Assembly: GCA_020746835.1 (NCBI GenBank)
Contig: JAGPNK010000013.1
Location: 1,398,728-1,462,727 of the forward strand
From: Stachybotrys elegans
Lineage: Eukaryota > Ascomycota > Sordariomycetes > Hypocreales > Stachybotryaceae
DNA length: 64,000 nucleotides
Reading direction: 5' to 3'
Below are positions 1 through 64,000 of this stretch, in pieces. The notes beneath the pieces are model-generated. The model saw only the letters and a program-made list of their open reading frames with translations, did not search any database and was not told the DNA's origin. A program made the translations under genes and the position numbers. Position 1 is the stretch's first letter. Each line of letters begins with the position of its first letter.

Positions 1-1860
1 TCAAATTCCGCCCGCTTTGCAACGAGGAGCTAAACGGGCATAAATGCCGGGATGGGGTGGTGGGGCGCAGAATGATGATGACGAGCTGACGGAGAGGAGG
101 CTTTGCATCCTCAGACTCCGGGACATCGGCTGCCGGATGTCGGCACCTACGGGGGACAAACATCTAACGAGGCCAGACCACCTCTACGACAACGTGTGGT
201 TGCATGTCACTTCATTGCCGTGGCCACTAATAATGTCTCCCTTCAGTTCACGGCTGCTCGACTTCGCTTAGTCCCAATAACCTCAAAGGTTTTCTTCCCC
301 GTTCATCCCTCTTACGGTCAGATGAATTGCCTGTCGATCCCCTACGCTTCCTCCGTCTCTCCCAAGCTCATAGCCCCTACGTATACATTTCGGCTCACAA
401 TTAACGTTACAACGAAGCATAGCATATATCTATGCAGAACGCCAACCACATATTCTCATCACTGTAGAGAATTTGGGCGCTCAGACGCCGGAACAACTCA
501 GTTCGTCGTATCTCTCATGTGTTCCAGCTTGCCTTCCGTGAATGGTTCTACCCCCGGATGATGGTTGCCGCAGGTCCCAAACTCTATCGCCAGCCATAGG
601 TAATGTGCACCCCATTCGAAGCGCAAACTTTCTTCTACGAGTAAATATTCTACCGGTAGGGTTCTGCCGGAACCCCTTACCGACGCCCCCCTGCTAGGTA
701 GCGGCGGTTGCCACAATATTCTCCTTAGCCAATGGGGACACTAGCGCCAAGCCCTGCGCGATTACCAGTACTTCCTGATGTGGGGTAGATGGAGAGAGAA
801 GTGATGATTTCCATGCTATGGAAACAGGATAATATTTGCAATGTTTGTAGCTCTGACGATGACGCTATGGAGCCCGTATCCCTACATGACTATACATTCG
901 TTATCAATACGTATAATCACTGTGTGCAAAACGGAACTTACGACTGACGTGGAAACGTATGGCTCCCCATAGCTGGCCGCTAGGAGGCGGAAATCGGCAT
1001 CAGTAGTGCTTAACCGCCCAAGCGGTTCTTGCCGTTGTGTCGAGCAGCACTTCTCTGGTTTTGATTGGATCTGCCGATACGACTGGGCCAAGAGTTAATT
1101 TAGCCACCACCAGGAAGTGGGCCGCGTTATGCACTTTGGGAAGCTAGTTAAATCTTGGTCCTCTTGACAAAACTTGCAGAAAATTCTAAGGTCGGCGGTG
1201 AATTAAGCTGATCGGAAAAGAGTGTGTTTATCTTTTAAGTATCTAAGTTTGTGCAAGCCTAACCTAATACGACTGACATTACGAATCTTCTATCATTTGC
1301 TTTCACATGTCAACGGAACTAACCCTCTGCAATAAAAAGCCATCTCTTTCGCGATGATGACTCCTAAAGTTGCGTTGTATGCACTAATTTTTTTATGACA
1401 TGTGCCGCATAGATATTAAATTAGCCTAGCTTTGGTGGAGACTGAGCTGGAGATTCTGTTGCCACAATTTGAAGCTGTGATAATGACCGAGGCAAAACGC
1501 CTGAAAACTCCATAGATGGCAAGCCTCTGACATGTTGAGTACGTGGCCCAGTTACATGCACAAGCAGTGAGGGACGTTAGTTAAGAAGTATAACCATGCT
1601 CCAACTTAGAAACTTGCTCGCCCCACCTGCAAGAAGTTTGACTTGCAGCGAAACGTATGATGGCCTACCATGCATAAACTTTTCTCCGCCGATATGTTCT
1701 TGATTGTAGACTTCAATTTTCTGGTGGCTTGGATAAGAAGGCCTAGAGTAGGTCTAGCCTAGATTTGACGACAAAATGACGGAAACCATTTTCTTGGAAG
1801 GCCGGGTAGCATCGTAGAGTGGGATGCTAGAAGAAAGTAAATTTATATTTTTAGAGAGCC
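1..1860. other. no recognisable gene
   Basis: Open frames here are short and overlapping on both strands, none resembles a known family, and no splice-linked coding series could be built. A few phrases around 100-160 and 655-690 look like decayed dispersed-repeat sequence, but I could not assign them. I see nothing else. Confidence 0.5.
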
Positions 1861-1868
1861 CAGTTGCT

Positions 1869-1875
1869 TATAAAA
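1869..1875 (+). promoter_or_regulatory. TATA box upstream of the cysteine-rich secreted protein
   Basis: A TATAAAA motif lies about 130 bases before the start codon of the small secreted protein, on the same strand. The spacing leaves room for a short 5' leader. Promoter use is inferred from motif and position only. Confidence 0.45.
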
Positions 1876-2000
1876 ATGGCCTCCTTGACTGTTCGTCCTT
1901 GAACGAGTTCCATTTGTAACCAGCAATCATCAATTCTTCAGTTGTTGAAACTGAGCAATATTAACCGAAGTCATTGTTACACCCCAAATATTATCGAAAA

Positions 2001-2324
2001 ATGCAGTTCAAGAACTTCCTTGTCATCCTTGCAGCTATTACTGGGGCATCTGCTACTTGCACGGGAACGTCAAGCTGCGAGAAAACATGTAGCTGCACTT
2101 GCCCGGGCACCACTCTGGCCACTAATGGCGAGCCTGGTTGTTCGCTAGGGTCAGTCGGGGGTCAGGGGATTTCTTGTCCTTCAGGCTCGGGAACCACAAC
2201 CAGCACCGTGGCTTGTGACCAACCCTGTCCTGATTGCAACTGCCCGAATACACCCACCTGTCGCAACCCAACTCAGGGTTGTCAAAACACCATCTCGAGA
2301 TGCAATGTCCAGTGTACTTGTTAG
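2001..2324 (+). CDS. small secreted cysteine-rich protein (107 aa)
   Basis: Function unknown. The first ~19 residues form a clear signal peptide: a Lys-Asn start, a hydrophobic core (FLVILAAITGA) and an Ala-Ser-Ala cleavage context before Thr-Cys. The mature chain of about 88 residues holds 16 cysteines, many in CxC or CxxC pairs, with Thr/Ser/Pro/Gly-rich spacers. That composition is typical of disulfide-stabilised secreted fungal proteins (effector-like, antimicrobial or wall-associated). The ATG at 2001 is chosen over an upstream non-ATG extension because it places the signal peptide at the N terminus. It is a single exon and has a TATA motif upstream. I do not recognise a specific family such as hydrophobin or CFEM: the spacing fits neither. 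Secretion is well supported; any toxin or effector role is only a possibility. Confidence 0.7.
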   Translation: MQFKNFLVILAAITGASATCTGTSSCEKTCSCTCPGTTLATNGEPGCSLGSVGGQGISCPSGSGTTTSTVACDQPCPDCNCPNTPTCRNPTQGCQNTISRCNVQCTC

Positions 2325-2973
2325 TAACCGTGGTAGGTATTCAAGAATTTATACTCAGATCCCATTCTGAATATTATTAACATACCCAAGCCTTTCTTTT
2401 TAAACCAGCTCCTTCCCGGCCCGGGGGAGTAACCCAAAACCAGGGGTGGAAGGGAGGAATGCAAGGAAGATTTGTTACAGGTGGATATTGGGGGGAATTG
2501 GACAGGCTCGAGGCCTTTCAATCCGTGCAACTATCCATTACTGTGTTAGGGGCCAAAGCCGCCTAACCGGCTTGGTCAAGGAGATCTAAATCGCAGTTCA
2601 ACCTCGCGTTAATTAGTTATCAGTCATTATTATAGCTATCAATTCAGTTTTTCGAGTCCTCCTAGCCAAGGAGGTACCAGTCAGTTATTTCTTCTATTTT
2701 GCAAAATGCCCTGTCACAAGCGTTGCTACAGAAACAAGTCAAAATAAGTAAGTACCAAGTAAAACAAACAAATGAAGCTATTCCCACCATCCAAGTAAGT
2801 TTGACCCCTGATTTGACTTAAATGACTTGATTCATTTGGGGCGACCAATACACTGGCGCCTGGGGCGCCTTTCTGACCAATCCTCCAGAATCGCGATACC
2901 CTATTGGCGCGATCGCAAGACGCGTCCAACAGAGCATTCCCAGAGACGTGAACACCGAACAACCGAACAGAAA
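2325..2973. other. intergenic, no gene seen
   Basis: No open frame with recognisable composition. The frame of the downstream FAR1-like domain is open back to about 2827, but that leader is arginine-rich and not domain-like. The first convincing start is the ATG at 2974. Confidence 0.4.
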
Positions 2974-3331
2974 ATGGCCCTAGCAACATTTGTTAACGAC
3001 GTCCTCCCGCCAGAAGGTGTATATGAGTCACGAGTATCTCTTCTTTCGGCTATCAATTCTTGGGCGAAACCCCGTGGTTATGCATTCACGACCGGCAAAT
3101 CTTCCAAGACTCCCAATGGACGCGTCAAAATAGTCTACGCGTGCGATAGGAACAGACTTCCACCGAACGCTTCTCTTGAACGAGTACGCCATACTTCGAG
3201 TCGGAAGACAGGCTGCAAGTTTTCGGTTCTGGCCAAACAGTCATTAGATGGAAGTACTTGGGTCCTCAGTCACCGACCAGACAAGGAATGCGCCAGGCAC
3301 AATCACCCGCCAAGCGAGGACCCATCCGCGG
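2974..3331 (+). pseudogene. FAR1/MULE-type DNA-binding domain fragment (truncated transposase)
   Basis: About 119 residues resemble the N-terminal FAR1/WRKY-GCM1-like zinc-binding domain of Mutator-like (MULE) transposases. There is a leading helix (ESRVSLLSAINSWAKPRGYA), then a KIVYACDR cysteine strand, a GCKFSVLA cysteine strand, a WVLSHR strand and a closing HNHPPSEDPSA segment with the paired histidines. In full-length elements a DDE-type transposase core would follow. Here recognisable sequence stops abruptly near 3330, where an ankyrin fragment on the other strand begins. The frame stays open to 3678 only by chance, with unrelated residues. I read it as a transposase remnant or domesticated fragment. 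The family is inferred from the C-C-H-H layout, without a search. Confidence 0.55.
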
Positions 3332-3558
3332 TATGCAGCGGCCTGGAGAGCTGTTCCATAGTAGCCTCCTTGAGCATTGACATCTGCTCCTTCGTCGAGA
3401 AGTTGCTTCAAGATGTCCGCTCTCCCTATGTTTGCAGCGTCATAAAGACGAGTCCCAAAGTAGCCTCCTCGACCGTCGACATCTGCCCCGTTGTCAAGTT
3501 GGTGCACCATCACATCTGTTTGCTCAACACACGCAGCACTGCATTGAGTGGAATCCAT
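3322..3558 (-). pseudogene. ankyrin-repeat fragment
   Basis: On the minus strand about 79 codons read as two degenerate ankyrin units: a helix-turn-helix ending in LLDEGADVNAQGG, then GTALQAAAYRG, preceded by a weaker unit with LDNGADVDGRGG. This matches the GTALQAA/GADVNAQGG consensus of ankyrin domains in fungal NLR-like proteins. It differs in consensus from the HET-ankyrin gene at 28.6-32.8 kb, so it comes from another gene. No start, NACHT or other domain is attached. Its end coincides with the end of the FAR1-like domain on the opposite strand, which suggests a recombination junction. Confidence 0.55.
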
Positions 3559-3601
3559 CGGCTACCAACAGAAAGAAATATGGTACTCTCGACAATGAGC
3601 C

Positions 3602-4860
3602 AAGCAGGCAAGCGGGCTGTGGGAGGAGCTACGCCAAATCGTGAGCCACGTCAAAAATGCGAGCTTATCACTGTGTAGCAGCACTGCAACCCACCCCGCT
3701 GGTATGAGGCAATTTTTCGATTGGTCGAGAAGTGTCGGAACAGGTTTTACGTATGGAGGACTTTGTATTTTCGAGAAATTCGTAACTATGAGTACCCCAA
3801 CGGAGACGAACTTCCCGAACCTGAGAATATCGACGACATCAAGAGAGTGCTTGAACAGCCTAGGAAATCCTTGTCGCCCAGTCGATTTTCCAAAGAGGAG
3901 TTCAAGAAGTTCAAACGTGCAGACGCTCATGCAACGAAAGAGAGCAGAGTGGTTGCGACTGTGATTCCAATCATCGAAGGAGATGCCGGTGATCCAAGGG
4001 GTGTCGCAAGCGATGTTGCATTCTCAAACCTCGACCATTTGACCGATGGATCGCTTGTCTGTGCCAAACCAGACTTATACTATGGTGCCCGGCCGGAACA
4101 GTGGAAGAAGGAGGTTCGAGAAGCACTCAGCAACTTCATTGTCCCTTCAACTCAAGATGATCTACTAATAGCGCCAAACAATTTCCTGGAGGTCAAGGGA
4201 CCGGATGGCTCTTTGTCCGTGGCAACCCGGCAAGCAACTTACAACGCGGCTCTCGGCTCCCGGGCACTTCATGCTCTCCAGTCCTACGGGATGGAACAAA
4301 TTCACGATAATAAGGCCTACACCCTCACGTGGACATACCATGGAGGTCATCTAAAGGCTTATGCAAGTCATCCCATTCCCCCGTCGACACCAGGAATGCA
4401 GTCTGGGTATGCTATGACACAAGTAAACAGCTGGTCTCTAACCGGTAATGTGGATATATTTCGGCAAGGAGCTGCCGCGTATCGGAATGGTAGGGACTGG
4501 GCCAAGTTGCAGCGAGATCAGGCTATTGCGCAGGCAAACAAGATCGCGCCTATGCCAACCGCTGTTGAGTCGCCACATACTAGCCCACCCCCAGAAGACG
4601 CCTCTGAGACCGCTAGCCATGCTATAAGTAATGAGCTCAGCCTGACCTCGCATCAGACTACGGATACATCTGAGGATGAACTATCTCTCGAATTTGCACA
4701 TCCACCCAAGCGTTCACGCTCCCCGGAAAAGCATGATTCTACCATGAACGTGCATAGTCAAGATCTAAAAGGGAAGAAGTTATCACATGGGATAAAGCTG
4801 AATGCATTGGGCCAGGACAGTCGGCGTCATGTAAGGTCGCAAACTAAATATAAAAAATAG
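3602..4860 (+). CDS. DUF7924-like fungal protein with PD-(D/E)XK-type residues, 5' end uncertain
   Basis: The main open frame runs from after a stop at 3676-3678 to 4860. Counting from codon 3721 (TTG, not a true start), it holds KPDLYYG at ~116-122, FLEVKGPDG at ~155-163 and RQATYNAALGSRA at ~170-182. PD...ExK followed by a conserved Q/R helix is the layout of restriction-endonuclease-fold proteins, and the whole resembles the fungal DUF7924 family as I remember it. The C terminus is Ser/Pro-rich and low-complexity, with a basic KRSRSPEKH stretch that could be a nuclear localisation signal. No ATG opens the domain. A 38-base intron (GTGAGC at 3641 to TAG at 3678) would join it in frame to codons from 3602 reading LWEELRQI. 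The true first exon is not found and may have been lost in the rearrangement upstream. It may be a 5'-truncated pseudogene. Confidence 0.5.
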
Positions 4861-5189
4861 GAGTTAGTGGGGATGAACTGGTAGCTCTGACAGCAACTTC
4901 CGTCTTCTAAGCTTAAGACAACCCACCTGTGGTTGCAATGATATACGGGCCATTTGGGGAACCGAAAGGCCCAGAGGTCTGACGTGGTGTAATGTGGTCT
5001 GAGCAACTTACGGGTCTTGGTTAATGAAGCACAAGCCCAACCGTAGTCCTCGGATTGACAGCGTCAAGAGGGGGATCACGTGTCGCTTAGCTAATGCAAG
5101 CTCCCTACAGCAACGGGCCCCGTGGTACACACCCCCACAACAGTGATAAGCCCAGCGATAAGAAGGGCCCGACGATACCCATAAAGGCT

Positions 5190-5520
5190 CCCACGACAGC
5201 GAAGGCCTCCAAGATAACGAAGACCTCCACGACTACGAAGGCTTCCGCGACAACGAAGATTCCCCGCGACAACGAAGTCTCCCATAATAGCAAAAGTCTT
5301 CGTAATAACGAAGATACCCACGACAGCGAAGACCCCCAAGATAACGAAGGCTCCCGCGACAACGAAGCCTCCCCGCGACAGCGAAGCCTCCCCCGCGACA
5401 GCGAAGCCTCCCCCGCGACAGCGAAGCCTCCCCCGCGACAGCGAAGCCTCCCCCGCGACAGCGAAGGGCCTCCGCGACAACGAAGACGCACACGACAGCG
5501 AAGGCCTCCACGATAACAAA
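5190..5520. repeat. degenerate 18-20 bp minisatellite
   Basis: Roughly 18 tandem units share a core close to ACGAAGGCCTCCNNGA. The first part has 18-bp periodicity with many substitutions. The last units (about 5370-5465) are nearly identical with a 20-bp period (GCGAAGCCTCCCCCGCGACA), so they are the most recently expanded. Open frames through it on both strands (up to 166 codons) are artefacts of the periodicity. Confidence 0.85.
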
Positions 5521-5916
5521 GGTTCCTGAAACGGCAAACGGCCTCCCGACCGAGAATTACCCCACAATAGCGACGGCCTCGAGCAATCTTAACTCTTCTG
5601 ACCAAAAAAAAAAACCTGGTGAATGGACCAAGCGACTGTAGTCACGTTTTATAGCTTAATAGTAGATTCTGCTAGTCTTTCAGGAGCGTCTCTTTGTACT
5701 AGACAATAGGCTATCTTGGATAGCTTCTGGGTCTATGACTGTTAGTATGAAGACTCTGACGCAAGACACCAATAGTGATTTCGGTAGTAAGAAGACATCA
5801 ACTTGGATGCAGCTCCTAGGAAATACGGGACAGACTAATCATTGCATCTAACTATTGTATCCTAGAAGTACTCCAGGCCCCATCTGACTGGCAATAGAAA
5901 GGCCGGCTGAAAGCAA
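5521..5916. other. intergenic, no gene seen
   Basis: Contains a short poly-A run near 5604 and the 3' flank of the minus-strand membrane-protein gene. No coding signal. Confidence 0.4.
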
Positions 5917-6746
5917 TCAGTGGCTACCGACGTTGGGCGAACTGGGGCTCTCAGGGAGCGAGTGGCTGAGGTTTTGTTGGCGGTTGGTATGTAACCCGAT
6001 CTCCGAGTCTCCTTCAGCTTGATAGGAGCTCTCCGGAAGTCGATAACCCACAGTCGATATTGTCATATAGAGGAGCCACTGTGTGAGCATCAACCGCTCG
6101 TAGTATCCAGCCAAGGACAACCCCAATACTAATCCCGAGAGCAATAGAAGAAGAAATGCCAGGAGCGACAAATGATCAGCGGTATGTTTCGGCACCCTCT
6201 TTGACGATATACCTCGCGAAGCGAAAAGTATGATTCCAATGGCGGAAGCTTGAGAAGTGAACGGTACGATGCAAGCCATTTCCATGGAAGTCGAAATGCC
6301 CGGGACCATTGCGAAGATAATAATCAATGTAGCTTCAATAGTCTCACATATCGCGATCCATTTCAGCCAGTGTTCTTTGCTTATCGCAACTGAGAAGGGG
6401 TAGATGATTGCAATCATCTGGCTATCGCATTAGAATAGTCATACACTCGCAGGAGGCTTTGACAGACCTGAATTATGGCAACTCCCACCATAGAAATTGT
6501 GATGAGAATGATATGTATGGATCCGGCGAGTACATCCGGGAGTTGGGTGTGTGTGCTGTGCTCGAGAGCAAAGAGGATCAACGTTGTCAGGGCCAGCACG
6601 CCCCATCCTGCCATCAAGCATAGTAGGTATGTCTCCTGCAACCACGAGTGGTTTGACTTGACAAAGGCGAGAAGACAGACGCAGAAAAGGGAGAGGCTGA
6701 ATATGAGATAGGCCTCGGTGACTTGAACCTGAGGAAGATGGCCCAT
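5917..6746 (-). CDS. multi-pass integral membrane protein (259 aa, two exons)
   Basis: Exon 1 is 6746-6468 and exon 2 is 6417-5917. The 50-base intron (GTCTGT donor, CAG acceptor) is in phase 0. The 259-residue product has about seven hydrophobic spans: ~12-28, 39-61, 72-103 (crossing the splice junction), then one starting at the WIAICETIEATL stretch, a short one near ASAIGIILFA, the strong LSLLAFLLLLLSGLVLG helix and a last one before a polar ~40-residue tail. Helix continuity across the junction supports the intron. I do not recognise a family; the topology resembles fungal seven-span receptor-like or RTA1-like proteins but their motifs are not visible. The gene lies tail-to-head with the BCS1-like gene upstream on the same strand. 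A further 5' exon is possible because open membrane-like codons occur at 6843-7080 in another frame. Confidence 0.6.
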
Positions 6747-7149
6747 TCTGCTTAGGGAGGAGTTCGTATCTGGTATGGAGGAGGTACGATGGCAAGGGGA
6801 TTCCAGGCCGTATTTATGCTTGAATCCAAGCTGTATGGAGAGTCAGCTCCACCACGCAGATCGCGTGATTAATGTGACAAAGGGGGCAACCCGAGGAGGG
6901 TGATACGCCTCTACCCCTTCGGGTTCACCAATCTCAGGGGCTGGGGCTAGTGACCAGCTGTAGACGAGCGCTTCCATCACCGGGAACAGAGCAACACCAA
7001 CATACTCCAGTGGGTCATTAAGGACAACCGCCCGAGCCGAGGTTATTATACAGGGAGCGAGCGTTGTATTAAGCTTGATGATAGCAGATTGAATAGAGCA
7101 AGAACGGGAAGACCCCCCTACACACAGCCACGACCTAATTACTGTGACT

Positions 7150-8646
7150 TCAATCCCAGCCTTCGAGGCGACTCTTCTTCGCCTGCTTCTCCCTGCGGAG
7201 GTCATCCACCCATTGACCGCAGTGCTGTACTGCAGCGGCCGGGCAAGACCTGTGTGGCAAAAGGTACGATATGATCTCTGCTGGACTGAATTCTGACTCC
7301 GGCACCTTCGCGGCAAACTCATCCGCTTGGCTTTCCACATCTCCGTCTCCTTCCTTTTGTCGATTGACCCGCCCAATCTTCTCTGGCTCTCCAAACATGA
7401 AGTGGAAAATACTCTTGGCGATGCCTCTATTAGCAAGCTGGAACTCAACCTCCTTGTCAATCCGACCGGGCCGTGTCAGTGCCGGGTCTAACCTCTGGGG
7501 GTGGTTTGTTGTCATGACAAGGACTCGATCTTCCTGAGAGGCAACACCGTCGAGGACATTCAACAAGCCTGAGAGCGTCACGCCCCTCTTTTGCGGCCTC
7601 GCATCTCCGTCACTGTCAGAATCTTCTGAGTTAGAGTCCCTGGAACACGCAGCTCCTGCTGCATCAATGTCCTCCAATAAGACAACACATCTATCCGGGA
7701 GCCCAGCAAACAGGCTCTTCAGCATTTGATCGTTGGCGCCAGGGATACTGACGACGTAGATGTCCATGTCCAATTCGCCAGCAATTGACAGGCTGAAACT
7801 GGATTTCCCGGTTCCAGGTGGTCCATGCAAGAGGTATCCCCTTTTGTAAGGGATTGAATGTTCCCTGTACCAGCGTCTAGTTTCGGGATTAAGGAAATCT
7901 CGAATGTCCTTGATCAGGGGTTCCTTCTGCTTTGCGTCAAGAATGACCGTCGATAAAGGCCGGGCAACCACTGCTTTCTCCTTCCTCCAGTGATCATCGC
8001 GATGCCCATGGATGGTCGTCTTATTCTTTAAGTCGTTAAGGTATTCAAGTCGACAGTCTTCCAGAAGATCTTTCAAGACCCGCGATCGTCCAATACAGGC
8101 AACGGAGATCTGCTCCTCTTTATGGAAGCCATTGTCTACAAAGACGGTCTTGTAGTAAAGCCAGTTGTTCTTGTACCAGAAGACGAAAGAGCCTTCCCAA
8201 GGGGCATACCAGAGAGCCTTCTTGGTGGAGTCGCTGTAACCTTGGGCTGGATTCCGCTTCGTTCTGACTCTGGCAAGGATAGAACGGGCAGTGTCGTCTA
8301 ACCCCCGAGATGAGATCCAGGTTTGGACCATGTGGTATGTTTCGTTCGAAGGTTTGATGTAGATTGTTGATGCTGTAGCGGTTAGCCTGGATCGACGATT
8401 TTGATTGAAGCACTAACTGCAATAATAGACAAACCAATACTTCAATTGGAGTACGTAAGGCTTTAAGAACGCAGCCAGAGCAAAAAAACACATCAATTGA
8501 GTGTAGCCAGTCAAATTGCCGCTGAGGGTTTGACCGGCGGCATGGGTGATGTTGGTGAAACCAGGAAGGAAGAGGTCTAAGACGGACACCTGCTGGGACA
8601 GAGACCCCGGGATAACAGGAGGGCTGAGATTGCTGAGAAGCGTCAT
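7150..8646 (-). CDS. BCS1-like AAA+ ATPase (483 aa, two exons)
   Basis: Exon 1 is 8646-8418 and exon 2 is 8372-7150. The 45-base intron (GTTAGT, GCTAACC branch, CTACAG) is phase 1 and restores the frame exactly. A hydrophobic segment around 52-74 is followed by a BCS1-N-type region (STIYIKPSNETYHMVQTWISS). Then comes the AAA core: Walker A GPPGTGKSS, Walker B CVVLLEDIDAA, an acidic Ser/Asp insert, sensor-1 MTTNHPQRLDPAL and the arginine-finger segment RPGRIDKEVEF. BCS1 is an inner mitochondrial membrane translocase that inserts the Rieske protein into complex III. Fungi also carry many paralogues of unknown role, and the diverged N terminus and acidic insert suggest this is one of them. The ATG at 8646 is chosen because it directly precedes the membrane-segment exon. 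Upstream in-frame codons are basic and unlike the family. Confidence 0.8.
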
Positions 8647-9038
8647 GATGAATAACCTTGTGAGTGAGTGCAAAGCGATGGGCCTTCGGAAATGATGCGT
8701 TGAACGAAACGCAAGCATCAACTCAACGGGAATTTTGGCTTTTTTATTCCTTTCAGGGGCCTCAATTGATCTCACCCAGGATGGCCGAGGGCACACAGCA
8801 GGCCGCATGAAAAGCGGCCGGGCCTGGAGATGGAGAAGGCAAGGCAAGACGCACTACAAACTCCATTAACCACTAGACTATCTAAGGTCGTTCTCCTGTA
8901 GTATCTTCCATTCTCAAATGGAGATAGTAATGGGTCCTGGCCTTTGTCAAAAAGCATAGTTACTAGATTAGAACGAACCCCACTCTTCGTTTCACTCCAG
9001 ATGTCCAATGGATAACCCTAGATCGTTATCAGCCCCAT
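8647..9038. other. intergenic between divergently transcribed genes
   Basis: Shared upstream region of the BCS1-like gene (minus) and the zinc-finger gene (plus). Only shadow frames are seen; the 8-bp minisatellite begins at its right end. Confidence 0.4.
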
Positions 9039-9095
9039 CAAAGTGCCCAAGTGCCAAAGTGCCCAGGTGCTCAAGTGCCCAAGTGCCTAAATGTC
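9039..9095. repeat. short tandem repeat of AAGTGCCC-type units
   Basis: Six or seven imperfect units of about 8 bp (AAGTGCCC, AAGTGCCA, AGGTGCTC). The same unit forms a larger array at 11.85 kb. Confidence 0.75.
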
Positions 9096-9211
9096 AACAC
9101 CATATGCATTGGTGCCTTGTAGCCTAAGGTGCGAAAGATTGAGTGACACCTGGGGAAGCCAGGCATCATCTCAGAGGTGCATGTCTCCCCTAACTCTCTT
9201 TCCTCGCCACC

Positions 9212-10406
9212 ATGGTACAAGATTTGATTCAGTGCTTTATATGCCCCTCCCAATTCTCAAACTATGAGATCTGTATCCAACATTCACAATCTTATCAGGT
9301 ACGAACAGAACACATCCACGGCGTCCTGGTGCTAATAGATGGCAGTTCAAAGTCATCCCGTTACTTGAAAGGGGGAAAGAGCTTGTCACGCAGGCCCTAG
9401 GCACTGAGCTTTCGACCGAAATCACGGCGCTACTTACTAGAGCGCAGATTCTTTTGCACCACGGTTCAGAATCTTTTGCATCGCTCGATGATATTAATGG
9501 CATAGTTCGACATGAAGCCAGTGGTGTGGACCAAGGCTGGGACAAAGAATCTGTGCCGGCCACGGTTCTGACACAGCCAAATGGGCAAGTCGATGCGACG
9601 CGCCGCTCTGTCAGAATTCAATGTCCCCATAAAGACTGTGATGGTGAAGCTCAAACCTTCGCGAGAGTGCAAGAACTGGATCGGCACTATGCTCTACGTA
9701 CAGTGCCCATCGTGGAATGGCGTTTCGCTCCGTCACTAATAAGCGCACAGATTATAAACAATCTGTTCAGTGCGAGGCTTGCGGTAATGCCCTTACCGCG
9801 AGAGAAGCCATAACGCATACTTGCAAGAATGCCGCGGCTTCCCAAATAATGCTTCTGAAGAAGCAGCGTAAAAGGTGGCGCAGAACATTACGCGAGGAGG
9901 TGAAGAAGGCCCAATTGTCTAAGGACTTGAGTAAGCATCTCGACCGTGGCGCAGGAGCGTTTTCATACGGAGAACAGTCAGTACTTTCAAGCGATTATTC
10001 AAGAGACAGCATGACCACTGGCCCATTCGACCTCATATCCAGCGTTGCCGACCTTCAAGGGTCGTCACAGAGCACTACGTTCCCTCCGCCCCAGGAAATT
10101 TCATCACTTCCGTTCATTACCACTTCTAAGCAAAGCGCTCTACCGGCTGGTATGGATGACCTTTCGATAGGTTTTCCTACTCAAGCTCCCATCTATTCTC
10201 TGGGCATCTCGGCGCGGGAGTCGGAGCAAGGGTCCGAACCTCGTCCGACCAACGCCCCCTTATACGGGGAGAGCTTACTTGCGAACTGGAATGGACAAGT
10301 TCGGTTTGGCCTCGCTGGACAGAGCGATGCCCCAATCTACCCGTCGGTATCATTTGCGCTCGCTTCATCCATGCATGGGGAGGAGTCAAGCGCCCAAGGA
10401 CGGTAG
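9212..10406 (+). CDS. C2H2/C2HC zinc-finger protein (364 aa, three exons)
   Basis: Exons are 9212-9298, 9346-9697 and 9751-10406. Introns of 47 and 53 bases have GTACGA/GTACAG donors and CTAAT branch sites, and all junctions keep frame. The small first exon carries a zinc-finger-like CFICPSQFSNYEICIQH. A second finger, CPHKDC...LDRHYALH, is completed only by splicing exon 2 to exon 3, which strongly supports that intron. A third CxxC...HTC motif (CEACGNALTAREAITHTC) follows at once, then a basic helix (KKQRKRWRRTLREEVKK) that could bind DNA or act as a nuclear signal. The remaining ~170 residues are Ser/Pro-rich and low-complexity. Closely spaced divergent fingers of this kind occur in many fungal proteins of unknown function; a nuclear regulatory role is inferred. 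It lies between two copies of the 8-bp minisatellite. Confidence 0.65.
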
Positions 10407-10635
10407 GATGCCAGTCAATTGGGGCCAATGTAAAATGTCAAGCTGCGTCTATCTTCGATGCGCACACTACTTCCTTGAACATCACTTAGGCGTGGTAGTT
10501 CGCGTGGCGGTTGTATTCTTCAAATCGTATATAATTGTCGAGCCTTGTATGATTCGAAACGATAGTCGTCGGTCGTGTGTGATTCTATAATGGCATCAGA
10601 GGTTTGCGGTAGCGTTCGAGAAGTGAAAAACAAGC

Positions 10636-11347
10636 TTACAACCCGCCAGCGTCCATTTGAATCGAGCTATGGGTGCACCCCCTCTTCTTCAATATAGCAT
10701 CCGGGACCTCAATAAAGCCATTTGAGGCTGGAGCACCCTTCAAACGGCCCCAACCTGGGGGATCCACGTGAGAACGTTGAGTCAACTCTGCAAGGGATCC
10801 AGGACTGAGAATGTGAATTATGATGCGATCTTTTTGGCCAGGCTCCAACGATAGGACGAAGCGGTGATGGGGATCGGGGCCGAGAGTAGTACATAATTGC
10901 GCTTCGAGTCGGTCTAAATATGGCTCGAGGATGGATCGCACACGCTGGTTAGAGTTAGAGGGGAATATCCTTAGATGTCCTAAGGATATAGAGTCTACTA
11001 ACTGGGTTTTCCATCAGTTTGGGTTTCGCAACGGCAAGGCCATCGACAGTCTCAGCAATCCCACGCTTCTCCAGCTCAGGGACCAAGCTGCCTATTGCTG
11101 CATCCTGCTCGTAGAAATATCCATGCGTCGTGAAAAAGTCGACGGGTTCACCCGCGCAAGGCGATGGTGAAGCCATCTGGCAAGCAAAAATGAACCGGGA
11201 AAGACCGCCACTTAGTTGAGAGAGGATTGGACTGTTTTCGGGAGGGGAAATATCAGTGAGGTACACGTGATGCGGCGTGGGAGCAAAAATGTTTTTCCGA
11301 TGCGGTGGTCTCGCACTATAGCCTGCGAGTGCTGTCCCTTTAAAGTT
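10636..11347 (-). CDS. unrecognised protein, two exons, 5' end unresolved
   Basis: Exon 2 is 10944-10636. The exon before it ends at 11003 and its frame is open back to 11347, with no ATG. The 58-base intron (GTTAGT donor, CTAAC branch, CAG acceptor) is phase 0 and joins KPKLMENP to RVRSILEPYLDRLEAQL. The spliced product is at least 190 residues from a GTG at 11266; the real start needs an undetected upstream exon, or the gene has lost its 5' end. The sequence looks like an ordinary soluble protein (GYFYEQDAAIGSLVPELEKRG; LSLEPGQKDRIIIHILSPGS) but I recognise no family. It is convergent with the zinc-finger gene. Confidence 0.4.
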
Positions 11348-11547
11348 CTATCGGGTTCAGGTACTGGGGTTTTCAATTAATACCACAATTTCTACCCAAC
11401 GCAAACATCAGCGGATTCCATATATCCAACAAAAGCCAACAAAAGCACTTCTTTCTCTAAGGAATTTATACCGTATGAATCCTGCCCGCTCTATTGGCTT
11501 AGAAAAGATACTTACTAGCTTCTGTCAGTTGAATAAGTCGGCTGAAC

Positions 11548-11757
11548 ATGACTGGGACCTGTCCCAGTTGCAAAGGCTCCGGCATGAGGGGAGACTTCAT
11601 CTGTGGCAGGTGTAATGGCTCTGGGGAAATATCGGTCTTGAGCACCCAGAATCCCATACTACAACCTGTATCCGCCGTGGCTGGCTATTTTCATTTATCG
11701 TGGCTTGCGTATGGACTTCTGACTCAGGAGGAGGATGATAAAGGGCAATGCATATGA
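11548..11757 (+). CDS. small CxxCxGxG (DnaJ-type zinc-finger) protein A, 69 aa
   Basis: The N-terminal 28 residues contain two CxxCxGxG motifs, CPSCKGSG and CGRCNGSG, ten residues apart. This is the repeat that forms the zinc-binding module of DnaJ/Hsp40 type-A chaperones, here without J domain or peptide-binding domain. The rest (SVLSTQNPILQ... to QEEDDKGQCI) is not domain-like, and the C terminus could change if an intron is present. A probable 5'-UTR intron at 11473-11528 (GTATGA donor, TTACTAG branch, CAG acceptor) ends 19 bases before the start codon. A shorter paralogue lies about 1 kb downstream with the same layout. The function, perhaps zinc binding or co-chaperone-like, is unknown. 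Confidence 0.5.
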   Translation: MTGTCPSCKGSGMRGDFICGRCNGSGEISVLSTQNPILQPVSAVAGYFHLSWLAYGLLTQEEDDKGQCI

Positions 11758-11852
11758 GTGTAAAAATAGATCACCATGTTAAAACCCACTACCCTGGATG
11801 TCTAAATTCTGATGTCATAACTACCCAGATATGGCAATTCAAATCATAAGCT

Positions 11853-11938
11853 CAAGTGCCAAGGTGCCGAAGTGTCAAAGTGCCAAAGTGTCAAGGTGCC
11901 AAAGTGCCAAAGTGCCAAAGTGCCAAAGTGCCAAAACT
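11853..11938. repeat. CCAAAGTG tandem repeat (8 bp)
   Basis: About ten units of CCAAAGTG, the last five almost perfect and the first ones variable (CCAAGGTG, CGAAGTGT). It matches the smaller array at 9.04 kb. The frame through it (KCQSAKVPKCQ) is a periodicity artefact. Confidence 0.85.
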
Positions 11939-12413
11939 GGACTTGCAGCTCAAAGCAATCCACATGGGATCACAATATCACGAAAGACATAGTGCTTTTA
12001 TCGCAAATTGAACAGACATTCCTGAGGAGATACCGGGGATGCCAGTCACTTCTAGCATTCGTCTTATTTCCATTCTGGAGGGTTTCTCCCATCAACCGTA
12101 TGAACTAAATGCAGACACCGCAGCAACTCACATCATTGAGCAAAAGGTCATCCTTCTGCAGTATTGGCGAAATTGGATACGGAATTCAAGCGGCCAGCCC
12201 TGGCAACTTCCCTGCTCCTCCGCTGCACTCTCACACACCAACATCAGATCCCTACCCCAGCCGCAATACAATGAATCAGGCTCTGCAGCCACGTCAAGAG
12301 GGATGCTGCAATGAGGCTGCAGCTTCGTAAATGCAGGCTTGTCCTAAATGGTAAACGAGGGCCACGACCGTGATTCTGCACAGAAAATAACACGATGGAC
12401 TTGCTTAGCTACC
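11939..12413. other. intergenic; weak small ORF only
   Basis: A 73-codon plus-strand frame at 12109-12330 has ordinary amino-acid composition but no motif or splice context. I do not call it a gene. Nothing else seen. Confidence 0.35.
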
Positions 12414-12420
12414 TATATAA
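12414..12420 (+). promoter_or_regulatory. TATA box of the CxxCxGxG mini-gene B
   Basis: A TATATAA motif sits about 80 bases before a probable 5'-UTR intron and about 180 bases before the start codon of the 33-residue CxxCxGxG protein. A pyrimidine-rich stretch (12430-12480), common at fungal transcription starts, follows. Confidence 0.45.
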
Positions 12421-12597
12421 AGACAACCGTCCCTCTCAATCCTAGACCATTTTTTCATCCTTCTCATCATCTAACGACGCAACAAATTTATTGAACCGGT
12501 TAGTTCCCTATACTGAGCTTTGCTGGACTCATGCCTGACTTCAGGAAATTCACAACAGACTCAAACATCTAACACGTACATTTCGTGAAACGAAATC

Positions 12598-12699
12598 ATG
12601 TCTTCCGAGACTTGTGGCATGTGTGGTGGATCTGGCATGGGCAGTGGCGAGGGGGCATGCTTTAAGTGCGGCGGATCAGGCACGGTGCCTAAGAAGTGA
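12598..12699 (+). CDS. minimal CxxCxGxG protein B, 33 aa
   Basis: This very short ORF consists almost only of two CxxCxGxG motifs, CGMCGGSG and CFKCGGSG, between a short Met-Ser-Ser-Glu-Thr start and a Val-Pro-Lys-Lys end. It lines up with the first 28 residues of protein A at 11.55 kb, so the two look like tandem paralogues. Support that it is real: a TATA motif, a pyrimidine-rich leader, a probable 5'-UTR intron (12499-12544, GTTAGT to CAG) and a start codon directly after the leader, the same arrangement as gene A. Four cysteines could bind one zinc ion. It is too short for most gene callers. The role is unknown. Confidence 0.5.
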   Translation: MSSETCGMCGGSGMGSGEGACFKCGGSGTVPKK

Positions 12700-13047
12700 T
12701 ACAAACCTTCTGTTCTTGTCGAGGCTCACTTCCCGGAGCCGCAATGCCCACAATGTCTTTGAGCCAAGGACCCGGCCAGCAAGACGACTAGACCAAGGGG
12801 CAATGATTTACTTTCGTCTTTCGTTGTAAGCACAATATGCTTATGACATTTCTATGGAACTTTGGTAGCTTTACCGGCCACTCATTTACACTTTTAGAGA
12901 CCATGGTCTCGCAACCAGACCCTTTATTCCTGTGCCGATTCCTTCCTAGTGATACATGTGAAAACCAAAATAGTCAGACTAATCAATACATGCACGCCCT
13001 GTACGGCCAGTCGAATGGCTTGGCATCAAGCGCGTTCTTCGAATACA
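12700..13047. other. intergenic, 3' flanks of convergent genes
   Basis: Lies between the CxxCxGxG gene B (plus) and the carrier gene (minus). Overlapping plus-strand frames show no domain or splice support. Confidence 0.4.
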
Positions 13048-14236
13048 TCATTGTCGCCCGCAGAGTCTTAAGACAAACTCATACACTCCAAGTGTGATAA
13101 CAGCTGAGGGAACAGAGCGGACAAGATGCGGTGTCAAGCCCCCATACAATCCGCCAATACCCTCAGTTCTCCAAACCGTTTGAAAGCAGTGAACAAGGCC
13201 TGTATACCTGGGTATACCGCTCTCCAGTGGTGCTTGGCGTAGCCTAGTCCTTACAACCTATTATCATGTCAGCTTCACCAACAAAGACAAAAACGAAGTC
13301 CAAAGCGAAGAGCGGCGGGAGTGATCAGGGTCGCGGGGGACAGACCTCATGAGGATATGTGATCAGCACGGCGGCTAGCTTTGCTGATCCAGCTGCACCG
13401 CTGGTGCTTATCCAAGTCTGAATTTCTCCTGGAGACTGACCATTGCCTCCTAATGAATAATGAATCATGACTTTCAGCCGCTCATATATAACAAGATGCA
13501 TGGCTGTCTCAACAGTACCCAAATAGCTTGCGCTTAAACCACGATAGAATCCACGGATCCCTTCCGTTTGAACGACCTGACGGAGGCAGTCAAGGCTGTT
13601 CCTATACTGTCGTATGGCGACCCCGTCTGCTTGTATTTTGGCCTTGTCGAGCTGCAGTCTTGTCTTTACCAACCAGATAGGATTGGTTAGAGTCGCTGTT
13701 GCGATTCCAGCTACGACTGCAGCTTGCGCATGTACCACTGGGTCATTCTCGGCACGGTTAAATGCCCATGCGCCAAGGTGTTTGCAATTGCCATAGACGT
13801 AGAACTTGATAGCGGTAGCTGGGACTACACCAGCAAGACTAGGTCCCAGGCCGCGAAAGAATCCGCGCCAACCTTCATTATATCGTATCGAATGGAAGAT
13901 TTGAAACGTCTCGCGAACATGGGAAAAGGTTGCCCAGAGGCGGCCACTGGGGTTGGCATGCCTAATGGAATGAACGGTTTGCACGGGACGGCTCCCACTC
14001 TGGTAAAAATCGGATTGAAGTCTTGTTCGGAGGACATCAAGCGGCGATGTAACGACGGCGGTGACTAGACCCCCAGAGCTGCGCGCAATCAAACAAAATT
14101 AGAATAACATCTTTGTCAAATGCTGCAAAACTTACGCGCCGGCAAGAAGATGCGCCCATGGCTGTCTAGTGGGTTCCTTGTAGGTCTGGGAATGGCTTAA
14201 GATGGTGGACGATCTTGGAGCTGGTGAAGCTTCCAT
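13048..14236 (-). CDS. RIM2: RIM2-type mitochondrial (pyrimidine nucleotide) carrier, 347 aa, three exons
   Basis: Exons are 14236-14136, 14078-13346 and 13257-13048; introns are 57 and 88 bases and every junction keeps frame. The protein has three mitochondrial-carrier repeats with signatures SPLDVLRTRL, NPIWLVKTRL and YPHEVVRTRL, each followed by a GFFRG/GFYRG/GLYGG-type segment. The first signature depends on joining exon 1 (WAHLLAGA) to exon 2 (SGGLVTA), and the third on joining PHE to VVRTRLRQ, which validates both introns. NPIW in repeat 2 and PHEVVRTRLRQ in repeat 3 are hallmarks of the yeast Rim2 / human SLC25A33-36 group, which exchanges pyrimidine nucleotides across the inner mitochondrial membrane. 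The length suits the family. Whether it is the only copy or a paralogue cannot be told here. Confidence 0.85.
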
Positions 14237-15800
14237 AGTGATGGTGATGAAGGTCTGTGTTTTTCCCCCTTGATCAGCAACTTCAGATGGATTGCGCCGC
14301 CTCAGCTTACATAATTCCATGTTGCAAGCAGACCCATTGCCAACCAATCAACATGCATGGCCAGTTGAGCCTAAATGCATCGAGCTGAGACCGGAAAGGC
14401 AAAACTTCGGAGAAGATGAGGAGTTCACAATTTGTCACATAGCTACACGACCCAAGCGGCTACTTTGGGGTCTAGTAACCCATACTACCCAACACAAATC
14501 TTCAGGACACGGACTGAATCCTTTAATGGCCTCATGCGCAGCCATCACGTGGCTGGGGAGGCAGACGTGAGACTCGAAGACTCTGCAATGCTGATAGAAG
14601 GCTGGAGCGGAATTAATTCGGGAAAATGCAAAAATAGGCGCAATATTCTGACCAATAGATCGTTTTCACCCATCCCACAGCAACTCCAATCTGATTGGAG
14701 CGCGGCGTATCCACCATTAACTAGCCGATTTGCGCTTCAGCTTGGGAGCCAACCTCCGCGATAACTGTGCTAAGTCAAACACATTTGTTTTGATGGCTCC
14801 ATGGGAGGACAAGACCCCAATATAAAATCTTAATGCATAGGCAGTCTTCTTGCACACAGCTGGCTTACTTTTACGCTCATTAAGACTTCAGCCGTATCAG
14901 ACCAATAAGCGGGCAAGCTTCGCCCTCGAAGACCTCCCTGTCCAACCACAGCTGAGCGGTGTTCTCATAGTGCTACGTTAACAGTAAGGCGTGTAACGCT
15001 TCTTGATTTGACACCAACATCATAGGAGGCCGTGCTGACCAAACACGCAGTCACAGATCGTCCACAGAGTCTAAGCCAGACCACAAGCTATCCACCCAGC
15101 AGCCAAACTCAGGAGAACAATCCTTCACAATATGAGTCTATTTGCCGTATAATTGGGGAGCTTTAGCCACCAAGCAGACCGAACCGAAACGGAAAGCAAT
15201 GATCGCAAAGGAAAGCGGTTTTTGCTCAGCTTTTATTACGGCAACAAGAACCAAGAGATGGCCAAGACGTATTGACACTGAATAAGCCTAGGCTTCTGAT
15301 CAGAACATAATACTCGACCACCTCGCTCGTCAGATGATGCTGAAGGACGACTTACTGCAAGTATCTAGGCGGGAGTCCTCAACCCAGGCAGCCCATGAGC
15401 CACATAGCCATTATCGAGCCGTGGTGATTTCCCTTTGCTTCGCAAGCGGTGGACATGAGGCTTCTTTTCCCGGCGCCATTACACACATTACATAAATAAC
15501 AGCCACAGGCTCAGGGTCAACGGATCTCGATGCAACCGTGAGATCTAAAGTTAGTCCAGCAGCCAACGAGGAGCCTGCTACATCCCCGCTTCGACTTCCT
15601 GGGAAGTCGAAGCGGGGACAGAACAGGAAGCGTAAGGAGTGCTTTGAGGCGGTGCTCGGTCCAACCATTCGCCATCCTCAGCTGCAGCCAAGGGGTCACG
15701 AGATAAGGCATGGCCTATAAAGACAACGGCATCCCCCCAGGCTGGAGAGGGGACCGCCTTCCCCTTCTTCCCTCTTTTCATCCTCCTTCTCGAGTTCAGT
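14237..15800. other. long intergenic region with a palindrome
   Basis: Upstream region shared by the carrier gene (minus) and the Ulp1-like gene (plus). Apart from the perfect inverted repeat at 15583-15618 I see no gene; the short frames are isolated and overlapping. Confidence 0.4.
15583..15618. repeat. perfect 17-bp inverted repeat with 2-bp spacer
   Basis: The arms TCCCCGCTTCGACTTCC and GGAAGTCGAAGCGGGGA are exact reverse complements around TG. It lies about 180 bases upstream of the Ulp1-like start codon. Possible roles are a dimeric-factor binding site, a cruciform, or a transposon-end or excision scar. Confidence 0.9.
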
Positions 15801-18207
15801 ATGACTTCTGGGCGTCGCGACACCATGTCTTCTGCCAGAGAAGAGTCACTCACAGCTCCTGAACCTCTATACAACCAAACAAGCCAAACGCACGACCGAG
15901 AAAGATATGGTAATGTTCCATCACCATACGAAAACGACTTAAGGCAGGCAGAACCTACAGCCAGATCTTTGGCGACTCGTCTCCGCGTTCCTATTATTCT
16001 TGACAGCATCCTCCGGGCCAGAGATGAAGCTGAGAAGCTCAGCGCCGAGATCAGGTTGGCCCTGGCACCCCTCTCGAGTCTCGACAAACGTCACGTGAGG
16101 TCCTTTGCCTACAGCCTCTACCGCAACTGCGATCTGCTTGATACAGGCTTGGACGAGGCCGTTGAGAAGACTAGGATCAACTGCGAGCAGAGTGATAAGG
16201 GGCTGGACGAAACAAACGGAGTGGCGCAGTGCGATATCGGCTCTAGATGCGGTATTGAGGACTGCGATATGGAGCTCAAGGACAGCGACAGAATATCTAG
16301 CGCACGACCTTCGCAGAACGACGATAGGGCCGATACACCGCCCACGCCGTCAGTCTGTCAACGCGCAGGTGGCCGCCATTCGCCCACAATACAAGCTGAG
16401 GGGTTGAACGAGCGATTTCATGGCGCTAGCTGCACCGCAGCTTCCCCGGCAAACATTTCCAGTAACGAGAATCTCAATGGAGGTTGGGTCGACTCGGTTA
16501 CTTCTGCCAGCACTCAGAGTTCTACCCTTGTGGCCAGTCCATCCAATATCACAGCCAGCATCGAAGCCATGACTCCTGAGGCAACACCTTCTCCAACCGG
16601 TCTAAGAGGAAGCAGCAAGCAGATGGACGACTGTGAACAAGGCTGCGCATTTCTCATAAACCAAGATATTGATGACTTCATCGACGAGAGTTACGATCAA
16701 ATTCGGTCGTTCAGTCTCCCAGGAAACTCGGCGGAAACCTACAAAGCTCTCTTCAATTCCCTCACTAACAAACTGCAAAAAGACACCACGGGATGGTCAG
16801 ACGGCTCACAGTGGATTTCCCTGTTGGAGGCTGGACACAGCGAGCGAGACAAGGGTTCGATCCGCTACGCGTTAACCGCCATCGCCTTTAGCCAGTGGCA
16901 TGCCTCCCAAGTACAGGTAATGTGTGGTATGCCGGCATCCACAGCAGCGAAAGAAGTCTCTGGGCGGATACTTGGGCTCAAGCCTGCAGATAATGCAGCC
17001 ATGAAAAAATGGGAGCAACGTCGCAAAAGTCTCAGTACCCATTTGACTCGCGGAAGGAAGTGGCATCTGTTAGTGACTGAGCTCGGTTCTGGAATATTGC
17101 TGAAAAACGCATGGTAAGACTAAGCTATGGCTGTTAGGATATCAACTAACTGATGGCAGGCGACTTGCAAAGTCTCCGGAGCCAGCGTTGAGGAATTTGA
17201 TCAAACAACTTCAGGGGACACCTAAGAAGATGGCTGTCCTAAAACTCCTGACAGACCAAATAACACTCTTTATGGAGTCTGGAAGGACAGACCAAACGAA
17301 GTTCCGTCACGATATGGAGAAAGAGGGCTTACCAAGCCTAGAATTGGACTTGGTGGATACACGGTTCGAGCTTGGCGAACTTCTTCAGCAAGTGCAGGGC
17401 TCAAGTACTGATAGGCTTTTGGTCAAAAGTGCCAACTACAGCTTCGGCATCGACTCGCTTCGAAGGCTGGGTGCAAGACGGTGGCTGAATGACGAGGTTA
17501 TTCTAGCATGCCTACATCTGTCTGACAGACTGGATTACGTTCGTGTCGGCTTCTCTATCCCCCTACACCAACAGTCTCAACCACAGAAGCCAGTACTTCG
17601 CCCATTCGAAAGAGCTGCGAAGCTGATAGCAGAGTGGCACTACGAGACAGAAACGACTGGTCCTCTGGTGTGCTTCTTCCCACTCTTCCAGCGCCAGAAC
17701 CACTTTAGCCTGCTGGAGATCAACGAACGCGATATGCACCTTTATCACTATGACTCAATGAGTCAAGGAGATAATGCTGTCGTCAAGGTTCGTATTGGGA
17801 TGCAACACCGATGAAACAGGAGCTGACTTATTGACAGGCGGCGTGTGAAAAGGAGTTTCCCCAGTTTCGATACGTGGAAGAGGTTCGTTCCAAATATCTA
17901 TGGCCTGAGACTAGACCCTTGACTCACCTCACTGTAGAGCGCATTGCAGCAGGAAGATGGGCACAGTTGTGGTCTGTTTACGATTAAGCATGCTCGACAC
18001 CGCATGCTAGGCCGGCATGCCGCGTCCGGTTCTGGGGATGGTTATGATTCAAGCACACTGCGCTCCGAGGTTGTAGGCCTCTTCAGGTCAGCCTGGGAAA
18101 GCGAGGCTTTGGTGGCTGCGCCCAGATTACAACGAAAAAGAAAGCTGGATAGGAGTAGTCAACCAAGCGGGGGAGAGCGAGGCACGAGAAAAAGGCTACG
18201 CGACTAG
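15801..18207 (+). CDS. Ulp1/SENP-like C48 cysteine protease (751 aa, four exons)
   Basis: Exons are 15801-17113, 17160-17787, 17838-17882 and 17938-18207. Introns of 46, 50 and 55 bases keep frame. The first ~430 residues are Ser/Thr/Asp-rich and largely disordered. The C-terminal ~250 residues form a Ulp1-type deSUMOylase fold: RRLGARRWLNDEVI, the catalytic histidine in QNHFSLLEI, the aspartate in YHYDSM, the oxyanion glutamine in LQQEDG and the nucleophilic cysteine in HSCGLF. The triad is complete only after splicing across exons 2, 3 and 4, which supports the model. Family members remove SUMO or a related modifier. Fungal genomes carry many lineage-specific C48 proteases near transposons, so this may be an accessory rather than the housekeeping enzyme. 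A second ATG (MSSAR) nine codons downstream is an alternative start. Confidence 0.8.
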
Positions 18208-18310
18208 AACATGCCCACGAGGCGGGGGGCAAGCTACGACGGTACAGTACATGGATATGTTTCTAGATGTATCGCAGCGGAGCCAATCAGCGCTCATGGT
18301 GGCATTCAAA

Positions 18311-18475
18311 ATAAGCTATGTGCAGTGCTTGCACCACCTCAAAGCCACAAACGGACCAATCTAGAACGCTGGAATTGGAGCCCCACAGACATGGCATGGA
18401 TGCTAATCTGGTAATTGTATCCGAATCCATTTCTGGCGCCTTGCTATCCACCCACGTTGTACTGATGAAGTTGGA
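18311..18475 (+). repeat. dispersed repeat A, copy 1
   Basis: Matches the reverse complement of about 26885-27050, sharing blocks such as CTCAAAGCC, ACGGACCAAT, CTGGAATT and TCCGAATCCATTTCTG with scattered substitutions and small indels. It directly abuts the left end of MITE copy 1. In copy 2 the MITE lies on the other side of the A block. Confidence 0.7.
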
Positions 18476-18480
18476 TACTT

Positions 18481-18785
18481 ACTGTAGCGGCCACTTTTTG
18501 TGTCGCTGTTTTAGATGAAAGAAGGTGTTTCCGCACGGGCCAGCAATGTGGCTTGGTGTGGCTAGTACAGTATTACAGTGCGAAGCATAGGCATTCGCAT
18601 TGAAGGAGCTAAGAGCAAAAAGCCAGAATTGGACTGTGTTGGCTGGACAGAGTCCAGAAATGGACGCGTCGGTACCTATCATCCACTTGATCCCACACTG
18701 TGTTAGCCACATTGTGGATCGGGTGATCCGTGCGGAAAGGGTGTTTAACTTGTGAATTGGCGACACAAAAAGCGGCCGCGACAGT
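18481..18785 (-). mobile_element. 305-bp MITE, copy 1
   Basis: A short non-autonomous DNA transposon. The ends form ~26-bp terminal inverted repeats starting ACTGTMGCGGCCRCTTTTTG (two mismatches between arms), with further inverted homology inside (CCGCACGG; CAATGTGG). A nearly identical element of exactly the same length lies in opposite orientation at 27.1 kb. Reading the terminus as CTGT, copy 1 is flanked by TA on both sides, as in Tc1/mariner-type insertion. Copy 2 has GA on one side, so the target-site duplication is tentative. Open frames of ~130 codons through both copies are similar only because the DNA is; no transposase is encoded. Confidence 0.85.
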
Positions 18786-18927
18786 ACCTCCAGAATCGTA
18801 TTAATGTTGATGTCCTCTCGGGATCCAATTCCGGCCCCATCCATTAGGCTAAGACTTCCTATATGCACATCTTACTGGTGCATTTTCCCATTTCAGCGTA
18901 CTGCATCATAACATTGCTCTGCTCAAA

Positions 18928-19128
18928 ATGAGTGCTGAGGCGCACGCAAGTATGAATAATAGCGTCAGCGCTCCGCCAAAGAAGCGTGACCGAACAAACG
19001 AAACCTTCACGAGAGCGGTAAGGCGCTTAGCCTTAAGGTGCGATCAATTAAGCCGCAGATATGGAGCAGACATTCACTTCGCAATCCGACACCATCGATA
19101 TTATGATTATAAATCTACATACAACTAA
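18928..19128 (+). CDS. MADS-like mini-protein (66 aa), possibly degenerate
   Basis: A short ORF with a disordered start, then KKRDRTNETFTRAVRRLALR, CDQLSRRYGADIHFAIRHH and RYYDYKST. The order of basic helix, LxxLCDADVxLVIR-like helix-strand and a final RYYxYxS strand resembles small MADS-domain-like proteins common in filamentous fungi (consensus recalled, not searched). Residues such as ADIHFAIRHHRYYDYKS fit, but the central helix is divergent. It would be a DNA-binding fragment without any I/K or activation region. It lies ~140 bases from the MITE on the same side as its minus-strand end. The alternative is a chance ORF. Confidence 0.4.
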   Translation: MSAEAHASMNNSVSAPPKKRDRTNETFTRAVRRLALRCDQLSRRYGADIHFAIRHHRYYDYKSTYN

Positions 19129-20265
19129 TCCTACTTTCCCTCTTACATCAGGGGAACTAGTACGTATGCTTCAGTAATCGGGATGCAGAATATAGTGACT
19201 AAACCCTCCAGAAACGGCTGTATCCCTTGCCAGTAACATGGGCTCCAAAGGATTTCGGCGATGCAGTACCCAACGAAGATGCAGCTTCATGACTGGCCCA
19301 TGGGGTTATATGTGTCATAAGTCCCGTTGTCGCTGAGTGACTCGTCGCTTATGGGACTTGTCAGTGGAGGTGGCTTGACATTATTTGCTTGTCGCTAAGT
19401 TGATTCGTTGTCGCTGGTTTTTTTCGTGATGGTTCGTTGTGCTCGTGAGCCGATCACCACGATAGTCCTGGCGCAAGGGTTCTTATCGAAGTAGGCTATT
19501 GTTAAAATTAATCCGCTTCAGAGGCTTGTTCCTTGGAAACTCTACTCTTAGGGTAATATTCATCAGAGTAGAGTGCAGTCGCCGGTCAAATTCGTGATAT
19601 TGGTAGCATCGTTGGTTATGGCAGCAGGCGGTACCTGTAAAAGGGAGACCGTTTATGGCCCGGCCATCTCTGCATACGCCCGTAACTTGATCATTTCCCT
19701 CTTTTTCCACGACCCCGCCTTTCCGTGCGTGATTCGCTGTACTAGTAAACGTTTGTGGCTAGTACTGGTAAACATCCATGGCTGTTACTGGTAAACGTCT
19801 GTAGCTATTACTAGTAAATTTCAGGTCTGACCAATCACATCACAATACAGGGGAAGGCAAACCGGTGGCGGTTTGCGCAAAACAGCCTTGAGGAATGAAG
19901 CTAGACAACTTGAAATAGAAACATGAGAAAAGAGGCTCCAAAAGCTCCATGATACTTTTGAAGACAAACTATCATATGCGAGCCACGCTAGCTCCTGTCT
20001 CATAAAAAGACAGAAGACGTAAGACATGCATAGAGTCTAACCACAGAGTCTAACCACAGAACCAATAACAATCCACTGATCAGTTTATAGCGATTGAGGA
20101 ATACGGATTAAACTGAAGGCCTCTTCCTTTACACTAATCTAGGACTCATTTAAGCCAGGACCTTAATTACTGATATAGTTATGTAGTCACTTAAGAAGTC
20201 TAAATGAACCAGATACAAAACGTGGACTCTGTTGCTGCTGTCTATAAACAAGGGGTATAGATCTG
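19129..20265. other. intergenic; small tandem repeat only
   Basis: Downstream of NLR1 (convergent side). Besides the 23-bp repeat at 19740-19824 and several TTGTCGCT phrases (19320-19430), I see no gene. Confidence 0.4.
19740..19824. repeat. 23-bp tandem repeat, about 3.6 units
   Basis: Units begin TACTRGTAAA and end in GGCTAG, GGCTGT or AGCTAT; the copies differ at a few positions each. Confidence 0.8.
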
Positions 20266-23200
20266 TCACCGCAATCTGATCATCCAAAAGCGGCCAGACC
20301 GGCAGCCAATACCAATAGTTGATCCTAGTATAGCTGAGTGAACAGGACGATACTCTGGAGGTAGCCATAGCACCTTCTCCGTACCATTTAGAATCCATAT
20401 AGCATTACCACTGATACCATATCCAGAGCGAGTAGAGTCATGACGTGGCGCATCGTCGATCGATTGTATAGCCCTAGAGAAAGGCAATGCTAGGTCTAAA
20501 GCACCAACTTCTGTGTAAAGGCGGGCATGATTCGTTAAGTCGAAAGAAAGTGAATATATATCACAGCCGAGTAGGATTGTCTGCATACAGTTGCCTGACG
20601 TGACATCCCAGATCTTGACTGTCTTATCGCCTGAGCCTGATGCGAGTCGCTGGCCATCAGGTGAGAATGCCACTGATGTTATCGAATTGTCATGGCCTGA
20701 GAGTGTCTGAATACAGTTGCCTGACGTGGCATCCCAGATCTTGACTGTGTTATCGCCTGAGCCTGATGCGAGTCGCTGGCCATCAGGTGAGAATGCCACT
20801 GATGTTATCCAATCGTCATGGCCTGAGAGTGTCTGAATACAGTTGCCTGAAGTAGCATCCCAGATCTTGACTGTGTTATCGTATGAGCCTGATGCAAGTC
20901 GCTGGCCATTAGGTGAGAATGCCACTGATATTATCGAATCGTCATGGCCTGAGAGTGTCTGCATACAGTTGCCTGAAGTAGCATCCCAGATCTTGACTGT
21001 GTTATCGTATGAGCCTGATGCGAGTCGCTGGCCATTAGGTGAGAATGCCACGGATGTTATCGAATTGCCATGGCCTGAGAGTGTCTGCATACAGTTGCCT
21101 GACGTGGCATCCCAGATCTTGACTGTCTTATCGTATGAGCCTGATGCGAGTCGCTGGCCATTAGGTGAGAATGCCACGGATGTTATCCAATAGTCATGGC
21201 CTGAGAGTGTCTGCATACAGTTGCCTGACGTGGCATCCCAGATCTTGACTGTGTTATCGTATGAGCCTGATGCGAGTCGCTGGCCATTAGGTGAGAATGC
21301 CACGGATGTTATCGAATTGCCATGGCCTGAGAGTGTCTGCATACAGTTGCCTGACGTGGCATCCCAGATCTTGACTGTCTTATCGTATGAGCCTGATGCG
21401 AGTTGCTGGCCATTAGGTGAGAATGCCACGGATGTTATCCAATCGTCATGGCCTGAGAGTGTCTGAATACAGTTGCCTGAAGTAGCATCCCAGATCTTGA
21501 CTGTGTTATCGTATGAGCCTGATGCAAGTCGCTGGCCATTAGGTGAGAATGCCACTGATATTATCGAATCGTCATGGCCTGAGAGTGTCTGCATACAGTT
21601 GCCTGAAGTAGCATCCCAGATCTTGACTGTGTTATCGTATGAGCCTGATGCGAGTCGCTGGCCATTAGGTGAGAATGCCACTGATATTATCGAATCGTCA
21701 TGGCCTGAGAGTGTCTGCATACAGTTGCCTGAAGTAGCATCCCAGATCTTGACTGTCTTATCGTATGAGCCTGATGCGAGTCGCTGGCCATCAGGTGAGA
21801 ATACCACTGACGTTACTGAATTATCGTGTCCCTCTAGAGTCTGTAGACAGGCATTCCAATCATGTTCAACTTGGGGCTTCAGTTCTATCCACTCGGGTTC
21901 TTCCTGCCTGTACAATCGTCTGATCAGGCTGTTAGTTGGGCTGAAAATGAGAGCTGATGCATACACCTGCAAAGGGGCTATCTCTATACCCCCCTTTTGG
22001 GAGAGAATAAATCGTCGTGCGTCTTTAATCAGGGCATATAGCTCTGGTGTTCCTGTGCCATTCTATGACGGATTAGCCGTATGCTTTAAACTTTTAAAAC
22101 GAAATACATCACTAACCAAGAGTCTCTCGATTCTCTCCATAGCCGTGACTCCTGCTGGAAGACTGCAGAGTAGACTGAGAGCCTCTAACCAATTTAGATA
22201 CTTCTGTCGAAAGAACGTATCTACAATTCCCCCACCCGCTGAACTCTGGGCCCAATCCTTTCTAGATTTTGGGCTTGATTCTAAGAGATGATTGGGCCAG
22301 TAGATACAGGAATACCGAGCCGACAAGAGAGGATTGGGAGATGGCGATGATACTTCGTCAACCGGAGATCCTGGACTCGATAGCTTGTAGAGGTTACGCT
22401 CTAATGTTATTAGAAGAAGATTGAGCGACCTAGAAAAAAGTTGAAAGTGTTGGTCCTCTATGCCAGAAGGAAAGATAAAGGTGTTTGACAACAAGAAGTC
22501 TTTCGCAGATTGGTGGATAACGTAGACAACATCATCTCTAACGGTCAAGAAGGAGCCACATATGCTCACAATGACCTGTATACCAGTAATTGATGATGAA
22601 ATAGCCTGTGGTAGACCAGCAAGGTGACCTAGTTCTCGTAGATGAAGCGGACGATAGGCTGCTGAAACGGTGGCCAAGACTGAGGAGCATCGCTCTGGGT
22701 CTTTCCGTTTCAGCTGCTGGATCTGTTGAATCATTCGATCGTACAATGCTTCCAAGCCGGATGGAAGTTCTTTTAGCACATCATCGACATCCCATTCCTC
22801 GACTTCTTCGAGTTCTTGATAAACCAAGGCCACCCAGAGGAAGGTGTCGTCGGCATGAGCAAGTAGCTCACGCCTAACGGCGGCTTTAGTTGTCTCCTTG
22901 TATTGTTTTGTCTCCGCAAGGCGTTCAACTTTGTACCGAATATATGTTTCTACCGCATTGTGGATCGCTTCAGTGTTGAGTTCAAGATCCAGTCTGGTCC
23001 CCTGCTCTACCTTTCCTAGCTTCTCTTCGATATCGCGCCAATTGCGACTAGATAGAATCCATCTGACGGACGTTGAAGACTCAATGATGAAATCAAGAAG
23101 CTGGGCTCTGCCGGTGGTACATTCGTCAAGAGCATCGACCATTAAGATGACGCCATCCAAGATCGGGTCGTTGAGCATCGATGTGAGTATCTCTGTCAAC

Positions 23201-24669
23201 ACTTGCCAAGCATTCGTTTCGAGCAGTTTCTCGCCCTTTTTCCTGTGCTCTTCTCGTATGTGTGAAATAAGGGGGGGATACTGGCAAGAGATAGAGTAGA
23301 CTAGGCCTTGTAGTACAGCGGTTGCATTGTTGAGGCGTGTCTCTGTGGCTTGGCAGAAAAAGTACAATAGGCACTTCTCTGGGTTCTTCTCCAGCTCGTC
23401 GATGATGCCGCATAATAGCATTGTCTTGCCTTTCCCCGGGTCGCCCTTGATCCAAAGCAGCCCGCTTCGGGCACGATCGCTAAATTGCAGGAAACTGGTG
23501 TGTTCGAGGATCCACTGATATGAGTCCTTAAGCAGGCCACCCTTGGTCTCTTGAATGCGCTTCTTATCCATGCGTGGATCGCTCAAATATAGGGCCTTCA
23601 AGCATTCCTCGTCTTCTTTGTTCTGATGCCTCTTTTCTTGTTGTTGCGACAGGTCTTGAATGACCATGCGGATAGCCTGTAGACTTTCTTCTCGAACACG
23701 TGCTGAGTCGATGAGTTGGCCGAGTTTCTCTTTGCTCTCTTCCGTGTTATACTGCTCCGTATCTCTTTGCACGGCGGTCTCGGCTTCCTTGATCTCATTG
23801 AGCTGGCCAGCCCAGTCATCAATTTTGAGTACATCTCTTCCGATAGTGACAATCCAGTGGCGACGATGAAGACAAATACTCTTCATTTGATAGAGCAGAA
23901 GTTTCTCGTACAGCTGCGTAATGCTGTTCTCTAGCTGTATCTGTAGTCCTTTGAGTGATCGTTCGGATTTGCTCTTGTCAAAGAGCAGGTCCACAAGGGC
24001 CCAGTACCACTCTATTCTTGATAGGATGTAGATGATTCCTTGGCGGTTGCTCTCTGCTTCTGTGATAGGGTTTAAGAGGATCTGCTCAATGTTAGTCATG
24101 AATCAATCTTATGCGACAAAGGTTACTAGACATACCTCTAACCCAAGGCAAACACCAGCCCAAGCCACAGCAGCTTCTGGAGCGGCACGTATGGCACCAT
24201 CTATGATGCCCCTCACCGCCTGCACCGCTTGCAAGCTTTCGTCAAGTCCTCGGGTGATGGAATCCCTCTTCTTCATTTGATCTAGTTCAGTCTGGACCAG
24301 CTGCTGCATCTGGCGGCTTCTGCTCTTCCAATCCTTTTGTATGTTGTTCTCGATCGGTTGGTGGTCCGCGGAGCTCGACTTGTTGGGATCAAGTTTAGCT
24401 GATAAAATTTCCTCGAATGCATTAACTACTTTCAGCTCGCTTTCTTTGAGGTTGTCGTAGGCTTGGTTCCAGATTCGCTCTTGTAGGCTCCCTGATGGTG
24501 GGGTGTTGATGTCTTTCGGCGCCGGTGAAGATTGTGGTAGCTGCGAGGGTGTTTGGATCGCTGTTGTGGATGCTGGCCGGGACGACTTTGGCGAAGGCGG
24601 TAGAGAAGGACTTTGTCGTCGTTGTCTGAACTTAGAGCTTAAGTTCGAGCCGAGCCAGCTGGGCGCCAT
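20266..24669 (-). CDS. NLR1: NACHT-WD40 NOD-like receptor (1431 aa, three exons)
   Basis: Exons are 24669-24136, 24081-22117 and 22062-20266; both introns are 54 bases, phase 0. An alternative donor at 22107 would add three codons. Residues ~1-60 are Ser/Pro-rich. An NWD/NACHT-N-type helical domain follows (RIWNQAYDNLKESE...; AAVAWAGVCLGLE). The NACHT domain has Walker A GDPGKGKT (~391-398) and Walker B VILMVDALDEC (~489-499), then a helical region ending FILSQKGGIEIAPLQVYASA. Ten WD40 repeats of exactly 42 residues occupy ~905-1325. Last comes a ~105-residue cap with WILNGTEKVLWLPPEYRP, shared with NLR2. Fungal proteins of this architecture (the HET-D/HET-E/HNWD class) sense ligands through WD40 repeats and can trigger incompatibility or cell death in the cytoplasm. 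Repeats 2, 3 and 8 are identical in protein, as are 5 and 7, showing recent shuffling. No break seen. Confidence 0.85.
20590..21845 (-). repeat. WD40-coding 126-bp tandem repeats in NLR1
   Basis: Ten tandem 126-bp units differ mainly in the codons just after the Gly-His of each unit (DNSVT, DDSII, DDWIT, GNSIT, DYWIT) and near YDN/YDK/GDN. The other codons are almost invariant between units. This is the pattern of concerted evolution with diversifying sites known from fungal HNWD genes. Confidence 0.85.
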
Positions 24670-25884
24670 CTTTTGCTATGGAAATCTCCGGATTAGCATG
24701 CGTAGAAAATCTTCGTCTTGACTGACGGGGTTGGGATGTGGTTCAAAGACTTTGGCCCCAATGCAGGCTCCTCCTGAGGTTGAGCGGGGTTTCGAGGCAG
24801 AGAAATACTGCAGATCTGTATGTATGCCTAATACCGCCAGCGTTGTATTTGCTCAGGCAGAAGTGCAGATCTATATTTATCAGCGGGTGTTATTGGCTGG
24901 GACCCTGCTTTGTGTTCCGCTAGACCAATCATATCTAGCAGCGTTTCCTTCAGCTGACGCTATTATGGTCTTCGTGACTCGCTGTAGCCGGTGCGTCTAG
25001 AATACCGCTTTAGGAGTTATTAGTTCAGGAGCAGGAAAAAGCTGTTCAACAAGCAGCACTTGGTGGCAAAGAGGGCCTGACACCAATCACCTTCGGCCAG
25101 CATAATTCTGGCTTCTGGGTAGGGATCAGCAGTGGAAATTTCAGCGGGGTTGTCGTTCGGAGGAAAATGAGTTGACCTGATGGACTTTATCTACTTCTTC
25201 TTAATCTTGAAAATCTGTCCTCTCCTTGTCCTCTGTCGTACTACATCGGCGCCATTGGGGCTCGCTGTGGTGATTGTATTGGCATGATATCGTGCCACTC
25301 TATATTCCAGAATCGTCAACACGCTGCTGTGAGGGTACCTCAAGCGAATAGTGGGCACAGTGCGCTGTTTGGAATCCCGGCTTCGGAAAAACAGTCATCC
25401 TGTCCTTAGCTCTGATGCTCGTGAAATTGGGGGATCCGGGGAGTTAAATGTACAGATTGTCATGGTGACATGCCATTGATCGTCCCTCTGTAGCAGTCAC
25501 AGAGCTGTCGATGGCTTCTCAATACTATGTCAGGGTTAAATGCATTTGAGACTATCACTTGTTCAACTTTTAAATAATCGAAAGCTTGTGGGAGGCTCCT
25601 AGGGGGCTGCACCAGAATACTACTCGGACAGGACGCCATTTTGCTGAGGCCGTTACGTTGCGCGCCGGCGATAATTAATCTTGAAACTTCCCAGAGAAGC
25701 GCGGGAGTAGCCTAATAATAGAGTTTAGGTGGCATCAAGAAATTTTATTCATGTATGTGCAGTTTAGATTGAATTGAAGTCAAAGTACCTGCATTTTGGC
25801 TCGGCACGGAGTGTGGCTCGCGACACAGGGACAGATGTTAACATGTTCAAGTTAGCCATAAATTCTGCCACTAGTTGTCCTTTG
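24670..25884. other. NLR1 upstream region, no gene seen
   Basis: No coding signal beyond short frames. The NLR1 promoter is presumably within the first few hundred bases. Confidence 0.4.
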
Positions 25885-26030
25885 TGGCGGTGTGGCTTCT
25901 TGTCACTGTGTGGCTCCGTGTCTGTGTGGCCCTTGTCAAAATCGTTGCAAAACCTAGCAGCATTTATTGGCTGTAGACAGGCAGCCAAAAGCGCCGCGCC
26001 GGCTCACAGATCCGGAGCTTCCAGATGCGA
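25885..26030 (+). repeat. dispersed repeat B, copy 1
   Basis: Shares with 34190-34335, in direct orientation, blocks including GTGTGGCCCTTGTC, TTATTGGCTGTAG, CAGGCAGCC, GCGCCGGC and TCCGGAGCTTC. Divergence is moderate, with small indels. Confidence 0.7.
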
Positions 26031-26054
26031 AGTATTTTGCATCATCCTAGGGCA

Positions 26055-26800
26055 AATCTGAGCTAGCTCTAAAGCCTAACTCCAGGCAGTGGCAGCTTAG
26101 CCGAGGAAAATCTGAGCTCTACCTCCTGTCCCAGGACCCAGCTTTATCCTAGGACCAAAAAGAAGGGGAAAGGTTAGAACTCAGAGCTAGCTCAATTTGC
26201 AGCCTTTGGGATGATACATGAAATTAAGCTAGCTCCCACTCGTTAAGCTGAGCTAGCTCTATTCTGAAACTCTAGCCCTGCACAAAGTTGAGCTAGCTCT
26301 ATCCCTAGCTTGAAACTCAGAGCTAGCTCAATTTTTGCAGTGTTTGGGATGACACGAAAAATTGAAGCATAGAGCTAGCTCACGTTTGTCCTCGGACTGA
26401 CTGACGTCCTGGGACAAAAGTGTCCTGGGACGAGAGCGGGTCCTGGGACAAGAACTGGTCCTGGGACAAGAACTGGTCCTGGGATGAGAAGTGGTCCTGG
26501 GACAAGAACTGGTCCTGGGACGAGAAGTGGTCCTGGGACAGGAAGTGGTCCAGGGACAGGAAGTGGTCCAGGGACAGGAAGTGGTCCAGGGACAGGAAGT
26601 GGTCCTGGGACGAGAGCAGGTCCTGGGACAGGAATGAGCTAGCTCCATTCTAACCTCCTGTAAATCGAGCTAGCTCTAAATTAGATACTGTAGCCTCCCT
26701 CTTCTTGGTGGAGCAGTCCTGGGACAAACTGGAGCTAGCTCTAAGCTCTAGCAAGCGCTTCTGCCAACAAGGGATACGAGCTAGCTCGGTTTTGTCCCAG
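26055..26800. repeat. cluster of GAGCTAGCTC palindromes
   Basis: The self-complementary 10-mer GAGCTAGCTC or a one-base variant occurs about eleven times in 750 bp (near 26059, 26184, 26226, 26250, 26289, 26321, 26370, 26636, 26668, 26731 and 26779). It is interleaved with a second palindromic phrase of the type GTCCYRGGAC. One more copy occurs near 34435, again after a TTTGGGATGACACG module that is also present at 26344. Function unknown. Confidence 0.8.
26407..26640. repeat. 18-bp minisatellite, 13 units
   Basis: Thirteen consecutive units of TCCTGGGACRRGAASTGG with few substitutions; three neighbouring units share TCCAGGGAC. Because 18 is divisible by three, both strands stay open (SWDKNW on plus). 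I treat these frames as by-products. Confidence 0.9.
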
Positions 26801-26884
26801 GACTAGCTGGCAGGAGTCCAAAATTGACGATCTGGAGATTGACTTCTTGACATGTATTGAGAAGTCACTTCTGGCTCTTTATTT

Positions 26885-27050
26885 CCTCTACCAACTCCAT
26901 TGCAATGTGGGTACCACGGCACAGAAATGGATTCGGACACCCTTGCCAGAATTAGCATCAATGTCACATCCTGGGGCTCTAATTCCAGCCTTGCTGGATT
27001 GGTCCGTTTCTGGCTTTGAGGCGATGCAAGCATTGTGCATGGCTTATCTC
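26885..27050 (-). repeat. dispersed repeat A, copy 2
   Basis: Inverted partner of 18311-18475. Its start-side end lies ~50 bp from MITE copy 2, whereas in copy 1 the MITE abuts the other end of A. Confidence 0.7.
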
Positions 27051-27102
27051 GGTTTTGTCTGATGAGCTGACAAGTCCATTTCTTGCTCTTTATTCCCATC
27101 GG

Positions 27103-27407
27103 ACTGTCGCGGCCGCTTTTTGTGTCGCCAATTCACAAGTTAAACACCCTTTCCGCACGGATCACCCGATCCACAATGTGGCTAACACAGTGTGGGATCA
27201 AGTGGATGATAGGTACCGACGCGTCCATTTCTGGACTCTGTCCAGCCAACACAGTCCAATTCTGGCTTTTTGCTCTTAGCTCCTTCAATGCGAATGCCTA
27301 TGCTTCGCACTGTAATACTGTACTAGCCACAGCAAGCCACATTGCTGGCCCGTGCGGAAACACCTTCTTTCATCTAAAACAGCGACACAAAAAGTGGCCG
27401 CTACAGT
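27103..27407 (+). mobile_element. 305-bp MITE, copy 2
   Basis: Same length as copy 1 and nearly identical, in opposite orientation, with the same ~26-bp terminal inverted repeats (ACTGTCGCGGCCGC on the left; the mirrored end with GTGGCCGCTACAGT on the right). High identity between copies suggests recent activity or gene conversion. Confidence 0.85.
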
Positions 27408-28595
27408 ACAAATCTGGGAATTCGTTTAAGTGTTCCCATTTCTGTTCCCCGCATCATTCCGCACCCACAAAAACAGCCCTGACGCAATGAGACTAGTCTC
27501 CCTCATGTTGAGCCAGCCCAGTCTATCATGTACTGGTCCAAATGATGCACAGCCCATGATGTGCCAGCCTGTTGAATATACTGGTACAGCTTATGCTGGC
27601 ACACCTTAGGGTTGTTTCGAGCCAAGGTAACGCCCCAGAATATACTGGTACAATTTATGCTGGTACAACTTAGGCTGGTACGACTTGGGCTGGTACATGG
27701 TAGGCCCAATTTCAAGCCAAGGTAACCCAATCGATGTACTGGGATACCATGTACCAGCCCATGCTTTGTACCAAGATTTTGTGTACTGGCCTCGATAATA
27801 GAAAGCCCACAGAAGACTGGTCCCTGCAGGCTCGCCAATGCCTTTCGGAACGAGCCTTTGGGACTCTCCGACTTATACAGTAGCTAATCACGACTTGATA
27901 TATGGCTTTGATGGTATAGGAGGTTGGGAGAGAACGAAAGGATGAATGTTTTGTTTCGAAAAGCCATGTGGAGCAGACTTATTTGTTTCAGATTCAACGC
28001 ACAGGCCTTGTGGCTCTTTGATTGTGGCCTGTGAATGTTTTGTTTCAATAGAGGCTTAGAAGAATCAGGGCGCTGGGTGGGCCGAGCTCTTTCCTCTTTA
28101 GGAAGTCTGGGAGAGGGCGCGGAAGGAAGATCCTTTCAGTCTCTTCGTTCCTTCAAGGCAAATCTTGTGGCTATTCGGCTGTGACCTGGGACTTGCGGCT
28201 CCTTATCATGGCTCTTTTGCTTCGATCGTGGCTTAGAAGGTCAGAGCCCTAGGTTGCCTGGGCATTGGAGAGCGGGAGGCGGAAGGAGGAACCTTTCGTC
28301 TTTCGGTTCCTCAGGGCATTCATGAAGACCTAGATCGTCTTAGAGCGGTAGATTAATCAAGAGTCAACGCTTCAGGCTCAAGCTCACTTGCAAAGCTACG
28401 AGCTACAAGGGGGACTGAGTTAGATTGCTTCATCTTGAGTGTCTCGGTTAGGGATCGCGTGGAGGTCTAGATATTTCTAATCGTAACATAAAACCGTGGC
28501 ATTTCTAATCAATTCTCTTGGTTTCTCGGCCACGCGTCAGAGGTATAAAACGAACGATTATACACAGGTGGTGGGCGGCGAGGTGGTCAAGCAGA
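27408..28595. other. repeat-rich intergenic region
   Basis: 27510-27780 contains many scattered GCTGGTAC / GTACCAGC phrases in both orientations. 28010-28320 holds two ~150-bp degenerate units ending in a CCTTTC...TCAAGGCA phrase that recurs at 33.3-33.6 kb. No gene seen. Confidence 0.5.
28132..28319 (+). repeat. CCTTTCGTTCCTCAAGGCA motif, two variant copies left of the HET-ankyrin gene
   Basis: Copies lie at 28132-28160 and 28292-28319, each preceded by a GCGGAAGGA phrase. Three further copies in the same orientation lie at 33317-33581, beyond the 5' end of the HET-ankyrin gene, so the gene is bracketed by this repeat. Confidence 0.65.
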
Positions 28596-28619
28596 TTATG
28601 AAGACTGAACACTATGCGA

Positions 28620-30710
28620 TTGTAGCAGCCGCGCGACAGCGTCATGCCCGCGCTCGATGGCCTGCAATAGCGGTGTCCGGCCGTCCTTATCCTTTGACTC
28701 AACGTCGGCGCCCTTCTCGAGCAGCAGCCGCGCAACAGCCTCATGCCCGCGCTCGACGGCCTTCAATAGCGGCGTCCGGCCGTCCTTATCCTTCGACTCA
28801 ACGTCAGCACCCTTCTCGAGTAGCAGCCGCGCAACAGCCTCATACCCGTGCTGGGCGGCCCACGATAGCGGCGTCCGGCCACTTTTAGCCATTGAGCTAA
28901 CATCGGCACCCTTCTCGAACAGCAGTCGCGCGACGCCCTCATGCCCGTGCTCGACGGCCTGCAATAGCGGCGTCCGGCCGTCCTTATCCTTCGACTCAAC
29001 GTCGGCGCCCTTCTCGAGCAGCAGCCGCGCGACGCCCTCATGCCCGTGCTCGGCGGCCCACGATAGCGGCGTCCGGCCGTCCTTATCCTTCGACTCAACG
29101 TCGGCGCCCTTCTCAAGCAGCAGCCGCGCAACAGCCTCATGCCCGCGCTCGACGGCCTTCAATAGCGGTGTCCGGCCGTCCTCATCCGTCGACTCGACGT
29201 CGGCGCCCTTGGTCGAGTCGACGCCGTTATTAAGCAACAGCCTCACGAAAGCCTCATGCCCGCGCTCGGCGGCCCACGATAGCGGCGTCCGGCCGTCCCC
29301 ATCCTTCGAGTCAATGTCAGCACCCTTCTCAAGCAGCAGCCGCGTGACGCCCTCATGCCCGCGCTCGGCGGCCCACGATAGCGGCGTCCAGCCGCCCCCA
29401 TCCTTCGGCTCAACGTCAGCACCCTTCTCGAGCAGGAGCCGCGCAACAGCCTCATGCCCGCGCTCGGCGGCCCACGATAGCGGCGTCCGGCCACTTTTAG
29501 CCATTGAGCTAACATCGGCACCCTTCTCGAACAGCAGTCGCGCGACGCCCTCATGCCCGCGCTCGGCGGCCCACGATAGCGGCGTCCAGCCGCCCCCATC
29601 CTTCGGCTCAACGTCAGCACCCTTCTCGAGCAGGAGCCGCGCAACAGCCTCATGCCCGCGCTCGGCAGCCCACGATAGCGGCGTCTGGCCACTTTTAGCC
29701 ATTAAGTTAACGTCAGCACCCTTCTCGAGCAGCAGCCGCGCAACAGCCTCATGCCCGTGCTGGGCGGCCCACGATAGCGGCGTCCGGCCACTCTTAGCCA
29801 TTGAGTTAACATCGGCACCCTTCTCGAACAGCAGCCGCGCGACGCCCTCATGCCCGTGCATGGCGGCCTGCAATAGCGGCGTCTGGCCGTCCTTATCCTT
29901 CGACTCAATATCAGCGCCCTTCTCGAGTAGCAGCCGCGCAACGGCCTCATACCCGTGCTGGGCGGCCCACGATAACGGCGTCCGGCCACTCTTAGCCATT
30001 GAGTTAACATCGGCACCCTTCTCGAGCAGCAGCCGCGCAACAGCCTCATGCCCGTGCTCGGCGGCCCACGATAGCGGCGTCCGGCCATCCTTATCCTTCG
30101 ACTCAACGTCGGCGCCCTTCTCAAGCAGCAGCCGCGCAACAGCCTCATGCCCGCGCTCGACGGCCTTCAATAGCGGTATCCGGCCGTCCCCATCCTTCGA
30201 GTTAATGTTGGCACCCTTCTCAAGTAGCAGCCGCGCAACAGCCTCATGCCCGCGCTCAGCAGCCCACGATAGCGGCGTCCGGCCACTCTTAGCCATTGAG
30301 TTAACGTTGGCGCCCTTCTCGAGCAGCAGCCGTGCAACGGCCTCATACCCGTGCTGGGCGGCCCACGATAACGGCGTCCGGCCACTTTTAGCCATTGAGT
30401 CAACGTCAGTACCCTTCTCGAGCAGCAGCCGCACAACAGCTTCATGCCCGCGCTCAGCAGCCCACAATAGCGGCGTCCGGCCGCTGTCATCCTTCGAGTC
30501 AACGTTGGCGCCCTTCTCGAGCAGCAGCCGCGCAACAGCCTCATGCCCGCACTCGGCGGCCCACGATAGCGGCGTCCGGCCGTCCTCATCCGTCGACTCG
30601 ACGTCGGCGCCCTTGGTCGAGTCGACGCCGTTGTCGAGCAACAGCCTCACGAAAGCCTCGTGGCCCACGCCGACGGCCCACGATAACGGCGTCTGGCCAC
30701 CCTTATACTT
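28620..30710 (-). repeat. ankyrin-coding 99-bp tandem repeats
   Basis: Twenty-one units, most 99 bp. Units 1 and 15 both carry the 6-codon-longer ending with STKGADVESTDED, showing that a multi-unit block was duplicated. Pairs such as 16 and 20, and 11 and 13, are nearly identical. Regular base composition keeps the opposite strand open for 713 codons, which is a shadow. Confidence 0.85.
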
Positions 30711-31243
30711 TTCCTCGATGGCGGCGCCATTGTCTTCGATAAGTAGATCATCCATTATCCTCAGCACCTCTTCATTCGCTTCTCTCCAAGGGCCGTGACT
30801 ATTGTCCACGCTTCTTAATGCTGTTCCATAAACCTCCACGGCTTGTCGGAGATTCTTTCCCGCCTCTTCATATCTCTCCAATCCATTTAGTAACAGTCCG
30901 AAATCCCATAATCTAGTAGCTTCGCCTAGATAACCTTGGCATTTGCACTCTATCCTTGGACACCTGGGCATCTCTCGGCTGCTTATGAAGCATTCATAGC
31001 ATCCTTCATCTTGCGACTTGCCTTGAGACACATCCCAGTCCCAGACAAGCAGTATATCATTTGAAAATGTTGTGATTGATCTAAGTTGGAAATCGTCTGT
31101 AAGGGGAACTGCAATCATTATAATAGCCGAATAACCGTTGCATGGTCTGACGATTGAAGGCTTCGATGCTCCTTGTAGAAAACAGACGGCATCTCCTACC
31201 TGGATGGGTTTCGCTAAGGCCGGGTAGGTAAAGTGAGAGCTCT

Positions 31244-31248
31244 CCCCC
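31244..31248 (-). other. homopolymer frameshift in the HET-ankyrin gene
   Basis: Five C on the plus strand. The HET-type frame enters from one side and the frame of the downstream HET-associated and ankyrin part leaves on the other, offset by one base. No plausible intron spans the point: the only GT...AG pair nearby would be under 30 bases. Confidence 0.7.
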
Positions 31249-32816
31249 TTTCGCATCGAAGGAGGTAGGGGCATTTTTCCAAGTAATGTTCACGCTCTGT
31301 CTGTCATCCTGAGTAATGTTTGTTTTGACTGAGGATATTTTGCCAAGAACGCGGGCCTTGCATTTAAGGACTGCCACCTCTTTATCGTCCCAAGTGTCCA
31401 CGGATATCTGATCAGAAAGGCAGAATTTGGCAAGTTTCTGGAAGACTTCTTTCCATGGAGTGTCGTAGTTGGCCGATAGCCCTGCCGCACTGGGATCATC
31501 CAAGCTCATGCCAAGTAAGGCATAAACCTTGTCGCGGCGGTCGGCAGCCTCACGGGTGTGGTACATATCCATCAGCTCACCCAGAGGGCGTATCCCTAGA
31601 GAAAACCTGCCTGACCGACTAGTTCCGTATCTTTCGTGTCTAGGCCGGAAGACTGCGCCTCTGATGAGGTAGACTACTGGACGGATTAGACTCTGCAGGT
31701 CCGGGTACGTTTCATACGACAGCTTCAATGCGCTTAGGCCGGAGCAGAATGCATATCCGTCGATTTCTGTGGGACCACACTTAATCAGGATATGTCGAGC
31801 TGCGGCAACCTCCTGAAGGACCTGAATCGATATTATCAATAACTTTTGCCAAAATTACTTAACGTATGTACGCGTACCCAGATGCGCTGAAACCATGGCC
31901 GCTTCAGCAGCGTGAGGATCGATTGCTGGTTCGGTTTGTAGATCGCGGAATTCGTGTACTGTTCTTCGGCAGCCTTGCGTATTACTTCGAGCGCTTGAGC
32001 GCTATCGCCTGCCGCCTCTCCAAGCCAAACAATTACGCGACTTGCCTTGGCATAGATCTTCGCCATAGACTGAACCTGCTGTCCCTTTTCGTCGTTGTCT
32101 TCTTGGTTGATACAAATAGCATCTATCCATATGATTCGTTCCATAAATCGATCTCGAAGGTGTGACAGTGCCGTGTGAAGGTTTGCCGTAATAAGTAAGC
32201 GGAAGTTGTTTCTAGCAAGAGGACAAGAACGACGATCGAATTCCCGCTTCATTTTGGCAATGGGATAATTGTCACTTTTGTCACCCGGCTGTATATAGAT
32301 AGGTTGGCGGTTGTTCGCAGAGCCCCATACGTACGATAAGGCCTCGTAGAGGTATGTCCCTTCGCCTTGTTCCTCCAGAGGGTACTCGAAGAGTTGACAC
32401 TGTATGGAGGCCTTTTTGTCTTTGTCCGGCATTAGGCGAAGCAAGCGAATACTGCCTTGTTCGGACAAAGGAGAATAGCAGTACTTATTTTGAAGATTAT
32501 CGTCCGATGAAAGCTTCGCTTCGTGTGCTTCGGCTGAAGCAGTTTCGCCATCCCCAAGGCTGTTGGAGGCTAGGTTCCTGAATTCGTTGGGGGTAAAGGC
32601 GGAGTCATCTGTCCTGACTAGTTCTGAAGTTTGGTAGATGGTGGCTGGGGTAGAGGATAATGAAGGGGGGTATTCAGCGGTCAGCTTAGCCTGATCAGCA
32701 GTCTTTGAGGCTGCCCCGTTGGACTCGGATTCCTTGTCCGCAGAGTTGTGATGGACTTTCGGCTCGCCGGACGTGGGGTCTTTGTCCTCACCATTCCGGA
32801 TACTTCTCTTCGACAT

Positions 32817-33747
32817 TTCGTAACTTTCCGACGAGGTCTATCGATGGACTCGATCCAGCGTTGGGCTGCTTTCGTTTAGAGGACGCTAGTGGTTGGGAGG
32901 AGAAGGATGCTAAGGGGGGAGGACTGTTTCGAACGGATTCTTTGCGGCCACAAACTAAAGTCTAGATTCTGACCCATGTTGCCTTGTTAATACACGCATG
33001 ATGGAGAAAGGCAGTCAGGGGTACTTACAATCAAGCTTTCATGGATAAGGAGGTAAAGAGAGAATGTAATGAGGCCCAAAACACTGCCTGGATTCAGCCT
33101 TGAGAAGCTGGCGCTGGCGGGGTAGCTGCCTAATTGAAGCCTCAGCCGCACCAGCCATGTCTCAGTTCCACGGCTTGATTGGCCGGAGAGGGATCTAGCC
33201 CCTCCTTGTGGCACCAGCCGGAGTGCAGCAACGCGGGCCCAGTTGACTGTTCGATTACGGCTTTTCGATGTAGCAGTGATGGAGTATCGGTGATTGGGAG
33301 GGCGCGGAAAAAGAAGCCTTTCGTTCCTCAAGGCATAAGACTTTCGAGCTATACAGGTAAGAGAGAAGAGGTCTTGACTCAAAGTCTGGGCTGTGGCTCT
33401 TTAGATGTGGCTGGACCGTGGCGCAAATCATGTGGCGCAGGTGGCGGTGTTCCACGGCGGTGCGTTATTTTCGAGGGCCGGAAGGAAGATCCTTTCGTCT
33501 CTTCGTTCCTCAAGGCATGGTTCGAGCTTTTTTCGCTGCAGAGAAGGACGCGAAAGAAAGAACCTTTCGTTCCTCAAGGCATTGCTTCTTCCTGATCTCA
33601 GTAGCATTACACCTTCCTCAATTCCGATTTTCATCCGAAATTTACCCCTTATCGGAGTATCAGCAAATCCCACTTTATCCCCGCACTTGCCGGTGATCAC
33701 TGATCACTGACTTCACTCTAGTGCCGCCGCTATCCCTAAGGTCCATA
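32817..33747. other. upstream of HET-ankyrin gene; repeats, no gene
   Basis: Holds the presumed promoter of the HET-ankyrin gene and three CCTTTCGTTCCTCAAGGCA-type copies. Short frames on both strands lack support. Confidence 0.4.
33317..33581 (+). repeat. CCTTTCGTTCCTCAAGGCA motif, three copies right of the HET-ankyrin gene
   Basis: Copies at 33317-33335, 33491-33518 (with an internal CTCTT insertion, as in the 28132 copy) and 33563-33581, spaced 70-170 bp, all in the orientation of the two copies at 28.1-28.3 kb. Confidence 0.75.
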
Positions 33748-34056
33748 ATGGCGTACTGTTCGCGTTGCCAAAGACCCTTCCCGAACGCTAAAGCTAGGAA
33801 GCAACACATCTCCAACTCCTCTCAAAACCATATCTGTTATAATTGCAATCGCCATCCTGATTTTTATAACGAGGATGAGCTTGATGAGCATCTAGAGACA
33901 GAGCACCATATTTGCGTTCCATGTGATCGCACCTTTAACGACTCATACTAGCTTATCCAGCATGATGAAGCGGTGCATTACATATGCAGGTTATGCAGAA
34001 AACACTGTGAATCCAGGTCCAACTTGAAGAATGCCAGCTTCGTATTATATTATTAG
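33748..34056 (+). pseudogene. C2H2 zinc-finger gene with nonsense mutation
   Basis: From the ATG, 67 codons encode closely spaced zinc-finger-like motifs (CSRCQRPFPNAKARKQH; CYNCNRHPDFYNEDELDEHLETEH; CVPCDRTF). A TAG at 33949-33951 interrupts the third, and the same frame continues as LIQHDEAVHYICRLCRKH. Finger spacing is preserved across the stop, so it is a point mutation within a finger. A glutamine codon (CAG) would fit the position and gives TAG by one C-to-T change, the direction RIP or deamination would cause. Recognisable sequence ends near 34040. The original protein was probably a multi-finger protein of the type abundant in fungal accessory regions; it is now probably non-functional. 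Confidence 0.6.
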
Positions 34057-34189
34057 CCACCGAACCCCGCTAATTTGTCAAGTATCATCAATCCCATGCC
34101 GCAAAGAAAGTTGAATGTTTTGGATGTACCACCCAAATATTCGTCACGTACTGTGCAATGGTGCTTCCAGTACAGACACAGCCACAAAC

Positions 34190-34335
34190 TGTGGCGGATG
34201 TGGCTGTACGAGCTAATCCGTTTATGACGTTCTTGTCGCCGTGTGGCCCTTGTCGCAAAAGAGAACAGCACTTATTGGCTGTAGGCAGGCAGCCTAAAGC
34301 GGCGCGCCGGCCCACACATCCGGAGCTTCAGCCTG
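34190..34335 (+). repeat. dispersed repeat B, copy 2
   Basis: Direct-orientation partner of 25885-26030, sharing the GTGTGGCCCTTGTC, TTATTGGCTGTAG and TCCGGAGCTTC blocks. Together the two copies bracket the HET-ankyrin gene and the palindrome cluster. Confidence 0.7.
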
Positions 34336-35720
34336 GTGTTTGTGTACGGCTCGCTGTGTGTCCTGTGGTGGTTGGCCACGAATAAGCAGCACAAGTCCAG
34401 AAATGGAGATCTTTGGGATGACACGAAAAATTGTGGAGCTAGCTCACTGTGTAGGGTTAAAGTTTAGCGTCCACCGATCTAAATTTTGACTCTTTCAAAA
34501 GGGTCCATTTTTGGCCCCGTGTGGCGCGAGCACAGTGCCTAGTTTGCCTCTGGAAGTTCTCTGGGCACTGTAGTATGTATGTACCAAGTTGATGCCTCAG
34601 TGGACAGGCAGCCACTTCTGTCTCCTACAACTTAAGCCTCAGAATTGGCTCAAAAGAGTGCTTTGTCCCCCAATGGCCCACGACTAACCCGAAGAGCGCG
34701 AGAAGGTTTGTGCTCTGCTCCTGGGTAATTTCTCGATCAAGACGTCGCCCAAACGATCCCTTGTACCGAACGCAGCGTCCGCAGAATTCGAGCGACCGTA
34801 AAACGATATGGAACTACGACAGCACCATCGAACCGTACCGGCCCCGACCCAAAAATAACTCCCCTGCCTTGACTGATTTCAATGACTAGTCGATCAGAGC
34901 AAATGCGACAACTTGGGCCCCAGTTGTTATCGAGACATTTCCGCCCTCGACATATGGATCAGGGTCTAGCACGTAGCCTTCCGACAGCTGAGCCCCATAT
35001 GAGTATGAGCCGTCATCCACGGCATTCAGTACAGTTCGCGGGGGCAGAGGTTCGAGTGGTCGAGGTGTACAAATCGGATACCGCTTGTCCATAAATACCG
35101 CGAGAAAGTACCCGCCCCCAAGTGGATGGAGCGCGCGTCCCACACCTCGGACGGCAGCGACTGACTGCTCACAGCGTATCGCTTCGTGTGTCTATTGCCG
35201 GATGACCGGGAATCCTTTGTCCTCTCCTGGGTGGTGATACGACGCTGTCAGGAGGCAGGTCATTACCCTAATATGTCTTCGAATCCCAGCCGAACCCTCA
35301 TCTAGGGAAGGGCTCTGCAAAGGCTCCAGTCATCTAGAGCCAACCGATCAAGCTCACTTTTTTTTTTTTTTTTTTCTTTCTCAAAGAGCTGCTTCTGCCA
35401 GGCACCGGCCAGGTGGGTGCGATGATGTGACTTCATGGTGAGCGTTGTGTTGACGTGGCTGGGCAGGTTGTGCCGCAGGATTCGGCGATTCTGCCTGGGT
35501 ACATTCAGATTGGAATGTAACCACATGGACATGACCAAATTCGCCAGCGTGGATGGCCCCGGGTTTCAGGCAGTTTGTGGAGAGTTTCGTCAGTGGATTA
35601 AGCAGCTTGGCAAGGCTGCAACACCAGGCGCGAATCTACTCCCTGGATCTGGCAGCGCATCCAAGGACGGTTAGCGCAGACCAGGCGATTTGGGTAGGCT
35701 AGATAGACCTTAGAGCGATA

Positions 35721-35811
35721 GTGGAAGGGGAGGGAGAACCAGACCTAGGTGTAGAGGCAGCAGAGAACACAGGGTGGATGGGACCATTCTGCAAATGCTA
35801 TCTTGGACAGT
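35721..35811 (+). repeat. direct repeat left of NLR2
   Basis: GTGGAAGGGGAGGGAGAAC, then after a ~29-bp insertion ACACAGGGTGGATG...CATTCTGCAAATG, then CTATCTTGGACAGT. The same string without the insertion is at 41303-41364, just after NLR2. Confidence 0.8.
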
Positions 35812-36362
35812 AGCAATATCGCTTTCAAGTTCAGACCGCTAAATCTTTGATAAGTGGCGTGCCATTTTCGGACGCTGAATGAATGGGTGACGACGTGGCA
35901 GTTGTGGCAGTTGGGAGCATTGGCCCAGGCAGCCTTAACGGCACTGGAGGGCGGTAAAACGTTACTCCGGAACACTGTCGCCCTTCCGTCGTTTTCCAAA
36001 CGCGCTCCGCTTAGTACCACGACTCTGGCCTGCACAGATAGCCGTTCGAGCTGCGCGATCTACCGTATCGACAGCTTTTACCTACCTCGGATGGCTGTTT
36101 CCTAGCCTTTGTGAATTATCATATCTCGATTTTTAGAAAAGGACACCCAGACAGAGCTTGTAGGCGTTGAGTCGCAGCCATGGCTTTGGCATGCATGCAC
36201 GCGGATCAGCTGTGGCTGTGCGATTGGACCAATAATTGCCAGCCTGCATGACCACAGCCTCGTCAACCCCTCACTTTGAAATATTATCAGTCATGCGAAA
36301 AACAATGTCAGCGTTTACGTTGATTTTATTTTGCAGTTGCCAACAATAACCCTGTGCACGTC

Positions 36363-39300
36363 ATGGGAATCTCGAAATTCTTCCAACGCTCGAAGGGCTC
36401 CCATCATGGGAGCAGCAACGCGGACAAGCAAGGCACCCGTGACAACCAATCTGGCCCAACACCCACGCGACTCTCAGAAGCCAGCTCTTCGGTAGCCGCT
36501 GTATCCCGAAACTCGCCATCTCTCTCGGCGCAAACCTCGCGCCCTACTTCAAGGCCACTCCGAGCTACAGAATCGCCAGTTCTTGAGGCACCCGGAACTT
36601 CGAGCCCAACAGTGCGTCCCATCACGCCGCTTTCACAGATAACACCACTATCAGACAACGCACCTTCACTTTGGAATCGTGCTTATGAGGCTCTGCGTGA
36701 TGAGGATCCTCAGCTAGTGGATCGATACGAGAAACTCCTCTCGAGAGAACTGGAGGAACATCGTAAGGTCTTCATCACTATGGGTAACCTGCCAGCTAAT
36801 ACTTTCAATAGCCAATAGTATAGTTGCACCACAGGATATGCGGCCGCGGAGCGATGACCTAGATGATACTAAGAATCGAATGGATTGCAATTCTGACAAG
36901 CGCCAGAGTCAGCTTAAGGCAATCATGGACCGGGGCCTACAGAGAGCGGACGAGAAGCAGATAAAATACACTCTCTTTGGCCATGACTTTGTTCTAAAGG
37001 AGCAGGTCACGCAAGCTGCTCAATTCATCCAGGCTATGAAAAACCTTGTCGACGAGGCTGTTAAGGTGTCACCGGAGGCATCTCTTGCATGGGCCGGCGT
37101 CTGTGTTCTGCTCCCAGTGTTGACAAATCCAAGCGCAGCAGAAGAAGCAAACCGCGATGGCTTGTCGTACGTCACTTTTCGCATACGATACTATATCGAA
37201 CTCGAACGTCTTCTTTGGCCGAAAAATCTTGTCAAGCCAGGGCTTAAAGTGGAGTTCGAAAGCCATATTGTTGACCTCTACCAGCACATCCTCGAGTTCC
37301 AGATCAAGACGGTGTTACGATTCTACCGGAACTGGCTCGCTACTGCTAGTCGGGATGCGATCCGCTATGACGGTTGGGAAGGAATGCTCTCCAAGATTAA
37401 GGAACGGGAGCAGATCATCCGGGAAGAATCAAGCACTCTGAACACGGTCACTTCACGGAACACTCTGGAAGACATTAGCAAGGCGGCAGAACAACTATAT
37501 GCCGAAATGCGTGCCCTGGTCTCCATCGCGATGGAACAGCTTGCAGAGCAAAGGCGCACAAAGTATGTTCCGCCTTCCTCGTCCATGAATGTCTACTAAC
37601 AGTGATTTAGCCAAATACTCGAAGATCGGCCCATTGACCTTCCCGTCATCTACGAAGCGTGCTTCGACAGTGCCGACGTCCAAGACAGCCCGAAATGTGA
37701 GACCGGAACTCGACTCAACATCCGCGAAACAATATATCAATGGGCAGACGACTTCTCCAGTGAGCCCTTTTTCTGGCTGGTGGGCCCTGCTGGGACCGGC
37801 AAATCTACCATCGCACGGACTATTGCTGATACGTTCTCTGGCGAGAGGCGCCTCGTTGCTGGCTACTTCTTCAAGAGAGGAGAACAGGGCCGCAATGACA
37901 CCACACGACTCTTTCCAACACTTGCCAAGCAGCTGGCTCAGACGATGCCTTCCTTTAAGGGTTGTCTTCGGAAGTCACTAGACGGTCTTGACAGAGACGC
38001 CGTAGAGAAGAAGGGCCTTGAAGTTCAATTCGAAAAACTCCTATGGCTTCCCTTGGGGGACCTGCCCGCAATCGATACAAGTCAACGGCCCAAGGTGATC
38101 ATTATTGACGCCTTGGATGAATGTGAGCGGCTCGAACATCTTCCACGGATTCTAGCTCTGCTAGGCCAGCTTCGTGATATCAAGACGGTACACTTGCGTG
38201 TTTTGTTTACAAGCAGGTCCGCTCCTGAGATTGTGAATGCTTTTAGGCCGTTCACTGAAGAGAAGACTGTCCGCAGTCTAGACCTTCACCAAGCATTCTC
38301 TCAAGACACCAGGACCGATATTAAAATTTTCCTCGAGAAAAGATTTGCATACATCAGAACGAAGCGTAGAATCCAACAAGACCCTTGGCCTGCTATCGAG
38401 GATCTAGATCGCCTGGTTCAGCTGGCTACAAACCCACAGCCCCTCTTCATCTATGCTGCAACCCTTTGCCGGTTCGTCTATGATGAGAAGCGCCCATGCA
38501 ACCCAAAGAACCAGCTCAAGCTGTGGCTTAAGCAATGCGAAGACGGCAAGTCTCAGCTACATCAAATCTACGACCCTATTCTCAGTCAGGTGTTCGGCAA
38601 CGAAGAAGCAGAATCTGGCCAGCAGCTGCAGTTCCTAGGGGCTTTGGTTCTTCTCGCAACTCCTCTGCCTGCTCTCTCTCTCGCTGTGCTTCTCAGCTTG
38701 GATGTGGATGACGTGAATTGGTGGCTTCCAGAGTTGCATGCAGTGCTAGAAATTCCTCCCGAGCCTCATCGTCCCATTCGACTACTACACAAATCGTTCA
38801 GCGACTTCCTTCTCAGCCCCAGGGACACAGGGACGAGCAAGCATTATATAAATGCTACAGAAACACACGCTATGCTAGCGGCACAATGCATTGAACGCAT
38901 GAAAGCAGGGCTCAGACGGGATATCTGCGATATTCGAAAGCCGGACATGTTCAGAGATGAAATCGACAAGCAAGTGATAGATACACATATCCCCGCCGAT
39001 CTCCAGTATGCATGCCTGTACTGGGTTTACCATTTACAACAAAGTGAAGGGTTTCTGGGACATAACGTTCACGTGTTCCTCTACACGCATCTTCTTCATT
39101 GGTTAGAAGTTTTGGCACTGCTGGGTAAGGTCTCGGATGGTGCTGCTGCGATTAAACAGCTTCTTAGTATATGCCAGGTCAGTGAAGGTGTTCTCGTGCT
39201 ACGGTTGAGCTAACATTTCTCATAGCAGTGCCCCAATGCACCGGGAGAACTAAGCGACCTCGTCAACGATGCTAATAAAGTTATTGCAAGTTTTGGATCT

Positions 39301-41151
39301 ATAATTGAGAAGACACCTCTTCAGATCTATGGGACGTTGATAATGTTCTCTCCAGTTGCGAGCAAAGTGCGGCAAAGGTTTTGGGACCAACGCCCACGGA
39401 ATCTTCGTATTCAGGGCGTAAAGTCTGATTGGGATGCGCACCGCCAGACACTCGAGGGCCACAACGATCGGGTCATGGCAGTGGCCTTCTCACCAGACAG
39501 CCGGGTAGTAGCATCGGCGTCAAGAGACAGTACAGTACGACTCTGGGATGCAGCAACAGGCGCGCACCGCCACATACTTGAGGGCCACACTGATTTAGTC
39601 AGGGTAGTGGCCTTCTCGCCGGACGGCCAGGTGGTAGCATCAGCGTCAGATGACGAGACAGTACGGCTCTGGGATGCAGCAACAGGCGCGCACCGCCAGA
39701 CACTTAAGGGCCACACTGATTGGGTCAGGGCATTGGCCTTCTCGCCGGACGGCCAGGTAGTAGCATCAGCGTCAAGCGATAATACAGTACGACTCTGGGA
39801 TGCAGCAACAGGCGCGCACCGCCAGACATTTGAGGGCCACACTGATTGGGTCAGGGCATTGGCCTTCTCGCCGGACGGCCAGGTAGTAGCATCAGCGTCA
39901 AGCGACAAGACAGTACGACTCTGGGATGCAGCAACAGGCGCGCACCGCCAGACACTCAAGGGCCATAACGATCAGGTCAATGCAGTGGCCTTCTCGCCAG
40001 ACAGCCAGGTGGTAGCATCGGCGTCAGATGATAAGACAGTACGACTCTGGGATGCAATAATAGGCGCGCACCGCCAGACACTCGAGGGCCACAACAGTTC
40101 AGTCAATGCAGTGGTCTTCTCACCAGACAGCCAGGTGGTAGCATCGGCGTCAAGAGATAGTACAGTACGACTCTGGGATGCAACAAGAGGCGCGCACCGC
40201 CAGACACTCGAGGGCCACAACAGTTCAGTCAATGCAGTGGTCTTCTCACCAGACAGCCAGGTGGTAGCATCGGCGTCAAGCGACAGTACAATACGACTCT
40301 GGGATGTAGCAACAGGCGTGCACCGCCAGACACTCGAGGGCCACAACAGTTCAGTCAATGCAGTGGCCTTCTCGCCGGACGGCCAGGTGATAGCATCGGC
40401 GTCAGATGACAAGACAGTACGACTCTGGGATGCAACAAGAGGCGTGCACCGCCAGACACTCGAGGGCCACAATAGTTCAGTCAATGCAGTGGCCTTCTCG
40501 CCGGACGGCCAGGTAGTAGCATCGGCTTCAAGCGATAATACAGTACGACTCTGGGATGTAGCAACAGGCGTGTACCGCCAGACACTTAAGGGCCATACTG
40601 ATTGGGTTAGGGCAGTGGCCTTCTCGCCGGATGGCCAGGTGATAGCATCGGCGTCAGATGACAAGACAGTACGGCTCTGGGATGTAGCAACAGGCGCACA
40701 CCGCCAGACACTTGAGGGCCACACTGATTGGGTCAGGGCATTGGCCTTCTGGCCGGACGGCCAGGTAGTAGCATCAGCGTCAAGCGACAAGACAGTACGA
40801 CTCTGGGATGCAGCAACAGGCACGCACCGCCAGACACTCCCGTTAGGCTTTACTCAAATTCTTGCTTTCGACCCACCATCCGGCACGCTACTGATTACTG
40901 ATTTTGGAGCTATAGACCTGCTTACAAACTCTCTAGCAAGCGGATTGCCTTCCCCTGAGGAAACTGTCTTATCTCCAGCTAGCTGCAGTCTTGGCCTCTG
41001 TCCCGACAAAATCTGGATTATGAAAGGGAGTGAGAAGGTCCTGTGGCTCCCTAACGAGTACAGACCAACGTCATCAGCCGTGAGAGGTTCGGTGATGTTT
41101 ATTGGTTGTTCATCGGGGCGTGTCATTCATATTGTAGCTACAATGATGTGA
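36363..41151 (+). CDS. NLR2: NACHT-WD40 NOD-like receptor (about 1547 aa, four exons)
   Basis: Exons are 36363-36762, 36812-37562, 37611-39177 and 39226-41151 (the last acceptor may be three bases later). All introns are 48-51 bases and frame is kept. A Ser/Pro/Thr-rich start is followed by an NWD/NACHT-N-type helical region (SLWNRAYEALRDEDPQLVDRYE; EASLAWAGVCVLLPVL). The NACHT domain has Walker A GPAGTGKST (~442-450) and Walker B KVIIIDALDECERL (~545-558). A helical region ends in IIEKTPLQIYGTLIMFSP. Eleven 42-residue WD40 units lie at ~978-1440. The C-terminal cap (KIWIMKGSEKVLWLPNEYRP) is clearly related to that of NLR1. The architecture matches fungal allorecognition and immune NLRs of the HET-E/HNWD type. 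It is transcribed opposite to NLR1 and the HET-ankyrin gene, is flanked by short direct repeats and starts ~260 bp before the recombinase gene's tail. No disabling mutation seen. Confidence 0.85.
39435..40835 (+). repeat. WD40-coding 126-bp tandem repeats in NLR2
   Basis: Eleven 126-bp units. Variation concentrates after the Gly-His pair (NDRVMA, TDLVRV, TDWVRA, NDQVNA, NSSVNA) and at the ASRDS / ASDDK / ASSDN positions. Four consecutive units (6-9) share NSSVNA. The frame also stays open on the opposite strand, an artefact. Confidence 0.85.
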
Positions 41152-41302
41152 TGCTGGCAGCATCGCTCGATCACAACTAACGATATTCCTCGTCACGTTC
41201 CTTATATCTCCACATAGCGTGCCATAAGAAGGATTTGGGAGAGTGAAATCTGTTTATCTTTGATGCTCAGACTTCGGTATATTGCGGGCTGGCTCATTAC
41301 TG

Positions 41303-41364
41303 GTGGAAGGGGAGGGAGAACACAGGGCGGATGATATCATTCTATAAATGCTATCTTGGACAGT
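41303..41364 (+). repeat. direct repeat right of NLR2
   Basis: Partner of 35721-35811. The shared parts are GTGGAAGGGGAGGGAGAAC, ACACAGGGYGGATG and AAATGCTATCTTGGACAGT. The repeats enclose NLR2 and little else. Confidence 0.8.
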
Positions 41365-41408
41365 TACATAATGATAAACCGTTGCTGTAACCTAACACCA
41401 TCTATCTG

Positions 41409-44084
41409 CTAGGGCTTGCTTGTGATCATTTGTCGGCGTCTTGCTTTCCGCTGCCTCCTCTGCTTGACTTGCTCCGACGATCGCAGAGTTACACCATGGA
41501 CCCTGTACACATGGGACCGGAACTCATCAAGACATTTCAATTGGAGATTCCGACATTTCGGATGCTCACATAGGATCTTTTCACCGCTCTGCTCAGCCTG
41601 CTCGCGCCCCACCAGATGCTGCCGGTCGAAGTGGTCGTTCATGACGGTAGGTCGACAATATATAAAGGTACGCTCCCGTGAAGAAAGCCGCTCGTCGCCA
41701 ATACAGTCTGGGCATTGTGCCCCATGCATAAGGAGAGGGAAGGGATCAGGGCCAAGACCCTTGTCCGGCTCTGCTGGCTCGGTCTTGATCGGTGCGCTAG
41801 CCGTGACTTTGCGTTGAATCCGATCGCGCTTTGCCGTCTCTCTCATGTCACAGAGCGTGACCATCAGGTCGATAACCTGGATCCTCCGTTGCAGGATGGC
41901 GTCCTCAGTAAGATCGTCAGGTTGGCGGCAAACAATCTCCGCCAACTGTGCTCGCTCTGGGATAGAGACATTGATGGTAGGCTCGACGTACTCCTCCTCT
42001 TCCTCGCCACGCGCCTGTCTTTCAATATCCCAGGTGGGACGGTTATAGAAGTAATGTTCGCGGTATTCCTTGACCACCTGCCGGTTGCGCTGGGCACGTT
42101 TAGTGCGAATCTCATTGGTAAGCTTCCGGATCCTTTCTTCTGCTTCGTGCCCTTCGATTCGATAGCGGCCCTGCTTTAGCCGGGCTCGCTCCTGCTCAAG
42201 CTCGACAATCTCGGGGTCCGGCGCGAGATTAGCCCATACCTCCTCAGGTACCATGTCCGCTGTCGCCCGAGGATCGCGTGTGAGACTGACGTGTGCGAAG
42301 AGTCGGAAAAGCTGACTTTCCTTCTCTGCTTCTAGGAAAGCATTCTGCATATCGAAGTTGGCAATCTCGTTTAGATACGCGTGATGGAACGTAGCAAACT
42401 GAGGGTCGTGGCGCATCATTTGGTCACGCACAGAGTCCGGTGCATCTCCTAGAACAGGACGGGTCAGCATGTCATTACAAGTCAAGAAAATAGCCTTCCT
42501 TTCTATATGTAAGCAAGCAGCGCGCAGAACATACCGTTAGCAGCATTTGAGGCGCCACGTCTCGCGAATCTAGGAGTCCACTTCTTTTCGTGTCCTGAAT
42601 CGAGACTTTGCTGACCCATATCATCTCTGAGCTTAGAATAGAGCATGGCCTCAATGCCCGAGAGCGTTGTCCCTCGATATCGACGAAAAACAGGGGTTTT
42701 GAGCATGGACTTCTTCCATCGAAGCGGAATGCATTGCTGGAAGCGGGGCGGTTGTTTACTGAATATTGCTGATGCATCTGTCAAGCTTGGCGCATCGAAT
42801 GCTTTGTCGTGTAGAGCAAGCGAGAGCATTGTCGAGAGGGCGCAGAATATAATTTTCCTTGTTGGAGAGAAAAAGAAAATCGTCCTATTTGGGTAAAGAT
42901 TAGTTAGAGGCTTCGACTCCAACTTCAAGCGAGAGCAACATACGGCTTGGGCTTGTTGTCTGCTCCCTTGTGATGGATGAACTTGATGGCCATCGCTGGG
43001 ACGCAACGCCCAGTGACGGGGTGCCGCACAATCATCATCAGTATATCCTCGTAACAGAGAGCCTTTGGTCGCCCACGCCCTACGGTCTCCTGAGAAAGGA
43101 GGCCTTCAAGCAGTTGAGAGTCTTTGTCAAGAGCTACCTCTTGGTTCTCGCCTTTATCTTCACCATCGTCTGAAGCGGCTGAGGGGGCCTCAACCACCTT
43201 TCGACCGAAAAGATGTTCGGTCGATCCGTCTTTCGGCTTCTTCCGTTCGCCGTCCACAAGCTCAGCTGGCCGTGCTCCAGTATAACAAAGAAGTTGATAG
43301 CAGCAGTTCAGCTGTATGCGGTGTCGCTCGCCGGGGAAGACTATAGTATCGTATGCGAGATTGAAGGTCAAGATAACAAGCAAATTATCCACGTTCAGTA
43401 CCGGCTTTCCGTCGGTGTTTGGAGGGCGATGACCGAAACGAGGGAGAAGAACACATCGGTAATACTATATCACGTCAATCATCTGCATTTCAAACAGCCT
43501 CTAAGCCATGTATAGGACTCGAAGTGTCTACAAACCTTGTATACCTCTTTAGTATCATTCCGATCCATGTACTGACCAGTCACGGTAGTATATAGCTGCT
43601 GGAACTGCCGAATGTACTCTTCGCAAGTGGCCCATGATTTAATCTTCGAATTTTCGCAAATGTAAAGGATGAAGTCCTGTGTCGTCTCCCGCTTCAAGCT
43701 CTTGATGGTCAACTTCCAATCACCAACCTGCAGGTCCTCGCAATATCTACCGAGTTATCAGAATAGGTCAGCACTCTGCACCTCGGGAAAGAGCCGAACT
43801 GCTTTGCATAGTCCCCGACGCATATGCACTCACCGCTGCCATTTCCTAAAGATCCCGCTGACATTGATCTCCGTTTCCTGGGAGTACTTCGACTTAAAGA
43901 AACGAACCTTGCTCAACTGCGCACGATGAGAGGCATGCTGTTCAACCGAGAGCGTTGGTTTCTGCTTGGCAGCTCGATTCTCTGCTTCTCGTGCTGCAAA
44001 GCGTTGAAGGAATGCGGTGTGGCTTTCCTGGATGAGGGTCGCGGTCGCTCGTTGGGTGCGCGAGGAAACGATGGCGTGGGACAT
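41409..44084 (-). CDS. DUF3435 tyrosine recombinase, Starship captain-type (790 aa, five exons)
   Basis: Exons are 44084-43834, 43746-43536, 43464-42944, 42884-42535 and 42448-41409; introns are 87, 71, 59 and 86 bases, all in frame. Key family segments span splice junctions (KWQR|YCEDLQVGDW, KEVYK|YYRCVLLPRFG, NKPKP|TIFFFSPTRK, NAANG|DAPDSVRDQMMRHDP), so the model is well supported. Recombinase motifs: box-I arginine in CYTGARPAEL (~219), RFARRGASNAANG (~434-446), MMRHDP and the candidate nucleophile tyrosine in FHHAYLNEIANFDM (~469). The C-terminal half has a coiled acidic region, then zinc-finger-like clusters (CPDCIGDE...; CEHPKC...HVYRVH). DUF3435 proteins that begin Starship elements are called captains; they catalyse integration and excision of the whole element. 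This one has no stop or frameshift, starts ~400 bp from the AT-rich junction and points toward the NLR cluster. Confidence 0.88.
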
Positions 44085-44480
44085 CGTCTAGCGAGGGTAT
44101 TTGAAGCCACGAATGGTCAGTTGGAAATAGAGAGAGGAGCTAATGGGCACACGGAATGGAGGCCAGTTCGGCCTTTTAAGGGTGGAGGCCATGCCGACCA
44201 GCCAACCCTCAACAGCCACTTCTGGATGTTGAATAAACGCAAAGCAGAAGATGGAAGACAAGAAAAGGAACCAGGGGGACGAAAACTGGTCCCTGGAAAT
44301 ATGGGTCCCATGCATGCTGTGCCCCTCCATGGAGCACGTGCCCAGGCGGCTGGGAGAAGTATATAGTACTTGCCCCGCGACCTCTCCCGCTGGATTTCCC
44401 CTACTGCTTGAGCCTGCTAAAACGGCGGCACTTTCCGCCAGATTTGGCAGGCTCAGCAGCGCTTCCGCTATTTAATATGT
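44085..44480. promoter_or_regulatory. captain upstream region, candidate element terminus
   Basis: GC-normal DNA between the recombinase start codon and the AT-rich island, with no gene. It contains the double hairpin and ends at the abrupt composition change near 44470-44480. By analogy with described Starships, the 5' terminus and the captain promoter would be expected here. Confidence 0.5.
44404..44459. repeat. nested inverted repeats (double hairpin) at the AT/GC junction
   Basis: The outer arms are CTGCTTGAGCCTGC and GCAGGCTCAGCAG (one extra T in the left arm). The inner arms GGCGG and CCGCC enclose CACTTT. It lies ~10-20 bp from the start of the AT-rich sequence. A recombinase-binding or terminal structure is possible but unproven. 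Confidence 0.75.
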
Positions 44481-44568
44481 AATAGTATATAGAAATAAGT
44501 CTAGAGTAAGCTAGAAAAGACAGTAAAGAAAAACTAATATAAGCCTTTTAAACTTTATATTTAAAAGA
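44480..44568 (-). repeat. RIP repeat family, fragment truncated at the junction
   Basis: Inverted copy of the family's beginning (TAGTATATAGAAATAAGTCT ... AAGCCTTTTAAACTTTATAT). Compared with the copy ending at 52316, homology stops at ~44480, where the GC-normal sequence begins, so the copy is interrupted. Confidence 0.75.
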
Positions 44569-44699
44569 ATACTCTTTTTATTATTTATATTATATTCCTT
44601 TTAAAGAATTATTTCCCTTTTTATTTTTAATATCTTTATTACTTAAAGTTTAAAATGTTTTATTATAATATTATTAATTATTAACTATATTATTTTAAA

Positions 44700-44960
44700 T
44701 TTAAAGCTAGTTTAATATTCCATTATATTATATGTCTATATATATATAGCTTATAATATTATAGCTATTTGTAACTTAATTACTTAGTTATTTAATTAAT
44801 TAGTTACTTTATATAAATAGTTAAATAGTTTAATAATAGCCTTATTATTATTTCTCTTTACTATTTATAACTATATTAGTTACTAGGGTACTAAATACTA
44901 TTTTTACTATTTATTTTTTCTTTACTATTTATACTTTATACTATATATTCTTTTCTATTT
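44700..44960 (+). repeat. RIP repeat family, 3'-end fragment
   Basis: Only the terminal portion is present: the CTTTACTATTTATAACTATA phrase, then the degenerate ACTATATATTCTTTTC terminus. Confidence 0.65.
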
Positions 44961-45031
44961 ATATTTAAATTATTATTTTTAACTATTATATTATTTTAGT
45001 TAGGCTTATTATTATATATAAAGCCTTTTAT

Positions 45032-46332
45032 TCCTTTTAAATATAAAGTTTAAAAGGCTTATATTATTTCTTTTTTACTATCTTTTCTAGCTTACCCTAG
45101 ACTTATTTCTACACTTTATTACTAACTAAATAAATTCCTTACATTATATAATTAGCGCCTAGCTTCCCCTATAGCTCCTTAATATTATATATTAGTTATT
45201 TTATATAGCTATAGTTTCTTTATAGCTTCCTTTATAACTATATAGCTTTTATATATAACTATAGCTTTTAATATATTACTTCTCTTTATAATATTATATT
45301 ATAAAAACATTAAATATATAATTTAATAGTAAAAGTAATTAATTTTATAACTAAACTAAAAAACTAATTAAAATCTTATATTAAAAAACCAAGCTAATTA
45401 TACTAGAGTCCTTTATAATCCATTTATAAAATTAACTTTCTAACTAAAGTATTTATTATTAAAAAGCTAGCTTTTCTTAGTTTACTTACTCTTTTACTTT
45501 TTATATTTTAGCTTTAAATTAGCTAGAGAAGGGAAATAATAGAAATTATTCTATTATATTCTAAACTATTAGTAATACTATTATTAAATCTCTTAGAGTA
45601 ATTTATTTTATAGATAACTTTATTAGTATTTATAATAGTAATAGCTAAAACTATTATAGCTACTAAAGTAGCTATATTATTATAAATATAAATATTATTT
45701 ACTTATATTTTAAGTAACTAATATAAATAAATAGTAGAATATAAATAATAAATTTATTTCTTTTAAACTAGAGGCTTAAGGGCTTTATATAGCTATAAAT
45801 AAAGTAAATTAAACTTTTCTCTATTAATAGCCTAAAGTAATAATAACCTTATATAGTTATAGTTATAGACTTTTTTAGTATAACTTTATAATTATAATTA
45901 ATTAAAACTTTCTATTAATATTATAACCTTATAGTTATAGCTAGTAATACTTTCTATTTAAGTATAGATTATAGTAAGGCTTTTATAATATTAGTAATTT
46001 TATTTAATAAGTTAACTAAAGCTTTCTAACTAAATACTATTAGTTAAAGCCTTTTATTTAGTTTAATTCTACTCTAACTCTCTTTTAATATCCCGTTATA
46101 TTATATACCTATATATATATAGCTTATAAAAGTATAAGTTATAGCTATTTATAACTCGGCCACTTAGCTATTTAGTTAGTTAATTACTTTATATACTTAA
46201 TAATAGCTTTATTATTATTCTTCTTTACTATTTATAACTATATTAATTACTAAAGTATTAAATACTATCTTTACTATTTATTTACTTTTTACTATTTATA
46301 CTCTATACTATATACTCTTTTCCTTATTATAA
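45032..46332 (+). repeat. RIP repeat family, nearly full copy (1.3 kb)
   Basis: Begins with the TATAAAGTTTAAAAGGCTTA phrase and ends with ATACTATATACTCTTTTCCT, like the copies at 52.8, 54.25 and 56.5 kb. Internal landmarks shared by the family: CTAGACTTATTTC, GGGCTTTATATAGCTAT, and TATTATTCTTCTTTACTATT. Confidence 0.75.
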
Positions 46333-47384
46333 AGCCTTTATTATTTTTTTCTTTATTATTACTTTATTTATAGTCCCTTTATAAATAGTATTATTTATTT
46401 TTATATAATACTATTAATTAGTTTTAGCTTTTTTATACACTTTATACTTAGAGTATTAATATTTATTTAATTCTTCTCTTTTTATATATTCTTTATTATA
46501 TATATAAAGTACTAGTTATATACCTATAATATTATAAATAGTTTATTTTATTATTTAATATTCTATAAGTTTTATTATACTATACTATTTTTAAAGTAGT
46601 TTATTTATAACTTATATTAGGAAATAATTATTTTATATTTTTTTATATTAATATTTCTTATAGTTATAGTAATAATATAAGACTTATAAAATAGTATAGT
46701 ATTATTAATAGTACTAATATAAAATAGAGTTATCTATAGGGTTTTCTATTTAAATATTTATTAGTGTTTATACTATAGAGATTTTATATAAATAGAATAT
46801 TCTATTTATATTCTATTATTAAATTATAGTATTTATTCTTTTAATTATAATTTATACTTTCTTTTATTTTTTAGTTATTATTATTTCTTATAGTACTATA
46901 GTTATTTCTAATATTTATTCTAAGTATTATAAATTAATATATTATTTTAATAAGTTTTTATTTATTTAGTTTTACTATTCTTTATAATTTTCTTTTAGTT
47001 CTTTAAAAATAAAGTTAAAATAGAAATTTATTAATACTTAAACTACTCTTTTTTTTATTTTTTATTATTTATTATATAGCTATAACTATTTATTATCTCT
47101 TTATAAAAATTTTTATTTAGTTTTTAATACTAATATCTATTTTTTTTACTTTTTAAAATAAATAGTATAAACTTTTTTTATTACCTTTTTTACTTAGTTT
47201 TTTATTTAGTAAATTTATATTATTATTTTCTTTACTATTTTCTAATTAACTTAGATTTATTTATTTTATATTAGCTTTTATATATATTCTATTTAGTATA
47301 TATAATTTATTCTAGTTTCTTTTTATTTAAATTATTTTTATTAATTTTAAACTTTAAGTATTATATAGCTTTATATTTCTTTTT

Positions 47385-47518
47385 TTATAATAGCTTTATT
47401 ATTATTTCTCTTTACTATTTATAACTATATTAATTACTAAGGCACTAGGCATTATCTCTACTATTTATTTATTTTTTACTATTTATACTTTATATTATAT
47501 ACTCTTTTTCTTATTATA
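47385..47518 (+). repeat. RIP repeat family, 3'-end fragment
   Basis: Carries only the terminal phrase ending ATATTATATACTCTTTTTCT. Confidence 0.65.
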
Positions 47519-47775
47519 TTTCTTTTTATTAGCTATTTAATTATTAGGATTTTAATATAGTTTTTAACTTTAGTAATTACTTTAATAAAATTATATATAT
47601 AGCTTTATAAATCCTTATTATAAAAGTAAATATATATTAAATTATCTTTATATTATATATATACTAATAATAATAATTATTATTTAGAAATATAACTTTA
47701 TTTCTTTAATAAGAATATTTTATTTATTTTTCTAAATTAAAGTTATCTCTTTATATATTATTATAAGTATTTTAA

Positions 47776-48710
47776 CCCTTCTAAGTATAAAGTTTAAAAG
47801 GCTTATACTATTTCTTTTTACTATCTTTTCTAGCTTACCCTAGACTTATTTCTATATACTATTACTAACTAAGTAAGTTCCTTATATTATATATACCTAG
47901 CTTTCTCTATAGCTCCTTTATATTATATATATATAGCTTCTATATATAACTATAGCTTCTAATATATTACTTATACTTTAGCTATTATAGTCTATTCTCT
48001 TTATAATGTTATATAATAAAGGCATTAAGTATATAATTTAATAAGGCAATAAGAGTAATTAATTTAAAAACTAATTTAAAAAACTAACTAAAAACCCTAA
48101 TTAAAAAACTAAGCTAAGGCTTCTAAAGTAAGCTAGCTCTATAGCTAGTATTTACTATTACTTTTAATATATTTTAACTCTATCTCTAGCTTTCTTTCTA
48201 GCTTTTTATTTCTTTTTTTATTTCTTTTTTTAAGCTTTAAGTATAATTTCTTATTAAAATTAGTATATATTAAAAGTATATAAAAGTTATTTTATTTCTA
48301 AACTATTAATAATACTACTATTAAATAGCTTAATGAAAACTATTTAAAAGAACTTACCTTAATAATAATATTATTAAAAATATAAATAGAAATAATAACT
48401 AAAGTTACTATAGCTATTTATATAGCTTTAGTAAGGAGATTTAATTTCTCTACTATATTTATATTACTATTTAATTCTATAATAATAAATATAATAGGTT
48501 TAAGTAATATAAATAAAGAATTCTTTTTTTTTAAACTAGGGGCTTAAGGACTTTATATAGTTATAAACTAAAAGTAAAATAAGCTTTTTAATAGCTTTGT
48601 TAATAGCTTAAAGTAATATTATAGACTTTTCTAGTATTAATAACCTTATAATTATAGTTAGTTAAAGCTTTTTATTAGTATTATATATAATAGTTAGGTT
48701 TTTAATTATA
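47776..48710 (+). repeat. RIP repeat family, 5' two-thirds
   Basis: Starts with CCCTTCTAAGTATAAAGTTT and follows the family to about the GGGCTTAAGGACTTTATATA landmark, then diverges. The right boundary is approximate. Confidence 0.65.
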
Positions 48711-50830
48711 ACTAAGTTTAATTATATTAGAGTTAGTTATTAATAAAGTAATTAAAGTATATATACTATTAAGTATATATTATATTTAATAATAGTTAAA
48801 TATTTAATATATATAGTAATTAAAATAATTAAATTATATTAATAGCTAGTAGGCTTTTAAATAAATACTCTTTATAAAATCCTTTTATTTATATACTATA
48901 TAGACTAACTATTTAGTAAAACTATTAGTTTAAAACTAAAGCTTACTTTAAACTATTTAGTCTAATAAGTTTTTAATTTCCTATAGGTTATATAATCTAT
49001 TATATAACTTATATAGTTATTATATTATAATATAATATCTTTCCCTAGTAGTCTTTTATTTTAAAACTATATAAGAAATCTATTTATTTCTATTTTATTA
49101 ATACTTTTTTCTTTTTCCTTTTTACTTTTAAATAGCTAACTATATTATATAGTACTTATAAATATTATAAAATTTAAATATTTATAGAATCTATTCTTTT
49201 TATTAATTATAATATAAATATACTATATACTTAATGTTTTTTCTATAATTACTACTATATTATAATTAAAAATACTAAATACTATTATAAATATATATTA
49301 TAAAAGGTTTATTATAATAATATTTTAATAGCTTTAGCTTATATATTTTCCTTACTTTCTTATAGTCTTTTTATTTAATTATAGTTTTAGTATAATTTTT
49401 AAATTTTTATAAAACTTACTTATTTTAAAAAAAGAATTCTACTAGTAATAACTTACTATACTTATTAAATAAACTCTTTACTTTTTAAACTTATATAGCT
49501 ATAGCTATTATATAATTATTCTATATTTAAAAATCTATATAAATATATACTTTTATTAGAAAATTACAATTTATTATAATATTACTTAGTTAAATAAAAA
49601 TAATAGTATTTTTTATTTTTAAATATTTATAAGTTTTACTTAGTAAAAAAGTTATAAATAATAGATATTCTTAATAATATTAATTAGTTTTCCTTTAAAC
49701 TTAGTTTTAATCTATAGAATATATTTCCTTTACTTATTAATAATACTATTAAATTTCCTTTTAAATATAAAATAAATATTTAAATAGTTTTTATATATTT
49801 TCTAATTTATTATAGTTTTTCTATTTAATAAAGTATTTCTATTAGTTTTTTATTTTTATATTCTTTTTATAGTTAAGAATTTCTTTAATTTTCTATTTTT
49901 ATTTTAAAATAGGTTTATTAATATATACTTTTCTAATATATATAGTTCTTTTTATAAATTCTAATAGTAAAATATAAAAACTAAATATAACTATACTTTA
50001 TTTAATAAATTAAGTTTATAATTATTATTAAAATATATTTTTTAATTAAAAATAGTTTAATATAGTAATAATTAACTTTTTTATTTAATTATTTTATATT
50101 AATATTTTTTATAGTAAAATAAACTATATTTCTTTTTAAATAATTAATCTCTTGAATTATTATTTATTATAGTATTTTTTTATTTATTTTTATATAAAAA
50201 GAATTTCTATTTAAAGCTATTTATATAGATTCTTTAAGTTATTTAACTTTAATATTATTTTAAATACTAAAAGTCTTTTTTTATATTTTTAATAAATATT
50301 AAATATAAATCTAAAGTTTATATAAACTAATATAAGCTTAATAGTTTTATTAATTAATATATTATATATAAATTATATTATAAATAACTTTTCTATTTAA
50401 TTATTTTATTTATAGTTAATATAGTATTATAAATATACTTTAAGTATTTAATTTATATATTTAATTTATTTATTTATTTATAGTTTTTAAACTATATTAA
50501 GTTTATAGTTTAAACTAATTTATGTTATAAAGTATTACTAAAACTATAAAAAAATAGTATTTCTCTATTTATAATAATATTTAATAGTAATTTATAAATA
50601 ATAATAATATATTATAAAAATATATATAAAAATTCCTTTATATTTATTAATTTATTATAAAAAATATAAAAATAAAACTTTATAAATCTATTAATAATAA
50701 TTAAAATACTATTATAAGTATATTTTATTACTAAATTATATAATATTAATAGTTTAATAATAAAATCTATAAATATTAACTTTTATAGTTAAAGTAATAC
50801 TTAAAGAAATTATAATTCTTTATAAAACTT

Positions 50831-52316
50831 ATAATAAGAAAAAGAGTATATAGTATAGAGTATAAATAGTAAAAAGTAAATAAATTGTAAAGATAGTATT
50901 TAGTGCCCTAGTAATTAATATAGTTATAAATAGTAGAAAAGAATAATAATAAGGCTATTATTAGACTGCTAGGGTAGCTAACTAGCTAAACGGCCGAGTG
51001 GCCGAGCCATAGATGGCTGTAACTTTATTATAAGCCATATATACGCAGGCATGTAATACAACGGGATATTAAGATACATATATATATACAGAGGGTTAGG
51101 GCGGGATTAAATGGAAGGCTCTAACTGATAGTGCCTAGCTAGAAAGCTTCGGTTAACTCATAGCAAATGCACATGCTAGATGAACGCTAACTAACTGAAT
51201 AAAGTTACACTATAAAAGCCTTACTATAACTATAACTATAACCTATGCCTAGAAGGAGAGTACTACTAGCAATGCTAATAGAAAGCTTTAACTAATGACA
51301 CTAGAAAAGCCTATAATATCGCTCTAGGCTACTAATAGAGAAAAGCTTATTTTGTAGCCTATAGCTATATAAAGCCCTTAAGCCCCTAGTTTAAAAGAAA
51401 AGAATTCCTTATCTACATTACTTAAACCTAGTCTACTAAAATTAATATTAATATAGAATTAAATAATAATAATAATAGTAATAATATAGCTACTTTAGTA
51501 GCTATAGTAGTTCTAACTACTATCCCTATCTATATCTCTAATAATATTATTATTAAAGTAAGTCCTTTTAAGCAGTCTAATAATAGTATTACTAATAGTA
51601 ATAGAATAACTTCTATATACTGCCCTTATATAGTAATTTTAATAAAGAATTATAGCTAAAGTCTAAAAAAAAAAGTAAAAGAAAAAGCCCTAGACTGCCT
51701 AAGAAACTATCTAAAAGGCTAGTAGTAGAGACTAGCTATATTAAGAATAGCTATAAATAGCTATATATAGAGCCCTAGAATAATTAGTTTAGTTTTTTAG
51801 TTAGGGTTTTCAGTTGGTTTTTAGAGTTGGTTTTTAAATTAAACCCTTTTATTACTTTCTTACTAAATTATATACCTAATGCCTCTATAATATAACTGCA
51901 TTACTATTAGCACTTGCTATAGCTTAATATTATTTAATTAAATGCTAATACTATTGTAAAGAGCTATCCTTAGATATAGTTAAAGACTGGAAAGATTAGT
52001 AGAGACTATAGTAATATAAGGGCAAATAATAGACTATAGTAGCCAAAGTATAAGTAATGTATTAAAAGTTATAGTTATATATGGAAGTGTATAATACGTC
52101 GGAAGCTATAGTTATATATAGAAACTATATAGCTATAAAGGAACATACACTATAAAGAAGCTATAGTATATAATGTAAAGGAGCTATAGAGAAAGTATAT
52201 AATGTAGGGAATTTACTTAGTTAGTAATAGTATATAGAAATAGGTCTAGGGTAAGCTAGAAAAGATAGTAAAAAAGAACTAATATAAGCCTTTTAAACCT
52301 TATATTTAGAAGGGTT
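50831..52316 (-). repeat. RIP repeat family, inverted and least degraded copy (1.49 kb)
   Basis: Starts with the mirrored terminus (ATAATAAGAAAAAGAGTATA) and ends in CTTATATTTAGAAGGGTT. It keeps more GC than the other copies (for example CGGCCGAGTGGCCGAGCC near 50991), so it is the best template for recognising the original element. Confidence 0.8.
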
Positions 52317-52820
52317 ATAAAACTTATATTATTATAATTTAGCCTTATTATAAATATTATATTATATAATAATATATTTAATATATTTCTTTATATTAAA
52401 AAACTTATAGTTTTACTTTATTTATTCTAGAGTTTTTATAACTCTTTAATATTTATATATAAATAATTTATATATATATTAAATAAAGTTATTTTTAATA
52501 TTATTTAATATTTAGTAATATAATATTTATTTACTATTATTTATACTATTATTATATTTTTTAATTTTTTATAATAGTAAATATACTATTTTAAAAATAT
52601 TTATAATACTTATATTATAAAATCTATATTTTTTTATTTATTTTTTTAAAACTATATTAAAAGTATTAAAACTATAAAGCTATTTAATTTATATTATTAT
52701 TTTATTAGAGTTATAATAGTTAGTAATATAATAATTATTAATAACTTTATATTTTACTTTATTTAATAAATAAACTTTCTCTTTATATATAGTTTATTTA
52801 ATCTCTATAATAGTATTTTA

Positions 52821-54142
52821 TCCCTTCTAAGTATAAGGTTTAAAAGGCTTATATTAGTTCTTTTTTACTATCTTTTCTAACTTACCCTAGATTTATTTCC
52901 ATATACTATTACTAACTAAGTAGGTTCTCTATATTATATACTTTTCTTATAGCTCCTTTACATTATATATTAGCCTTCTTATATAGCTATAGCTTCTTTA
53001 CAGTGTATATTAACCTTCTTATATAACTATAGTTCCTTTATAGCCTTCTATACATGACTATGGCTTCTAATACATTATATACTTCCGTATATAACTATGG
53101 CTTCTAATACATTGCTTAATAGCTCTCTATAATAGTATTAGCATTCGATTAAACGTTATGTTATAGAGGCATTAGGCATATAATTTAATAGTAAGAGGGT
53201 TTAATTTAAAAACCAACCTTAAAAACTAATTGAAAACCCTAATTAAAAACCAAGCCAATCATTCTAGAGCCCTCTATTCATGGCTATTCTTAATATAGCT
53301 AGCCTCTACTACTAGCCTTTTAGATAGCTTCTTAGGCAGTCTAGGGCCCTTTTTTTTATTCTTTTTTCTAGACTTTAGCTATAATTTTTATTAGAATTAC
53401 TATATAAGGGCAGTATATAAAAGTCATTCTATTATTATTAATAATACTATTATTAAAAGACTACTTAAAAGGACTCACTTTAATAATAATATTATTAAAG
53501 ATATAGATAGAAGTGGTAGCTAGAGCTACTATAGCTACTAGAGCAGCTATATTATTACTATTATTATTATTATTTAAGTCTATATTAATAGACTAGGTTT
53601 AAGCAATATAAATAAGGAATTTTTCTCTTTTAAGCCAGGGGCTTAAGGGCTTTATATAGCTATAGACTGAATAAGCTTTTCTCTATTAGTAGCCTAGAGC
53701 AATAGCTTTTCTAGCTTAGTTGAAGCTTTCCATTAGCATTATAGCGCTCTCCTTCTAAATATAGATTATAGTTATAGTTATAGTAAGGCTTCTATAGTAT
53801 AACCTTATTTAATAAGTTAACTAAAGCTTCCTAGCCAGGCACTATTAGAGCCTTCTATTTAGTCTAATTCCACTCTAACTCTCTATATATATATATCTTA
53901 ATATTCTATTGCATTATATGCCTGCGTATATATAGCTTATAATGTTATAGCTATCTATAGCTTAGCCACTTAGCCGTTCGGCCAGTTAGCTACCCTATAT
54001 AGACAGTCTAATAATAGCCTTATTATTATTCTTCTTTACTATTTATAACTACATTAGTTACTAGGGCACTAGACACTATCTTTACTATTTATTTACTTTC
54101 TACTATTTATACTCTATACTATATACTCTTTTCCTTATTATA
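52821..54142 (+). repeat. RIP repeat family, nearly full copy (1.32 kb)
   Basis: Starts CCCTTCTAAGTATAAGGTTT and ends ACTCTTTTCCTTATTATA. Moderately degraded; it faces the inverted copy at 50831-52316 across ~0.5 kb, so the pair forms a large imperfect inverted repeat. Confidence 0.8.
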
Positions 54143-54250
54143 GTATTTTATTTTTTAAAATCTTTAAAATACTATTTTATAATAACTCTTTAAATTATTT
54201 TAAAATATTATTCCTTTAATTATATATTTTTACCTTTATAATTCTAGTTT

Positions 54251-55744
54251 TCCTTCTAAGTATAAAGTTTAAAAGGCTTATACTATTTTTTTCACTGTCT
54301 TTTCTAGTTTATTCTAAACCTATTCCTATATACTATTACTAACTAAATAGGTTTCTTATATTATATATGCCTAGCTTTCTCTATAGCTCCTTTACATTAT
54401 ATACTTCTTTATAGCTTCCTTTATAATATATATTCTACTCTCCCTTTATTCTTTAGTTACTACCTTATTTAATACAGTTAGTATATAGCTTTTATATATA
54501 ACTATAGCTTTTAATATATTACTTAATTTACTCTTATATTACTATAGTCTTTACTAACCTTTTTAATCTCTAATTACATCTAAGAATAGCTCTTTATAAT
54601 ATTATATTATAGAGATATTAAATATATAATTTTATAAAAAGGTAGTAAAAGTAATTAATTTAATAACTAAAGTAAAAAACTAACTAAAAACCTATATTAA
54701 AAAACCAAGCTAAACTAAAAAAAGCTCTCTTAAAGTAACTCTAACTGTCTCTTTCTATTAGAGCTTTTTAAATTAGCTAGCTCTCTATCTCTCTTTTATT
54801 AATTTAATTTAGCTATTAAAGAGTTTATTATTAATAAGTTAGGCTTTTTTACTTTTTTTACTCTATTGCTTTTTATATAGCTCTAGGACTCTAGGGAAAA
54901 AGAAATAGTAAAAGTTATTTTATTTCTAAACTATTAGTAATACTATTATTAAATCTCTTAAAGTAACTTACTTTATAAATAACTTTACTAGTATTAGTAG
55001 TAGTAGTAGCTAAGGCTATTATAACTACTAGAGTAGCTTTAGTAAGGGGATTTAATCTCTTTAATATAGCTATATTATTATAAGTATAAGTGTTATTTAC
55101 TTATATTTTAAGTAAGATATAAGTAAGTAGTAAAATATAGATAATAAATTTATCTCTTTTAAGCTAGGGGCTTAAGGGCTTTATATAGCTATAGGTATAA
55201 ATTAAGCTTTTCTCTATTAGTAGCCTAGAGTAATAGTAACTTTATATAGTTATAGTTATAGACTTTTCCAGTGTAACTTTATAGTTATAGTTAGTTAAAG
55301 CTTTCTATTAGTATTACTAATAGCGCTCTCTATCTAGGTATAGGTTATAGTTATAGTTATAATAAGGCTTCTATAGTGTAACTTTATTTAGTTAGTTAGT
55401 ATTTATTTAATAAGTTAACTAAAGCTTTCTAACTAGGCACTATTAGAGCCTTTTATTTAGTTTAATCCCGCTTTAACCCTTTATATATTTTAACATTCCA
55501 TTACATTATATACTTATGTATAGTTAAGCTTAGTATAGCTTATAATAAAGTTATAGCTACCTATAGCTCGGCCACTTAGTTAGTTAGCTACCCTATATAT
55601 AAAGGCAGTCTAATAATAGCCTTATTATTATTTTTCTCTACTATTTATAACTATATTAATTACTAGAGCATTAAATACTATCTTTACTATTTATTTACTC
55701 TTTACTATTTATACTCTATACTATATACTCTTTTTCTTATTATA
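54251..55744 (+). repeat. RIP repeat family, nearly full copy (1.49 kb)
   Basis: Starts CCTTCTAAGTATAAAGTTTA and ends TATATACTCTTTTTCTTATT. It follows the previous copy after only ~110 bp. Confidence 0.8.
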
Positions 55745-56535
55745 GTTTATTATTTTTTTTAAATATAAATATAACTAAATATTTAGTTAATAACTTAAAT
55801 ACTTAAATCTTTTCTTAATATAGTATTTATTCTAAGTATTCTTTAAGTACTTTTTTTTATTTTATATTAAAAGTATATAATTTATTAAAATATAACTATT
55901 TTCTATTAATAATATTAATTTTATAATTTTACTTAAAGTATTATAATAGTCTTTCTTTAATCTTTTTATTAAAGAGTTTTTTATATTTATAGTATTATAT
56001 TAATATATTTTTTAGTCTTTCTTTTCTTTCTATTACTTTTTATTTTATTTTTTTAAAATCTTTATTAAGCTTTTTAAACTATTATATTATTTAGTATATA
56101 ATATAATTTATTTATTATTTTTATTTTTATATTTATTTATATACTATTCCTTATAGAAATAGTAAGAGTTTTATTCTCTATTTACTTTCTTTTAATTATT
56201 TAGTAAAAGATTAAAATCTTTTTAAGTTTATTTTAGTATAGCTAGATATAGTTTACCTAAGTAATTTTATTTAGTTAGTTTTTTAATTAATTTATAAATT
56301 ATACTTTTTAAACTATTTATATTTTAAAAGTATATTTACTATTTAGAATTTTTTAATATAAATATATATATATATATTACTATTTATAACTTATAAATAA
56401 AAGTAATTAATTTCTTTTATAATGCTTTTTTTAGTAGGATATTTCCATTAGTATTTTAAATAGTAATTTTCTATATTAATTTCTATAGTAACTTAAGTTT
56501 ATTTATAGTTTTAAAGCTAATATAGTTCTTTTATA

Positions 56536-57951
56536 CCCCTTTTAAATATAAGGTTTAAAAGGCTTATACTGTTTTTTTTACTGTTTTTTCTAGCTTACCC
56601 TAGACCTATTTCTATATATTATTACTAACTAAGTAAGTTCTCTATATTATATATATCTAGCTTTCTCTATAGCTCCTTTACATTATATATTAGCCTTTTT
56701 ATATAGCTATAGCTTCTTTATAGCTATATAGCTTCTATATATAACTATAGCTTTTAATATATTATTTAGTTTGCCTTTATATTACTATAGCCTTTACTAA
56801 TCTCTTTAGTTTTTAATTATATTTAAGAATAGCTCTTTATAATATTATATTATAAAGACATTAAGTATATAATTCATAATTAATTTAATAACTAAATAAA
56901 AAAACCAATTAAAAACCCATATTAAAAAACCAAGCTAAGAGAGCTCTTTTAAAGTAACTCTAACTATCTCTAGCTTCTAAAGTAAGCTATATATCTCTAT
57001 AGCCCTTTATTCCCCTTTTATTAACTTAATTTAACTACTAAAGGGCCTATTATTAGTAAGTTAGGCCTTTTTACCCTTTTTACTCTATTACTTCTTATAT
57101 AGCTCTAGAGCTTTAAAGAAAGAGAAGTAATAAAAGTTATTCTATTATATTTTAAACTATTAGTAATACTATTATTAAAAGACCCTTTAGAATAACTTAC
57201 CTTATAAATAATTTTATTAGTATTAGTAGTAGTAGTAGCTAAGGCTACTATAGCTACTAAAGTAGTAAAGGGATTTAATCTCTCTACTATATTATTATAA
57301 GTATAGGTATTATTTACTTGCATTTTAATTGTCTTAATTAGCTAGTATAAGTAAGTAGTAGAATATAAATAATAAATTCATCTCTTTTAAACTAGGGGCT
57401 TAAGGGCTTTATATAGCTATAGATAAAGTAGATTAAGCTTTTTAGTAGCTTTATTAGTAGTTTAAAGCAATGTTATAGGCTTTTCTAGTATTATTAAAGC
57501 TTTCTATTAGCATTATAGTGCTCTTTATCTAGATATAAATTATAGTTATAGTTATAGTAAGGCTTTTATAGTATAACTTTATTTAGTTAGTTAGTATTTA
57601 TTTAATAAATTAACTAAAGCTTTCTAGCTAGGCACTATTAATTAGAGCTTTTTATTTAGTCTAGTATATATATTTATTATTTCAGTATAAACTATTATTT
57701 AACTTACCACTTAATATTCCATTATATTATATACCTATATATAGTTATATAGTTTATAATATTATAGCTACCTATAGCTTAATTACTTAGCTAGTTAACT
57801 ACTCTATATAAATAGCTTAATAATAGCTTTATTATTATTTCTCTTTACTATTTATAACTATATTAGTTACTAAGGCATTAGATACTATCTTTATTATTTA
57901 TTTACTTATTACTACTTATACTTTATACTATATACTCTTTTCCTTATTATA
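56536..57951 (+). repeat. RIP repeat family, nearly full copy (1.42 kb)
   Basis: Starts CCCCTTTTAAATATAAGGTT and ends TATACTCTTTTCCTTATTAT. It contains the island's only open frame above 70 codons (57105-57323, minus strand: TLVAIVALATTTTNTNKIIY...). A similar peptide (TLVAIVVLTTIP...) can be read in the inverted copy near 51490-51650, suggesting the family once had a reading frame there. Confidence 0.75.
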
Positions 57952-58870
57952 AGTTTTTAATTTTATTATTTTTTATTTTACCTTTTTAAGGCTTTCTATA
58001 CTTATTAAATATTTTATAGTATTTAAAAGTTATTTATAGAATTCTAGTAGATTTTAATAATTACTTAAGGGAATTTAAGGGGTTTTTATTTAATAACTTT
58101 ATTTACTTAGAATTATTCTTTATATAGATTCTAAATATAGCTAACTATTTATTAGTTTAAGTTAAAGTTATTTAATTATACTTTTTTAAACTAGTTTTAT
58201 AGTTATAATATATAATAGTACTTAAAATAATAATACTTTTTATATTTATAAAGTTTATAGTTATTATTTTTATAGTAGTTTTATTTAATTAATATATAGA
58301 GGTTTTTTTCTTTTATAAAGATTAATTTAAGTATTTAGTATTTTTAATTCTTTAGTTTTTAATAGTACTCTTTTTATTAAGGTATTCCTTAAGTATATAC
58401 TCTATTTTAAGGTTTTTATTATAGAGTTTATTTTATTAAATAGAGTTAAAATTATTCTTTTATATAGTTTTATAGTTATTTTAGTTTAAAGAGATTATAA
58501 GTCTATAATACTTAGGTTATTTTCTATATATAATAACTATTACTATATATATTATAGTTTAAATATTAGTATTTTTTTATTAAAGAGTAGTATAAAGTAT
58601 ATATATATTTTTTTTATTTATTCCTTTAAATCCTTCTCTTTTAAACATTTTTATCTAGAATTTATTTTAAATTAGCTTTATATAATTCCTCTAAATATAG
58701 CCCTTTTTACTATAGTTATAATAGGTAATATTATTCTTTTATTATATAGTACTAATATTAGTATTTATAGCTTCTATATATATTTTATATAAAGTAAAGT
58801 ATTCTTTTTATTACTTTTTATTTTAATTTATAAAATAACTAGTTCTTTTATTATTATTAGTTATATATTT

Positions 58871-59942
58871 CTTTTTTTAGTTTTACTAATTAAATAGGTT
58901 CTTTATATTATATAGTACTATTTAACTTTCCCTATAGTTCCTTTATATTATATGTTTTTTATATAGCTATAGCTTCTTTATAGCTTAGTATATAGCTTTT
59001 ATATATAACTATAGCTTTTAATATATTATTTATTAACTCTCTATAATATTATATTATAAGGGCATTAAATATATAATTTAAAGGTAGTAAAAGTAATTAA
59101 TTTTATAATTAAACTAAAAAACTAATTAAAAACTTATATTAAAAAACTAAGCTAACTATATATTTATAGTTTTATATTTATAATTTATTTATAAAGTTAA
59201 CTTTTTAATTAAAGGGCTTATTATTAAAGAGCTAGCTTTTTTTAATTTATTTACTCTTTTACTTTTTATATTTTAGCTTTAAATTAGCTAGGGATTTAAT
59301 CCCTTTAATATAGCTATATTATTATAAATATAAGTATTATTTACTTATATTGTAATTATAAAGTATAAATAAATAGTAAAATATAAATAATAAATTTATC
59401 TCTTTTAAACTAGAGACTTAAAGGCTTTATATAGCTATAGGTAAAATAGATTAAGTTTTTCTCTATTAGTAATTTAAAGTAATAGCTTTTTTAGTATTAT
59501 TAAAGCTTTCTATTAGTATTATAACTTTATAATTATAGTTAGTAATACTTTTTATTTAAGTATAAATTATAGTTATAGTTATAATAAAGCTTTTATAATA
59601 TAACTTTATTTAATAAGTTAATTAAAGCTTTTTAACTAAGTACTATTAAAGCCTTTAATTTAGTTTAGTATATATATCTATTATTTTAACTAGCTTAATA
59701 TTCTATTATATTATATATTTATATATATATAACTTATAATATTATAGTTATTTATAGCTTAGTTACTTAGCTATTTAATTAATTAATTACTTTATATATA
59801 AAAGTAGTTTAATAATAGCTTTATTATTATTTTTCTTTACTATTTATAATTATATTAGTTCCTAAAGTACTAAATACTATCTTTACTATTTATTTACTTT
59901 TTACTATTTATATTCTATACTATATACTCTTTTTCTTATTAT
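58871..59942 (+). repeat. RIP repeat family, 5'-truncated copy
   Basis: Joins the family after its first ~100 bp and runs to the ATATACTCTTTTTCTTATTA terminus; strongly degraded. Confidence 0.65.
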
Positions 59943-62900
59943 AAAAAGAGTATATAAAATAATATTAAGAAATAATTAAACTTCTTAAATATTAGTTTAT
60001 ATAGCTTAATAAAAATTTAAAAATATAAATAAAACTAAAAGAAAATAAACTATAAAATATTCTATAGTAATATAGAAAATAATACTTTAAGAGAATATTT
60101 AGAAAAGAATTTATATAAAAGTTATATATAAATATTTTAATTATTAACTAGTTACTTTATTATATTTATATCTAAGAAAATAGTAAACTATAACTTATAG
60201 TTAACTATTAATAATTAAATAAAATTATATTAAAAAACTATATATTATTACTATTAATTAGTAAGATAAAAGATTATTTATATAGTAAGAAGTTCTTTAT
60301 AATTTTAAAATTTAAAAGAGTTTATAATTTTATTTAAATTAAAAAAGAAAATAAATAGAAAATAGTATTTTAAATAAATATAAACTATTTAAGTATTTAA
60401 TAATATTCTTTAGGCTTATTAATATATTAGTTTTATTTTAAAAAATAATTAACTATATTTAAAAGAGTATTTTAATTACTTTATAGTTTATTACTTTAAT
60501 AATATCTTTATTTTTTTAAATAATAAAAAGAAATATAAATAATATATATATATAATACTTAAACTATTTAATAAAAATTAATTATATTATTATTTACTAA
60601 AAAGAAATAGAAAATAGTAAAGTAAATACTATTAGTTAAAAACTAAACCTTAATATAAAATAAATATTAATTAAAAATAACTTCTTAAGAAAATATTAAA
60701 AAAATACTATAAGTAAATTAATAATATAATAAAACTATTTATATTACTATAAGAATATCTATAGAAACTATAATAATTAAAATATAATTAGTTTTTATTA
60801 TACTATATATAGTATATTTTAGAAAAAAAGATTAAATAATACTTTAATAAAAGAATAATTTTATTATATTAATTAATTTAATATATTATAGAATAGTATT
60901 ACTTTAAATACTATAAAAAAGTAAAATAAGAATTTAAAAAAGTTTATAAATTAAATAATAAAACTAATTCCTATTTTAAAACTATTATATTATAATATAA
61001 GAAATATACCTTTAATACTAAGAAATTAAAAAAATAGTTTATATAAAAAAATAAATAAACTAAAGAAGCCTTATAAACTATTAGTTTTATAAAATAAAAA
61101 TAATCTATTATTATTAATAATAAAGTAGAATAATAATAACTTATTTAAAAAATATATAAGTTATTACTTTATAAATACCCTAAAATAATTAAAATAATTA
61201 AATAATTAAAAAGTAAATATACCTTTTTTAAAATAAAAAAATAAATTAAAGAAGTTATTAGAGAATATTATAAATATATAATTAATAAAGGATAATACTA
61301 TAAACTATATAAATAATTATAATTCCTATTAGTTTTTATATAACTATAGAATTTAATATTAATAGATTTTATAATAAAACTATTTCTATTATATAATTTA
61401 ACTATAGAAATAGTATATAATAGTATTTTTATTATTATAAATAAACTTATAAAGTTTTTTTACTTTATACTATTTTAAAAAGTAATAAATATAGAATAGT
61501 TTTTATATATCTTTTTATAAATAATTATTAATATATATAGATTACTAAATAAAATTATTTTAAATAGAGAATTACTATTTATATTAAAATTCTAATAGAG
61601 TTTAATAGTTAAAATAAAACTAAACTATAAGCTTACTATAGTTTAAAGACTCTTAATAAATAAATAAACTAAATAAATAAATTAAATATTAAAAGTATAT
61701 TATAATACTATATTAACTATAAATAAATAACTAGCTAAAGAAACTATTTATAATATAATATATTTATAATATAGTAATTAATAAAAGTATAAAAACTATA
61801 CTAGTTATAACTAACTTTAAATTTATATTAAAACTATTTTATAAAACTAAAGAAAAACTAAATATACTAAAAGTAATTATTAAAATAAAAAATCTATAAA
61901 ATCTTTATAATAAATTATAAAAGTAACTTTCCTTTATATAGTAATAAATAGCTAAATACTATAATAAAAAAAGATTAAAAGAACTAACTTTTTTAAAAAG
62001 AAATATAATTTATTTTATAATAAAAATATTTTAATAATATAATTAAATAAAAAACTTAATATTTAATATTTAAAACTCTATAAAATTATAAAGAAAGTTA
62101 ATAAAGATAACTATTAATTTAATATACTAAATAAATTATAAATATATTTAGTTTTCTATATATTTCTACTAGAAACTATAGTAAATATAATATATATTAG
62201 AAAATAACTAAACTTAACTATTATACTATAGAAAAATAAAAAGTTAAAAGAATTTTAAATTTATAAATAAAAAAGAATAAATAGAGTACTATATTAAATA
62301 GAAAAACTATTTTAATATAGATAATATATAAAAACTACTTAAATACCTTATAAATATCTAGAAAAAATATAAAAATACTTAAAGACTTAATAATAAACTT
62401 ATTAATATTTAGAATAGAGAACTAGTTTAATAAATTAATATAAATTTAAAAGTTAATTTTCTCTATAGCTATAAACTCTTTAATAGTTAAAAACTTTTTA
62501 TTTATTTTTTTCTAAGTAAATAGCTATTTACTAAACTAATAAAGAAAATAATATTACTAATAGATTTAAAATAACTTTACTATTACTATTTTAACCTTTT
62601 ATTTAGCTTTATTCTTAATATACTAAAGCTTTTTTCCCTTAAGTATAAAGTAAAACTACTTAAGGAAAAAGAAATATTAGTAAAGTTCTCTCTTTAGTTA
62701 TATTAAAATTAAATAGGTTATATAAATACCCAATTATCCATTATATAATATATTTAATAATTTATATTATATATCCCTTAGTATATTATTATTTAACTAA
62801 CTTTTTAAATAATTTAAAGACTATATTAAGACTTTAACTATATACTATAAAGACTATAGTTATAAATATAGTTATAAATAAACTAATAGTAGTATAATTA

Positions 62901-64000
62901 ATAAGGGTTTTCTATTTATAAATTAAGAATATATTAAACATTATCTAGGCCTTTTTAAAATACTTAAATCCCTTTACTAAGCGGTATAATAGCCTAACTT
63001 TAGTACCTAGCTATTTTCTAAACTAGAGATATTTAGTTATTTTTAAAGAGAATTCTTTCTTTTTACTCTTTGTTTTTTAATAATTTAGATTAAAATAATC
63101 TAGAAGCCTTTTAAAAGGCTTAAAGAGTATAGTCTATTACTATTAGTAATACTATTTTTTAAAAGCCTCTTAGAATAAATAAACTTACTTATATTTAAAT
63201 AGCCTAGCTATATATAGCCTTAGTAAGCTATTTAGTAAGAGAATTTAACTTAGGAATATCCCTAGTATTTTAATTATTTAGTTAGTTTATTATAAATTAT
63301 AATATTATTAATAAAGAGTAAATCTAATAGTAATAGTATAAATAAAAGAAGGAAAAAGAGAAATAATAGAGAGAATAAAGGTCTTTTTATATATATTTCT
63401 TAAACTCTATTTTAAAGTTAGGCCTTATATACTAAATTATATATTTCTAGCTTAATATAGTTATAGTACTATTTATAGCTATAGTTATTATATGTTTATA
63501 TAGTCTAAGGACTTCTACTAGAATTATAATAATATTCTAACTTAATATATTACTCTTAGCTAATAAATAGTATATATATATATTAAGGCTAGTTTACTAA
63601 CTATAAGTCTCTCTAACTATATATACTTATACTTACTATTATTACTACTATTATAGCCCTTTATTATTCTTTAGCTCTAGCTAATAAAAGATATTATTTA
63701 ATAATCCTTTATTATTTAATACTATTCTTTAGTTCTATAAATAGTAAGGCTATTATTATTTATATATACTATTATTCTTTTTTCTATACTAAATATACCT
63801 ATTATATTATATTAAAGCTCTTTTTATACCTTAATATTTTATAATACTAAAAGGGAAATATTAAATAAATACTATTATAACTAAAAAAAAAAAGAAATAA
63901 ATAGAATAAAACTATAAAGACTCTATTATATAGTTTCTTTATATAAATATAAATTAAATAATAATTAAAGCTTATTATTTTATTATAAACTTACTTAAAT

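Follow-up and report, generated by a model that had tools for sequence, protein, structure and literature searches.

Within a 64,000 bp stretch of the Stachybotrys elegans genome (the window; C5:1398728-1462727, its right edge being the end of contig C5), a DUF3435-type tyrosine recombinase gene lies beside a sharp change in base composition and in front of two NLR genes and a HET-ankyrin gene. The question raised by this locus is whether these genes belong to a Starship, of which the recombinase would be the captain and the NLRs part of the cargo. An earlier note, made from the letters of the window, had suggested an unrecognised giant mobile element to the left of approximately 44.48 kb. We have followed up this suggestion by searching one genome (43.4 Mb, 61 contigs) for further copies, shared ends and empty sites, and have bounded the element at 56,144 bp, of which 11.66 kb lie beyond the left edge of the window. 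We conclude with high confidence that it is a Starship, i.e. a cargo-carrying DNA transposon whose 5'-most gene is its captain, and that a TTAC site within RIP-mutated repeats was its point of insertion. What the earlier note saw is confirmed, and its reading is largely borne out. The Starship reading rests on the element's ends, by the direct repeat, by three complete copies, by paralogous empty sites of one copy and by purifying selection on the captain.

Results

The captain gene and its copies

The captain was modelled as five exons (Table 1), the fourth intron (86 nt, 42534-42449) being set using paralogues, and over its whole length the predicted protein shows 100 % identity to the NCBI protein 'FluG domain-containing protein [Stachybotrys elegans]'. 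Residues 180-642 match DUF3435, the sole Pfam domain, with an E value of 9.5e-64 (score 216 bits, cut-off 25.8), and R219, K320, R436, R437 and Y469 are invariant in all 34 aligned captains, which were hand-picked from 120 listed of 232 protein matches. The recombinase is as intact as the earlier note had described it; counting against the Starship reading, the position that matches, by spacing only, the second tyrosine needed by HhpA is a phenylalanine (F434). No other gene precedes it at the 5' end, and it is oriented into the element, its start codon lying 398 bp inside the terminal TTAC, and its coordinates confirm the claimed leftward transcription toward NLR1, the HET-ankyrin gene and NLR2.

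A genome search for DUF3435 gave 41 exon-level matches, and the close captain group comprises five loci, namely that of the window (C5) and those on contigs C16, C34, C44 and C7. The first four are free of internal stops under the window exon model, the C34 captain being without the stop codon seen in the others so that its reading frame continues, and the C7 copy is broken off at window position 43666. Between the four copies dS is 0.11-0.31 and dN/dS is 0.10-0.13 in all six pairs, which therefore indicates long purifying selection and no very recent duplication; no pair represents a fresh jump. A second DUF3435 group consists of five near-identical copies (C40:56701, C40:65692, C61:2069610, C53:3726 and C7:163475), of which the three compared have at least 5.8-7.3 kb in common at 95-97 % identity within the stretches compared. 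All five contain one TGA in the first matched stretch, perhaps within an intron, and this group looks like another recombinase element, amplified more recently.

Table 1. Coordinates of the element and its features (window numbering unless a contig is named)
Feature	Position	Strand	Remarks
Whole element	C5:1387066-1443209 (window -11661..44482)		56,144 bp
In-window part of element	1..44482	.	Rest runs 11.66 kb past left edge
DUF7924-like gene	3679..4860	+	25.3 bits, just below Pfam cut-off of 27
BCS1-like AAA ATPase	7150..8412	-	Part of 3' block; C34 and C44 have it too (C16 outside the search)
NLR2	20266..24675	-	NACHT_N - NACHT/NPHP3_N - WD40 repeats
HET-ankyrin gene	28596..32837	-	HET 31836-32837; ankyrin repeats 28596-31289
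NLR1	36324..41151	+	NACHT_N - NACHT/NPHP3_N - WD40 repeats; convergent with captain
Captain, DUF3435 tyrosine recombinase	41409..44084	-	790 aa from five exons, free of internal stops
Captain exons	44084-43834, 43746-43536, 43464-42944, 42884-42535, 42448-41409	-	
Terminal inverted repeat GCGGAAGCGCTGCTG, captain end	44454..44468	-	Partner C5:1387068-1387082, 11.65 kb left of window
Captain-side (5') tip	44470..44482	-	Reads TTACATATTAAAT on the captain strand
TTAC direct repeat, captain end	44479-44482		Second TTAC at C5:1387062-1387065
Flank beyond element	44483..64000	.	AT-rich repeats, RIP signature, up to contig end; includes uninterrupted relatives of the 5' flank repeat
Exact GCGGAAGCGCTGCTG places	C5:1387068, C5:1443181, C16:272624, C34:577947, C34:612552	+, -, +, +, -	
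Complete elements	C5:1387066-1443209; C34:577945-612580; C16:272610-329127		56,144 bp; 34,636 bp; 56,518 bp

Ends of the element

The sharp AT-rich junction, noticed earlier about 400 bp from the 5' end of the captain, was placed at 44482/44483, which leaves 398 bp up to the start codon; the element has a GC content of 51 % and the flanks have one of 17 %. The RIP composite value is -0.57 in the element (no signature) and 1.25 and 1.34 in the flanks (signature), the right-hand AT-rich block being visible for 19.5 kb only because the window ends at the contig end. The absence of a RIP signature from the element was observed although copies with blocks that are 84-97 % alike coexist in this genome, the repeats of which are heavily RIP-mutated.

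Read in captain sense, the tip has the order TTAC-ATATTAAATA-GCGGAAGCGCTGCTG, and the 15-mer recurs in inverted orientation at the far end of the element, where AT-rich DNA turns to normal GC. Its exact matches in the 43.4 Mb number five, every one an element end: both ends in C5 and C34, and the captain end only in C16, where the 3' end carries it with one mismatch (C16:329111, minus strand; one of 11 one-mismatch rows genome-wide). The inverted partner lies 34-56 kb away in the correct orientation in all three complete copies, once with a mismatch. The longest inverted match between the terminal 40-mers of the element is 15, and pairs of 40-mers drawn at random from it (n=3000) gave at most 10. 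Terminal inverted repeats are usual in Starships, though not universal. Reading of the junctions gave TTAC at both ends in three of three complete elements, so that the direct repeat expected at the two ends was found and is accompanied by an inverted one.

At the captain tip, TTAC and ATTAAAT are common to C5, C16, C34 and C44, and these four ends are alike as far as TTAC, beyond which they diverge into AT-rich DNA. With stricter scoring the alignments to the window end at 44509 (C34), 44484 (C44) and 44482 (C16); lenient scoring extended those of C34 and C44 into the AT-rich flank, which counts against the Starship reading. On the 3' side, the terminal 862 bp have two other full-length matches, both of 91 % and both beginning at the predicted last base of the element (C34:577945 and C16:329127), together with six shorter matches of 69-76 % located elsewhere. 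All three complete elements (Table 1) are larger than the minimum of about 15 kb, with cargo, that is taken to define a Starship.

Empty sites

Restored sites fit TTAC(N7)A in three of three complete copies, which is weak evidence because the single A falls in AT-rich flanks. Empty sites were sought by joining the flanks through one TTAC by script (flank-TTAC-flank) and searching the product against the genome. Among the 28 rows obtained with the joined C34 flanks were three uninterrupted paralogous matches across the joint, on C56 (93 %), C30 (91 %) and C7 (88 %), and the C34 locus itself matched as two halves. At the site itself C56 and C7 read TTACTATTTTTA and C30 reads CTACTATTTTTA, and all three are without the whole 34.6 kb. 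An empty site was thus found for one of the three complete copies, by paralogous sites in one genome. The same genome search gave no convincing empty site for C16, the only spanning rows being on C22 (68 %) and C33 (64 %), and none for the window copy, each flank of which was matched separately only. The empty site that the earlier note had called for was therefore obtained for a sister copy and not at the window locus itself.

Frame and variable cargo

Domains were scanned in 23 of the 39 window ORFs of at least 150 aa and in 10 of the 14 ORFs of at least 120 aa in the element stretch L018, short exons and C5:1387066-1388727 being left out. Both window NLRs show the NACHT_N-NACHT-WD40 architecture expected of allorecognition NLRs, and are by type putative receptors of self/non-self recognition. 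The 126 bp WD40 units of NLR1 are about 81-90 % alike, and a straight read-through of NLR2 meets three in-frame stops at two places, which are putative introns. A mitochondrial carrier gene is also among the cargo of the C5 element, and no DUF3723, patatin or ferric-reductase gene was found among its scanned ORFs.

The copies have in common the captain end and, partly, a 3' block, with variable NLR-bearing cargo between. In C5, C34 and C16 the 3' end carries a Myb-like gene (protein identity 84-86 %), and the DUF7924-like gene is present in C5, C16, C34 and C44 (85-92 %). When C5 was compared with C34, leaving out C34:588401-600000, blocks 84-97 % alike (one overlapping 234 bp row, 77 %) extended over window positions -11661 to 9026, beyond which only a stretch of 182 bp (18787-18968) was alike until the captain was reached. 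The cargo of C34 includes neighbouring ORFs that encode PNP_UDP, NACHT-like (NPHP3_N) and ankyrin domains; a gap of 2.4 kb, in which a 384 aa ORF lies, separates these receptor ORFs from the captain block. In C16 the region just past the captain (C16:277382-283960) holds Helitron-type ORFs (DUF6570, Helitron_like_N, PIF1), behind which the closest NACHT lies approximately 15 kb from the captain. In the stretch of the C44 element fragment that was read (C44:13106-16702), two protein kinases are encoded, one APH-type and one fungal-type. The Myb-like and DUF7924-like genes also have matches full of stops at C19:232088-240425, where this lineage has probably left a copy inactivated by RIP.

The NACHT profile PF05729 matched at least 74 places genome-wide. 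The three complete elements account for four of these, with two each in C5 and C16, against 0.25 expected by length; this figure (Poisson, 1.4e-4) is rough, NLRs being clustered and the counts being lower bounds drawn from the best 92 of 101 candidates with a profile that missed the C34 receptor. The absence of a PF05729 row from C44 counts against an NLR in every copy; it proves little, however, because the C34 receptor was missed. In a HET profile search, the best 150 of 309 candidates included C5:1430602 and C7:2368 and no match inside the C16 or C34 elements.

Window positions 27.9-43.7 kb are matched on C7 as a plain block without the captain end, and here NLR1 appears as a mosaic. The two sequences are 87-98 % alike over 33.4-37.4 kb and 86-100 % over 40.8-43.7 kb, whereas the NACHT part of NLR1 and the sequence following it (37.4-38.9 kb; C7:8000-9300) are only 53-78 % alike, far below their surroundings; after 38.9 kb similarity is 84-87 % until the WD40 repeats, the repeats lying outside the profile. 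In the diverged part the NLR1 protein has 61-63 % identity to C7, and one C7 row contains a TGA. The simplest reading is replacement or fast diversification of the NACHT part, decay of the C7 gene being an alternative account. From the offsets of flanking matches, the ankyrin array of the HET gene (window 28700-30600 against C7:1-1225) is approximately 1.6 kb longer in the window.

Discussion

The findings above can be set against two accounts in which the NLRs would not be cargo. According to one of these, the mobile unit is the captain gene alone (about 3.15 kb), Crypton-like, with the NLRs adjacent by chance; indeed, the homology of C16, C34 and C44 to the window ends only 73, 91 and 121 bp past the captain stop codon (41336, 41318 and 41288, respectively). 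However, these end points differ by up to 48 bp, the partner of GCGGAAGCGCTGCTG lies tens of kilobases away in every complete copy, the 3' block is common to its last base, and the C34 empty sites are without all 34.6 kb, by which this account is refuted for C34. A Crypton is little more than its recombinase gene, which is not what was found here, and this candidate, dropped once the 15-mer and the 3' end had been identified, now seems very improbable. We consider it slightly less probable still that the boundary is an ordinary AT-rich one, with a resident 'solo' captain and copies produced by segmental duplication of gene-rich blocks. The plain C7 block without a captain end and the AT-rich blocks that adjoin other captain loci as well would both suit such an origin, but duplication yields neither TTAC direct repeats nor an inverted repeat restricted to ends nor uninterrupted paralogous target sites; it is disfavoured for C5, C16 and C34, and the truncated C7 block may have arisen in this way. 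That the boundary is no more than a shift in base composition was ruled out by the junction evidence.

A different doubt, compatible with the element being a Starship, concerns the window copy, which may be a recombinant of two Starships at two sites, with the captain end and its flank from one insertion and the 3' end and its flank from another. Both junctions are at TTAC, yet the flanks resemble two different repeat families, each switching at TTAC. Eight of twelve compared matches to the 5' flank reach the joint (the other four end earlier) and all eight continue TTACTAA, whereas in two of two compared matches to the 3' flank a different sequence precedes TTAC. Moreover, no genome-wide row (56 rows; best 40 of 430 candidates) with an identity of 80 % or above covers more than 20 bases on each side of the joint. 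Against a recombinant, seven rows among the compared stretches span the joint at 66-71 % and, among the same best 40 of 430 candidates, two do so at 75-77 % (C4:1454344 and C4:1454783) and six 3' flank rows of 82-91 % do not stop at TTAC but continue for 13-15 bases within the 5' half. Spanning rows are hard to judge in AT-rich DNA, and a chimeric target or a later rearrangement near one end would have the same appearance. On balance a recombinant origin is a serious possibility that falls somewhat short of an even chance.

For the Starship reading that we prefer, the most likely mechanism may be outlined. The captain would bind both element ends (TTAC and inverted GCGGAAGCGCTGCTG) and excise the element by tyrosine-recombinase chemistry, possibly through a circular or other intermediate; reinsertion at a new TTAC(N7)A site would leave a TTAC on either side. 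Copies would exchange the cargo that separates the captain from the more conserved 3' block, and the element may be active at present and its NLR cargo beneficial. A bolder hypothesis holds that a fixed frame (captain end and Myb/DUF7924/BCS1 3' block) carries NLRs that are swapped whole in a slot near the captain, that their nucleotide-binding part is diversified by recombination, and that the element spreads recognition alleles or excludes rival elements. The slot would be occupied by NACHT-WD40 in C5 and, by similarity, C7, and by PNP_UDP-NACHT-ankyrin in C34, but the distant C16 NACHT behind Helitron-type ORFs and C44 without a NACHT row speak against this hypothesis, which in its entirety appears rather unlikely.

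The captain may have a history outside the Hypocreales. Among the matches listed, the closest named full-length captains outside the host are those of Xylaria bambusicola and Ustulina deusta (Xylariales), at 83 %, one further protein (among 120 listed of 232) also reaching 83 %, and named Hypocreales captains do not exceed 76 % over at least 90 % of the length. In a FastTree analysis the host captains group with the X. bambusicola and U. deusta captains with support of 1.0, far from a Stachybotrys chartarum captain; this is one midpoint-rooted tree of 37 unevenly sampled proteins (34 hand-chosen from the 120 listed and three paralogues), and its fit with transfer between orders is only suggestive. 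The Myb-like gene has 16 database matches in all, the best foreign one (66 %) being from S. chartarum, and this contrast between nearest relatives suggests that the frame may not have had the same history as the captain. Proteins of the DUF7924-like kind occur widely (984 matches, 120 of them listed).

By features that one genome can test, the element is a new member of the Starships with an NLR-bearing variable region, and no paper joining Stachybotrys with Starship and captain was found in a limited literature collection (Starship databases being outside its scope). In this genome a single Starship lineage is represented by three copies whose ends are complete and by two partial copies, with a common frame and different NLRs. 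It follows that Starship ends and an empty site are findable in a single assembly, without a second strain. Copies with different NLRs, together with the diverged NACHT pair of window and C7, open a way to test for selectable allorecognition alleles on the element, and S. elegans offers a natural way to ask if such elements move immune-type genes.

The element resembles the Starship superfamily of the Pezizomycotina in its inward-pointing DUF3435 captain, which leads the gene order from the 5' end, in its short direct repeats and inverted terminal repeats and in its tens of kilobases of cargo. The window NLRs, with NACHT and WD40, are similar to fungal NWD-type NLRs of the HET-D/HET-E kind, but their N-terminal domain is NACHT_N and not HET. 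Passages in three papers place NLRs among Starship accessory genes (PMC12134995, PMC12153272, PMC12506042), and a passage in another states that fungal NLRs can ride on transposons (PMC9815663). The target of the Hephaestus family is given as TTAC(N7)A, and that of Nebuchadnezzar from Aspergillus fumigatus as TTACA(N5)AAT (PMC12153272). The restored sites of all three complete copies are like the former, a motif that alone assigns no family, and the captain tip fits the latter in two of four copies (C5 and C34). From known Starships the window element differs in its host, Stachybotrys elegans, and in its frame of Myb-like, DUF7924-like and BCS1-like genes.
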